In this document: positions 1 through 64,000 of the stretch, one piece after another | Position numbering within the stretch: position 1 is the first letter of the stretch | How the letters are laid out: each line of letters starts with the position of its first letter | Assembly: GCF_963675165.1 (NCBI RefSeq) | Contig: NC_087386.1 | Span: 2,234,169-2,298,168, forward strand | DNA from: Halichondria panicea | Taxonomy: Eukaryota > Porifera > Demospongiae > Suberitida > Halichondriidae | Direction: 5' to 3' | DNA: 64,000 nucleotides | Translations under genes and position numbers: made by a program | The notes under the pieces: generated by a model | What the model was told of the DNA's origin: nothing | Database searches by the model: none | What the model saw: the letters and a program-made list of their open reading frames with translations, nothing else

Positions 1-2
1 CA

Positions 3-1037
3 TCAAGTGTTCTGTGTCAACAGTTCTTGCAAGAATCGCCGAGCGACTTCTTCGTCTTCCTTTAGGTACTTTTTTCTGTAACCCTGAGATATCAAATTGT
101 ACTCCGTGTGTGGTGGAAGATCTGGGCCTCTGACACCTGCTGCTCCTTGCTGTGCATTTTGAAACAACAATAAAAGCACGGTGTGTGTGTATGTAATAAT
201 GTGGCGCACCTGGTACAACTCCCAGACATAGTTGAGAGGAGGTAAATTCATCCTCCACAATTCCTAGTGGCTGAAGCCTGTAATTAAAAGTAGATGGAAG
301 TCAACCTTGCATGCATGTAGATTGCATAAACATAATCACTGGCTACCTGGCAGACTTTAGTTGGGCTCTGTTGCGAACCAGTCTCTGAGCTTGATGCTGG
401 GTTTGCTCATCCTCATCATCACTAGAGGATACTTGTTGCTGCAAGAGTTGTCTTGCTCGCAACAGACCAAGGCTTGTTCTCATCTCCAGTACTCGACCTG
501 GCTGTACTGCACACACCTATTACAACAATAAACAATGCAATGGCTATGTATGTATCTATAAGTAGTAAGGGTATTACAAGCCTAATCTCATACTCACTGA
601 TCACTTGTATATAACGACAAGCTAGCTACAGGACAAACTTACTGGTATAGGTTGCTGCCTGGCTACAGGTTTTACTGATGCCGTCCCTTGAGGTGGGTGC
701 ACTGCATGCTGAATTATAGCACTCTGTTGGCGAGCACTGGTTCTTCTGGAACCTGCAGAATATTATATCAGTAGCTCATTGCTAATTGTTGTACTGACCT
801 TCCATCCAACTGAAAGGGGGAGGGGCTGGTGTATTGCAGGTTCTGCAAGCTTTCTTCTACTGAATAAGTTGGCTATGACTCCAGTGATATCTATATAAAA
901 ACGTTTTTGCTTACTTCAGCAAGCTGTAAAGCAAGCAAAAGAAGCAGCAAATCAGGCCAGCTAACACAAAGTAGAACTTGTTTGCTGCTCCAGCCACGCC
1001 CCCCTTCTTGGAAGCAGTCGTGGTTGAGTAGCTGAAA
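3..1037 (-). CDS. Unrecognised multi-exon gene, predicted single-pass membrane protein (5' end not found)
   Basis: I do not recognise this protein. Reading the minus strand, likely exons are about 1037-915, 842-799, 752-643, 506-347, 252-210 and 149-3, ending in TGA at 5-3. The first encodes Ser/Thr/Lys-rich residues, then a hydrophobic stretch (FYFVLAGLICCFFCLLY) that could be one membrane helix. Later exons encode basic and Gln-rich sequence, an acidic SSSDDDEDE run, and a C-terminal segment with YRKKYLKEDEEVARRFL. Phases agree across these joins, which supports the chain. No initiator ATG was found before DOLPP1, so the start may lie in an exon overlapping that promoter. It is transcribed away from DOLPP1, so the two could share a promoter. 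A short membrane-anchored coiled-coil-like protein is the only description supported. Confidence 0.45.
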
Positions 1038-1083
1038 CTGAAATAGCTCTGCTAACGATCTTTACCTTCCTTTTACAACAAGT

Positions 1084-1928
1084 ATGGCAGGAGAAGAGAG
1101 AGGGAGCTGCCTAGAGGAGTCCTGTGGAGGTCCCACGAGAGTGGCCATCACCCTAACACACGTACAATACCCACAAGGTGATCCTACACTGATAGCTGCT
1201 CTCACTGACACACTCCTGCCATGCACACAGGGGACCTCCTGGGGATGGTGCTGGCCTGGTTCAGTCTCCTGCCTATATTCATTCTAATTGGATTCACTAC
1301 ACTCATTCTGTTCCGGAGAGACCTGCATACAGTGAGTCCCCTGGCATTCTTCAGATGAAGCAGATACGAGATTGGGTTACAGGGTTCGTGTATCTATTGC
1401 ATGCATGCGATGTGACAGCTGATTCATAGCTACAGATAATTTGTCCTTTTCATGAGAGCTAACATAATAAGTACATGTCACTGCTTTTTAATTGCAGATA
1501 TTCTTCTGTCTGGGTGTTGTGTTGAATGAGGGTTGCAACTTTTTACTCAAACACATAATCAAAGAACCAAGACCCAACAGCAGTAAGTTAGACACTAAGA
1601 TTATAACTCATTACCCAATCTCTCCTGCAGCCTCGTATGATGGTGATCTGTTTGTTAAGTATGGCATGCCATCAAGTCACGCTCAGTTTATGGCTTTCTT
1701 TGCTACTTATTTCACCGTTTTCCTGTTTGCAAGGTGATCAATACTTGTGTGATTTAAAACCATTCCATTCACATAATTAAGTTTTCAATTGCTCTAAACA
1801 TCTCACTGTACACGCATACATAGAGTCAAGTTATCAGTTGGTTCCTATGACTACGCCTACAAGGGGGTGACAGCAGGTGTAGCAATCATGGGAATGCTTT
1901 GCTGCTGCATCAGCAGGTATGCTCCCCA

Positions 1929-1986
<58 letters not shown>

Positions 1987-2397
1987 TTTTGTTCTAACTC
2001 CCACCATTTCCCTGTAGACTATACCTTGGCTACCACTCCGTAGCTCAGGTGCTGGTGGGTGTGGGGGGAGGGTGTCTGGCAGCCGCTCTGTGGTTCCTTC
2101 TAGTGCACTTTGTACTGTCTCCGTACTTCCCACACATCTTTGCATGGTGAGCTAGCACAAGCAATGGTGTACTTATTTTTATACGTCAACCCTAATTTCA
2201 GGAAAGTGTCCGAGTGGCTTCTGATTAAAGACATGTCGTGTGTTCCTAACATTCTCTGGTTCGAGTACACCTCACTACGACAGGAAACAAGGTAAACATT
2301 GGTCGTTAGGTTGTAGTCCCCACTCTCTTCCCATATCAGTAATTGCGGCTATTGCTATTTGTACTGCAGGAAAAGAATGCGATTCAAGTCTCAATAA
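1084..2397 (+). CDS. DOLPP1: Dolichyldiphosphatase 1 (dolichyl pyrophosphate phosphatase)
   Basis: ER membrane enzyme that hydrolyses dolichyl diphosphate released by N-glycosylation, allowing recycling of the lipid carrier. Exons 1084-1177, 1231-1331, 1498-1582, 1631-1733, 1824-1916, 2018-2146, 2202-2291 and 2370-2397 join in frame to 240 codons plus stop, the usual size for the family (human about 238). Visible PAP2 superfamily motifs are KEPRP in the first phosphatase motif, YGMPSSH as the PSGH-like motif, and SRLYLGYHS containing the catalytic His of the third. The N-terminal LTHVQYP and C-terminal PNILWFEYT blocks also match DOLPP1. Hydrophobic segments fit several membrane helices. The introns at 1178-1230 and 1583-1630 are very short, and the second is 48 nt with no stop, so retention would add 16 residues. 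There is one copy in the window and it looks intact. Confidence 0.9.
1929..1983. repeat. (CA)n microsatellite in DOLPP1 intron
   Basis: Uninterrupted CA dinucleotide run between the fifth and sixth DOLPP1 exons. Its translation yields artefactual Cys-Val reading frames. Confidence 0.97.
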
Positions 2398-2591
2398 TGA
2401 ACTGTCAATGTGATTTTGGAATCTGTGTTTATTTTATAAATTACAAATGAATAGGTATGTATTTCTATTGTCCAGTGAACGATTCTTACCAATTAATGCT
2501 GCAAGACTGCATGTTGCACTGGTCTCCTCAAAACCACGGCCACGCTTAGTCTCCATCTGTACCATTCTATAAAGTCTAAAGAGCTAGCAAG

Positions 2592-4179
2592 ATGTTGGAG
2601 GTGTTTCCTGGATTGCTGTTAGGCAGTGAGGGAGATGCCATGGCTGTGCTGGCTAGGACACCCTCCATCACCAAGCAGCACACTGTCACTCACATACTCA
2701 CCATCTCAAATGAGTCGCTGGACTTGAGCGAATCGAATGCTGTTCTAGTGGAGAGTGAAGGGCGTGCTGGTGTGGAGAGTGGAGTGGGTGATGGTGTGGA
2801 GAGTGAAGGGCGTGCTGGTGTGGAGGGTGCAGTGGGTGATGGTGTGGAAAGTGGAATGGGTGAGAGTGGAGTGGGTGATGGTGTGGAGAGTGGAGGGCGT
2901 GATGGTGTGGATGCTGGGGGTCATGATGGTGTGGAGAATGGAAGAAAGGACGATGTGGAGGGTGGAGCTGTGAAGGTTGCTAGTCCACCCAAGAAGATGT
3001 TGGTCAAGTTTGTGTGTTTAGCAGACATGCCAGAGAGTGACTTGCTGCATCATTTCCTACCCTCCTGCCAGTTCATTCAAGAGGGTTTAAGAACCGGAGG
3101 AACGGTCCTGGTACATTGGTAAGTAATGTGTATTGACGTACGTTGTAATGGTCCATCAATGTCATGTGATTTCACCCCCCTCCCTCAGTGTGTATGGGAT
3201 ATCTCGTAGTGTTACCATGGTGATAGCGTATCAAATGTGGAGCGAGCGGAGGTCACTCCAAGTGGTGTACGATGAACTAAAAAAGAAAAAACCAGAAATA
3301 AGGTAAGAATGTGTGCTACATGTATATGTAACTGGTGTTGATATTTCCTTTGCAGACCCAATCCTGGTTTTTTTGAGCAGCTCAAGTTATGGGAGGCCAT
3401 GAGATGTTGCTATGACACTAGTAATAAGCATTACAAAGCCTATCGCCTCAAGACAGTTGCCAGAGACATGAGAGGTATGCACATGTAACTAACTAGTCCT
3501 CTCAAACAACTCTGTTTTAATTGTGCTCGCAATCACAGATTCTGCTTATACTGAGAAGATTGGACTGTCTCCTGACCCTTCCACCAACACCATAGACTCC
3601 AGTGCTTACTACAGATGCAGAAAGTGTCGGTACGTTTGCATATTGCTAGCTGCACAAATCCAACGTGTACACCTCCATCACTATCCCCCCTCACACACAC
3701 AGCCGTCTCCTGTTCACTGACGAGAGTGTCCTCCCTCACGAGGTGGGTAAAGGAGAGGCTGCTTTCAAATGGTATAAGAGGACAAAGCAAGGGCAAACTC
3801 CACCCACTCAATCAGAGGTGGATTATAACGAGCAGGGGCCCACTCATGATGTGTGTAGTTCATGGTTCATCGAGCCAGTACAGTGGATGGAAAGCTCTCT
3901 ACTGGGCAAAGTGGAGGGGAAGGTGAGGCTGCTACTTGTGCATTAGCTAAAAATAGATACGTATCTTGAAAGCCTGTAATTTGTGTTCTGATTGTCCAAT
4001 TTCAAACTAATTGATGCATTCAAGAGCTCTCAGAATTACCTTTCCAATGGTGTGCTTAGATACATGTACTAGTTTTGTGATTAGTCAAAATTTTAACAAA
4101 GGCTATTATTATAGGCTTGCGTTATTTTCTAGAATTCAACTGTAGAATTTACTATACATTTTTCATACACACACACATA

Positions 4180-4224
<45 letters not shown>

Positions 4225-4237
4225 CACGCACGCACAC

Positions 4238-4284
<47 letters not shown>

Positions 4285-4450
4285 CCGGCAGATTCTGTGT
4301 CTCAAGTGCTCAGCTCGTCTGGGGTCATTCAACTGGTCAGGTGATCAGTGCTCGTGTGGGCAGTGGGTCACGCCCTCCTTCCAGATACACAAGGCACGAA
4401 TAGACGAAACCAGAACACTCACGAGGAGAAAAGTGGACAAAACTGTATAG
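2592..4450 (+). CDS. DUSP12: Dual-specificity phosphatase 12 (zinc-binding DUSP)
   Basis: Dual-specificity protein phosphatase with a C-terminal zinc-binding domain. Exons 2592-3118, 3189-3302, 3356-3474, 3539-3629, 3703-3922 and 4292-4450 join in frame to 409 residues, longer than the human protein (about 340). The catalytic loop is built across the first intron and reads HCVYGISRS, fitting HCx5R. The C-terminal half has CRKCRR, SWFIEPVQWMES, LCLKCSARLGSFNW and CSCGQWVTPSFQIHK, the diagnostic DUSP12 Cys/Trp-rich zinc module. The extra length is a Val/Glu/Ser/Gly tandem repeat between the N-terminal strand and the catalytic motif. The 3' half of this gene reappears three times as broken fragments. 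This copy is the only one with the phosphatase domain and has no visible lesion. Confidence 0.93.
2748..2962 (+). repeat. In-frame coding minisatellite in DUSP12 exon 1
   Basis: Imperfect units of about 12 and 24 bp, such as GTGGAGAGTGGAGTGGGTGA, encode VESGVGDG and VESEGRAG-like repeats. Unit length is a multiple of three, so the frame is kept. It lies in the phosphatase domain between the ILTISNESLDLSES strand and the KMLVKFVCLADMPESDLL strand, where other DUSP12 proteins have a short loop. Confidence 0.9.
4166..4280. repeat. (CA)n microsatellite in last DUSP12 intron
   Basis: Interrupted CA tract next to the final DUSP12 acceptor. The same position carries CA tracts of different length in the three DUSP12 fragments (near 19632, 37356 and 54980). 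Confidence 0.95.
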
Positions 4451-4648
4451 CTAGCAAATTACTGAATCATTGTCCAAATTCAAACATTAATTTTTTTCGA
4501 TCATTTGAAGGTTTATTGCTTGAACAATAAATGATGTCATACTAATTCAATGTACCATGTACTGCATGTACAAATAATAGCATAAGAAGCGTCAATTATT
4601 ATTCACTGCAAATTCAAAATTAATTTTTTCGATCATTAATTTGATAGA

Positions 4649-5750
4649 TTATTGATTGGAGAATATGAATGATACCATACAGTACTGCATGTACATAGCA
4701 TAAATTATATTAGCAACTAATAAACAAATGGAAATAAAAATTTGTTTGTTGTTTGGATAGTCCTCAAACTTGTTCTTGACTGCTCTGAGTTGTGCAAGGG
4801 TGACGTGACATCGGTACTGATGTGTGTAGGCCCAGAGGAACAACAGAGTGGCTACAATCAGGCCAGCAAGGGGTGAGTCTGCAATGAAACATTGATCAAG
4901 GTTGAAATTCAAATAGAGACTCTTAAACAAGAATTAACAAGTCAACAATTACACAGTAGTACTTGTACATACCTTGATCAAGTATTAATTGTAAGTGTAC
5001 TAGACTGAATATTACTGTACCTGAATTCAAATGCAGCAGTGCTGTTGGTCCCAAAGCGGTGTGGAAGTAGACTCCGAGTATGTAATGAGCTGGTGCCATC
5101 TTGCTATCAGAGAACACACTCACAAACAAACACTCAAACAATCTACGAGACACTTGCAGGCAAATGAGGAGTAGAACCAGCCACACTTCCAAATGAGCTT
5201 GAGAGAAATAGTTGCATTTGGATGACACAAAGTTCCCAATGACGGTCTCGATTGCAGGGCCCAATAGCGGTAGTCATGTGTGCAGTAGACAGTGGCTGGT
5301 ATAGTAGAGGAATACAGAGTAGTTCCACACCACCCCCCACACGTAGAAGTGGGTGAACCACCTGCAGAGGGGAATAAAGACCTCCTTAGACTGGGACAAT
5401 GCAATTACAACAACTACAAGTCAGGACAGTCTCAGCTAGGGAGCTCACTATTGTAAATCACAATCCAGTACTTAGCTAGGTGTTACAAGCTAGACTTGTA
5501 CGGGGTTCTCGTTACAAGAGGTAGACTGATACACTGTATATATTGACCCTGACTGACCTCCTTGAGTCTTGGGCACACTAGGGATCATCCAGCTCCAGCC
5601 ACTCTCACTCCTCAGCTTACCATACTTGTACACATCTCTGGTGAAACTTGGCAGATATTGTCTCCAATAGACAAGAGCATGAACTAGCAGTCCAGAACCA
5701 ATCCACAGTAGCCAGGAGATGCTCACATGCTGCATTAGCTGATCAGCCAT
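4649..5750 (-). pseudogene. SRD5A3: Polyprenol reductase-like gene, copy A (SRD5A3-A), stop codon in exon 2
   Basis: Related to SRD5A3, the ER enzyme that reduces polyprenol to dolichol. Exon 1 (5750 to about 5560) encodes an N-terminal hydrophobic segment, YKYGKLRSE and VPK. Exon 2 (about 5384-5021) encodes RWFTHFYVWG and the family block QVSRRLFECLFVSVFSD. Exon 3 (4878-4649) encodes LFLWAYTHQYRCHV and a C-terminal KFEDYPNN. Two problems stand out. CAC ACA is followed by TGA at 5276-5274, where copy B has CGA and copy D has AGA. The catalytic C-terminal region with the HxxIPxGDWF block of the family is not encoded between the RCHV and FEDYP segments, and a 55-nt stretch present in copies B-D is missing here. 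The exon 1/2 junction phase is unresolved. It ends just after DUSP12, tail to tail. Confidence 0.75.
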
Positions 5751-5807
5751 TATCCTCTGGCACGAGAGTGGTCGACCAGCTTCCCTACTTTGTCACTGAC
5801 ATCTGCA

Positions 5808-5884
5808 CGTGTGTGTGTGTGTGTGGGGGGCGGTGAGTGTGTGTGTGTGTGTGCGTGTGTGGGGGTGTGTGTGTGTGTGTGTGG
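5808..5884. repeat. GT/GGGT-rich microsatellite
   Basis: GT-rich tract with G runs just upstream of the SRD5A3-A start, between it and SEC22-A exon 3. Equivalent tracts of different length lie at about 21350, 38659 and 57415. Confidence 0.9.
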
Positions 5885-6077
5885 GAGGCGGTGGGTGTGA
5901 GAGGAAGAACATTCTGTACTACATATAACAGTGGTAGCAACACTGAATTGAAAGTACACACACAAGAAACTGCAAGTGCTGGTGTTGCCCAGCTGTGCAT
6001 GTCCAATGCTGACACAGGAAAAAGCATGACCTTATAATTAAGTCTACAAAATATGGATGCCAGATATAAATACGTAC

Positions 6078-6944
6078 CAAACTCAATGAAGTGGTACGGT
6101 CGACTGGCCTTGTGTACATCGTTGCCATGTTGCTCACTGAAGTCTTTGTGTAGATTCTCGAGGTAGTTAAAGGCCAGCTTGGCAGGATAGGTGGGGTCAC
6201 ACAGGGCGAGGTAGCATATCCCCTCCTCAAGGATGTAGCTGTGTGGGGGGTCCATGTTAGTGTGTGTGCTTCAAGCTCAAAGTCATCGCCCCTCATCCAC
6301 CATTAAACTGGAGTATAATATCACCAACCAAGTTCCAACTATTCTTAGACTACATGTACACTGGTAGTTCCTTGTTAGACAATCACTATAGAGGGACCTA
6401 TGTATAACACACACCACTTACAATGTGTATGGTACAGTTAAGCAAATGCTCACAAACAAAAGGCCATCCATTGCATCAGTTTATACCATGACAGAGCACC
6501 AATCATCATACACACCACGAGGCAATAATGACATTCACAGGAGAGTGCTTACTGGAACACCATACAACCCGGGTCACACTCGATTGAGCATCGAGGGGGG
6601 CTGACTGACGACAGCTTGCGGAATATCTGCCTGGCCTTGGGTTGGTATTCAGCATAATCCCGGCCAGACTGCAGAGGGAGAATGCAACAATTCAGTTAAT
6701 TCAAGCTGTTAAAGATAGCACACACTACACACGTATTATTCTAGCAAGCTTCTCTTTATATGTCTACAGAATCATGACTTGACAACTATTCATGTCACTG
6801 AGCTGCATACAGTACAGTGTCCTGATGGGACCAATGCAGACTGTACTGTATTATCTACTGTAGCTCCTCTACCTCTTCATTGACAATGGATGTGGACAGA
6901 GGTAGTCCATCACTGGCTCTGGCAATTAGTGTCAGGTGGGCCAT
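6078..6944 (-). CDS. SEC22: SEC22 vesicle-trafficking protein, longin-domain exons only (copy A)
   Basis: Encodes the N-terminal longin domain of SEC22, the R-SNARE of ER-Golgi transport. Exons 6944-6873, 6668-6553 and 6238-6078 join in phase. The product starts [17 protein letters not shown] and continues [24 protein letters not shown] and then [27 protein letters not shown] and SRPYHFIEF, matching SEC22B closely from residue 1 to about 116. The last exon has a good donor (GTACGT), but no SNARE motif or transmembrane exon follows before SRD5A3-A starts at 5750. The copy is therefore truncated, or makes a longin-only protein if its 3' end lies in sequence I cannot recognise. All four array copies share this architecture, so the loss predates the amplification. 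It is divergent from RD1 across about 200 bp. Confidence 0.85.
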
Positions 6945-7151
6945 TGTTCCTGAGCTCTTCTTTCTTCAGTGCTTCTTCTTCTGATATGTACTTGCTTTAT
7001 GTATGTTCTGTGCTCTATTTGGAACAATAATTATGTGTCCTTTGAACCCTTTCTTTATTGAACAATGTGTGGGTGTTGCTACAAGCCCCTCCCCCTCATA
7101 CCTCTAGCCACCCACAAAGAAATATAAGGGCGTTCCAGACCTTCTCTTGAA
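6945..7151. promoter_or_regulatory. Putative bidirectional promoter, SEC22-A / RD1
   Basis: The SEC22-A and RD1 start codons point away from each other across about 207 bp. The segment holds an ATATAAGG TATA-like box some 30 bp before the RD1 ATG, a C-rich block (CCCCTCCCCC), and ATTGAACAATG. It is nearly unchanged in all four array copies. Promoter function is inferred from position and conservation. Confidence 0.6.
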
Positions 7152-10100
7152 ATGGCTGAATCTACAACACTGAATGCTGCTAGGTTGATGGAGGATGGAC
7201 TCAAGGATTGGGAAAGGGTATGATATTCACATGATAGATAGATACTCAATGATCAGTGCATTCTCCTAGTGCCTAGATGTACTTGTTGACCACCCATAAA
7301 CACACTTGGCATCATTCATTCATCACAGTATAGTGCCTACACTCTACCCTGTCAGTGTGAGGTGTTTTATCTCATGTTGTTGTTCTCTCCACATGTACCA
7401 CTCTCTCTGGATGGACAACAGGGAGTGATTGAGGTACGTATTTAGTATGATCACATTCTACCAAGCTGACATGCTTGTGCTCTGAGCACTTGTTGTTAGG
7501 AGGTAGACAGTGTAAAGAAGAGCACATACGGATAACTGAATGTGATACTATTCCTTAATTGAGACAAGTAGATCTACTCGTAGTATAGCCTCCTTCACCG
7601 GCCTTCATAGAAAAGAAGGCCTGCTATCGACTGCTTGCGCATGCGCCAAATTATTGGATATTTTTTCCCGTAAAATTTCCTATAATACTGGATTCATCAG
7701 AGAAAATATCCTAAAAGTCATACACAGAGCTATATAGCTAGCTAGCTAGAGACAGAGCTGTGTATGTTTGTTGTACAGCTATTTTCCTTTGATAGAATCA
7801 GTAGCAGTAATAATTATAGTAGACTTTCACCAAAGTTAGTGTTAAATGGGCGTGGCCTGTCCATATAGGCTCTTGTCAGCTTTCACTCCGTTCAGATGAT
7901 CGTCATCCACACTGTTGCAGGCTGTGAGTCTTTTGTTAACATAGCAGGCTATATAAGGGTAGCTATCAGAGAATGCTATCAGATGGGCTAGAAACTCAAT
8001 CGAACTTTCTATCTACTTCCTTCAATCCACTTTCGTTCGTTGTGATGTCACAGTTTTACTGAGCCATATACGATGTTATCCAAAGCCCCCAGATACCGGG
8101 GGGATATTGGCGCATGCGCAAGCAGTCGATACCAGGCCCACTTCCCTAAGTGAAGTGGGAAGTGTGGCCTGGGATCGAGGCTACTCGTAGTAGTACCTGA
8201 AAGTATGCATGGTTAATCAAGTGTTTCAGTCTGCATGTTTGGCTGTCCACAATTGTTTCCCCTCCCCTGAGTCATGCAACAACACTGTACTGTATCACTG
8301 CACTAATGTTCTCTTCCTTCCATTTCATGCATCTCCACCTCACCTTTGACTGACCCTCTGAAACAACAGGCTGTAAGTTGGTGTGTGTTGTCAGAGTATT
8401 TAGTGTCTGTTGCATATTCTGTGATGTTTCTACTTCCCCATTATTACTCTTGTGTGTGTGCAGTGCCATAGTGTTATATAGGGAAGTATTTAGTATGATC
8501 ACATTCAACCTCGTAATCATTCATTTACTATCTTCCCACTGTTTGCCCTGTGGACTCTCCCTCTCTGGATCAACAGTATGTAAGTTGTGTTTGCACGTGC
8601 ACACTCATTTTAATGGTTACTAGGAACTCGTAAATTATCTTTGTCTCTTTCCGTATTGCCAACTTGGTATTAGCCGAGGCCCACACAACTTATTAGGTTG
8701 TAGTTTTAATATTCGTAGAATATACACCTAAGTTCATTAGTTGGTACGTACATTATCGTGTTTGTCTCTTCCCATGCACACACACTCATTCCTATGTTGG
8801 ACCACACACTGATTTGGACTACTGTAGGAGGTGAGCTTCTTACGAGTACTCAATGTCCACACACTAAAATGGTTCAGCTGCAATGTGTACGGATGTACTG
8901 GTTACCTAGCATCATTAGCGTGTGTCCCTTGTCCTCTAGAGCTGACCCTCTCCCTCGTATAGGGTAGACCACGGCTTTAAACTTGTTCAATTCGTAATCC
9001 CATTTTACGGGCACAAGTTCGAAATACCACCATTGTGTACATTGTGTACATGTAAATTTGTGTTTATGTAAATTCCCCAACCAATTAAGTGCCTACTGAA
9101 CCTAAAACTTGTTGCCTATTTCTCAATATTTCCCCAACTTTTTTATTTCTTAGATTTTCTATGCCAGGTCTAGCCACTTGTTGCTATGTGTAGTCAGTCC
9201 CATACACACCAGCGTTCAACTGATCTGATGTCTTGTATGTGTGTTAAGATTAAATCTCTCCCTCACATGTACCATTTGATGTGTCTCAGGATTGGATTAA
9301 GGTATGTTGTGATTGTGTGTGTGTCTCATGAAGTGCAGGTGTTGTATTGTACGACAAACAAAATCATACGTATCAAAGTTGTACATGTAAGATGCTTGTT
9401 GTACCGTTTACCGTCCCTTCCACTGACCCACCCACTAACCCTTCCATTATCTGCTATTGCTAGTACTGAGTACCTGTGTGTGTACTAGCCAGTGTGTGTA
9501 ATACCAGTGTTCATATCCCTCTCTCCTCACATGTACCCTCTGTGGACTGTTACTCAACAACAGCGCGTGAGTTTATTGCATGTACATATAATGGCGTACT
9601 AGGCTGACTTGTATACATGCACTACTGCATGAAGGCAGAAAGAATAACTTGCGTGACTTTATTTAGGATTAGTACGTACTGAAAGTTTCATGCTGTACAG
9701 ACGTGTACTTGCAATAATTGATGTATACATGTGTGAATGCATTCGTGTATTTGAACATGTTCATTTCTCTACATGTCCGTGTCCTACTGCTTGTTAATGT
9801 GACTACTGCTAATGATTACTGGAACAACAGTGGGTAAGTTACAGTATACAGACATGTATGAATGCACTCACTGCTCCTACCATCATCCCCCTCTCTCTGT
9901 TTCCATGTGTGTCTTACGCTGGTGTCTCATTGGACTAAACAGAAGGTGAGCGCGGGACACTGCACTGACTTGTGACTGTACTTGTGTCAGTAATGTTTGA
10001 GTTGCATGAGTACATGTGTATTGGCATTCATAGTGTACAGGTTTGTGATTATATTCTTTTCTCTCTCCCTACATTTCCATGCATGGTTACTGAATATCTG

Positions 10101-13100
10101 GAACGATAGGAAGTGAGTCAAACGATGTTAGCAAACATACCGTACACCTCATATGCATTCAGTTTGTAATAGTCTCATATCCTTACCTAACTCTAGTAGC
10201 TATACTGGTTGCACCTATAGACAACTCATAATGTGTGACCACAAACACACAGTCTAACCCACTCTTGTCTTGTTCACCTTGTCCAGGAGAAGGCTAAGTA
10301 TGAGAGTGAACTGAAGAGTTGTGAGACGGTGAGTGTTGATAGTTGCACTTACTACTCTCGTGGTAAGAGTGGTACACGTAGTCTAGCAGAACGACAATGT
10401 GTGTACATGTACTGTTCATTGTATGATGAATGGTTGCTTTTTGTCTACCTTTTTTTAGGTATGATTTGTAAGTCCACTTTTACTGTTTGTCTGTGTGAGG
10501 TTATACCGTATAGCGGGTAAATATATAATTATGCTCGCCAAGTTTATTTAGGTTGGTGGTTGCTGATTTTTATATTTTGATAATTTGTACATTTGTATCA
10601 GCTGCATGTTCTATTTGGTGGAATTTTTCTTCAGTCGTATATAAATTCTTTACTCCCCCAGAGAAGAGCTGCCCTCCAACAGAGACTGTCTGGTGACATC
10701 ACTGACCAGGACCGGAGACAACTGCAGGGAGAGCTGGTGGAGGTGGAGGGGAAGATCAAGAAGTGTGTCTCAGAGATACAAGAAGATGAGGAGAGTATAC
10801 ATGAAAATTATAAGAGGATTGCTAATATACGAGGACGAGGAGAGGAGAGACTGAGAAAGGAAGGTGAGGGGAGCAAGGAACTTTATAGTACAGTGAGTGT
10901 TGATGCTCATAGTTGCAATCACTCGTACCTATAGCAACTTACATGTAGTGTGTTATTAGTAGACTGTACCTACAGCTGTTGTGAGGTCCTCATACTTTAT
11001 ATAATCGTGTATTGCAAAAGCGTTTGCTCCACCCACAACATTTTCGTTCGCCTATCACATGTGTTGTGTTGCTAGGCAACTGCCCCTGATTGTGCACACT
11101 ACAGTGTACTAGAGCATTGTTCCTGTTACTACTCTACACACTGTGGTGGTATGGATATGGTTTATTGGAATACCAACTTTCAATGATTTGGGTTCGTGAC
11201 GTTGTACTGTGTTACTTAATTATGACAGCATCATGTTAATTCAAGCATAGCACACTCCTGTAGTGATCAGCCACATCATTATTACCCAGTACATGTATTC
11301 CCTGTCATTGGTGGGTCACCCACTTAGCAAGCTTTAAAGGTTTACGATTTAAAGGTGGTTTATGTCAGCTGCTTCATGTCCTTCATTTCCACTGGCACTT
11401 CATTGGCTTCTTACGTATACGCACAGCTGCTGTGTCCAGTTAGATCCATTTTAAAGCAGTTACTGTATATACCGCGAAATTTTCGAGGGGCTATATTTTC
11501 GCTGATTTCATGGGTTAGCAATCCACGAAAATTGTTCTAATTATCTGCTATAACATGCAAAGATTAAAGGCGTGGCTTCTGGTAAGCGGTCAACCCACAA
11601 ACAGTGCAACGAAATGCTTTAGAGGCCATTCCACGAAATATAAGTGCCTCGAAAATTTCGCACTATAAGGTATTATGTACATGTATATACCATACGTATG
11701 TAATCATGTTCTTATCAACTATTTGCTCCACCCACCACCTTTTTAAGCTTGCGTTGCTAGGCAACTGAATGTATTGTACAGTTTAGGCAGACTAGCAATC
11801 ATTTTATGAGCCCGAGGGCGAGTTGCATAAAACATGATGCTATTGTTATGTGTTTTATACCTCACCAAATTATGCTTTAAGGCGACGTGATCGGACTGTA
11901 TGACATTTATACGTACTTGTTGCCTTTATATTGTTTACATGTTTTCCAGACCTCAATGTAATGTTCATTCCATTGTTCATTCCCCCACCCACTCACAACC
12001 ACCATCCTTTTAGTTATGTATTTTGCTTCATATCCATTGGGTTGTGGGGCGTACCCTCTACTGTGCTTACTACATGTGTACTTAATAGTGACATCCATGA
12101 ATGCAAGCATAGCACATTCCTCATGTAATGATCGGTTTAATCACATGCATCATAATTATGGTGACATCATAATAATAGTCCATCTTGTCACCCAGCTCTG
12201 AAGTATTGCATAGTTAACATTCCTAACACCTCATACACACGTCTTGTTTAGAATCGAAGCGGTTGTTTAATGAGGCGATGAAGCACGGACACGTCTTGGT
12301 TAACATTGTCAACATGCTCATGTTTGGACCGGCGGGAACAGGGAAGACCAACCTCAAGTACCTGCTAACCGACAAGCCCCCTCTGCTACAGCGTGACAGC
12401 ACTCCTTGTATGGAAAAGCCAGTACGCATTCGACCCGTGTCCAACACAAAATTCAAGTCAACTGGAAGAGGCTGGGAAGAGATGTCTCAGCCAAAGCTGC
12501 GCAAGCTACTTGCTGAAATCATCACTAAGTTACCAAAAGAAAGCGCCGATCCATCCACCGTATCAAGGGTTGCCGAGAGCTTGAAGAAGATGACCACAAC
12601 CGAGCTAATTTCTGATTCCGATGAGCAAATTTCTGGTTCCAGTTCGAGCCCATTGAGGAGGATCGATTCCGATACACTTTCTGGCTCTGCAAGAAAGTTG
12701 AAGAAAGCCGTTGATGAAGTGATTGCGAGTGTAGTGAGTGGTGTGGCAGAAGAGCTGAAGCCAGCCACACAGGGAACTGACCAACTGTCGAGCAGTGACC
12801 AGCAAGAAGGAGAACTGTTTGATTCCAACTGGGTGTACGTTACCGACTGTGGCGGCCAGCCGCAATTCCACGACATCAGCCCTCTCTTCATCAAGCACAT
12901 TTCGGTGGCGTTGATAGTCCTGCGTTTGATTGACGAACTCTCCAGTTTCCCTTCTGACGAGTACTACAAGGATGGGCAGCTTGTTGGTAGTCCTCGTGCA
13001 TCTCACATGACCCTCGGGGAGACACTTCAGAGTCTCATTCGATCGATTGAGTCCCATACCTCACAAGACAAGAAGCCAAGTATGATCTTTGTGGGCACAT

Positions 13101-15913
13101 TCTTGGATCAACTGGATGAGAGCTCGGATACACTTATCAAGAGGAATCAAGAGATTCTCGACATGCTGCCACCCGATATCAAGAAGCTATTGGTGTACAA
13201 CGATTCTGGATTGAACAATCTTATTTTTGGTCTCAACACAATCAGCCGAGATGACGATTCACTGGCCACTGCCAATAGGATTAGAATTACTGTTGAGGAC
13301 TCTATTCCGCTACAAGTCAAAATGCCCATCTGGTGGTCCTTCTTGGATTCACTTCTCCAGAGTTTATCTGCCAGTCTCGAGCGAGGTGTATTAAGCATTG
13401 GAGAATGTCTCCAATTAGCCACTCGATTTGGTTATTTGCTCAAAGATCTTGAAGCTGCTCTGGTCTTCTTTGACAACGTGTGTATAGCACACTACTATCC
13501 CTCCATTCTCCCCAACACAGTGTTTGTGGATGCCCAGATTCCACTAGACAAGATCACCGAGCTCTCACAGCACGCCATCTTCCTGAGGAATGCTGAAGTC
13601 AAGTCACGCTCTACTCTAAGCACAGGAATGACCAAGGCCGAGTGGAAGAGATTTCGAGATGAGGGCATAGTCACTTTAGGGTTCCTTCGATTCTTTAAAA
13701 AGCATTACGTTGAAGGCATCTTTTCTCCAGAAGATATGCTGTTGATCATGAAAGATCTTCTCGTGATTGCTCCCATTCCACTAGTGGAGTCCACTACCCA
13801 CCAAGCCGAGTTCTTCATGCCATCTCTACTCACATCAATCCCACCTGCTGAGCTAGACAAGATTCGTTCCTCCTTCACAATATCACCCTTCGCTATCTAC
13901 TTTCGTAGTGGGTGTATTCGCTCTGGAGTATTTTGCTGTCTAGTTGTGGACGTGATCAAGAGGTTGGACTGGAAAGTTTTTCTCCCCTCAGGGAAACTAA
14001 TCTGTTTTGCTAAAAATTGTATCCAGCTAAGAATTCCCAAGCACCCGTTTACCGTGGCTCTGATCGACTCCTTCTCGTATATCGAAGTGTACATTGACGT
14101 CCCTTTTCCTTTACGCAATGAAATATGCCCTACGATTCGCAACGAAATTTTAAGCAGCATTAAATTGTCCTGTAAAGCGTTGCATTACAACAACGACACA
14201 CCCGAGACAGGCATCTTTTGCCCATGCAAGAAGAGCACTGGAAGCAAATTGCACCTTGCTGATCTGAGCGAACGGAAGGACTATTGGATATGCTCCCAGG
14301 AGGCACGTGTGTATGGTAAGCTCAGTGACGAACATAGAATCTGGCTGGACAATAGCGAAGGTTCAGGTGAGTATAATAATTATATAGTGTTCAGTAATAT
14401 TGACATTTATGTTTCTCTATGTTAGGTGAACCATCCTCTGTTACGAGAGATGTCACTGAAAGAACAAGTGATGAGCTGCAATACCCCGGTAATAACGTAA
14501 CAGTATATGTAAACATTTGCAGTTTTGGAACTTAACTAGCTAATACATAGTTACTTGATTAGCAGATTATCAAGTAAAATGTGTATCAAATAATTTAAAG
14601 AACGAGTGATCATCAGCCTTGTATGGTAATTGACAAACGTACTACATGAGTGTAACTGCTGTGTCTGCTTTTCCTCAGGTAATTCTGTAATGGAAGATGT
14701 GTGCTTGAAGACGGAAGTACATGTGCATGTTCATGATCAGCGAAATACTTCTAGTAAGCTTTGTTTTGCGTTTTTTGTTTTAATAAATTTTCCCTCCTCA
14801 GACCCTGCAATGGAACATGTGGTCAATAAAACGAGTGATCAACATACCAGTAAGAAAATGTCAATTGGTCAACAAGTTCTTTCGAGTTTGAAAGTTCAAT
14901 TTTTTTCCTGGGTCTAATAATAATGATTTACTTTTTTTTTCAGGTGAATTCTCCTCTGTTACAGTAATGGAAGACGTGTGTAAGAAGACTGGAGTGAGGG
15001 ACCAACAACTAGATCAAGAAATCCCTGAGAGTGACATCATTCTAATCGCGGAGAAATTTCCACACCTGCTGAGCGTGCACAAGGTGGGCAGTACTCTTAT
15101 TCATATACTGTACGTACTTACATAATACAATTATCATTTTTACATTTGGTAATTAGGGATTGAGCATATTGTTCACCTAATCCCTCAATTGTATATATTC
15201 CCTTTGAATTTCCTCTAGAAGGTATTTACAAGGGGAAACCCTCACCAAATGAAACCCTGGTTGATCGTTGGTTTTGTACAGGTTTTGACAATTGACGATC
15301 TGCAACATGTGTACGAGAAACTACACACTGCACATGAAAGTGCCAGCCCTCACTGGTTCAATCTGGGATTGGCTCTAGGTCTCCATCATTCTGTTCTTGC
15401 CATCATCAAGATCCAAAATCATGAAGAGTGTGTGTCTTGCTTGCGTGAAATGTTGGTTAAGCTCCTGAGTACACAACATGTAACATGGAGTCTCCTGTCA
15501 GACGCTCTCAAAAAGCCCACAGTGGATCTCATCAATTTGGCTGATAGCATCACAGGTAACTTTCAATGTTTGCGTATTTTTTTGATTAGCCTGGCTGCAT
15601 GTGGGTCATTTTTAGTGCTTGATATAGACTATCATTATCTTAGCTTTTTTCTTTGCATTCAGCCACAACTCCTAACCTGCTGAATCGACTCAACCTCACC
15701 CCAGCTGACCTTGGTGATGTAACTGATGTCACACGTTGTTATGGCAATCAAGCTGGAGTGGCTCATGCATTGGGAGCGTGGCAAAGTGTGAATCCTTCCA
15801 GAGCTACCTTCAGGGCCTTGGTAGAAATTGCCATAGGACTGAGAAGAGGAGACACTGCTACAGACATTTGTAGATTCATTGTAGAGAATACGAGTGGAAC
15901 TGACCGAAACTGA
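7152..15913 (+). CDS. RD1: Roc-like GTPase with N-terminal coiled coil and C-terminal death-fold domains
   Basis: My exon model joins 19 exons to 3321 nt (1106 residues) in frame: 7152-7217, 7422-7433, seven 3-nt exons and one more 12-nt exon up to 10112, then 10287-10328, 10662-10863, 12252-14366, 14426-14488, 14679-14753, 14802-14849, 14944-15083, 15282-15555 and 15663-15913. Order: amphipathic helix and coiled coil (about 15-118); GTPase with P-loop GPAGTGKTN (about 144-152), DCGGQPQF switch II (about 317) and GTFLDQ in the guanine-specificity position (about 398); a COR-like region; a Ser/Thr-rich linker; then two helical modules from about 933 and 1023. The CLREML...TWSLLSDAL pattern and the final ALVEIAIGL...DICRFIVEN are death-fold-like. 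No leucine-rich repeats or kinase were seen. Role as a cytoplasmic immune or cell-death adaptor is inferred from family resemblance. Confidence 0.85.
7422..10328 (+). other. RD1 microexon array: two 12-nt and seven 3-nt candidate exons
   Basis: Candidate exons in order: 7422-7433 (GVIE), 8370-8372 GCT (A), 8577-8579 TAT (Y), 8828-8830 GAG (E), 9290-9301 (DWIK), 9564-9566 CGC (R), 9831-9833 TGG (W), 9943-9945 AAG (K) and 10110-10112 GAA (E), followed by the 42-nt exon 10287-10328. Each follows a strong AG acceptor (mostly ACAACAG or AACAG) and precedes a GTAAGT or GTGAGN-like donor. All are phase 0. The spliced product keeps Trp, Val/Ile, Tyr and Trp at helix-repeat spacing between DWER of exon 1 and the KYESELK coiled coil. 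Exon status is predicted, not observed. Recursive-splicing sites are the main alternative. Confidence 0.7.
7586..8183. mobile_element. MITE, Mutator-like (9-bp target duplication), in RD1 intron
   Basis: About 600 bp bounded by TAGCCTC... and ...GAGGCTA, with subterminal inverted repeats around GCGCATGCG and flanked by CTCGTAGTA on both sides (7577-7585 and 8184-8192). RD2 has the uninterrupted CTCGTAGTA site with no insert, a natural empty site. The 9-bp duplication suits a Mutator-like transposase. No coding sequence inside. Confidence 0.8.
11463..11671. mobile_element. Short inverted-repeat element in RD1 intron 11
   Basis: The segment starts near ACCGCGAAATTTTCGAGG and ends near CCTCGAAAATTTCGCACT, giving imperfect terminal inverted repeats of about 18 bp. 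A diverged copy occupies the same position in RD3 (about 45140-45350). The rest of the long intron between 10864 and 12251 shows no further gene signal. Confidence 0.55.
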
Positions 15914-16003
15914 TTTATACATAACGTTTTTGTCTGTAATGCTTTGCTTTTCTGCACATTTTTGGTAGTCTCTGTGAGAAATTGAACTGAGCATGTGCAG
16001 TAT

Positions 16004-16090
16004 TAGCCTCGATCCCAGGCCGAGTTTTCGCTAACAACTAGTTGTTTGCCTAACCGTTATAAAAGCGAAAACTCGGCCTGGGATTGAGGC
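16004..16090. repeat. 87-bp inverted repeat with TAGCCTCGATCCCAGGCC end
   Basis: Near-perfect hairpin: the left arm contains CGATCCCAGGCCGAGTTTTC and the right arm GAAAACTCGGCCTGGGATTG. It lies about 90 bp after the RD1 stop. It shares its terminal motif with the 598-bp Mutator-like element, so it may be a minimal relative. RD3 has it at the same place (49717-49803). Confidence 0.8.
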
Positions 16091-16275
16091 GCCCACACAT
16101 TGAAAAAGCCGTCATCACATCGCTAAAAGTCAAAGTGCAGTTAGTAGAATTAAATGAATAATCATGTCTTGAAATATTGAAATCCAACCTTCAAGACAAA
16201 GAGACTCTGTGCTTTGTTTATCTTTCCTCCTACTATGAACAGGTTATAGCTGACAGGGTGAGTTGCAATATGCAA

Positions 16276-16318
16276 GGGGCCTTCCAGACCTTCTCTTGAA
16301 ATGGCTGAATGCATGAAT
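16276..16318 (+). other. Chimeric junction: RD promoter/start remnant fused into EDEM3-1 exon
   Basis: The segment GGCCTTCCAGACCTTCTC followed by TTGAAATGGCTGAAT matches the end of the RD promoter and the first ten coding bases of RD. It runs straight into ATGAATTCACCTCA, the middle of EDEM3 exon 7. The shared ATG/GAAT bases at the join suggest a microhomology-mediated junction. Confidence 0.75.
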
Positions 16319-16381
16319 TCACCTCATTGAATGACTAGATCTTTCATGGACTCACTTCTGGCGTTCTGGCCTGGTCTACAG

Positions 16382-16427
<46 letters not shown>

Positions 16428-16433
16428 ACATGC
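16382..16433. repeat. (CA)n microsatellite after EDEM3-1 exon 7
   Basis: Pure CA run starting at the donor of the exon. The same site holds a CA tract in EDEM3-3 (52069-52140), and in EDEM3-2 it has been invaded by a 1.9-kb repeat pair. Confidence 0.95.
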
Positions 16434-16984
16434 ACTGACTAAGAGAAACCACTAGCTCCCTTTTAGGGGCCGTAACTTGTGTCCAATTTATTTGTAGCTC
16501 TTTGATAAAGGTACCACAAAATGGTAGACTGAGATCAACAATTGTTTTTCGTGCCGTAGTTTTCTGTTTTGCCTTAATATCTCTGAACCTCTCTAGAACA
16601 GTTTGACATAGAAAAGTACTTCTTAGAGGCGTCCGTCTATTGTAGTCTGCAGTATACATTTTTGTATATACTGTACTTACCTAACCTTCATGTTTAAAAT
16701 GACGAGGTTTGTTGTATCTATCTCCAGGTTCTGTGGGGTGATGTAGACACAGCTATACATATTCATGACATGCTTTATCATGTGATGGAGAGACACAACT
16801 TCCTACCCGAGGCATTCACTCATGACTTCAGGGTCCACTGGGGAAACCATCCTCTCAGGCCTGAGTTCATTGAGAGCACTTACTTCCTCTACAAGGTACA
16901 CCGTCATGTGTGTGTGGGGTGTGTGGGTGTTTGTGTGTGGGGGGATGGGGGTGGGTGGGTGTGTGTGTGTGGGGTGGGTGGGGG

Positions 16985-17640
16985 TCCACGGAATTCAAGT
17001 TATGGCAGCTGAAAAGAATAATTAAATTGAGGGGGGGGAGAGTTGCAGTTAATTTCAACAGCTATTAACTTTAGTACCGTTGATCGAATCTCCAAAATTT
17101 TGTGATTTTCGGAAAGCTTAGAAAATTTCCTTTCAAATGATATATTTCAATCCAAAATTTTGTCGGAGCCATAATTTGTCATTTTTCGGCCTTGGACCTC
17201 ATGGTATCGCCTAATTGGCAAATACTTTTATCATTCAAATAAGAATTTTGATGATGCTATTTGAAAGGTGTGTTTATATTATCGTTGAAATTAGATCCAC
17301 GGAATTCAAGTTATGGCAGCTGAAAAGAATAATTAAATTGAGGGGGGGGGGGGGAGTTGCAGTTAAGTTCAACAGCTATTAACTTTAGTACCGTTGATCG
17401 AATCTCCAAAATTTTGTGATTTTCGGAAAGCTTAGAAAATTTCCTTTCAAATGATGTATTTCAATCCAAAATTTCGTTGGGGCCATAATTTGTCATTTTT
17501 CGGCCTTGGACCATGGGCATTCATGGTATCGCCAAATTGGCAAATACTTTTATCGTTCAAATAAGAATTTTGATGATGCTATTTGAAAGGTGTGTTTCTA
17601 AGCTTTCAGAAAATTATATTATCGTTGAAATTGGATCCAC
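16985..17640. repeat. Intronic satellite, about 2 units of roughly 320 bp (EDEM3-1)
   Basis: Tandem units begin at CCACGGAATTCAAGTTATGG (16986 and 17297; a partial one at 17636). Each contains a G run, GTACCGTTGATCGAATCTCC, TTTCGGCCTTGGACC and TTTTGATGATGCTATTTGAA. No reading frame is conserved. Confidence 0.9.
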
Positions 17641-17703
17641 AGAATTCAAGTTATGGCAGCTGATAAATTGAGGGGGGGGGGAGAGTTGCAGTTAATTTTA
17701 ATT

Positions 17704-17880
17704 TGGGGGTGGATGTGTGTGTGTGGGGTGGGGGTGGGTGTGTGTGTGTGGGATGGGTGGGGGTGGGGGTGTGTGTGTGTGGGGGGGTGGGAGTGGGTGT
17801 GTGGGGTGGGTGTGTGGGGGGTGGGGGTGGGTGTGGGGGGGTGGGGGTGGGTGTGTGTGTGTGTGAGGGTGGGGGAGTGT
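17704..17880. repeat. GT/GGGT low-complexity tract
   Basis: Dense GTGTG and GGGTGGG runs following the satellite in the EDEM3-1 intron. One strand is very G-rich and could form G-quadruplexes. Shorter versions lie at about 35605-35665 and 53080-53145. Confidence 0.9.
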
Positions 17881-19148
17881 GTTTACTCTATGCATTAGCT
17901 GTACATGTATATATCACTTTCTGTTGTTTCGAAGAAAGCATCTCAGTAATTGGAATATTTCTGTAAGTACTGTAATCAACCCCTAGCGTGTGATGCTACT
18001 GCTCTACTCTACTCTCTGTATTATTTTGATGGCTAAGTAGTTAATGAACGATTATGTTGTGTTGCTACTGCAGGCGACTGGAGATCCATACTACCTGGAC
18101 GTGGGTCGATCAGTGGTGAACAACTTGAACAAGTACGCCAGAGTGAGGTGTGGCTTCGCTGCCATCAAGGACCTCAGGACCAACGCTCACGAGGACAGGT
18201 AAGTCAGGGGAACCATGTGTCTGTGTATCTACTAATAGTTAGAATTTAGTTCCCCATGTAGATCTCGCAAAAACCTATATCAGTACTTGTATGACATCAC
18301 TATCCTTACCAGAATGTAAAGGTTAGATCGTAAAGTCTTAATAAACTCATTCACAAAGGGTTTAATATTCTAGTAGTACGATATCATTTCATTGGCAATC
18401 TTCGATACTGTATAGAATGGACTCCTTCGTACTGGGGCTGAGACGTTCAAGTATCTGTTCTTGTTGTTTGCTGACGAGGGGGACAGTCCCTTGAACATGG
18501 ATGACTTTGTGTTCACGACTGAGGCCCACCTTTTTCCCCTCTCCCTCGCCAGTGCTAACACCACCCTCAATAGAGTCGTCCAAGAGGCAGTGAGTGGGTA
18601 CAATACATACACAGTGTAGCGGCTATGCTACTTCAGTATGCATTTTTTAGGTGCAGCTGCACATTGTAGGGGGGGGGGGGGGGGTAAGGCAGCTCTTTTA
18701 TAGAGAGTACCTTCTTTTGAATGAGGTTATGGTAGCCTGGCTGTGTGTGAGTGTGTCATGTGATGTTCTCTCTCTGTGTAGTTGCTGGTGAAGAACACAG
18801 ACCTGGTGAATATGAGCACTGTCACTGTCACCACTAGCGGACCAGACTCTTCCGGGAAGGCAGCAAAGAACAAACCAGTCGCTGACAGCTTCACTAAAGG
18901 TTCACTGAAACACACACTAGACACCATGTACAGTAGTAGCCAATAATCCCGTCTAGTCAGCACAGTTGTAGTTGTTTATAATTATACACCCCCTCACATC
19001 CACACACCACCCCCTCACATCCACACACACCACACACCATGAATTAAGTAGCTACTGTATTTGTCTGGAGATGGTTTCCAAACTTGTACACCTCCATCAC
19101 TAACCCCCCCCCTCACACACGCACACACGCACACACACACACACACAG

Positions 19149-19628
19149 GCGTCTCCTGTTCACTGACGAGAGTGTCCTCCCTCACGAGGTGGGTAAAGGA
19201 GAGGCTGCTGTCAAATGGTATAAGAGACAAAGCAAGGGCAAACTCCACCCACTCAATCAGAGGTGGATTATAACGAGCAGGGGCCCACTCATGATGTGTG
19301 TAGTTCATGGTTCATCGAGCCAGTACAGTGGATGGAAAGCTCTCTACTGGGCAAAGTGGAGGGGAAGGTGAGGCTGCTACTTGTGCATTAGCTAAAATAG
19401 ATACATATCTTGAAAGCTCGTAATTTGTGTTCTGATTGTCCAATTTCAAACTAATTGATGCATTCAAGAGCTCTCAGAATTACCTTTCCAGTGTTGTGCT
19501 TAGATACATGTACTATTTTGTGATAAGTTAAAATCCAATTTTAACAAAGACTACATGTATATACCCTTGCGTTATTTTCTAGAATTCAACTGTTTAGCTC
19601 GTAGAATTTGCTATATATTCTTCATAAT

Positions 19629-19700
<72 letters not shown>

Positions 19701-19863
19701 GCAGATTCTGTGTCTTTAGTGCTCGGCTCGTCTGGGGTCATTCAACTGGTCAGGTGATCAGTGCTCGTGTGGGCAGTGGGTCACGCCCTCCTTCCAGATA
19801 CACAAGGCACGAATGGACGAAACCAGAACACTCACTAGGAGAAAAGTGGACAAAACTGTATAG
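19149..19863 (+). pseudogene. DUSP12: DUSP12 3' fragment B
   Basis: Copies of the last two DUSP12 exons (19149-19367 and 19705-19863), encoding the zinc-binding C-terminus. Two lesions are visible. TATAAGAGACAAAGC lacks one base against TATAAGAGGACAAAGC of the complete gene, and the last exon reads CTT TAG where the complete gene has CTC AAG. No upstream phosphatase exons exist here; the fragment begins just inside the preceding intron near 19085. It follows the EDEM3-1 stop by about 200 bp. Confidence 0.88.
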
Positions 19864-20427
19864 CTGGCAAATTACTGAATTATTGTCCAAATTCATATTA
19901 ATTTTTTCGATCATTTGAAGGTTTATTCAATAAATGATGTCATACTAATTCAATGTACCATGTACTGCATGTACAAATAATAGCATAAGAAGCGTCAATT
20001 ATTATTCACTGCAAATTCAATTTTTCGATCATTAATTTGATAGATTATTGATTGGAGAATATGAATGATACCATACAGTACTGCATGTACATAGCATAAA
20101 TTATATTAGCAACTAATAAACAAAATAATGGTCATAACAATTTGTCTGTTGTTTGGATAGTCCTCAAACTTGTGTCTATAGCAAACGTGAGTCTGCTTGG
20201 CAGTGACAGCCGCCGTACTGTGGCTTGTTCTTGGCTGCTCTGAGTTGTGCAAGGATGACGTGACATCGGTACTGATGTGTGTAGGCCCAGAGGAACAACA
20301 GAGTGGCTACAATCAGGCCAGCAAGGGGTGAGTCTGCAATGAAACATTCATCAAGGCTGACATTCAAATAGAGACTCCTAAACAAGAATTAACAACCCAC
20401 ACACAAGTCAACAATTACACAGTAGTA

Positions 20428-20638
20428 CCAAGGGCGTATAAAAGAAGAGAGGGCATGCAACTCCTATATGAGCAGAGTTCAAACGTGTGCATGACAGTGC
20501 ATGAAATGCTAAAAATAGAAATTTCTATTTTTAGCACTTCATGCAAATGCACACATTCCTCCGCCCACGTTTGAACTCTGCTAGCTACGTGTACTGATAG
20601 TGGAGTTGCATGCCCTCTCTTCTTTTATACGCCCTTGG
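20428..20638. mobile_element. Long-palindrome (foldback) MITE in SRD5A3-B intron
   Basis: Almost the whole 211 bp is an inverted repeat: CCAAGGGCGTATAAAAGAAG at the left and its complement at the right, meeting at AAAATAGAAATTTCTATTTT. It is absent from copy A at the same intron position (around 4960) and present in copies C (38133-38345) and D. GTAC-containing flanks are repeated on both sides. Confidence 0.85.
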
Positions 20639-20690
20639 TAGTACACTTACAATTAATACTTAATCAAGGTATGTACAATTACTAGACTGA

Positions 20691-20882
20691 ATACCGTACA
20701 GAGGTGGGTAATTTTCGTGGGGCAAAATATTTGTGGTGTTCGTGGTTGGACCTCTAACCACGAATGAAGCGACTTTGCCTACCGTTACCTGCTCCAACCA
20801 CGAAAATATTACCCACGAAATGTCTCAATATTGCTGAACAACAAATATTTTGTCCCCCGAAAAATACCCGCTATACGGTATA
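20691..20882. mobile_element. MITE with ATACCGTA / TACGGTAT ends
   Basis: A 190-bp element with terminal inverted repeats containing ACCCGCTATACGGTAT and a subterminal CGTGG/CCACG palindrome. Present in SRD5A3-B and D (56647-56838), absent from A. Related solo ends (CGTATAGCGGGTAA) occur at 10506, 27743, 43558 and 61187. Confidence 0.75.
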
Positions 20883-21567
20883 TGACTATACCTGAATTCA
20901 AATGCAGCAGTGCTGTTGGTCCCAATAGCGGTAGTCGTGTGTGCAGTAGACAGTGGCTGGTATAGTAGAGGAATACAGAGTAGTTCCACACCATCCCCCA
21001 CACGTAGAAGTGGGTGAACCACCTGCAGAGGGGAATAAAGACCTCCTTAGACTGGGACAATGCAATTACAACAACTACAAGTCAGGACAGTCTCAGCTAG
21101 GGAGCTCACTATTGTAAATCACAATCCAGTACTTAGCTAGGTGTTACAAGCTAGACTTGTAGGGGGTTCTCGCTACTAGAGGTAGACTGATACACTGTAT
21201 ATATTGACCCTGACTGACCTCCTTGAGTCCAGAACCAATCCACAGTAGCCAGGAGATGCTCACATGCTGCATTAGCTGATCAGCCATTAGCCTCTGGCAC
21301 GAGAGTGGTCGACCAGCTTCCCCGCTTTGTCACTGAGATCTGCACGTACGTGTGTGTGTGTGTGTGTGTGTGGGGTGAGTGGGTGTGAGAGGAAGGACAT
21401 TCTGTACTATATATAACAGTGGTAGCAACACTGAATTGAAACAGTACACACACAAGAAACTGCAAGTGCTGGTGTTGCCCAGCTGTGCATGTCCAATGCT
21501 GACACAGGAAAAAGCATGACCTTATAATTAAGTCTACAAAATATGGATGGCAGATATAAATACGTAC

Positions 21568-22438
21568 CAAACTCAATGAAGTGGTACGGTCGACTGGCCT
21601 TGTGTACATCGTTGCCATGTTGCTCACTGAAGTCTTTGTGTAGATTCTCGAGGTAGTTAAAGGCCAGCTTGGCAGGATAGGTGGGGTCACACAGGGGGAG
21701 GTAGCATATCCCCTCCTCAAGGATGTAGCTGTGTGGGGGGTCCATGTTAGTGTGTGTGCTTCAAGCTCAAAGCCACCGCCCCTCATCCACCATTAAACTG
21801 GAGTATAATATCACCAACCAACCAAGTTCCAACTATTCTTAGACTACATGTACACTGGTAGTTCCTTGTTAGACAATCACTATAGAGGGACCTATGTATA
21901 ACACACACCACTTACAATGTGTATGGTACAGTTAAGCAAATGCTCACAAACAAAAGGCCATCCATTGCATCAGTTTATACCATGACAGAGCACCAATCAT
22001 CATACACACCACGAGGCAATAATGACATTCACAGGAGAGTGCTTACTGGAACACCATACGATCCGGGTCACACTCGATTGAGCATCGAGGGGGGCTGACT
22101 GACGACAGCTTGCGGAATATCTGCTTGGCCTTGGGTTGGTATTCAGCATAATCCCGGCCAGACTGCAGAGGGAGAATGCAACAATTCAGTTAATTCAAGC
22201 TGTTAAAGATAGCACACACTACACACGTATTATTCTAGCAAGGTTCTCTTTATATGTCTACAGAATCATGACTTGACAACTATTCATGTCACTGAGCTGC
22301 ATACAGTACAGTGTCCTGATGGGACCAATGCAGACTGTACTGTATTATCTACTGTAGCTCCTCTACCTCTTCATTGACAATGGATGAGGACAGAGGTAGT
22401 CCATCACTGGCTCTGGCAATTAGTGTCAGGTGGGCCAT
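21568..22438 (-). CDS. SEC22: SEC22 longin-domain exons, copy B
   Basis: Exons 22438-22367, 22162-22047 and 21728-21568 keep the same phases, splice sites and open frame as copy A. Small changes include Ala to Pro in [10 protein letters not shown]. The SNARE motif and membrane anchor are again absent downstream, where SRD5A3-B begins. Whether it is expressed is unknown; the reading frame has no lesion. Confidence 0.8.
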
Positions 22439-22645
22439 TGTTCCTGAGCTCTTCTTTCTTCAGTGCTTCTTCTTCTGATACGTACTTGCTTTATGTATGT
22501 TCTGTGCTCTATTTGGAACAATAATTATGTGTCCTTTGAACCCTTTCTTTATTGAACAATGTGTGGGTGTTGCTACAAGCCCCACCCCCTCATGTCTCTA
22601 GCCACCCACAAAGAAATATAAGGGCTTTCCAGACCTTCTCTTGAA
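22439..22645. promoter_or_regulatory. Putative bidirectional promoter, SEC22-B / RD2
   Basis: Same divergent arrangement, with AAATATAAGGGC about 30 bp before the RD2 ATG. Only a few substitutions from the copy A segment. Confidence 0.55.
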
Positions 22646-24245
22646 ATGGCTGAATCTACAACACTGAATGCTGCTAGTTCCCCACAATTGATGGAGGATG
22701 GGCTCACTGATTATGATAGGGTATGATATTCACATGATAGATAGATACTCAATGATCAGTGTGCCTAGATGTACTTGTTGACCACCCATAAACACACTTG
22801 GCATCATTCATTCATCACAGTATAGTGCCTACACTCTACCCTGTCAGTGTGAGGTGTTTTATCTCATGTTGTTGTTCTCTCCACATGTACCACTCTCTCT
22901 GGATGGACAACAGTGGCACATTAAGGTACGTTGTGTGCAATCACATTCTACCAAACTGACATGCTTGTGCTCTGAGCACTTGTTGTTAGGAGGTAGACAG
23001 TGTAAAGAAGAGCACATACAGATAACTAAATGTGATACTATTCCCAAGTAAATCTACTCGTAGTAGTACTTGAAAGTATGCATGGTTAATCAAGTGTTTC
23101 AGTCTGCATGTTTGGCTGTCCACAATTGTTTCCCCTCCCCTGTGTCATGCAATCACCAGTGTACTGTATCACTGCACTAATGTTCTCTTCCTTCCATTTC
23201 ATGCATCTCCACCTCACCTTTGACTGACCCTCTGAAACAACAGACTGTAAGTTGGTGTGTGTTGTCAGAGTATTTAGTGTCTGTTGCATATTCTGTGATG
23301 TTTCTACTTACCCATTATTACTCTTGTGTGTGTGCAGTGCCATAGTGTTATACAGTAGAACCTCGATTATCCGGCCCTCCATTATCCGGAACCTCGATTA
23401 TCCGGCTTGGCAGTTTTCTCGTTATCAGATCAGAAAATGGGCGTGTCCCTCAAACGCACATGCGCGTTGCAGCTGTTACCATGGAGACATACCTGCTTAT
23501 CTTCTGCGCATGCGCAGACAACCATGTGGCACTGCTGTTTATCAATAAAGTGGGTGGATCAAGGCGTGGTTTATCTATTCGTTTATCCGGCATATTCACT
23601 TATCTGGCCTGCTTCTGGAACCAAGGTGTCCGGATAATCGAGGTTCTACTGTATAGGGAAATATTTAATATGATCACATTCAACCTCGTAATCATTCATT
23701 TACTATCTTCCCACGTGTTTGCCCTGTGGACTCTCCCTCTCTGGATCAACAGTGTGTAAGTTGTGTTTGCACGTGCACACTCATTTTAATGGTTACTAGG
23801 AACTCGTAAATTGTCTTTGTCTCTTTCCATATTGCCAACTTGGTATTAGCCGAGGCCCACACAAAAGTTATTAGGTTGTAGTTTTAATATTCGTAGAATA
23901 TACACCTAAGTTCATTAGTTGGTACGTACATTATCGTGTTTGTCTCTTCCCATGCACACACTCATTCCTATGTTGGACCACACACTGATTTGGACTATTG
24001 TAGGAGGTGAGCTTCTTACGAGTACTCAATGTCCACACACTAAAATGGTTCAGCTGCAATGTGTACGGATGTACTGGTTACCTAGCATCATTAGCGTGTG
24101 ACCCTTGTCCTCTAGAGCTGACCCTCTCCCTCGTATAGGGTAGAGCACGGCTTTAAACTTGTTCAATTCGTAATCCTTTTTTCGGGCACAAGTTCGAAAT
24201 ACTACCATTGTGTACATGTAAATTTGTAAATTAAGTGCCCTACTG
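22646..24245 (+). pseudogene. RD2: 5' fragment of a Roc-GTPase/death gene
   Basis: Contains exon 1 (22646-22720, MAESTTLNAASSPQLMEDG then LTDYDR), a 12-nt exon 22914-22925 (WHIK) and three 3-nt microexons: 23244-23246 ACT (T), 23753-23755 TGT (C) and 24004-24006 GAG (E). It then runs about 240 bp into the next intron and is replaced near 24245 by STOML2-like sequence. No GTPase or death domain follows, so a functional product is not expected unless spliced to downstream genes. It lacks the Mutator-like MITE found in the other three RD genes, so its intron shows the empty site. Confidence 0.85.
23353..23651. mobile_element. pogo/Tigger-type MITE in RD2 intron
   Basis: A 299-bp element with terminal inverted repeats CAGTAGAACCTCGATTATCC / ...ATAATCGAGGTTCTACTG, flanked by a TA target duplication. 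The orthologous introns in RD1, RD3 and RD4 read GTTATATAGGG with no insert. The termini resemble pogo/Tigger elements. Non-autonomous, with no transposase. Confidence 0.88.
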
Positions 24246-25044
24246 AACATACTACAATTTCCCAACTTTAAAAACCCAGTGACGTACAGCTACAATCTGG
24301 TGGGGAGCGAGCCGGTGAAAGAGTGTCCGGCCGTCGCCATTCTTGCCAAGGCTCAGGCCCGAGCTCAGGCTCTCAACACACTGGGGGCAGCCATTGGAAG
24401 ACAGGTAGCTGTCTACTTGTTTTAATATATTCGCTGCAATTTTAAATATAGCTTATCTGTACCAGCTGCTGTTTTTTCTTGTAGAATGGCGATAAGGCAG
24501 CCTCACTGGCAGTGGCAGAACAGTATGTGGCAGCTTTCTCCCAACTGGCCAGGACCACCAACACTCTCATCCTGCCAGAAAAGACTGGTGACATCAGCTC
24601 AATGGTCTCACAGGTGTGCTGTGTGTGATGTGTGCTGTGTGTAAAAACACCGCATATTAGTGGATGTTTTTTCTAAATCAGGCCTGTTTTCAGAGCTATC
24701 TTGCATTGTCCATAACTGTGTTAGGAACGTCCAATAATTTTGTTCATAGAGTGCATTTATGATAATGATTATTGCTTCTTGTTCTGTGATCGCAGGCTGT
24801 TGGAATATTTGGTCACATGACATCAAACAGTCCTTTGAAGTCCGCTGATGGTGAAGAGGGGACCCCCCACGACCCACCCTCCACAGAGCAGACACTGGAG
24901 CAACTCACTGCCTCTATTGACAAGACAATCGATGAGAGTGTATTTAGGTCCGTGCTCAGCGAAGAGAAGGCAGCAAAGAAGGACAGAGATACACACTTCA
25001 CTCTAGATACTTCACCAACGAGACCAACTGACGACGAAAAGTAA
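24246..25044 (+). pseudogene. STOML2: Stomatin-like protein 2, C-terminal exons
   Basis: STOML2 is an inner mitochondrial membrane prohibitin-family scaffold. Three exons remain: about 24283-24404 (AVAILAKAQARAQALNTLGA), 24485-24613 (NGDKAASLAVAEQYVAAFSQ and GDISSMVSQ) and 24796-25044 (AVGIFGHM, then a Glu/Thr-rich tail and TAA). The SLxVAEQYVxAFSxLA block is diagnostic of STOML2. The SPFH domain and everything 5' are absent, replaced by RD2 intron sequence. The surviving frame has no lesion. It could be the end of a real gene whose 5' part was cut away by a rearrangement or by an assembly join. Confidence 0.82.
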
Positions 25045-25221
25045 CACTCGTGCTAGTGAGGGTAACATTTTTTGTGGCCGTTATATATTATCTTTAGAAA
25101 AGATGCTTTTGTCAATTGTTTTATAATTATAAGGAATGTTGCGAACTGCACTGTGCTAGTGTATTTTACATTATAAAAAAAAAAACATAAAAAAAAACTA
25201 CCACTGTAGCCGGGGCTGTTG

Positions 25222-25440
25222 ACTATCACAATGAAAGACTACAGGCCAGAGGGCTGTGATCTAATGAAAGACTACAGGAAGGGCTCTTGTTGACTATCAC
25301 AATGAAAGACTACAGGAGGGCTGTGATCTAATGAAAGACTACAGGAAAGGCTGTGATCTAATGAAAGACTACAGGAAAGGCTGTGATCTAATGAAAGACT
25401 ACAGGAGGGCTGTCACTATCACAATGAAAGACTACAGGAA
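25222..25440 (+). repeat. Minisatellite, about 31-bp unit
   Basis: Seven or so units built on AATGAAAGACTACAGG followed by AAAGGCTGTGATCT, some alternating with a GTTGACTATCAC variant. Lies between STOML2 and XDH. The surrounding 25045-25632 shows no other feature. Confidence 0.92.
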
Positions 25441-25632
25441 AGTAGTTTCCCGGCCACATGGGTGAACTGCAACAAGTCAAAAACGTAGGAGGAAGGGAAT
25501 CTTTTAGCCTAGATCCAAGGCCGCACTGAAGATGAGGCCTCTTATGCACTGAAAAGGAGGAGGGGCTAAGGATGCATGGAGATCTCTTTACCCACTTCCC
25601 TAATATTAATTACATGAACCATCGCGAGCATC

Positions 25633-28600
25633 ATGGCTGAGTTAGAGGGAGCCAAAGAAAGCATTTCCTTCTATGTGAATGGAGGAAAAGTGTGAAGTAT
25701 GCATGCTAGTATACTGCTAGCTAAACTGCATTGCATCCTGGATACACATTAAATTAATTTTTAATTATGATAATTATATATACACCGTGTGTGCAGGTTG
25801 TTGTGGAGAGCCCGGACTCGGAGACCACTCTATTGTACTTCCTAAGAACGCAGCGTATCCTCGTAAACCTCTTTCATGCAAAATGTTGTATTGTATATTT
25901 CGTATTGAGGAGCATCATACGAAAATTAAAACTACGAAATTATTCTACCGCATACAATAGATTCAACGTCACTATCCTGAGCTGTACGAATATTTATTAA
26001 AAATGGGTAAAATGTAGTTATACAAAAATGTGTACCAACAAAATTACCCGCGTATGCGTATATTGAGTATATTGCACGAGTACTTTCCTTAGCACCCCGT
26101 CCCTCTAGTCCGCCTAACAGGTACTAAGCTTGGGTGTGGAGAGGGTGGGTGTGGTGCCTGTACGGTGATGCTCTCCTGGTATCAAGAGGGCGTGGTTACA
26201 CATACTGCCGTCAACGCTTGTCTTGCCCCCCTCTGTTCTGTGGATGGTATGGCGGTCACCACATTGGAGGGGATTGGTAGCTCCCGCGATCTCCTTCATC
26301 CTGTTCAGGTGATCATATACGATACAAAGTCAGTTTGCATTCGCTTAATTCCTTCCTGCTAACAGTTTTGCAGTCTTTTGATTCTTTTCAAAGACTTCTC
26401 ACTTTTCCTCATAGATATCAGATGAAATTATTACTTCCAACTACGATATCTCACAACATGTTCCCCCTCTCCTCCCATGCAGGAGCGTATAGCTATAGCG
26501 CGTGCCCATGGGTCACAGTGTGGCTTCTGCACCCCCGGTTTTGTCATGTCCATGTACACTCTCCTCAGGAACAGCCACGCCCCCTCAGAGAAGCAGATTG
26601 AGGGAGCATTCGAAGGTACGTATGTGTACAAAGTCACCTCTGTATCTCTAGTGTGTGTGTGTGTGTCCCCTCAGGCAATCTGTGCAGGTGTACTGGGTAC
26701 AGGCCCATCCTAGAGGGATTCAAAACCTTCTCACAGGTGAGCTTCACCTGTGACCCCCCCTACACACCATACCCCCCCACATACTGACCCCACACACACA
26801 ATGCCCCCCACAGACTGGCTGCTGTGGCGGTGCTACCAAATGCTGTATGGACGTCAAAAGCTCTGATGGAATTAAGACTATCAAAGGTCCTTCTATCCTC
26901 TTTGATGCCTCCAAATTCCGACCCCTTGACCCCACCCAGGAACCCACCTTTCCCCCAGCACTCAGGACGGAGCCTCTCATCCCATTGGCTATCAAGGGGC
27001 CGAGGGTGTCATGGTATCGACCTTTGACCCTGGACCAGTTGCTGGTGTTGAGAGCAAGGTTCCCTCAGAGCAAGTTGGTCATTGGAAACACGGAGATAGG
27101 TGAGTGGTTGTCAAGGAGACTGTGAGGTACTGTATTAGCAAGCGTATTATAATAACGTTCTTACTATGCGATATTTGATTCCTACTGTATACTTTATATA
27201 CTTGCTACAGACTACAGTAATGACAATGATTTGATATGCAGTAGCTCATGTTGTGTTTGTGTGTATTCTCCTGTTTCTGCCGCATACCCACTGCCCTACA
27301 CATACACACAGGCGTGGAGGTAAAATTTAAGGGGGCCTTCTACGATACTCTCATCAGCTGCTCTCAAGTGCCTGAGCTCAACAAGATGGCGGTCACTGAC
27401 GAGGGACTGACAGTGGGAGCATCTGTGACACTCACCCGACTGGAGGAACAGCTCAAGCATCTAGTGGAGTCTCTACCAGGTTTGATTATATGAAGTGGCA
27501 TTTTTGTGACGTTCTACTAATTAATGCTAACGTCCGCACACATGCATTCTATCTGTGCTAACGTAATTTGTGTTCAGATTGTCCAATTTCAAAACTGATC
27601 AGAATTACCTTTCCAATGGTGTGTTTAGATTATATTATACAGAGAACAAAACGAGGACATTCTCTGCTCTCCTGGAGATGCTGCGGTGGTTTGCAGGACA
27701 ACAGATCAGGAATGTGTCGGTCAGTACCCCTCCCTAATATCGTATAGCGGGTAATATTCGTTGGTGAACATTTTCGTATGAACTACCCAATTACATATTT
27801 CGGATTCTAAATATTTGTACAGCTGAGAATAGTGACGTAGAACCTATTGCACATAATAATTTTGCAGTTTATAATTTTTGTATTAATGCTCGAAAAACGA
27901 ACATTTCCTACGTAAGAAAATAACCGGCTCTAAGGTACTCTGTATCCTGTAACTGTGTCCCCTCAGGGTATTGGGGGAAATATCTGCAACGCTAGTCCAA
28001 TCTCAGACCTCAATCCAACTCTGTTAGCGGCCGGAGTGAAGCTAACCATAGCAACCAAAGGTAGTGATGTTACCAAAATTTGGGAAATTTGAACCGAAGA
28101 CCGCCAAATTAAAGTTTTCCTGTGGACACAATGTCATTGCTGTATTGCCACGGATGTTAAATTAAAAAACCGCTAAGTCGGTTTAAATGGCTCATTCGCC
28201 AGATATCATACCTGCCAAATTTTCTTGTTATACGTACATCAGGTATATAGAAAACCCTTTCTAAACTAAAACTGTACCTATTGCACTAGCAAAGATCTCC
28301 TCTGATCTCTACAGACAGTAACCGGGGTGATAGTGATGGACCCCAGCTTCTTCACTGGCTACAAGAAGACATCCATTAAGCCGGAGGAAATACTACTATC
28401 AATCCTTATCCCCTTCACCAAAGAGGTAGGTCATGTGATCACCGTACATGGTAGTGAAGGGCAGGGGAGGTCTGACATGCATGCACGAATCACTACCATG
28501 TACTGAGTTTGTCACTATCCCCCATTTTTTCCTTGCAGTATGAGTTTGTGCTGAGTTACAAGCAGGCTAGGAGGAGAGAGGATGACATTGCCATCATCAA

Positions 28601-29551
28601 CGCTGGTCTTAGAGTCGTCTTACCACCAGCGGGTGATTCCGATTGGACGGTCCAAGACTGTTGCCTTAGTTACGGAGGGATGAGTTACATAACTACAGTG
28701 GCCAAGAAGACGCAGGCTTATCTCATTGGAAAGTGAGTACACACATACAACAGTAATGTGTTTTTAGTATAATATTGCGTTAAATTATTTCATTCATTAA
28801 TCACCAGGCCATGGTGTGAGTCTACACTGGAGGGGGTGTGTCCACTACTCCTGGAGGACCTGCCCCTCTCCCCTGATGTACCTGGGGGCATGCCGGACTA
28901 CAGGCGCTCTCTTGTCACATCCTTCTTCTACAAGTTCTATCTCACCGTCCTCTCTCGTTTGGAGTGAGCCCCTGCCACAGAATCTCATTAGTGCCACAAG
29001 GTCAGTGGTCCATGGTGTGTATTGTTGCTAGGTTACCGTTAGCCTCATCATTACCAGGAATATTTATTACGGTTTTAATAGACGTGATTGTTTCGGGGAA
29101 ACCAATACGAACACACTGTTTCCACGTCTGTGTAGATCACCTAAGTCAATTTAGAGCTCTGTTTCTACCCTATTTCTACTCTCTGTGTATAGGCTGGTCC
29201 TTTCAACTGTGATATTACTCGTCCACCTGGTTGTACTATACCCCCCAGGTTGTTTGAGAGACCCCCAGTGCAGAGTAGTCAAGGGTTTCAGAGTGTGTCA
29301 GACAAGCAGCTGCCAGAGGATAGTGTGGGGCGACCATTGATGCATCTCTCCGCTCTACAGCAGGCCTCCGGGGAGGCAAGGTGAGGGAGTGGGGCTGTGT
29401 AGTCCTATTGGTGTCATCAAAGATCGGGTAAAATCCATAAACTGTTTAAAGATGTATCCCCCCCTGCTTAGGTACATGGACGACATCCCCCCACAGAGGG
29501 GGAGCTGTACGCTGGCCTCGTCCTCAGCACGCATCCTCACGCTAATTTCAT
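25633..29551 (+). pseudogene. XDH: Xanthine dehydrogenase, N-terminal half (2Fe-2S and FAD domains)
   Basis: Molybdo-flavoenzyme of purine breakdown (hypoxanthine to xanthine to urate). Exons include 25797-25854, 26109-26308 ([12 protein letters not shown], first 2Fe-2S cluster), 26483-26615 ([16 protein letters not shown]), 26675-26736 ([13 protein letters not shown]), 26814-27099 (ending GNTEIG), 27312-27479, 27643-27719 (LRWFAGQQIRNV), 27967-28060 (GGNICNASPISDLNP, FAD domain), 28319-28425, 28539-28732 (KQARRREDDIA), 28808-28963, 29249-29380 and 29472 onward. The last one reads YMDDIPP and enters the molybdopterin domain, but a one-base loss at the G run near 29498 shifts frame, and XDH similarity ends near ATTCAC (about 29551), where EDEM3 flanking sequence begins. 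The Mo-cofactor domain, over half the protein, is missing. One junction near 28964-29006 is unresolved. Confidence 0.88.
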
Positions 29552-31775
29552 TCACAGTGCAGCACATAGAGCTAGTCTAAAGTAGAACCATTGTACAGAT
29601 AGTGACAATGGTATTGTACGTTTAGGGAGTGGTGATTGTGTGCTCCCTACTACTCACTCATCACAATGGCGCACTATCAATGGGCCCCACTGAAAAGAAA
29701 CACTACAAGTAAGTGTGTGTGTGTACACATTACCCTAGTCCTAGTAGTAGTCTAGAGGTTCCCATACTGGCCTTATTGTGTACCTACCTCAGCCTTTATT
29801 GTGTGGGAGGAATTTTGGTTTGTATGATTTGATTTGGTTTCCAGGGACAAGGTTCTGGAGATGTTCAATCATGCCTACCGTTCATACATGGTGAGCCTAT
29901 CACATGACGTGTCTATCTAATCACATGACTCTGATTTACGCTGCTGACAGGACTTTGCATATCCTGCTGATGAGTTGATGCCACTGACGTGTAAGGGGCG
30001 TGTCCGGGGGGTGGAGCAAGGACGAGGGGACATTGACTTTACCCTGGGCAGGTTCTCCCTCACCCTCATAGACACACTGGACACTCTGGTTGTGAGTCAA
30101 GTATATACATATAGTGTGTGGGTGGTCAGGGCAACCTCATCCCCTGAGGCCCTATTGGAGGAGAAGCTATGTAACTTATTTAGAAGCCATTACCATGAAT
30201 TAAGTAGCTACTGTATTTGTCTGGAGATGGTTTCCTGTATTGAATAGTTAATATAGATGCTTCCACCAGAGGCTCCTCTCTTACCTTGACTTCCTTCCCC
30301 TATATCTGAAGCAGTACAATACACTATAGGAGAGGAAGCTGTACTCTAACTGTACTGTACATGGTAGCCTGTTACTATTAAAGGGGCAGGAGCAATCTCC
30401 CCCTCCACCAATGTACATGTATTTGTCCCCTCAGGTAATTGGTTCGGTTGATGAGTTTTCCTCGGCTGTACAAAAAGTCATGACAGACATTAGCTTCGAC
30501 AGTGACTTGGTGGTATCAGTGTTTGAGACCAACATACGTGTGCTAGGTGGTTTACTGGGAGGTCACTTTGCTGCCCTGGCTCTCAAAGAGAAGGGCTACC
30601 ATCAGTTGGCTTGGTATGATGGGGGGCTGCTCAGAATGGCAGTGGAAGTGGGGAACAGATTACTTCCTGCTTTCAACACCACCACAGGTCTCCCCTATCC
30701 AAAGGTGACTGCTCTGTACTCTGAAAAATAGCCAACAGAAAATGCAGTCCAAAATGTTATACCAAATTTGAAACTGGTCTCAGTCCTAAGTGTACAGTAT
30801 GTCATGTGGATAATACAACCTGTACATATGTAGAAAGTGCTTTATTATAGGCAAATCTCTGTTGCAAGTGCACTGCAATCCACTGTACTGTGCAAAATTG
30901 CCAACAGAAAATACAGTCCATTCTGTACTAAAATTAAAACTGGTAGATAATACAACCGTTACATGTGCTGTATTATATTGTGCCTCTCCTCAGATCAACC
31001 TTCGCCACGGTATGGGCTACCCTAACATGGAGAAGACAACGTGCACGGCATGTGCTGGGTCCATGATCCTTGAGTTTGCTGCCCTCAGTAGACTAACAGG
31101 TGCAGTGATTGTGTGTGTGTGTGTGTGTGCGTGTGCGTGTGCGTGTGCATGCGTTGTGTGTGTGTACATTACCAAATGCATTTTGTAGCTCTAAGAGTTG
31201 TCTAGGCTTAGATTATTGGTTACATTTGATAGATACATTGTGTAATGGTCAAGCTCTTTCTCTCCCATCAGGTGATCCTCAGTTTGAGGTGAAAGCCCAC
31301 CTAGCAATGGAGGCAATCTGGCGTAGTAGACACCGAGGGCACAATCTGGTTAGCTCAGTCATCAACGTACACAGTGCTGAGTGGACGAGAGTGGATAGCG
31401 GTGTGGGGGCGGGGATTGACTCATACTACGAGTACTGTCTCAAGTCTTACATCCTGTTGGGGGACAGGAAGTATCTGCAGAGGTTTGGGAAGGTGAGCGA
31501 GGGGTTATTGAAACACTTTGTTCTTATACTGTTAGAGTTAAAATTGTGAGGTAAAGGAGTTAACAGAAACTGTGTATACAGTACAGAGCTTTAATATGTT
31601 CATGCAAGGTCAGCAACTTCATTTTCTTTCTTTACCCCCTCCCCTACAGCATTATGATGCCATCAAGAGGTACATCACGAATGGGCCCATGCTGGTGGAG
31701 GTGAGCATGAATTCACCTCATCGAATGACTAGATCTTTCATGGACTCACTTCTGGCGTTCTGACCTGGTCTACAG

Positions 31776-31776
<1 letters not shown>

Positions 31777-31837
<61 letters not shown>

Positions 31838-32920
31838 CTATCTATTTATTTTGACTAATGCCTTGTGCTAATTCTAAGAACCAAAATTAGATTGTTTTGT
31901 GCTTGCCACCTATAGAAGAACCACATAGACCCATCCCCATTATCAGATTCTACCACCACAAACCTGGCCCAGACAATACAGGCCTGTACCTTATAAATTA
32001 AGCCTCCCTCAAGGTCAGATTTAGTTGACACAAGCCATGCACAAGCTAAGTTAAAGTATTACAGCAGCCAATATCAAGTCTAAGATAAGTTCTATACTTT
32101 ATGTCAGCATTACCTCCAATGTGAATATAGCTTACAATCAGCATGGCCCCAAGTGAGTAACTAACAATAATTATTGAGTATACTAGTCGTTCTGAATGCA
32201 ACAGATGAATGGGGAGGGTTGGTGCACCGTTAAAGACTCTTTAACCCATCATTCTCGACTCTCAAGGTCGGGCATCTGATTGCTTTTTTTCTACCAGTAT
32301 GGTTTTGTGCTGTTTGTTCTTTTGTTTCCTTTTTTTTTTTTTCTATAGTCCCTTAACTATTACTGAAGAGCTTCCCAAAATAATGTAGACACACTGTGAT
32401 AGACTATATGCAAAATAACCTAGATACAGATCGGATTGCATTTATAACTTTGAGCTGTTTCTAAGTTTTAGGCTGAGTCAGTAATTATGTGTCGGAAAGC
32501 CCGATCCCACCCCCTATACTTCTGTATATACCATTCTCAAACACACAACGTGCTATGCACGGGACTGGTTCGCCAGTCGGGTTGACGGTTCCTCAGTTGT
32601 CTAACCCAGTGGCAACAAGCTCTTTTCGAAGAGTGGGGAAATCTTGCATATAAGAGCTGGCTCAAGAGCATTTTTAAATTTAATTAGGTACAAAGTTATG
32701 ATGTAATCCTTTCTGGTATTAATAAGTCACTCCAATCGTAGCAGCATTCACATTTACCTGCATGGTATTTAATCATCTCCAAGCTGTTTCACAACTTACA
32801 ATCCACACTGTACTAAGCCATTTTATAGGAACGTTTAAACACACAATACCCTCTAAGAAAGAGATGGGTCCCCCACTTGTACGGGGGACCCATCTCGTGG
32901 TCTCCCGCTCAAGTGGGGAG

Positions 32921-32978
<58 letters not shown>

Positions 32979-33694
32979 CTATCTATTTATTTTGACTAAT
33001 GCCTTGTGCTAATTCTAAGAACCAAAATTAGATTGTTTTGTGCTTGCCACCTATAGAAGAACCACATAGACCCATCCCCATTATCAGATTCTACCACCAC
33101 AAACCTGGCCCAGACAATACAGGCCTGTACCTTATAAATTAAGCCTCCCTCAAGGTCAGATTTAGTTGACACAAGCCATGCACAAGCTAAGTTAAAGTAT
33201 TACAGCAGCCAATATCAAGTCTAAGATAAGTTCTATACTTTATGTCAGCATTACCTCCAATGTGAATATAGCTTACAATCAGCATGGCCCCAAGTGAGTA
33301 ACTAACAATAATTATTGAGTATACTAGTCGTTCTGAATGCAACAGATGAATGGGGAGGGTTGGTGCACCGTTAAAGACTCTTTAACCCATCATTCTCGAC
33401 TCTCAAGGTCGGGCATCTGATTGCTTTTTTTCTACCAGTATGGTTTTGTGCTGTTTGTTCTTTTGTTTCCTTTTTTTTTTTCTATAGTCCCTTAACTATT
33501 ACTGAAGAGCTTCCCAAAATAATGTAGACACACTGTGATAGACTATATGCAAAATAACCTAGATACAGATCGGATTGCATTTATAACTTTGAGCTGTTTC
33601 TAAGTTTTAGGCTGAGTCAGTAATTATGTGTCGGAAAGCCCGATCCCACCCCCTATACTTCTGTATATACCATTCTCAAACACACACACACACA
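31777..33694. mobile_element. Pair of about 710-bp direct repeats inside an EDEM3-2 CA tract (LTR-like or tandem duplication)
   Basis: Two nearly identical segments, 31836-32547 and 32977-33687, differ mainly in a poly-T run. They are separated by about 430 bp of unique DNA, and each is preceded by a CA run. The left unit ends CTCAAACACACA. The spacer ends in a perfect hairpin (GAGATGGGTCCCCC and complement, 32862-32897) and a purine-rich AAGTGGGGAG. No reading frame, so a TRIM-type LTR element is only one reading. The other EDEM3 copies have just the CA run here. Confidence 0.6.
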
Positions 33695-34253
33695 TGCACT
33701 GACTAAGAGAAACCACTAGCTCCCTTTTAGGGGTCGTAACTTGTGTCCAATTTATTTGTAGCTCTTTGATAAAGGCACCACAAGATGGTAGACTGAGATC
33801 AACAATTGTTTTTCGTGCCGTCGTTTTCTGTTTTGCCTTAATATCTCTGAACCTCTCTAGAACGGTTTGACATAGAAAAATACTTCTTAGAGGCCGTCCG
33901 TCTATTGTAGTATGCAGTATACATTTTTGTATATACTGTACTTACCTAACCTTCATGTTTAAAATGACGGGTTATGTTGTATCTATCTCCAGGTTCTGTG
34001 GGGTGACGTAGACACAGCTATACACATTCACGACATGCTTTATCATGTGATGGAGAGACACAACTTCCTACCCGAGGCATTCACTCATGACTTCAGGGTT
34101 CACTGGGGAAACCACCCTCTCAGGCCTGAGTTCATTGAGAGCACTTACTTCCTCTACAAGGTACACCGTCATGTGTGTGTGGGGTGTGTGGGTGTTTGTG
34201 TGTGGGGGGATGGGGGTGGGTGGGTGTGTGTGTGTGTGTGGGGTGGGTGGGGG

Positions 34254-35545
34254 TCCACGGAATTCAAGTTATGGCAGCTGAAAAGAATAATTAAATTGAG
34301 GGGGGGGGAGAGAGTTGCAGTTAATTTCAACAGCTATTAACTTTAGTACCGTTGATCGAATCTCCAACATTTTGTGATTTTCGGAAAGCTTAGAAAATTT
34401 CCTTTCAAATGATGTATTTCAATCCAAAATTTCGTCGGGGCCATAATTTGTCATTTTTTGGCCTTGGACCATGGGCTATTATTCATGGTATCGCCAAATT
34501 GGCAAATACTTTTATCGCAAATAAGAATTTGATGATGCTATTTGAAAGGTGTGTTTCTAAGCTTTCAGAAAATAATATTATTGTTGAAATTGGATCCACG
34601 GAATTCAAGTTATGGCCTTTCAACAGCTATTAACTTTAGTACTGTTGATCGAATCTCCAAAATTTTGTGATTTTCGGAAAGCTTAGAAAATTTCCTTTCA
34701 AATGATGTATTTCAATCCAAAATTTCGTCGGCGCCATAATTTGTCATCTTTCGGCCTTGGACCATGGGCTATTATTCATGGTATCGCCTAATTGGAAATA
34801 TTTTTATCGTTCAAATAAGAATTTTGATGATGCTATTTGAAAAGTGTGTTTCTAAGCTTTCAGAAAATAATATTATCGTTGAAATTGGATCCACGGAATT
34901 CAAGTTATGGCCTTTCAACAGCTATTAACTTTAGTACCGTTGATCGAATCTCCAAAATTTTGTGATTTCGGAAAGCTTAGAAAATTTCCTTTCAAATGAT
35001 ATATTTCAATCCAAAATTTCGTCGGGGCCATAATTTGTCATTTTTCGGCCTTTGACCATGGGCTATTATTATTCATGGTATCGCCTAATTGGAAATATTT
35101 TTATCGTTCAAATAAGAATTTTGATGATGCTATTTAAAAGGTGTGTTTCTAAGCTTTCAGAAAATAATATTATCGTTGAAATTGGATCCACGGAATTCAA
35201 GTTATGGCAGCTGAAAAGAATAATTAAATTGAGGGGGGGGGGGGGGCGGGAGTTGCAGTTAATTTCAACAGCTATTAACTTTAGTACCGTTGATCGAATC
35301 TCCAAAATTTGGTGATTTTTCGGAAAGCTTAGAAAATTTCCTTTCAAATGATGTACTTCAATCCAAAATTTCGTCGGGGCCATAATTTGTCATTTTTCGG
35401 CCTTGGACCATGGGCTATTATTCATGGTATCGCCTAATTGGCAAATACTTTTATCGTTCAAATAAGAATTTTGATGATGCTATTTGAAAGGTGTGTTTCT
35501 AAGCTTTCAGAAATAATATTGTCGTTGAAATTGGATCCACGGAAT
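34254..35545. repeat. Intronic satellite, about 4 units (EDEM3-2)
   Basis: The same roughly 300-350-bp unit as in EDEM3-1, with starts near 34255, 34596, 34891, 35187 and a partial one at 35538. Middle units lack the G-run/AAAAGAATAATT part, so there are two unit types. Confidence 0.9.
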
Positions 35546-36879
35546 TCGAGTTATGGCAGCTGATAAATTGAGGGGGGGGAGAGTTGCAGTTAATTTTAAT
35601 TTGGGGGTGGGTGTGTATGTGTGGGGTGGGGGGGTGGGTGTGTGTGTGTGGGGTGGGTGTGTGTGTTTACTCTATGCATTAGCTGTACATGTATATATCA
35701 CTTTCTGTTGTTTTGAAGAAAGCATCTCAGTAATTGGAATATTTCTGTAAGTACTGTAATCGACCAAAGCTTGTGATGCTACTGCTCTAACTCTACTCTA
35801 TGTATTATTTTGATGGCTAAGTAGTTAATGTGCAGGCGACTGGAGATCCATACTACCTGGACGTGGGTCGATCAGTGGTGAACAACTTGAACAAGTACGC
35901 CAGAGTGAGGTGTGGCTTCGCTGCCATCAAGGACCTCAGGACCAACGCTCACGAGGACAGGTAAGTCAGGGGAACCATGTGTCTGTGTATGTACTAATAG
36001 TTAGAATTTAGTTCCCATGTAGATCTCGCAATAATCGGTACTTGTATGGCATCACAATCCTTGCCAGAATGCAAAGGTTAGATCGCAAAGTCTTAATAAA
36101 CTCATTCACAAAGGGTTTAATATTCTAGTAGTACGATATCATTTCATTGGCAATCTTCGATACTGTATAGAATGGACTCCTTCGTACTGGCTGAGACGTT
36201 CAAGTATCTGTTCCTGTTGTTTGCTGACGAGGGGGACAGTCCCCTGAACATGGATGACTTTGTGTTCACGACTGAGGCCCATCTCTTCCCCTTCTCCCTC
36301 GCCAGCGCTAACACCACCCTCAATAGAGTCGTCCAAGAGGCAGTGAGTGGGTACAATACATACACAGTGTAGCGGCTATGCTGCTTCAGTATGCATTTTT
36401 TAGGTGCAGCTGCACATTGTAGGGGGGGGGGGGTAAGGCAGCTCTTTTATAGAGATTACCTTCTTTTGAATGAGGTTATGGTAGCCTGGCTGTGTGTGAG
36501 TGTGTCAGGTGTTGTTCTCTCTCTGTGTAGTTACTGGTGAAGAACACAGACCTGGTGAATATGAGCACTGTCACTGTCACCACTAGCGGACCAGACTCTT
36601 CTGGGAAGGCAGCAAAGAACAAACCAGTCGCTGACAGCTTCACTAAAGGTTCACTGAAACACACAGTAGACACCATGTACAGTAGTAGCCAATAATCCCG
36701 TCTAGTCAGCACAGTTGTAGTTGTTTATAATTATACACCCCCTCACACCCACACACACACACACACCACACACCATGAATTACCATGAATTAAGTAGCTA
36801 CTGTATTTGTCTGGAGATGGTTTCCAAACTTCTACACCTCCATCACTAACCCCCCCCCCTCACACACACACACACACAG

Positions 36880-37350
36880 GCGTCTCCTGTTCACTGACGA
36901 GAGTGTCCTCTCTAACGAGGTGGGTAAAGGAGAGGCTGCTGTCAAATGGTATAAGAGACAAAGCAAGGGCAAACTCCACCCACTCAATCAGAGGTGGATT
37001 ATAACGAGCAGGGGCCCACTCATGATGTGTGTAGTTCATGGTTCATCGAGCCAGTACAGTGGATGGAAAGCTCTCTACTGGGCAAAGTGGAGGGGAAGGT
37101 GAGGCTGCTACTTGTGCATTAGCTAAAAATAGATACGTATCTTGAAAGCCCGTAATTTGTGTTCTGATTGTCCAATTTCAAACTAATTGATGCATTCAAG
37201 AGCTCTCAGAATTACCTTTCCAGTGTTGTGCTTAGATACATGTACAAGTTTTATGATTAGTCAATATCCAATTTTAACAAGACTATAATTATAGCCTTGC
37301 GTTATTATCTAGAATTCAACTGTTTAGCTCGTAGACTTTACTGTACATTC

Positions 37351-37396
<46 letters not shown>

Positions 37397-37561
37397 CGGC
37401 AGATTGTGTCTCAAGTGCTCGGCTCGTCTGGGGTCATTCAACTGTGGTCAGGTGATCAGTACTCGTGTGGGCAGTGGGTCACGCCCTCCTTCCAGATACA
37501 CAAGGCACGAATAGACGAAACCAGATCACTCACTAGGAGAAAAGTGGACAAAACTGTATAG
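36880..37561 (+). pseudogene. DUSP12: DUSP12 3' fragment C
   Basis: Last two DUSP12 exons (36880-37098 and about 37403-37561). It shares the one-base loss of fragment B (TATAAGAGACAAAGC), carries a two-base loss at the start of the last exon (ATTGTGTCTC versus ATTCTGTGTCTC), and gains two bases at AACTGTGGTCAGG. It cannot encode the zinc domain. Follows EDEM3-2. Confidence 0.87.
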
Positions 37562-37836
37562 CTAGCAAATTACTGAATTATTGTCCAAATTCAAACATTA
37601 ATTTTTTCGATCATTTGAAGGTTTATTGATTGAACAATAAATGATGTCATACTAATTCAATGTACCATGTACTGCATGTACAAATAATAGCATAAGAAGC
37701 GTCAATTATTATTCACTGCAAATTCAACATTTTTCGATCATTAATTTGATAGATTATTGATTGGAGAATATGAATGATACCACACAGTACTGCATGTACA
37801 TAGCATAAATTATATTAGTAACTAATAAACAAATGG

Positions 37837-38598
37837 TCATAACAATTTGTCTGTTGTTTGGATAGTCCTCAAACTTGTGTCTATAGCAAACGTGAGTCTG
37901 CTTGGCAGTGACAGCCGCCGTACTGTGGCTTGTTCTTGACTGCTCTGAGTTGTGCAAGGATGACGTGACATCGGTACTGATGTGTGTAGGCCCAGAGGAA
38001 CAACAGAGTGGCTACAATCAGGCCAGCAAGGGGTGAGTCTGCAATGAAACATTCATCAAGGCTGACATTCAAATAGAGACTCCTAAACAAGAATTAACAA
38101 CCCACACACAAGTCAACAATTACACAGTAGTACCAAGGGCGTATAAAAGAAGAGAGGGCATGCAACTCCTATATGAGCAGAGTTCAAACGTGGGCGGATG
38201 AATATGCATGAAATGCTAAAAATAGAAATTTCTATTTTTAGCACTTCATGCAAATGCACACATTCCTCCGCCCACGTTTGAACTCTGCTAGCTACGTGTA
38301 CTGATAGTGGAGTTGCATGCCCTCTCTTCTTTTATACGCCCTTGGTAGTACACTTACAATTAATACTTAATCAAGGTATGTAACTGATACACTGTATATA
38401 TTGACCCTGACTGACCTCCTTGAGTCTTGGGCACACTAGGTTCATCCAGCTCCAGCCACTCTCACTCCTCAGCTTACCATACTTGTACACATCTCTGGTT
38501 AAACTTGGCAGATATTGTCTCCAATAGACAAGAGCATGAACTAGCAGTCCAGAACCAATCCACAGTAGCCAGGAGATGCTCACATGCTGATCAGCCAT
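37837..38598 (-). pseudogene. SRD5A3: SRD5A3-like copy C, exon 2 absent
   Basis: Exon 1 (38598 to about 38410) retains HVSISWLLWIGSG, VYWRQYLPSL and KYGKLRSESGW. The sequence then jumps at about 38383 straight to intron DNA beyond exon 2, so the WFTHFY and RRLFECL region is missing. Exon 3 (38050-37837) keeps LIVATLLFLWAYTHQYRCHV and ends in a stop without the catalytic tail. The palindromic MITE sits between them. Confidence 0.8.
38133..38345. mobile_element. Foldback MITE, copy C
   Basis: Same palindrome as 20428-20638, at the same intron site, with a small difference in the left arm (GTGGGCGGATGAATATGC instead of GTGTGCATGACAG). Confidence 0.85.
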
Positions 38599-38652
38599 TA
38601 TCCTCTGGCACGAGAGTGGTCGACCAGCTTCCCCACTTTGTCACTGAGATCT

Positions 38653-38692
<40 letters not shown>

Positions 38693-38809
38693 GTGGAGGA
38701 AACTGCAAGTGCTGGTGTTGCCCAGCTGTGCATGTACAATGCTGACACAGGAAAAAGCATGACCTTATAATAAGTCTACAAAATATGAATGGCAGATATA
38801 AATACGTAC

Positions 38810-39686
38810 CAAACTCAATGAAGTGGTACGGTCGACTGGCCTTGTGTAGATCGTTGCCATGTTGCTCACTGAAGTCTTTGTGTAGATTCTCGAGGTAGTT
38901 AAAGGCCAGCTTGGCAGGATAGGTGGGATCACACAGGGCGAGGTAGCATATCCCTTCCTCAAGGATGTAGCTGTGTGGGGGGTCATGTTAGTGTGTGTGC
39001 TTCAAGCTCAAAGTCATCTCCCCTCATCCACCATTAAACTGGAGTATAATATCACCAACCAAGTTCCAACTATTCTTAGACTAGTCTTAGACTACATGTA
39101 CACTGGTAGTTCCTTGTTAGACAATCACTATAGAGGGACCTATGTATAACACACACCACTTACAATGTGTATGGTACAGTTAAGCAAATGCTCACAAACA
39201 AAAGGCCATCCATTGCATCAGTTTATACCATGACAGAGCACCAATCATCATACACACCACGAGGCAATAATGACATTCACAGGAGAGTGCTTACTGGAAC
39301 ACCATACGACCCGGGTCACACTCGATTGAGCATCGAGGGGGGCTGACTGACGACAGCTTGCGGAATATCTGCTTGGCCTTGGGTTGGTATTCAGCATAAT
39401 CCCGGCCAGACTGCAGAGGGAGAATGCAACAATTCAGTTAATTCAAGCTGTTAAAGATAGCACACACTACACACGTATTATTCTAGCAAGGTTCTCTTTA
39501 TATGTCTACAGAATCATGACTTGACAACTATTCATGTCACTGAGCTGCATACAGTACAGTGTCCTGATGGGACCAATGTAGACTGTACTGTATTATCTAC
39601 TGTAGCTCCTCTACCTCTTCATTGACAATGGATGCTGACAGAGGTAGTCCATCACTGGCTCTGGCAATTAGTGTCAGGTGGGCCAT
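38810..39686 (-). CDS. SEC22: SEC22 longin-domain exons, copy C
   Basis: The ATG is at 39686-39684 and exon 3 at 38970-38810, with exon 2 between in the same phases as copy A. The frame is open and encodes the longin fold only. Changes are conservative (for example NDVHK becomes NDLHK). The R-SNARE helix and anchor are again missing. A one-base loss just upstream of the exon 3 acceptor lies in the intron and does not alter coding. Confidence 0.8.
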
Positions 39687-39894
39687 TGTTCCTGAGCTCT
39701 TCTTTCTTCATTGCTTCTTCTTCTGATATGTACTTGCTTTATGTATGTTCTGTGCTCTATTTGGAACAATAATTATGTGTCCTTTGAACCCTTTCTTTAT
39801 TGAACAATGTGTGGGTGTTGCTACAAGCCCCTCCCCCTCATGCCTCTAGCCACCCACAAAGAAATATAAGGGGCGTTCCAGACCTTCTTTTGAA
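39687..39894. promoter_or_regulatory. Putative bidirectional promoter, SEC22-C / RD3
   Basis: Divergent spacer with AAATATAAGGGG about 30 bp before the RD3 ATG, nearly identical to copies A, B and D. Confidence 0.55.
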
Positions 39895-42800
39895 ATGGCT
39901 GAATCTACAACACTGAATGCTGCTAGTTCCCCACAGTTGATGGAGGATTGGCTTGGCACTGATGGTCTCTATAATTGGGAGAGGGTATGATATTCACATG
40001 GTAGATAGATACTCAATGATCAGTGCATTCTCCTAGTGCCTAGATGTACTTGTTGACCACCCATAAACACACTTGGCATCATTCATTCATCACAGTATAG
40101 TGCCTACACTCTACCTTGTCAGTGTGAGGTGTTTTATCTCATGTTGTTGTTCTCTCCACATGTACCACTCTCTGGATGGACAACAGGGAAGGATTGAGGT
40201 ACGTATTTAGTATGATCACATTCTACCAAGCTGACATGCTTGTGCTCTGAGCACTTGTTGTTAGGAGGTAGACAGTGTAAAGAAGAGCACATACGGATAA
40301 CTGAATGTGATACTATTCCTTAATTGAGACAAGTAGATCTACTCGTAGTATAGCCTCCTTCACCGGCCTTCATAGAAAAGAAGGCCTGCTATCGACTGCT
40401 TGCGCATGCGCCAAATTATTGGATATTTTTTCCCGTAAAATTTCCTATAATACTGGATTCATCAGAGAAAATATCCTAAAAGTCATACACAGAGCTATAT
40501 AGCTAGCTAGCTAGAGACAGAGCTGTGTAGGTTTGTTGTACAGCTATTTTCTTTTGATAGAATCAGTAGCAGTAGTATAGTAGACTTTCACCAAAGTTAG
40601 TGTTAAATGGGCGTGGCCTGTCCATATAGGCTCTTGTCAGCTTTCACTCCGTTCAGACGATCGTCATCCACACTGTTGCAGGCTGTGAGTCTTTTGTTAA
40701 CATAGCAGGCTAAGGGTAGCTATCAGAGAATGCTATCAAATGGGCTCAATCGAACTTTCTATCTACTTCCTTCAATCCACTTTCGTTCGTTGTGATGTCA
40801 CAGTTTTACTGAGCATATACGATGTTATCCAAAACCCCCAGATACCGGGGGGATATTAGCGCATGCGCAAGCAGTCGATACCAGGCCCACTTCCCTAAGT
40901 GAAGTGGGAAGTGCGGCCTGGGATCGAGGCTACTCGTAGTAGTACCTGAAAGTATGCATGGTTAATCAAGTGTTTCAGTCTGCATGTTTGGCTGTCCACA
41001 ATTGTTTCCCCTCCCCTGTGTCATGCATCACCAGTGTACTGTATCACTGCACTAATGTTCTCTTCCTTCCATTTCATGTATCTCCACCTCACCTTTGACT
41101 GACCCTCTGAAACAACAGAATGTAAGTTGGTGGGTGTTGTCAGAGTATTTAGTGTCTGTTGCATATTCTGTGATGTTTCTACTTCCCCATTATTACTCTT
41201 GTGTGTGTGCAGTGCCATAGTGTTATATAGGGAAATATTTAGTATGATCACATTCAACCTCGTAATCATTCATTTACTATCTTCCCACGTGTTTGCCCTG
41301 TGGACTCTCCCTCTCTGGATCAATAGTTTGTAAGTTGTGTTTGCACATGCACACTCATTTTAATGGTTACTAGGAACTCGTAAATTGTCTTTGTCTCTTT
41401 CCATATTGCCAACTTGGTATTAGCCGAGGCCCACACAACTTATTAGGTTGTAGTTTTAATATTCGTAGAATATACACCTAAGTTCATTAGTTGGTACGTA
41501 CATTATCGTGTTTGTCTCTTCCCATGCACACACTCATTCCTATGTTGGACCACACACTGATTTGGACTACTGTAGGAGGTGAGCTTCTTACGAGTACTCA
41601 ATGTCCACACACTAAAATGGTTCAGCTGCAATGTGTGTGGATGTACTGGTTACCTAGCATCATTAGCGTGTGTCCCTTGTCCTCTAGAGCTGACCCTCTC
41701 CCTCGTATAGGGTAGACCACGGCTTTGAACTTGTTGAATTCGTAATCCCATTTACGGGCACAATTTCGAAATACCACCATTGTGTACATTGTGTACATGT
41801 AAATTTGTGTTTATGTAAATTCCCCAACCAATTAAGTGCCTACTGAACCTAAAACTTGTTGCCTATTTCTCAATGTTTCCCCAACTTTTTTATTTCTTAG
41901 CTTTTCTATGCCAGGTCTAGCCACTTGTTGCTATGTGTAGTCAGTCCCATACACACCAGCGTTCAACTGATCTGATGTCTTGTATGTGTATTAAGATTAA
42001 ATCTCTCCCTCACATGTACCATTTGACGTGTCTCAGTCTTGGATTAAGGTATGTTGTGATTGTGTGTGTCTTATGGAGTGCATGTGTTGTATTGTACGAC
42101 AAACAAAATCATACATATCAAAGTTGTACATGTAAGATGCTTTTGTTGTACCGTTTACCGTCCCTTCCACTGACCCACCCACTGACCCTTCCATTATCTG
42201 CTATTGCTAGTACTGAGTACCTGTGTGTGTACTAGCCAGTGTGTGTACTACCAGTGTTCATATCACTCTCTCCTCACATGTACCCTCTGTGGACTGTTAC
42301 TCAACAACAGCGCGTGAGTTTATTGCATGTACATATAATGGCGTACTAGGCTGACTTGTATACATGTACTACTGCATGAAGGCAGAAAGAATAACTTGCG
42401 TGACTTTATTTAGGATTAGTACGTACTGAAAGTTTCATGCTGTACAGACGTTAGACTGGCGGCGATAGAGCGACTGGCAAACTGCCTATCAGTCACTTGT
42501 CTCAGCTGAAGTGTAATAAATCGTATGACACTACTAAACATGAATATCGTTATAGATAATGTGGTTAAATTTTGCTACGAGATTCAGCTACTATGGAATG
42601 CACTGAATCCCCTGAAGTGTAAGTGCGGTTACAATTACAGGGCTAATATGATGTTGAGCAATCTGATAGGCTGCAATGCTCGTTGCAGCTGAGACGAGTG
42701 ACTGATAGGCAGTTTGCCAGTCCCTCGCGCTACGCACGCGAGGGGCTGTCGCCGCCAGTCTATACAGACGTGTACTTGCAATAATTGATGTATACATGTG

Positions 42801-45800
42801 TGAATGCATTCGTGTATTTGAACATGTTCATTTCTCTACATGTCCGTGTCCTACTGCTTGTTAATGTGACTACTGCTAATGATTACTGGAACAACAGAAT
42901 GTAAGTTACAGTATGCAGACATGTATGAATGCACTCACTGCTCCTACCATCATCCCCCTCTCTCTGTTTCCATGTGTGTCTCACGCTGGTGTCTCATTGG
43001 ACTAAACAGAAGGTGAGCGGGACACTGCACTGACTTGTGACTGTACTTGTGTCAGTAATGTTTGAGGTGCATGAGTACATGTGTATTGGCATTCATAGTG
43101 TACAGGTTTGTGATTATATTCTTTTCTCTCTCCCTACATTTCCATGGTTACTGAATATCTGGAACGATAGGAAGTGAGTTAAACAATGTTGGCAAACATA
43201 CCGTACACCTCATGTGTGTTCAGTTTGTAATAGTCTCATATCCTTACCTGACTCTAGTAGCTACACTGGTTGCTTCTATAGACAACTCATAATGTGTGAC
43301 CACAAACACACATTCTAACCCACTCTTGTTCACCTTGTCCAGGTTAAGGCTAGGTATGAGAGTAAACTGAAGAGTCATGAGACGGTGAGTGTTGACAGTT
43401 GCACTTACTACTCTCGTGGTAAGAGTGGTACACGTAGTCTAGCAGAACGACAATGTGTGTACATGTACTGTCCATTGTATGATGAATGTTTGCTTTTTGT
43501 CTACCTTTGTGTATGCTTTATATGTCCACTTTTACTGTTTGACTGTGTGAGGTTATACCGTATAGCGGGTAAATATAATAATTTTTATTATTATGATATT
43601 CTCGCCAAGGTTGGTGGTTGCTGATTTTGATAATTTGTACATTTGTATCAGCTGCATGTTCTATTTAGTGGAATGCTCATTCAGTCGTATATAAAGTTTA
43701 TAATAATATTTTTACTCCCCCAGAGAAGAGCTGCCCTCCAACAGAGACTGTCTGGTGACATCACTGACCAGGACCGGAGACAACTGCTGGGAGAGCTGGA
43801 GGAGGTGGAGGGGGAGATCAAGAAGTGGGTCTCAGAGATAGAAGCGTCTGAGAGGAATATACATCGCTATGAGAATGCTATTGCTGAGACACGAGGAGAA
43901 GGACAGGAGAGACAGAGAAGGAAAGGTGAGGGGAGCAAGGAACTTTATAGTACAGTGAGTGTTGATGCTCATAGTTGCAATCACTCGTACCTGTAGCAAC
44001 TTACATGTAGTGTGTTATTACAGGGGCGTAGCTACCATTGTTTCCTGGTTGCCCAGAAACCCCCCCAGGAGCTGCTGAGAAAATTGGGCAGGGCTCCCCA
44101 ATAATTGAAATCAAGCAGCCCTGCCCATCTTTTCATGCACGTGGCTGCAAATCATGTAGAGATAGCACCGTGAATCGTTTCACTTTGGCTAGCTTTGTCT
44201 CAGCTAGCTAGCTAGCTACCTCAAACAAAGAAGACCAAGACTTAAGTTCTAGTATCAATCCTGCATGCTCCAGTATTCTCAGACTCAGCTCTAAGCACAA
44301 CTTTATTCGATATTCAGGAAGGACAAGTTTAGAACAATCTCAGCCACATGAAACCTCTCAGGTAAATGTATTGGTGCTCAGCTAGACTAGCAATACACAA
44401 TTGACACCTGCCTTTTTGAATGTCTATAGCTAGCTAGACTAGCTAGTCTAGCTAGCTTCTCACAAACATGTAAAAAAAAGTCATTACAAACAATGAGCAG
44501 TAGGTGTAACCAGTAGGTGTGCCCCAATCAAGAGGGTGTGGCACCGGAAGTAGGCGTGGTTAAATTTCCCGGCGCTACCGCGCCGCTGGTTTTTCAAAAG
44601 GAAACCCCTATGTCAAAAGTCTGGCTACGCCCCTGTATTAGTAGACTGTACCTACAGCTGTTGTGAGGTCCTCATACTTTATATAATCGTGTATTGCAAA
44701 AGCGTTGGCTCCACCCAACATTTTCGTTCGCTTATCACATTTGTTGTGTTGCTAGGCAACTGCCCCTGATTGTGCACACTACAGTGTACTAGAGCATTGT
44801 TCCTGTTACTACTCTACACACTGTGGTGGTATGGATATGGTTTATTGGACTTTATTAATACTAACTTTCAATGATTTGGGTTCGTGACGTTGTACTGTGT
44901 TACTTAATCATGACATCATCATGTTAATTCAAGCATAGCACATTCCTGTAGTGATCAGCCACATCATTATTACCCAGTACATGTATTCCCTGTCATTGGT
45001 GGGTCACCCACTTAGCAAGCTTTAAAGGTTTACGATTTAAAGGTGGTTTATGTTCAGCTGCTTCATGTCCTTCATTTCCACTGACACTTCATTGGCTTCT
45101 TACGTATACGCACAGCTGCTGTGTCCAGTTAAAGCAGTTACCATGTATAGTGCGATATTTTCGAGGGGCTTAATTTTCGCTGATTTCATGGGTTAGCAAT
45201 CCACGAAAATTGTTCTAATTATCTGCTATAACATGCAAAGATTAAAGGCATGGCTTCCGGTAAGCGGTCAACCCACAAACATTGAGTGCAACGAAATGCT
45301 TTAGAGGTCATTAGAAATATAAGTTCCTTGAAAATGTCGCACTATAAGGTATTATGTACATGTACATGCAGTACCTATGTAGTCATGTTCTTATCAACTA
45401 TTTGCTCCACCCACCACCTTTTTAAGCTTGCGTAGGCAACTGACTGTATTGTACAGTTTAGGCAGACCAGCAATCATTTTATGACATGTACAAGCCCGAG
45501 AGCGAGTTGCATAAAACATGATGCTATTGTTATGTGTTTTATACCTCACCAAATTATGCTTTAAGGTGACGTGATCGGACTGTATGACTTTATACATACT
45601 TGTTGCCTTTATATTGTTTACATGTTTTCCAGACCTCAATGTAATTTTCATTCCCATTGTTCATTCCCCCACCCACTCACAACCACCATGCTTTTTATTT
45701 ACATTGATAATTATGTGTTTTGCTTCATATCCATTGGGTTGTGGGGCGTACCCTCTACTGTGCTTACTACATGTGTACTTAATAGTGACATCCATGAATG

Positions 45801-48800
45801 CAAGCATAGCACATTCCTGCATGTAATGATTGGTTTAATCACATGCATCATAATTATGGTGACATCATAATAATAGTCCATCTTGTCACCCAGCTCTGAA
45901 GTATTGCATAGTTAACATTCCTAACACCACATACACACGTCTTGTTTAGAATCGAAGCGGTTGTTTAATGAGGCGATGAAGCACGGACACGTCTTGGTTA
46001 ACATTGTCAACATGCTCATGTTTGGACCGGCGGGAACAGGGAAGACCAACCTCAAGTACCTGCTAACCGACAAGCCCCCTCTGCTACAGCGTGACAGCAC
46101 TCCTTGTATGGAAAAGCCAGTACGCATTCGACCCGTGTCCAACACAAAATTCAAGTCAACTGGAAGAGGCTGGGAAGAGATGTCTCAGCCAAAGCTGCGC
46201 AAGCTACTTGCTGAAATCATCACTAAGTTACCAAAAGAAAGCGCCGATCCATCCACCGTATCAAGGATTGCCGAGAGCTTGAAGAAGATGACCACAACCG
46301 AGCTAATTTCTGATTCCGATGAGCAAATTTCTGGTTCCAGTTCGAGCCCATTGAGGAGGATCGATTCCGATACACTTTCTGGCTCTGCAAGAAAGTTGAA
46401 GAAAGCCGTTGATGAAGTGATTGCGAGTGTAGTGAGTGGTGTGGCAGAAGAGCTGAAGCCAGCCACACAGGGAACTGACCAACTGTCGAGCAGTGACCAG
46501 CAAGAAGGAGAACTGTTTGATTCCAACTGGGTGTACGTTACCGACTGTGGCGGCCAGCCGCAATTCCACGACATCAGCCCTCTCTTCATCAAGCACATTT
46601 CGGTGGCGTTGATAGTCCTGCGTTTGATTGACGAACTCTCCAGTTTCCCTTCTGACGAGTACTACAAGGATGGGCAGCTTGTTGGTAGTCCTCGTGCATC
46701 TCACATGACCCTCGGGGAGACACTTCAGAGTCTCATTCGATCGATTGAGTCCCATACCTCACAAGACAAGAAGCCAAGTATGATCTTTGTGGGCACATTC
46801 TTGGATCAACTGGAGGAGAGCTCGGATACACTTATCAAGAGGAATCAAGAGATTCTCGACATGCTGCCACCCGATATCAAGAAGCTATTGGTGTACAACG
46901 ATCCTGGATTGAACAATCTTATTTTTGGTCTCAACACAATCAGCCGAGATGACAATTCACTGGCCACTGGCAATAGGATTAGAATTGCTGTTGAGGACTC
47001 TATTCCGCTACAAGTCAAAATGCCCATCTGGTGGTCCTTCTTGGATTCACTTCTCCAGAGTTTATCTGCCAGTCTCGAGCGAGGTGTATTAAGCATTGGA
47101 GAATGTCTCCAATTAGCCACTCGATTTGGTTATTTGCTCAAAGATCTTGAAGCTGCTCTGGTCTTCTTTGATAACGTGTGTATAGCGCACTACTATCCCT
47201 CCATTCTCCCCAACACAGTGTTTGTGGATGCCCAGATTCCACTAGACAAGATCACCGAGCTCTCACAGCACGCCATCTTCCTGAGGAATGCTGAAGTCAA
47301 GTCACGCTCTACTCTAAGCACAGGAATGACCAAGGCCGAGTGGAAGAGATTTCGAGATGAGGGCATAGTCACTTTAGGGTTCCTTCGATTCTTTAAAAAG
47401 CATTACGTTGAAGGCATCTTTTCTCCAGAAGATATGCTGTTGATCATGAAAGATCTTCTCGTGATTGCTCCCATTCCACTAGTGGAGTCCACTACCCACC
47501 AAGCCGAGTTCTTCATGCCATCTCTACTCACATCAATCCCACCTGCTGAGCTAGACAAGATTCGTTCCTCCTTCACAATATCTCCCTTCGCTATCTACTT
47601 TCGTAGTGGGTGTATTCGCTCTGGAGTATTTTGCTGTCTAGTTGTGGACGTGATCAAGAGGTTGGACTGGAAAGTTTTTCTCCCCTCAGGGAAACTAATC
47701 TGTTTTGCTAAAAATTGTATCCAGCTAAGAATTCCCAAGCACCCGTATACCGTGGCTCTGATCGACTCCTTCTCGTATATCGAAGTGTACATTGACGTCC
47801 CTTTTCCTTTACGCAATGAAATATGCCCTACGATTCGCAACGAAATTTTAAGCAGCATTAAATTGTCCTGTAACGCGTTGCATTACAACAACGACACACC
47901 CGAGACAGGCATCTTTTGCCCATGCAAGAAGAGCACTGGAAGCAAATTGCACCTTGCTGATCTGAGCGAACGGATGGACTATTGGATATGCTCCCAGGAG
48001 GCACGTGTGTATGGGAAGCTCAGTGACGAACATAGAATCTGGCTGGACAATAGCGAAGGTTCAGGTGAGTATAATAATTATATAGTGTTCAGTAATATTG
48101 ACATTTATGTTTCCCTATGTTAGGTGAACCATCCTCTGTTACGAGAGATGTCACTGAAAGAACGAGTGATCAGCTGCAATACCCCGGTAAATACGTAACA
48201 GTATATGTAAACATTTGCAGTTCTATTAGTTTTAGAACTTAACTAGCTAGTACATAGTTACTTGATTAGCAGAGTATTTGTTAAAGTTAAGTAAAATGTG
48301 TATCAAATAATTTAAAGAACGAGTGATCAACAGCCTTGTATGGTAATTGACAAACGTACTACATTAGCGTAACTGCTGTGTCTGCTTTTCCTCAGGTAAT
48401 TCTGTAATGGAAGATGTGTGCTTGAAGACGGAAGTACATGATCATGATCAGCGAAATACTTCTAGTAAGCTTTGTTTTGCGTTTTTTTGTTTTATAAATT
48501 TCCCCTCCTCAGACCCTGCAATGGAACATGTGGTCAATAAAACAAGTGATCAACATACCAGTGAGAAAATGTCAATTGGTCAACAATTTATTTCGAGTTT
48601 GAAAGTTAAATTTTTTTCCTGGGCCTAATAATAATTTATTTTTTTACATATATCTTTTCTTCAGATGAATTGTCCTCTGTTACAGTAATGGAAGATGTGT
48701 GCAAGGAGACTGGAGTGAGGGACCAACAACTAGATCAAGAAATCCCTGAGAGTGACATCATTCTAATCGCGGAGAAATTTCCACACCTGCTGAGCGTGCA

Positions 48801-49625
48801 CAAGGTAGGCAGTACTCTTATTCATATACTGTACGTACTTACATAATTATCATTTTTACATTTGGTAAGGGATTGAGCATATTGTTCACCCGAACCCCTC
48901 AATTGTATTCCCTTTTGAGTTTCCTCTAGAAGGTATTTCCGAGGGGGCAATCCTCACCAAATTAAACCCTGGTTGATTGTTGCTTTTGTACAGGCTTTGA
49001 CAATTAACGATCTGCAACACGTTTACGAGAAACTACACACTGCACATGAAAGTGCCAGCCCTCACTGGTTCAATCTGGGATTGGCTCTAGGTATAACTTA
49101 TTTTGTTCTCACCAATATCAATAGCAAGCATCGTGGCGATAATGTGTCGTGCTTGCGTGAAATGCTGGCTGAGCTTCTGAGTACGCAAGATGTAACATGG
49201 AGTCTCCTGTCAGACGCTCTCAAAAAGCCCACAGTGAAGCTCATCAATTTGGCTGATAGCATCACAGGTAACTATTTTCAGTATTTGCGTATTTTTTTAT
49301 TAGCCTGGCTGCATGTGTCATTTTTGGTGTTTGTTATAGACTATCATTATCTTAGCTTTTTTCTTTGCATTCAGCCACAACTCCTAACCTGCTGAATCGA
49401 CTCAATCTCACCCCAGCCGACCTCGGTGATGTAACTGATGTCACACGTCGTTATGGCAATCAAGCTGGAGTGGCTCATGCATTGGGAGCGTGGCGAAGAG
49501 TGAATCCTTCCAGAGCTACCTTCAGGGCCTTGGTAGAAATCGCCATAGGACTGAGAAGAGGAGACACTGCTACAGACATTTGTAGATTCATTGTAGAGAA
49601 TACGAGTGGAACTGACCGAAACTGA
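39895..49625 (+). CDS. RD3: Roc-like GTPase with N-terminal coiled coil and C-terminal death-fold domains
   Basis: Full-length paralog of RD1. Exons 39895-39984, 40187-40198 (GRIE), 3-nt exons 41119 AAT, 41327 TTT and 41576 GAG, 42037-42048 (SWIK), 3-nt exons 42311 CGC, 42898 AAT, 43010 AAG and 43171 GAA, then 43343-43384, 43724-43925, 45950-48064, 48124-48186, 48396-48464, 48513-48560, 48665-48804, 48994-49267 and 49375-49625 give 3339 nt (1112 residues) in frame. The 2115-nt GTPase/COR exon is the same length as in RD1 and differs at only about a dozen residues; GPAGTGKTN, DCGGQPQF and GTFLDQ are unchanged. By contrast the microexons, the second half of the coiled coil and a patch after LGLALG in the first death-fold exon differ strongly. 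Three extra insertions lie in its introns or 3' flank. No lesion is visible, so it is probably functional. Confidence 0.85.
40351..40932. mobile_element. Mutator-like MITE in RD3 intron
   Basis: Orthologous to the RD1 element at 7586-8183, with the same CTCGTAGTA duplications on both sides (40342-40350 and 40933-40941). Confidence 0.8.
42452..42762. mobile_element. MITE with TAGACTGGCGGCGA ends, 9-bp target duplication, RD3 only
   Basis: A 311-bp element ending TCGCCGCCAGTCTA, with long inverted arms (CTGGCAAACTGCCTATCAGT and complement). TACAGACGT is duplicated on each side. RD1 shows the empty site (TACAGACGTGTACTTG near 9700). Mutator-like by duplication length. Confidence 0.85.
44021..44635. 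mobile_element. 615-bp DNA transposon-like element, CAGGGGCGTAGC ends, RD3 only
   Basis: Terminal inverted repeats CAGGGGCGTAGCTAC / GGCTACGCCCCTG, flanked by TATTA on both sides. RD1 and RD4 have the empty TGTTATTAGTAGAC site. The ends resemble hAT-type non-autonomous elements, but the duplication looks like 5 bp, so the superfamily is uncertain. Confidence 0.75.
45140..45350. mobile_element. Degenerate inverted-repeat element in RD3 intron
   Basis: Diverged copy of the 11463-11671 element, with TGCGATATTTTCGAGGGGCT at the left and a decayed right end. Confidence 0.45.
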
Positions 49626-49716
49626 TTTATACATAACGTTTTTGTCTGCAATGCTTTTGCTTTTCTGCACATTTTTGGTAGTTTCTGTGAGAAGTTGAAC
49701 TGAGCATGTGCAGTAT

Positions 49717-49803
49717 TAGCCTCGATCCCAGGCCGAGTTTTTACTAACAACTAGTTGTTCGCCTAACCGTTATAAAAACGAAAACTCGGCCTGGGATCGA
49801 GGC
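49717..49803. repeat. 87-bp inverted repeat downstream of RD3
   Basis: Counterpart of 16004-16090, the same hairpin arms around ACTAGTTGTTCGCCTAACCG. Confidence 0.8.
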
Positions 49804-49841
49804 GCCCACACATTGAAAAAGCCGTCATCACACCGCTAAAG

Positions 49842-50075
49842 TAGCCTCGTTCCCAGGCCTTACTTTTTCTTGCTGTTGTCACTGTTCATCCGTGAAAGAC
49901 ATAGTGGAGGCAGCAAAGAAAGAAATGGGCGTACAGTTAAGAAAAAGTAAGTCTCCTTTTTCCAAACTCTATGTCTATTTCTTTCTTTATTCCTCCAATT
50001 AATACCGTATTTTATCTCATTGAACGATTAATACAGTATTTTATCTTATTGAACGATTGTGATAAAGAACAGAAA
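49842..50075. mobile_element. 234-bp insertion after RD3, TAGCCTCGTTCCCAGGCC left end
   Basis: Absent from the RD1 3' flank, which reads CGCTAAAAGTCAAAG. Flanked by GCTAAAG on both sides. The left end shares the TAGCCTCG...CCCAGGCC family motif, but no matching right terminus is seen. It contains two near copies of a TACCGTATTTTATCTCATTG-like segment. Confidence 0.6.
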
Positions 50076-50326
50076 GCTAAAGTCAAAGTGCAGTTAGTAG
50101 AATTAAACAAATAATCATGTCTTGAAATATTGAAATCCAACCTTCAAGACAAAGAGACTCTGTGTTTTGTTTATCTTTCCTCCTACTATGAACAGGTTAT
50201 AGCTGACAGGGTGAGTTGCAATATAATACTTATCAAATGAGTGTACAGTGCAGCACATAGAGCTAGTCTAAAGTAGAACCATTGTACAGATAGTGACAAT
50301 GGTATTGTACGTACGTGTGGGGAGTG

Positions 50327-52068
50327 ATGATTGTGTGCTCCCTACTACTCACTCATCACAATGGCGCACTATCAATGGGCCCCACTGAAAAGAAACACTA
50401 CAAGTAAGTGTGTGTGTGTGTGTACACATTACCCTAGTCCTAGTAGTAGTCTAGAGGTTCCCATACTGGCCTTATTGTGTACCTACCTCAGCCTTTATTG
50501 GAGGAGAAGCTATTTAGAAGCCATTACCATGAATTAAGTAGCTACTGTATTTGTCTGGATATGGGTTCCAGATGCTTCCACCAGAGGCTCCTCTCTTACC
50601 TTGACTTCCTTCCCCTATATCTGAATCAGTACAATACACTATAGGAGAGGAAGCTGTACTCTAACTGTACTGTACATGGTAGTCTGTTATTATTAAAGGG
50701 GCAGGAGCAATCTCCCCCTCCACCAATGTACATGTGTCTGTCCCCTCAGGTAATTGGTTCGGTTGATGAGTTTTCCTCGGCTGTACAAAAAGTCATGACA
50801 GACATTAGCTTCGACAGTGACTTGGTGGTATCAGTGTTTGAGACCAACATACGTGTGCTAGGTGGTTTACTGGGAGGTCACTTTGCTGCCCTGGCTCTCA
50901 AAGAGAAGGGCTACCATCAGTTGGCTTGGTATGATGGGGGGCTGCTCAGAATGGCAGTGGAAGTGGGGAACAGATTACTGCCTGCTTTCAACACCACTAC
51001 AGGTCTCCCCTATCCAAAGGTGACTGCTCTGTACTCTGAAAAATAGCCAACAGAAAATACAGTTCAAAATTTTATACCAAATTCGAAACTGGTCTTAGTC
51101 CTAAGTGTACAGTATGTCATGTGGATAATACAACCTGTACATATGTAGAAAGTGCTTTATTATAGGCAAATCTCTGTTGCAAGTGCACTGCAATCCACTG
51201 TACTGTGCAAAATTGCCAACAGAAAATACAGTCCATTCTGTACTAAAATTAAAACTGGTAGATAATACAACCGTTACATGTGCTGTATTATATTGTGCCT
51301 CTCCTCAGATCAACCTTCGCCACGGTATGGGCTACCCTAACATGGAGAAGACAACGTGCACGGCATGTGCTGGGTCCATGATCCTTGAGTTTGCTGCCCT
51401 CAGTAGACTAACAGGTGCAGTGATTGTGTGTGTGTGTGCGTGTGCGTGCGTGCGTGCGTTGTGTGTGTGTGTACATTACCAAATGCATTTTGTAGCTCTA
51501 AGAGTTGGTTACATTTGAGCCTAAATGATATGGTCAAGCTCTCTCTCTCTCTCTCCCATCAGGTGATCCTCAGTTTGAGGTGAAAGCCCACCAAGCAATG
51601 GAGGCAATCTGGCGTAGTAGACACCGAGGGCACAATCTGGTTGGCTCAGTCATCAACATACACAGTGCTGAGTGGACGAGAGTGGATAGCGGTGTGGGGG
51701 CGGGGATTGACTCATACTACGAGTACTGTCTCAAGTCTTACATCCTGTTTGGGGACAGGAAGTATCTGCAGAGGTTTGGGAAGGTGAGCGAGTGAGGGGT
51801 TATTGAAACACTTGGTGCTTACTGTTAGAGTTAAAATTGTGAGGTAAAGGAGTTAACGGAAACTGTGTATACAGTACAGAGCTTTAATATGTTCATGCAA
51901 GGTCAGCAACTTCATTTTCTTTCTTTACCCCCTCCCCTACAGCATTATGATGCCATCAAGAGATACATCACGAATGGGCCCATGCTAGTGGAGGTGAGCA
52001 TGAATTCACCTCATCGAATGACTAGATCTTTCATGGACTCACTTCTGGCGTTCTGGCCTGGTCTACAG

Positions 52069-52136
<68 letters not shown>

Positions 52137-54192
52137 ACATGCAGCACTGACTAAGAGAAACCACTAGCTCCCTTTTAGGGGTCGTAACTTGTGTCCAATT
52201 TATTTGTAGCTCTTTGATAAAGGTACCACAAGATGGTAGACTGAGATCAACAATTGTTTTTCGTGCTGTCGTTTTCTGTTTTGCCTTAATATCTCTGAAC
52301 CTCTCTAGAACAGTTTGACATAGAAAAGTACTTCTTAGAGGCCGTCCGTCTATTGTAGTATGCAGTATACATTTTTGTATATACTGTACTTACCTAACCT
52401 TCATGTTTAAAATGACGGGGTTTGTTGTATCTATCTCCAGGTTCTGTGGGGTGACGTAGACACAGCTATACACATTCACGACATGCTTTATCATGTGATG
52501 GAGAGACACAACTTCCTACCCGAGGCATTCACTCATGACTTCAGGGTTCACTGGGGAAACCACCCTCTCAGGCCTGAGTTCATTGAGAGCACTTACTTTC
52601 TCTACAAGGTACACCGTCATGTGTGTGTGGGGTGTGTGGGTGTTTGTGTGTGGGGGGATGGGGGTGGGTGGGGGTCCACGGAATTCAAGTTATGGCAGCT
52701 GAAAAGAATAATTAAATTGAGGGGGGGAGAGAGTTGCGGTTAATTTCAACAGCTAGTACCGTTGATCGAATCTCCAAAATTTTGTGATTTTCGGAAAGCT
52801 TAGAAAATTTCCTTTCAAATGATGTATTTCAATCCAAAATTTCGTCGGGGCCATAATTTGTCATTTTTCAGCCTTGGACCATGGGCTATTATTCATGGTA
52901 TCGCCTAATTGGCAAATACTTTTATCGTTCAAATAAGAATTTTGATGATGCTATTTGAAAAGTGTGTTTCTATAAGCTTTCAGAAATAATATTATCGTTG
53001 AAATTGGATCCACGGAATTCGAGTTATGGCAGCTGATAAATTGAGGGGGGGGGGGAGAGTTGCAGTTAATTTTAATTTGGGGGTGGGTGTGTGTGTGTGG
53101 GGGGGGGGTGTGTGTGTGTGTGTGGGGGGGGTGGGGGTGTGTGTTTACTCTATGCATTAGCTGTACATGTATGTATCACTTTCTGTTGTTTCGAAGAAAG
53201 CATCTCAGTAATTGGAATATTTCTGTAAGTACTGTAATCAACCCCTAGCGTGTGATGCTACTGCTCTACTCTACTCTCTGTATTATTTTGATGGCTAAGT
53301 AGTTAATGAACGATTATGTTGTGTTATTACTGCAGGCGACTGGAGATCCATACTACCTGGACGTGGGTCGATCAGTGGTGAACAACTTGAACAAGTACGC
53401 CAGAGTGAGGTGTGGCTTCGCTGCCATCAAGGACCTCAGGACCAACGCTCACGAGGACAGGTAAGTCAGGGGAACCATTATATACTAATAGTTAGAATTT
53501 AGTTCCCATGTAGATCTCTCAAAAACGTATAATAATCGGTACTTGTATGGCATCACAATCCTTACCAGAATGCAAAGGTTAGATCGCAAAGTCTTAATAA
53601 ACTCATACACAAAGGGTTTAATATTCTAGTAGTACGATATCATTTTATTGGCAATCTTCGATACTGTATAGAATGGACTCCTTTGTACTGGCTGAGACGT
53701 TCAAGTATCTGTTCTTGTTGTTTGCTGACGAGGGGGACAGTCCCCTGAACATGGATGACTTTGTGTTCACGACTGAGGCCCACCTCTTCCCCCTCTCCCT
53801 CGCCAGCGCTAACACCACCCTCAATAGAGTCGTCCAAGAGGCAGTGAGTGGGTACAATACATACACAGTGTAGCGGCTATGCTGCTTCAGTATGCATTTT
53901 TTAGGTGCAGCTGCACATTGTAGGGGGGGGGGGTAAGGCAGCTCTTTTATAAAGGGTACCTTTTTTGAATGAGGTTATGGTAGCCTGGCTGTGTGAGTGT
54001 GTCAGGTGTTGTTCTCTCTGTGTGTAGTTACTGGTGAAGAACACAGACCTGGTGAATATGAGCACTGTCACTGTTACCACTAGCGGACCAGACTCTTCTG
54101 GGAAGGCAACAAAGAACAAACCAGTCACTGACAGCTTCACTAAAGGTTCACTGAAACACACACTAGACACCATGTACAGTAGTAGCCAATAA
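50327..54192 (+). pseudogene. EDEM3: EDEM3-like alpha-mannosidase, exons 2-3 deleted (EDEM3-3)
   Basis: Exon 1 (50327-50403) starts with ATG and reads MIVCSLLLTHHNGALSMGPT, a plausible short signal peptide. Exons 2 and 3, encoding FNHAY and the PADELMPL catalytic block, are gone: at about 50501 the intron 1 sequence CCTTTATTG jumps to the intron 3 sequence GGAGGAGAAGC, using an ATTG shared by both sides. Skipping 187 nt shifts frame. Exons 4-11 are intact: 50750-51019, 51309-51414, 51563-51783, 51943-52068 (with TGG, not TGA), 52441-52608, 53336-53460, 53672-53843 and 54028-54192. Lesions complement those of EDEM3-2. Without an alternative start, no active enzyme is expected. Confidence 0.83.
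52675..53025. repeat. Intronic satellite, single unit (EDEM3-3)
   Basis: One complete unit (start 52676) plus a partial one at 53010, compared with two in EDEM3-1 and four in EDEM3-2. Confidence 0.88.
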
Positions 54193-54361
54193 TCCTGTCT
54201 AGTCAGCACAGTTGTAGTTGTTTATAATTATACACCCCCTCACACCCACACACACCACACACCACACACCATGAATTAAGTAGCTACTGTATTTGTCTGG
54301 AGATGGTTTACAAACTTGTATACCTCCATCACTAACCCCCCCCCCACACACACACACACAG

Positions 54362-54973
54362 GCGTCTCCTGTTCACTGACGAGAGTGTCCTCCCTCACGA
54401 GGTGGGTAAAGGAGAGGCTGCTGTCAATAATGGTATAAGAGGACAAAGCAAGGGCAAACTCCACCCACTCAATCAGAGGTGGATTATAACGAGCAGGGGC
54501 CCACTCATGATGTGTGTAGTTCATGGTTCATCGAGCCAGTACAGTGGATGGAAAGCTCTCTACTGGGCAAAGTGGAGGGGAAGGTGAGGCTGCTACTTGT
54601 GCATAGCTAAAAATAGATACGTATCTTGAAAGCTCGTAATTTGTGTTCTGATTGTCCAATTTCAAACGAATTGATGCATTCAAGAGCTCTCAGAATTACC
54701 TTTCCAATGGTGTGCTTAGATACATGTACTAGTCTTGTGATTAGTCAAAATCCAATTTTAACAAAGACTATATAGCCTTATATATTATATACAGTAGAAC
54801 CTCGATTATCCAGGCACCTTGGTTCCAGAAGCAGGCCGGATAAGTGAATATGCCGGATAATCGAATAGATAAACCACGCCTTGATCCACCCACTTTATTG
54901 AAAAACATCAGTGCCACATGCGCAGAAGATAAGCCTTGCGTTATTTTCAACTGTATAATTTACTATACATTAT

Positions 54974-55056
<83 letters not shown>

Positions 55057-55213
55057 CGGCAGATTCTGTGTCTCAAGTGCTCGGCTCGTCTGGGATCATT
55101 CAACTGGTCAGGTGATCAGTGCTCGTGTGGGCAGTGGGTCACGCCCTCCTTCCAGATACAAGGCACGAATAGACGAAACCAGAACACTCACTAGGAGAAA
55201 AGTGGACAAAACT
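54362..55213 (+). pseudogene. DUSP12: DUSP12 3' fragment D
   Basis: Last two DUSP12 exons (54362-54583 and 55063-55213). GTCAATAATGG replaces GTCAAATGG (two extra bases), and CAGATACAAGGCACG lacks two bases against CAGATACACAAGGCACG. Its intron is interrupted by a truncated pogo-like MITE. Not translatable as the zinc domain. Confidence 0.86.
54791..54932. mobile_element. Truncated pogo/Tigger-type MITE (inverse of the RD2 element)
   Basis: Begins CAGTAGAACCTCGATTATCC and continues as the reverse complement of the right half of 23353-23651, then stops inside the element (ATGCGCAGAAGATAAG) and rejoins the intron at GCCTTGCGTT. The second terminus is missing. Confidence 0.8.
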
Positions 55214-55789
55214 GCATGTATAGCTAGCAAATTACTGAATCATTGTCCAAATTCAAACATTAATTTTTTTCGATCATTTGAAGGTTTATTGCTTAAACAA
55301 TAAATGATGTCATACTAATTCAATGTACCATGTACTGCATGTACAAATAATAGCATAAGAAGCGTCAATTATTATTCACTGCAAATTCAAAATTAATTTT
55401 TTCAATCATTAATTTGATAGATTATTGATTGGAGAATATGAATGATACCATACAGTACTGCATGTACATAGCATAAATTATATTAGCAACTAATAAACAA
55501 ATGGTCATAACAATTTGTCTGTTGTTTGGATAGTCCTCAAACTTGTGTCTATAGCAAACGTGAGTCTGCTTGGCAGTGACAGCCGCCGTACTGTGGCTTG
55601 TTCTTGGCTGCTCTGAGTTGTGCAAGGATGACGTGACATCGGTACTGATGCGTGTAGGCCCAGAGGAACAAAAGAGTGGCTACAATCAGGCCAGCAAGGG
55701 GTGAGTCTGCAATGAAACATTCATCAAGGCTGACATTCAAATAGAGACTCCTAAACAAGAATTAACAAGTCAACAATTACACAGTATTA

Positions 55790-56594
55790 CCAAGGGCGTA
55801 TAAAAGAAGAGAGGGCATGCAACTCCTGACTTCAAATGTGGGCGGATGAATGTGCATGACAGTTAGGGATGCGGCGATTATGCGAGCATAATTTTGAGAA
55901 TGATGTAGCTTGGAGCATTAGGAATTATGCGGGAATAAACGGTAGAGTGGGTGGGAATAATTATGCCACGTGGCTAGCATTCTAAATAAAGCACAATTAC
56001 ATTGTTATTGTATTCTAGCTCTGATCTGATCTCTGGGCTAGACTGCAGCTAGCTAGCTAGCTAGCCTTACCAGTAAAGACACACCATAGACAGTATAGTA
56101 GACTACTAGTACTTTATATGGAATCTGAAGAAAATCAAGAGATTAGATTACTGAACCTACTGAAGCCAATTCCAGTTCCAACAAGTAGAGACATATCGAT
56201 GTTGGATCAACTCAAGGCACTTCGTTTGGTGATCAGCAAGACAATGCTCTTCAGGACTATGTACATTATTATATCATTATGTAGAGACTTCTTGTGTTGC
56301 AATTTATCAAAAGATGATTTTTATTGTGATTTTAATGAAGAATAATGATTTTTTTATGAGAATAATGGGCTAAATCACTGAGAATAATAGGCTATAGCTT
56401 GGGAATTGGAGAATGGTAAAATTTGAGCATAATAGCCTCAAGCCTAATGACAGTGCATGAAATGCTAAAAATAGAAATTTCTATTTTTAGCACTTCATGC
56501 AAATGCACACATTCCTCCGCCCACGTTTGAACTCTGCTAGCTACGTGTACTGATAGTGGAGTTGCATGCCCTCTCTTCTTTTATACGCCCTTGG
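55790..56594. mobile_element. Foldback MITE copy D, interrupted by a nested element
   Basis: Outer element is the palindrome seen at 20428 and 38133. Between its arms lies a 584-bp insertion (55864-56447) flanked by TGACAGT on both sides. Confidence 0.85.
55864..56447. mobile_element. 584-bp nested insertion, TAGGGATGCGGCGATTATGC start
   Basis: TGACAGT is duplicated at 55857-55863 and 56448-56454; copies B and C have an uninterrupted site. AT-rich, with repeated ATTATGC/GAATAAT motifs and a weak TTAGG/CCTAA terminal match. A 75-codon open frame at 56118 resembles nothing I recognise. Superfamily unknown. Confidence 0.75.
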
Positions 56595-56646
56595 TAGTAC
56601 ACTTACAATTAATACTTAATCAAGGTATGTACAATTACTAGACTGA

Positions 56647-56838
56647 ATACCGTACAGAGGTGGGTCATTTTCGTGGGGCAAAATATTTGTGGTGTTCGTG
56701 GTTGGACCTCTAACCATGAATGAAGCGACTTTGCCTACCGTTACCTGCTCCAACCACGAAAATATTACCCACGAAATGTCTCAATATTGCTGAACAACAA
56801 ATATTTTGTCCCCCGAAAAATACCCGCTATACGGTATG
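56647..56838. mobile_element. MITE with ATACCGTA / TACGGTAT ends, copy D
   Basis: Same element and site as 20691-20882, with a few substitutions. Confidence 0.75.
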
Positions 56839-57647
56839 ACTATACCTGAATTCAAATGCAGCAGTGCTGTTGGTCCCAATAGCGGTAGTCTTGTGTGCAG
56901 TAGACAGTGGCTGGTATAGTAGAGGAATACAGAGTAGTTCCACACCATCCCCCACACGTAGAAGTGGGTGAACCACCTGCAGAGGGGAATAAAGACCTCC
57001 TTAGACTGGGACAATGCAATTACAACAACTACAAGTCAGGACAGTCTCAGCTAGGGAGCTCACTATTGTAAATCACAATCCAGTACTTAGCTAGGTGTTA
57101 CAAGCTAGACTTGTAGGGGGTTCTCGTTACAAGAGGTAGACTGATACACTGTATATATTGACCCTGACTGACCTCCTTGAGTCTTGGGCACACTATGGAT
57201 CATCCAGCTCCAGTCACTCTCACTCCTCAGCTTACCATACTTGTACACATCTCTGGTGAAACTTGGCAGATATTGTCTCCAATAGACAAGAGTATGAACT
57301 AGCAGTCCAGAACCAATCCACAGTAGCAAGGAGATGCTCACATGCTGCATTAGCTGATCAGCCATACGAGAGTAGTCGACAAGCTTCCCCGCTTTGTCAC
57401 TGAGACCTGCACATGTGTGTGTGTGTGTGTGCGTGGGGAGGGGGTGAGTGTGTGTGTGGGGGGGGGGAGTGGGTGTGAGAGGAAGGACATTCTGTACTAT
57501 ATATAGCAGTGGTAGCAACACTGAATTGAAACAGTACACACACAAGAAACTGCAAGTGCTGGTGTTGCCCAGCTGTGCAAAAAGCAGGAAAAAAGCATAA
57601 GCTTATAATAAGTCTACAAAATATGGATGGCAGATATAAATACGTAC

Positions 57648-58514
57648 CAAACTCAATGAAGTGGTACGGTCGACTGGCCTTGTGTACATCGTTGCCATGT
57701 TGCTCACTGAAGTCTTTGTGTAGATTCTCGAGGTAGTTAAAGGCCAGCTTGGCAGGATAGGTGGGGTCACACAGGGCGAGGTAGCATATCCCCTCCTCAA
57801 GGATGTAGCTGTGTGGGGGGTCCATGTTAGTGTGTGTGCTTCAAGCTCAAAGTCATCGCCCCTCATCCACCATTAAACTGGAGTATAATATCACCAACCA
57901 AGTTCCAACTATTCTTAGACTACATGTACACTGGTAGTTCCTTGTTAGACAATCACTATAGAGGGACCTATGTATAACACACACCACTTACAATGTGTAT
58001 GGTACAGTTAAGCAAATGCTCACAAACAAAAGGCCATCCATTGCATCAGTTTATACCATGACAGAGCACCAATCATCATACACACCACGAAGCAATAATG
58101 ACATTCACAGGAGAGTGCTTACTGGAACACCATACGACCCGGGTCACACTCGATTGAGCATCGAGGGGGGCTGACTGACGACAGCTTGCGGAATATCTGC
58201 TTGGCCTTGGGTTGGTATTCAGCATAATCCCGGCCAGACTGCAGAGGGAGAATGCAACAATTCAGTTAATTCAAGTTGTTAAAGATAGCACACACTACAC
58301 ACGTATTATTCTAGCAAGGTTCTCTTTATATGTCTACAGAATCATGACTTGACAACTATTCATGTCACTGAGCTGCATACAGTACAGTGTCCTGATGGGA
58401 CCAATGCAGACTGTACTGTATTATCTACTGTAGCTCCTCTACCTCTTCATTGACAATGGATGAGGACAGAGGTAGTCCATCACTGGCTCTGGCAATTAGT
58501 GTCAGGTGGGCCAT
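57648..58514 (-). CDS. SEC22: SEC22 longin-domain exons, copy D
   Basis: ATG at 58514-58512, exon 3 at 57808-57648, exon 2 between, all in the phases of copy A. The longin frame is open through SRPYHFIEF. No SNARE or anchor exon follows. The fourth unbroken copy in the window. Confidence 0.8.
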
Positions 58515-58714
58515 TGTTCCTGAGCTCTTCTTTCTTCAGTGCTTCTTCTTCTGATACGTACTTGCTTTATGTATGTTCTGTGCTCTATTTGGAACAATAA
58601 ATGTGTCCTTTGAACCCTTTCTTTATTGAACAATGTGTGGGTGTTGCTACAAGCCCCACCCCCTCATGCCTCTAGCCACCCACAAAGAAATATAAGGGCG
58701 TTCCTTTTCTTGAA
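58515..58714. promoter_or_regulatory. Putative bidirectional promoter, SEC22-D / RD4
   Basis: Divergent spacer with AAATATAAGGGCG about 25 bp before the RD4 ATG. It lacks the CCAGACC seen just before the ATG in the other copies. Confidence 0.55.
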
Positions 58715-61700
58715 ATGGCTGAATCTACAACCCTGAATGCTGCTAGTTCCCCACAGTTGATGGAGGATGGACTTCAAGATTGGGAAAGGGTATGATATTC
58801 ACATGATAGATAGATACTCAATGATCAGTGCATTCTCCTAGTGCCTAGATGTACTTGTTGACCACCCATAAACACACTTGGCATCATTCATTCATCACAG
58901 TATAGTGCCTACACTCTACCCTGTCAGTGTGAGGTGTTTTAATCTCATGTTGTTGTTCTCTCCACATGTACCACTCTCTCTGGATGGACAACAGATGTTG
59001 ATTGAGGTACGTTGTGTGCAATCACATTCTACCAAGCTGACATGCTTGTGCTCTGAGCACTTGTTGTTAGGAGGTAGACAGTGTAAAGGAGAGCACATAC
59101 GGATAACTGAATGTGATACTATTCCTTAATTGAGACAAGTAGATCTACTCGTAGTATAGCCTCCTTCACCGGCCTTCATAGAAAAGAAGGCCTGCTATCG
59201 ACTGCTTGCGCATGCGCCAAATTATTGGATATTTTTTCCCGTAAAATTTCCTATAATACTGGATTCATCAGAGAAAATATCCTAAAAGTCATACACAGAG
59301 CTATATAGCTAGCTAGCTAGAGACAGAGCTGTGTATGTTTGTTGTACAGCTATTTTCTTTTGATAGAATCAGTAGCAGTAATATAGTAGACTTTCACCAA
59401 AGATAGTGTTAAATGGGCGTGGCCTGTCCATATAGGCTCTTGTCAGCTTTCACTCCGTTCAGACGATCGTCATCCACACTGTTGCAGGCTGTGAGTCTTT
59501 TGTTAACATAGCAGGCTAAGGGTAGCTATCAGAGAATGCTATCAGATGGGCTAGAAACTCAATCGAACTTTCTATCTACTTCCTTCAATCCACTTTCGTT
59601 CGTTGTGATGTCACAGTTTTACTGAGCATATACGATGTTATCCAAAGCCCCCAGATACCGGGGGATATTAGCGCATGCGCAAGCAGTCGATACCAGGCCC
59701 ACTTTCCTAAGTGAAGTGGGAAGTGCGGCCTGGGATCGAGGCTACTCGTAGTAGTACCTGAAAGTATGCATGGTTAATCAAGTGTTTCAGTCTGCATGTT
59801 TGGCTGTCCACAATTGTTTCCCCTCCCCTGTGTCATGCAATCACCAGTGTACTGTATCACTGCACTAATGTTCTCTTCCTTCCATTTCATGTATCTCCAC
59901 CTCACCTTTGACTGACCCTCTGAAACAACAGCCTGTAAGTTGGTGTGTGTTGTCAGAGTATTTAGTGTCTGTTGGATATTCTGTGATGTTTCTACTTCCC
60001 CATTATTACTCTTGTGTGTGTGCAGTGCCATAGTGTTATATAGGGAAATATTTAGTATGATCACATTCAACCTCGTAATCATTCATTTACTATCTTCCCA
60101 CGTGTTTGCCCTGTGGACTCTCCCTCTCTGGATCAACAGTGTGTAAGTTGTGTTTGCACGTGCACACTCATTTTAATGGTTACTAGGAACTCGTAAATTG
60201 TCTTTGTCTCTTTCCATATTGCCAACTTGGTATTAGCCAGGCCCACACAACTTATTAGGTTGTAGTTTTAATATTCGTAGAATATACACCTAAGTTCATT
60301 AGTTGGTACGTACATTATCGTGTTTGTCTCTTCCCATGCACACACTCATTCCTATGTTGGACCACACACTGATTTGGACTATTGTAGTACTTGCAATAAT
60401 TGATGTATACATGTGTGAATGCATTCGTGTATTTGAACATGTTCATTTCTCTACATGTCCGTGTCCTACTGCTTGTTAATGTGACTACTGCTAATGATTA
60501 CTGGAACAACAGTGGGTAAGTTACAGTATACAGACATGTATGAATGCACTCACTGCTCCTACCATCATCCCCCTCTCTCTGTTTCCATGTGTGTCTTACG
60601 CTGGTGTCTCATTGGACTAAACAGAAGGTGAGCGGGACACTGCACTGACTTGTGACTGTACTTGTGTCAGTAATGTTTGAGTTGCATGAGTACATGTGTA
60701 TTGGCATTCATAGTGTACAGGTTTGTGATTATATTCTTTTCTCTCTCCCTACATTTCCATGGTTACTGAATATCTGGAACGATAGGAAGTGAGTCAAACA
60801 ATGTTGGCAAACATACCGTACACCTCATATGCATTCAGTTTGTAATAGTCTCATATCCTTACCTGACTCTAGTAGCTATACTGGTTGCTCCTATAGACAA
60901 CTCATAATGTGTGACCACAAACACATAGTCTAACCCACTCTTGTCTTGTTCACCTTGTCCAGTTGAAGGCTGAGGAGGAGAGTAAACTGAAGCGTCATGA
61001 GACGGTGAGTGTTGACAGTTGCACTTACTACTCTCGTGGTAAGAGTGGTACACGTAGTCTAGCAGAACGACATTGTGTGTACATGTACTGTCCATTGTAT
61101 GATGAATAGTTGCTTTTTGTCTACCTTTGTGTATGTTTTATATGTCCACTTTTACTGTTTGACTGTGTGAGGTTATACCGTATAGCGGGTAAATATAATA
61201 ATTTTATGATATACTCGCCAAATATATTTAGGTTGGTGGTTGCTGATTTTTATATTTTGATAATTTGTACATTTGTATCAGCTAGCTGCATGTTCTATTT
61301 GGTGGAATTTTTCTTCAGTCGTATATAAATTCTTTACTCCCCCAGAGAAGAGCTGCCCTCCAACAGAGACTGTCTGGTGACATCACTGACCAGGACCGGA
61401 GTCAACTGCAGGGAGAGCTGGAGGAGGTGGAGGGGGAGATCAAGAAGTGTGTCTCAGAGATACAAAAGTGTGAGAGTGATATAGATTACTATGAGAATCA
61501 CATTGCTGAGAGACGAGGAAGAGCAGAGAGACAGAGAAAGGAAGGTGAGGGGAGCAAGGAACTTTATAGTACAGTGAGTGTTGATGCTCATAGTTGCAAT
61601 CACTCGTACCTGTAGCAACTTACATGTAGTGTGTTATTAGTAGACTGTACCTACAGCTGTTGTGAGGTCCTCATACTTTATATAATCGTGTATTGCAAAA

Positions 61701-64000
61701 TCGTTGGCTCCACCCACAACCTTTTCGTTCGCCTATCACATTTGTTGTGTTGCTAGGCAACTGCCCCTGATTGTGCACACTACAGTGTACTAGAGCATTG
61801 TTCCTGTTACTACTCTACACACTGTGGTGGTATGGATATGGTTTATTGGACTTTATTAATACCAACTTACAATGATTTGGGTTCGTGACGTTGTACTGTG
61901 TTACTTAATTATGACATCATCATGTTAATTCAAGCATAGCACATTCCTGTAGTGATCAGCCACATCATTATTACCCAGTACATGTATTCCCTGTCATTGG
62001 TGGGTCACCCACTTAGCAAGCTTTAAAGGTTTACGATATAAAAGTGGTTTATGTTCAGCTGCTTCATGTCCTTAATATCTTCATGTAGTCCAGTAGCCGA
62101 TCCGTCTCCAATTGAACGCTATATAGGTCGACTCCTAGGCCTGGTATTGATTGTATCTGGGCATGGTTGGAATTCGCTCAAACGAGCGAATTCCTAAGCG
62201 ATTAAATACTAAATGTGTTTTTATTAGCAAGCTAGCTAGCTAGCTACCTGTGACTCGACTATGGATACTTCAGTTCTGGATTTTGATGGACAAGGGGACC
62301 GCTGGTCCTACCAAGCTTGTAGTCCATCAAAAATGATAACAACTGGTAGCAAAGAGATATGCCATACCCTGTTGGGAACCACACAAACACATCCGTTCCC
62401 TCAGACAGGAGCTTGAGGGCCTATTCCTTCAAGAGAGTAAGGCTTCTTGCTTCGTACAGGGCATTTATAAGCTATTGCTCCATCGAAATCCTTAATCGCT
62501 TAGGAATTCGCTCGTTTGAGCGAATTCCAACCACGCCCAAATACAATCAATACCAGGCCTAGGCCTATATAGCGTTCAATTTGAGACGGATCGGCCTAGG
62601 AGTCTACCTAGCGTTCAATTAAATTGGAGACAGATCGGCCTGGGAACGAGGCTAGTAGTCCAGTTGCCTTTCCACTGACACTTCATTGGCTAGGCAACTG
62701 ACTTTTTTAACATGTACGTAGTACAGTTTAGGCATACTAAACTGAGCATCGTTCCTTTTGCTACTCTACATGGTATATGGACACTGTTTATTGGACATTG
62801 TAGTAATATACTGTAGGACTGAACATATATAGCTGATGCCCATCGTGTTCTAATCGCGTTATCGGTATTATCCTTGCAAACATGCATTTTATGACATACA
62901 GGCAGAAGCCCGAGTGACGATCGAGTGCGATGATTATATATTATTATGTGTTTTATATCACGATGACCCTTTACCAATTTATGCCTTGAGGCTACGCAAT
63001 GGTGTAATTAAATAACACAGAAGAGCTTTCTTGTTGCTTTGGCAATTCTATATATTCACATGTTTTCCCCACCCCAATGTGATTGTTCGTATATCCCTCT
63101 ACTGTACATGTGGTTGTTGTTAGCATTACATACACCACATATACACATTAGAATCGAAGCTATCAGCAAAACGGTTGTTTGATGAGGCGATGAAGCACGG
63201 ACACGTCTCGGTCAACATTGTCAACATGCTTGTGTTTGGACCTGCGGGAACAGGGAAGACCAACCTCAAGCACCTGCTAACTGACAAACCCCCTCCACTA
63301 CAGCGAGACAGCACTCCTTGTATGGAAAAGCCAGTACGCATTCGACCCGTGTCCAACACGAAATTCAAGACAACTGGAAGAGGCTGGGAAGAGATATCTC
63401 AGCCAAAGATGCTCAATCTACTAGCTGAAATCATTGCCAAGTTACCAAAAGAAAGCACCGATCACCTAGTTCGAAAAATCACTGATCGCTCCATGGCATC
63501 ACGGATTGCCAATGGCTTGAAGAAAATGATGATGGCATTACGGATTCCCAAGAGAATGACCACTACCAAGCCAACTTCTGGTTCCAAATTGAGCCCATCG
63601 ACGAACGATTCCGATGAACTTTCTGGCTCTGCAAGAATGTTGGACAAAGCCATCAATGAAGTGATAGCGAGTGTAGTGAGTGGTGTGGCAGAAGAGCTGC
63701 CAGCCACACAGGGAACTGACCAACTGTCAAGCAGTGACCAGCAAGAAGGAGAACTGTTTGATTCCAACTGGGTGTATGTTACCGACTGCGGCGGCCAGCC
63801 GCAATTCCACGACGTCAGCCCTCTCTTCATCAAGCACATTTCGGTGGCGTTGATAGTCCTGCGTTTGATTGACGAACTCTCCAGTTTCCCTTCTGACGAG
63901 TACTACAAGGATGGGCAGCTTGTTGGTAGTCCTCACGCATCTCACATGACCCTCGGGGAGACACTTCAGAGTCTGATTCGATCCATTGAGTCCCATACCT
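58715..64000 (+). CDS. RD4: Roc-like GTPase/death gene, 5' part (continues past window)
   Basis: Exons visible: 58715-58789 (ends GLQDWER), 58995-59006 (MLIE), 3-nt exons 59932 CCT (P), 60140 TGT (C), 60513 TGG (W), 60625 AAG (K) and 60786 GAA (E), then 60963-61004 (LKAEEESKLKRHET), 61346-61544 (coiled coil) and 63152 to the edge (GTPase). A deletion at about 60387 removes the cassettes for the GAG, DWIK-like and CGC exons without harming the frame. The GTPase exon starts with SKLSAKRLFDEAMKHG and keeps GPAGTGKTN and DCGGQPQF, but the region between them carries many replacements and insertions relative to RD1/RD3, so this is the most diverged copy. The frame is open to the window end, leaving the COR and death-fold domains unseen. 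Confidence 0.82.
59157..59744. mobile_element. Mutator-like MITE in RD4 intron
   Basis: Third copy of the element at 7586 and 40351, in the same CTCGTAGTA site. Confidence 0.8.
62094..62654. mobile_element. 561-bp foldback element in RD4 intron, 9-bp target duplication
   Basis: TAGCCGATCCG... to ...GAACGAGGCTA with long arms (GGAATTCGCTCAAACGAGCG and its complement, GGCCTGGTATTGATTG and complement). GTAGTCCAG is duplicated on both sides (62085-62093 and 62655-62663). Not present in RD1 or RD3. Mutator-like by duplication size and TAGCC ends. Confidence 0.82.

Follow-up and report, generated by a model that had tools for sequence, protein, structure and literature searches.

A gene of the sponge Halichondria panicea contains what look like seven exons that are each a single codon long, interspersed with two exons of 12 nt, and the comparison of its gene copies confirms this observation. 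Four of the seven (those encoding A, Y, R and W) are hypervariable between some 40 paralogs. The array lies in the window, by which we mean the whole 64,000-nt stretch of DNA that was analysed, and the relevant features are as follows, with coordinates counted from its first base.

7152–7217, + strand: exon 1, with an ATG start, a DWER end and the donor GTATGA; last codons vary among copies; aligned in 17 sequences, since the short fetched loci stop before it
7422–7433, + strand: 12-nt exon encoding GVIE at heptad positions f, g, a and b; its first two codons are hypervariable, and I is unchanged in all 32 counted; present in 34 of 42 sequences
7583–8180, strand not assigned: MITE-like insertion within an intron, carrying a decoy AG-GCT-GT at 7921–7923
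8370–8372, + strand: single-codon exon for A (GCT) at heptad position c; hypervariable, with 14 different residues among 38 copies
8577–8579, + strand: single-codon exon for Y (TAT) at heptad position d; hypervariable, with 10 different residues among 39 copies
8828–8830, + strand: single-codon exon E1 (GAG), heptad e; near-fixed, GAG in 35 of 38 and AAG in 3
9290–9301, + strand: 12-nt exon encoding DWIK at heptad positions f, g, a and b; its first two codons are hypervariable, and I is kept in 34 of 35
9564–9566, + strand: single-codon exon for R (CGC) at heptad position c; hypervariable, with 11 different residues among 35 copies
9831–9833, + strand: single-codon exon for W (TGG) at heptad position d; hypervariable, with 11 different residues among 34 copies
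9943–9945, + strand: single-codon exon for K (AAG) at heptad position e; invariant in all 34 copies
10110–10112, + strand: single-codon exon E (GAA), heptad f; only E, R, K or N among 34 copies
10287–10328, + strand: 42-nt exon EKAKYESELKSCET, prolonging helix A; residues 1, 4 and 5 vary most
10662–10863, + strand: ordinary 202-nt exon (exon 12), with the end of helix A, the loop SGDITDQD and helix B
12252–14366, + strand: large exon with the P-loop GPAGTGKT, a Roc-COR (Roco/LRRK2-like) GTPase by the predicted fold of the relative P0074
15282–15554, + strand: downstream exon, possibly Death-like, giving no Pfam match above cut-off
22646–24232, + strand: truncated copy that spans exon 1 through single-codon exon E1, with the later array exons unmatched
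39895–46188, + strand: copy L009, with a complete array and the start of the GTPase exon
58715–63999, + strand: another copy, lacking the E1, DWIK and R exons with the frame kept, whose GTPase exon exits the window

An earlier note on this DNA had claimed seven AG-NNN-GT sites and two 12-nt exons in phase 0, and all of them are indeed present, the AG and GT being intact and every array exon being a multiple of three in length and in phase 0. From exon 1 to the GTPase exon the assembled frame runs for 2470 nt (823 aa). Across the family, AG and GT are intact in 320 of 321 site-copies (one misalignment corrected), the donor reads GTRAG in 247 of 252 single-codon site-copies, and the seven codons and two 12-nt exons recur in 34–39 of the 42 copy sequences, some of which do not cover the full span. 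The stricter pattern YAG-NNN-GTRAGY matches seven times in 7434–10112 (six real sites plus the decoy at 7921) and not once on the minus strand there; site 10110 fits it as well, and is uncounted only because its pattern extends beyond the interval. In 300 dinucleotide shuffles of the same interval the mean was 0.11 and the maximum 1. The shuffle counts and the conservation among paralogs together rule out chance AG-NNN-GT matches. Over the 64-kb window there are 25 plus-strand matches, all within the gene's four copies, and 4 on the minus strand, while genome-wide CAACAG-NNN-GTRAGT occurs 212 times vs 36 for the reversed pattern (among the matches listed, 28 are scattered over contigs C1–C9 and the remainder lie on C10).

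One look-alike had to be set aside. The decoy at 7921–7923 sits in the MITE-like insertion (about 600 nt, arms 7608–7649 and 8107–8148), is found in 8 of 19 long array-holding copies and reads GCT in all 10 sequences aligned there, and on these grounds of location, patchy presence and lack of variation we reject it as an eighth single-codon exon. As for the history of the introns, one pair is strikingly similar (z 11, with a 25-nt stretch), and the other pairs are less alike (z 4.8 at most), which does not show a simple tandem-duplication origin of all units.

There are at least some 40 paralogs, on two contigs (C10 and C13); these counts are lower bounds, with the best 40 candidates scored. 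Copies L009–L028 occupy the 20 ranks that follow those of the window itself, and two of these 20 top-ranked relatives, L017 and L022, hold no recognisable array; L029–L047 were picked by array match and cut close to the array, so that exon 1 was not reached and the insertion often was not. The array alignment covers 33 of the 42 sequences. Codon counts omit exons of other length, which at the first 12-nt exon means 2 of 34, namely L011, which has 24 nt inserted in frame, and L012, whose alignment is off by one base. Searches for relatives in other collections returned none in viral_contigs, and 129 pattern matches in genome_contigs with no relative among them.

In the four variable single-codon exons (A, Y, R and W), and in two codons of GVIE and two of DWIK, pi is 0.56–0.76 at bases 1 and 2 vs 0.038 in introns, with 0.05–0.50 observed at base 3 of variable codons. 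The changes there are almost all nonsynonymous, and none creates a stop. Codon flanks were compared ungapped, so that indels inflate the right-hand figures, which reach 0.187 at R. The eight most variable residues of the two blocks comprise four that stand alone on 3-nt exons and four that are paired on 12-nt exons, and at these eight the mean identity is 0.10, with all 25 complete copies distinct. Linkage between sites falls with distance in 21 C10 and 10 C13 copies, with a secondary rise in the C10 group (r2 0.27 at 250–500 bp), and the first 12-nt exon and A are associated more strongly than in any of 500 shuffles; for the nine site pairs that include a 12-nt exon, a shuffled expectation of at most 0.40 leaves low power.

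Two blocks of 12+3+3+3 nt, one further codon and the 42-nt exon spell out a helix in heptad register. Near-fixed residues occupy a and e, E or K prevails at b, and the hypervariable positions c, d, f and g together make up one helix face. The proposal of an amphipathic helix built codon by codon, from what look like real single-codon exons, holds up. Helix B, in the 202-nt exon (statistics from 15 of 19 copies), is hypervariable at the same heptad positions as helix A, and the best explanation is that the two pair in a predicted hairpin with a hypervariable surface ahead of the GTPase. Because helix B varies within one ordinary exon, single-codon exons are not needed for hypervariability.

What lies behind the hairpin is, judging by predicted fold, probably a Roc-COR GTPase of the LRRK2 kind. 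The translation of the GTPase exon contains GPAGTGKT and DCGGQPQF, as in a Roc-type P-loop GTPase, and a COR domain is predicted in tandem behind Roc. By sequence, Rab matches to the GTPase are weak (E 0.23 or worse), and Pfam and NCBIfam gave nothing above cut-off for it. Considered as an NLR (NACHT/NB-ARC plus LRR), the 823-aa part, with its incomplete C terminus, has no Pfam match above cut-off, LRR and kinase included, and the top fold matches are to Roc-COR; in the structure model of P0074 the C terminus is mostly at pLDDT <50.

Among the 24 protein models listed on contigs of C10 or C13 length none starts at exon 1 and the array is uncovered, a residue from a single-codon exon appearing only in P0074, a RefSeq protein of copy L011 that uses the donor of the R codon (the counterpart of 9564–9566) and reads intron sequence as coding ahead of that residue. 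A protein search gave 69 matches, every N terminus reading as unspliced genomic frame; in a second, none of the 120 inspected of 239 matches begins at exon 1; and a further search gave five proteins, adding nothing to those already found. Annotation can miss N termini of this kind.

We think it probable, on the strength of these genomic comparisons, that the gene belongs to a Roco family with constitutive single-codon exons, whose hypervariable helical hairpin reads ligands and whose codons reassort between paralogs. All seven single-codon exons would be spliced in constitutively in vivo, the hypervariable surface would bind variable ligands (microbial, or self/non-self), and the Roc-COR part would pass the signal on. 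Codon-by-codon reassortment would be possible because the codons are spaced by near-identical introns, and gene conversion or recombination between paralogs might thus exchange them almost singly, diversifying selection keeping the reassorted codons different; such reassortment may be the very reason why the exons are so small. Some results tell against this account: the listed protein models that fail to begin at exon 1, the variability of helix B inside an ordinary exon, the secondary rise in linkage together with the excess association of GVIE and A, and the two relatives that lack a recognisable array. More tentatively, and with somewhat less than even confidence, we suggest a germline set of about 40 Roco receptors in which introns act as recombination spacers and single residues are swapped as independent cassettes, a form of exon shuffling one amino acid at a time.

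Several other readings deserve attention. The earlier note had seen in the array a means of including or skipping single residues; on this reading isoforms would gain or lose residues and rotate the helix face. It is true that all array exons are multiples of three in phase 0, and that copies W4, L011 and L042 lack whole blocks of array exons with the frame kept; yet the conserved landmarks (I, I and L) stay in heptad register in just one of the 128 include/skip combinations, the one with every codon included, and the near-invariant strong donors suggest constitutive use. Inclusion or skipping as the purpose thus goes unsupported and we regard it as improbable, so that of the original interpretation the single-codon exons forming an amphipathic helix stand, their purpose does not, and the variation among paralogs could not have been visible in one sequence. 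On present sequences, the evidence points to variation between gene copies, with none for splicing choice. We would give rather more credit, while still thinking it unlikely, to a variable helix that is a pairing code among the family's own proteins (homotypic coiled-coil insulation among about 40 paralogs), the exons and their hypervariability being just as real. The near-fixed a and e positions and the distinctness of all complete copies fit such a code, and Roc-COR proteins dimerise, but the variable face includes the classically outward c and f, beyond a core pair, and so low a mean identity at these eight positions resembles diversity for recognition more than it does a code of matched partners.

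Two further readings concern the sites themselves. A targeted mutator (DGR-like or hypermutation) might rewrite bases 1 and 2 of the codons in place of selection acting on ordinary mutations, and the confinement of variation to a few bases between identical flanks would suit it, as would the third bases at the A, Y, R and W exons, which in 146 codons are T or C 127 times, G 19 times and never A. However, a codon model with omega 40, starting from GCT, ACT or CGC at a neutral divergence of 0.02–0.03, gives pi of 0.65–0.71 at bases 1 and 2 and 0.11–0.26 at base 3 (0.42–0.49 from AAT), spanning most of what is observed, although it expects 2–13% of codons to end in A. Base 3 varies too (0.63) in codon 1 of the GVIE exon. 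Adenine targeting of the DGR type fails because all 34 copies keep AAG at K, and it is rejected also because ATT persists in all 32 GVIE exons and in 33 of 35 DWIK exons. We hold a mutator to be very unlikely. Least credible of all is that the sites are recurrent AG-NNN-GT motifs and no exons, their variability having some other cause: the look-alike at 7921 does sit in a transposon-like insertion, but codon-structured nonsynonymous variation beside conserved AG and GT, and a heptad that continues into the 42-nt and 202-nt exons, speak against it.

If the preferred reading of constitutive single-codon exons and a ligand-reading hairpin is true, it would mean that an early animal lineage organises its recognition diversity in a new way. 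It would also offer a natural system for studying how a spliceosome copes with serial 3-nt exons, and a clean setting where gene conversion, selection and intron placement could be told apart base by base. The parts are known, since isolated 3-nt exons, hypervariable receptor families and Roco GTPases have all been described, and among the top-ranked matches in the open-licence literature there was no gene with hypervariable residues each on its own single-codon exon.

Like the Roco proteins (LRRK2, bacterial Roco), the sponge protein has by predicted fold a Roc GTPase with COR, and unlike them it has a predicted N-terminal hypervariable helical hairpin and no Pfam LRR or kinase in 823 aa. Diversity-generating retroelements produce codons variable at bases 1 and 2 in a constant context, which is what the sponge codons look like, but these obey no adenine rule and belong to eukaryotic paralogs. 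Micro-exon genes (MEG) are defined by microexons that form most of the coding sequence, whereas the nine microexons of the sponge gene make up 15 of >820 codons. The schistosome MEG resemble the sponge family in their serial short exons (3–81 bp) and diverse products, and they are a multigene family of secreted proteins (PMC10526429), in contrast to a putative GTPase protein of >820 aa with single-codon variation between paralogs. In Drosophila homothorax, micro-Ex8 is likewise a 3-nt exon, internal exons of the gene having CAG-exon-GTGAGT/GTAAGT boundaries similar to those at several sponge sites, but it is single, conserved and alternatively spliced (PMC7392893), whereas the sponge gene has a series of seven such exons, four being hypervariable among its paralogs. 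Finally, the Podospora HNWD NLRs het-d and het-e (PMC12222747) resemble the sponge family in combining near-identical repeats and concerted evolution with a few hypervariable binding-surface codons under diversifying selection; there the units are WD40 repeats within one gene of a NACHT receptor, and in the sponge some 40 putative Roc-COR paralogs have a helical hairpin distributed across microexons.

All of the exons that the earlier note placed between exon 1 and the 42-nt exon, seven of 3 nt and two of 12 nt (in order, the first 12-nt exon, A, Y, E1, the second 12-nt exon, R, W, K and E2), are found at the positions claimed, with AG/GT borders and in phase 0, and we think it almost certain that they are real. 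That observation stands, while the note's interpretation, a helix built one codon at a time so that single residues might be skipped, can be improved: we read the product as a Roco GTPase that bears a receptor-like, hypervariable helical hairpin in which single hypervariable residues each have an exon to themselves; a role in recognition for this putative receptor-like hairpin seems to us rather probable. The pattern YAG-NNN-GTRAGY occurs seven times in 7434-10112, at six of the seven sites and at one decoy (0 on the minus strand), against a mean of 0.11 and a maximum of 1 in 300 dinucleotide shuffles; the site at 10110 fits it too, and falls outside that count because the pattern extends beyond the interval. 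The 64-kb window as a whole has 25 plus-strand matches, every one of them inside the gene's four copies, and 4 on the minus strand. The decoy, at 7921, sits inside a MITE-like insertion, is found in 8 of the 19 long array-bearing copies and is invariant (GCT in 10 of 10), and the note's count of seven single-codon exons holds without it.

The gene belongs to a family of the demosponge Halichondria panicea for which we find at least 45 pieces matching the large downstream exon and at least 81 matching the array region, those among the matches listed all lying on two contigs, C10 and C13; both counts are minimum values, as scoring stopped at the 40 top candidates. Our comparison covers 42 copy sequences, three cut from the window and 39 further regions, with 19 of the 42 selected for matching the array. 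The first 12-nt exon, W, K and E2 were located in 34 of these, the second 12-nt exon and R in 35, A and E1 in 38, and Y in 39. Among the 21 other long sequences, which were selected through the GTPase exon, array sites are present in 17 to 19; no array is seen in L017 and L022, and L011 and L021 are without W, K and E2. Both AG and GT are present as aligned in 319 of 321 site-copies, the exceptions being a one-base misalignment (L012) and a truncated copy (L046). Truncated copies (window 22646-24232; L044, L045, L046) run from exon 1, or from the first 12-nt exon where the fetched stretch goes back no further, to E1, with no later pieces nearby among the matches listed, and could be gene-conversion donors or plain debris. 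Copy L011 also has, at 3528-3563, a 24-nt insertion in the first 12-nt exon that repeats acceptor and exon and would, from its sequence, give a 36-nt exon or two acceptors to choose from; in L013, local duplication has placed the single-codon E exon twice in one gene (3814 and 4086).

Variation between copies is concentrated in particular codons. The number of different residues is 14 at A (38 copies), 10 at Y (39), 11 at R (35) and 11 at W (34), and codons 1-2 of both 12-nt exons are as variable as these; by contrast, 35 of 38 copies have GAG at E1, and all 34 have AAG at K. In a 33-copy alignment, twelve hypervariable columns have a nucleotide diversity of 0.56-0.76, the intron mean is 0.038, and 4 of 2053 intron columns exceed 0.55; the first 12-nt exon, which is not in that alignment, shows 0.68-0.76 at bases 1-2. 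Where two copies agree over the 45 nt to the left and the 45 nt to the right of a site, the site itself still differs in most pairs at A (182/211), the first 12-nt exon (153/154), R (74/80), W (44/51), Y (19/29) and the second 12-nt exon (10/10), in 11 of 23 at E2, in 2 of 107 at E1 and in 0 of 88 at K. Nonsynonymous to synonymous differences stand at 642:0, 663:3, 540:7 and 477:0, and no stop codon occurs at the variable codons of the aligned copies. Given intact AG/GT borders, variable codons within near-identical flanks, the nonsynonymous excess and this lack of stops, coding exons under diversifying selection are the only explanation we have found to fit all these observations.

Retroelement mutagenesis, which has the change of AAY to NNY as its mark, would be another source for the variable codons, and the third base at A, Y, R and W does resemble it: of 146 codons, 127 end in T or C, 19 in G and none in A. 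However, a plain codon model with an omega of 40 yields a similar picture without a mutator, and the adenines in AAG at K are never altered. The same model predicts that a small percentage of codons should end in A, so the observed 0 of 146 is fewer than selection on its own would lead one to expect.

As for the hypervariable hairpin itself, including all seven codons gives a spacing of 7 between the conserved isoleucines and of another 14 to the leucine in the 42-nt exon, and among the 128 include/skip patterns full inclusion alone holds both isoleucines and the leucine in register. Variability per heptad position (a 0.04, b 0.37, c 0.87, d 0.84, e 0.05, f 0.65, g 0.82) and the helical moment, which 0 of 20000 permutations reach for a turn of 100 degrees and 3 of 20000 for one of 102.9 degrees, place a, e and b (mostly E/K) on one side of the helix and c, d, f and g on the other. 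The 202-nt exon supplies a second helix, in which I90, E94, I97, I104 and A105 are invariant (15 of 19 copies used) and which is variable at the same heptad positions as the array helix (0 of 20000 permutations). All 25 complete copies carry different helices, with a mean identity of 0.10 over eight variable residues. The predicted structure of the RefSeq protein P0074 is a hairpin of helices 2-36 and 41-104, with pLDDT of 87-94 in blocks across residues 11-70 and 64-78 across 71-110, in a protein that contains just the end of helix A and whose first eleven residues are intron read as coding and untrustworthy.

Linkage between intron SNPs decays with distance. For the 21 C10 copies, r2 is 0.61 for SNPs up to 10 bp apart, 0.17 at 60-120 bp and 0.04-0.07 past 500 bp, where shuffling gives 0.052; a single secondary rise, to 0.27, stands at 250-500 bp. 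For the 10 C13 copies, r2 starts at 0.37 and drops to background. For the six ways of pairing two of the sites A, Y, R and W, 5 to 9 copy pairs share both codons where shuffles expect 3.7 to 6.6; the observed numbers are reached by 91 to 297 of 500 shuffles, and so there is no excess of sharing. The nine site pairs with a 12-nt exon have an expectation of at most 0.40 and thus little power; the first 12-nt exon with A gives 4 against 0.37 expected, above all 500 shuffles. The haplotype TGG|gttagt at Y, a codon and a donor change together, is common to all five TGG copies, on both contigs (L019, L037, L040, L041, L045). From the r2 decay, the lack of excess codon sharing and this haplotype, it seems that little keeps the single codons from reassorting. 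Reassortment as the reason for the small-exon architecture is a proposal that we rate a little less likely than not; helix B is variable without single-codon exons.

Two further features of the window are:
6079-6237, 21569-21727, 38811-38969 and 57649-57807, minus strand, Longin-domain exon, one to each copy of the gene
2580-3122, plus strand, open frame of degenerate GVESGVGDGVE-type repeats after a phosphatase-like start

The Longin-domain exon, which we take to be Sec22-like, is oriented against the gene and sits some 0.9 kb upstream of exon 1 in all four window copies, and is therefore part of the duplicated unit; it may share a promoter region with the array gene. The open frame, with its presumably phosphatase-like start, has no Pfam match.

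Among the proteins listed in three protein searches, none is a product beginning at exon 1, and the 24 of 120 listed in one search that sit on contigs of the C10 or C13 length include no exon-1 start. Four of these 24 (P0099, P0100, P0101 and P0074) join the 42-nt exon, whole or in part, to the 202-nt exon as predicted, and in P0074, whose source copy is L011, lacking W, K and E2, the RefSeq model splices the R codon ATT at a GTGAGT donor to the 42-nt exon across 169 nt. If 3-nt exons are too short for read mappers to place, truncated protein models are to be expected; one paper reports that STAR failed to map reads correctly over an unannotated 1-nt exon, and that 1-nt exons bear conserved GTRAGT donors (PMC8831610).

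The passages of a sponge NLR paper that draws on the H. panicea genome (PMC12909245) make no mention of the array gene family, and none of the terms exon, coiled, hypervariable or GTPase appears in that paper; nothing similar to a series of hypervariable single-codon exons appears among the top-ranked open-licence literature. The separate elements do have known counterparts in passages of other papers: isolated 3-nt exons and CAG...GTRAGT borders are already known (PMC7392893), schistosome MEGs have serial short exons (PMC10526429), and fungal NLR repeats, which evolve concertedly, have hypervariable codons (PMC12222747).
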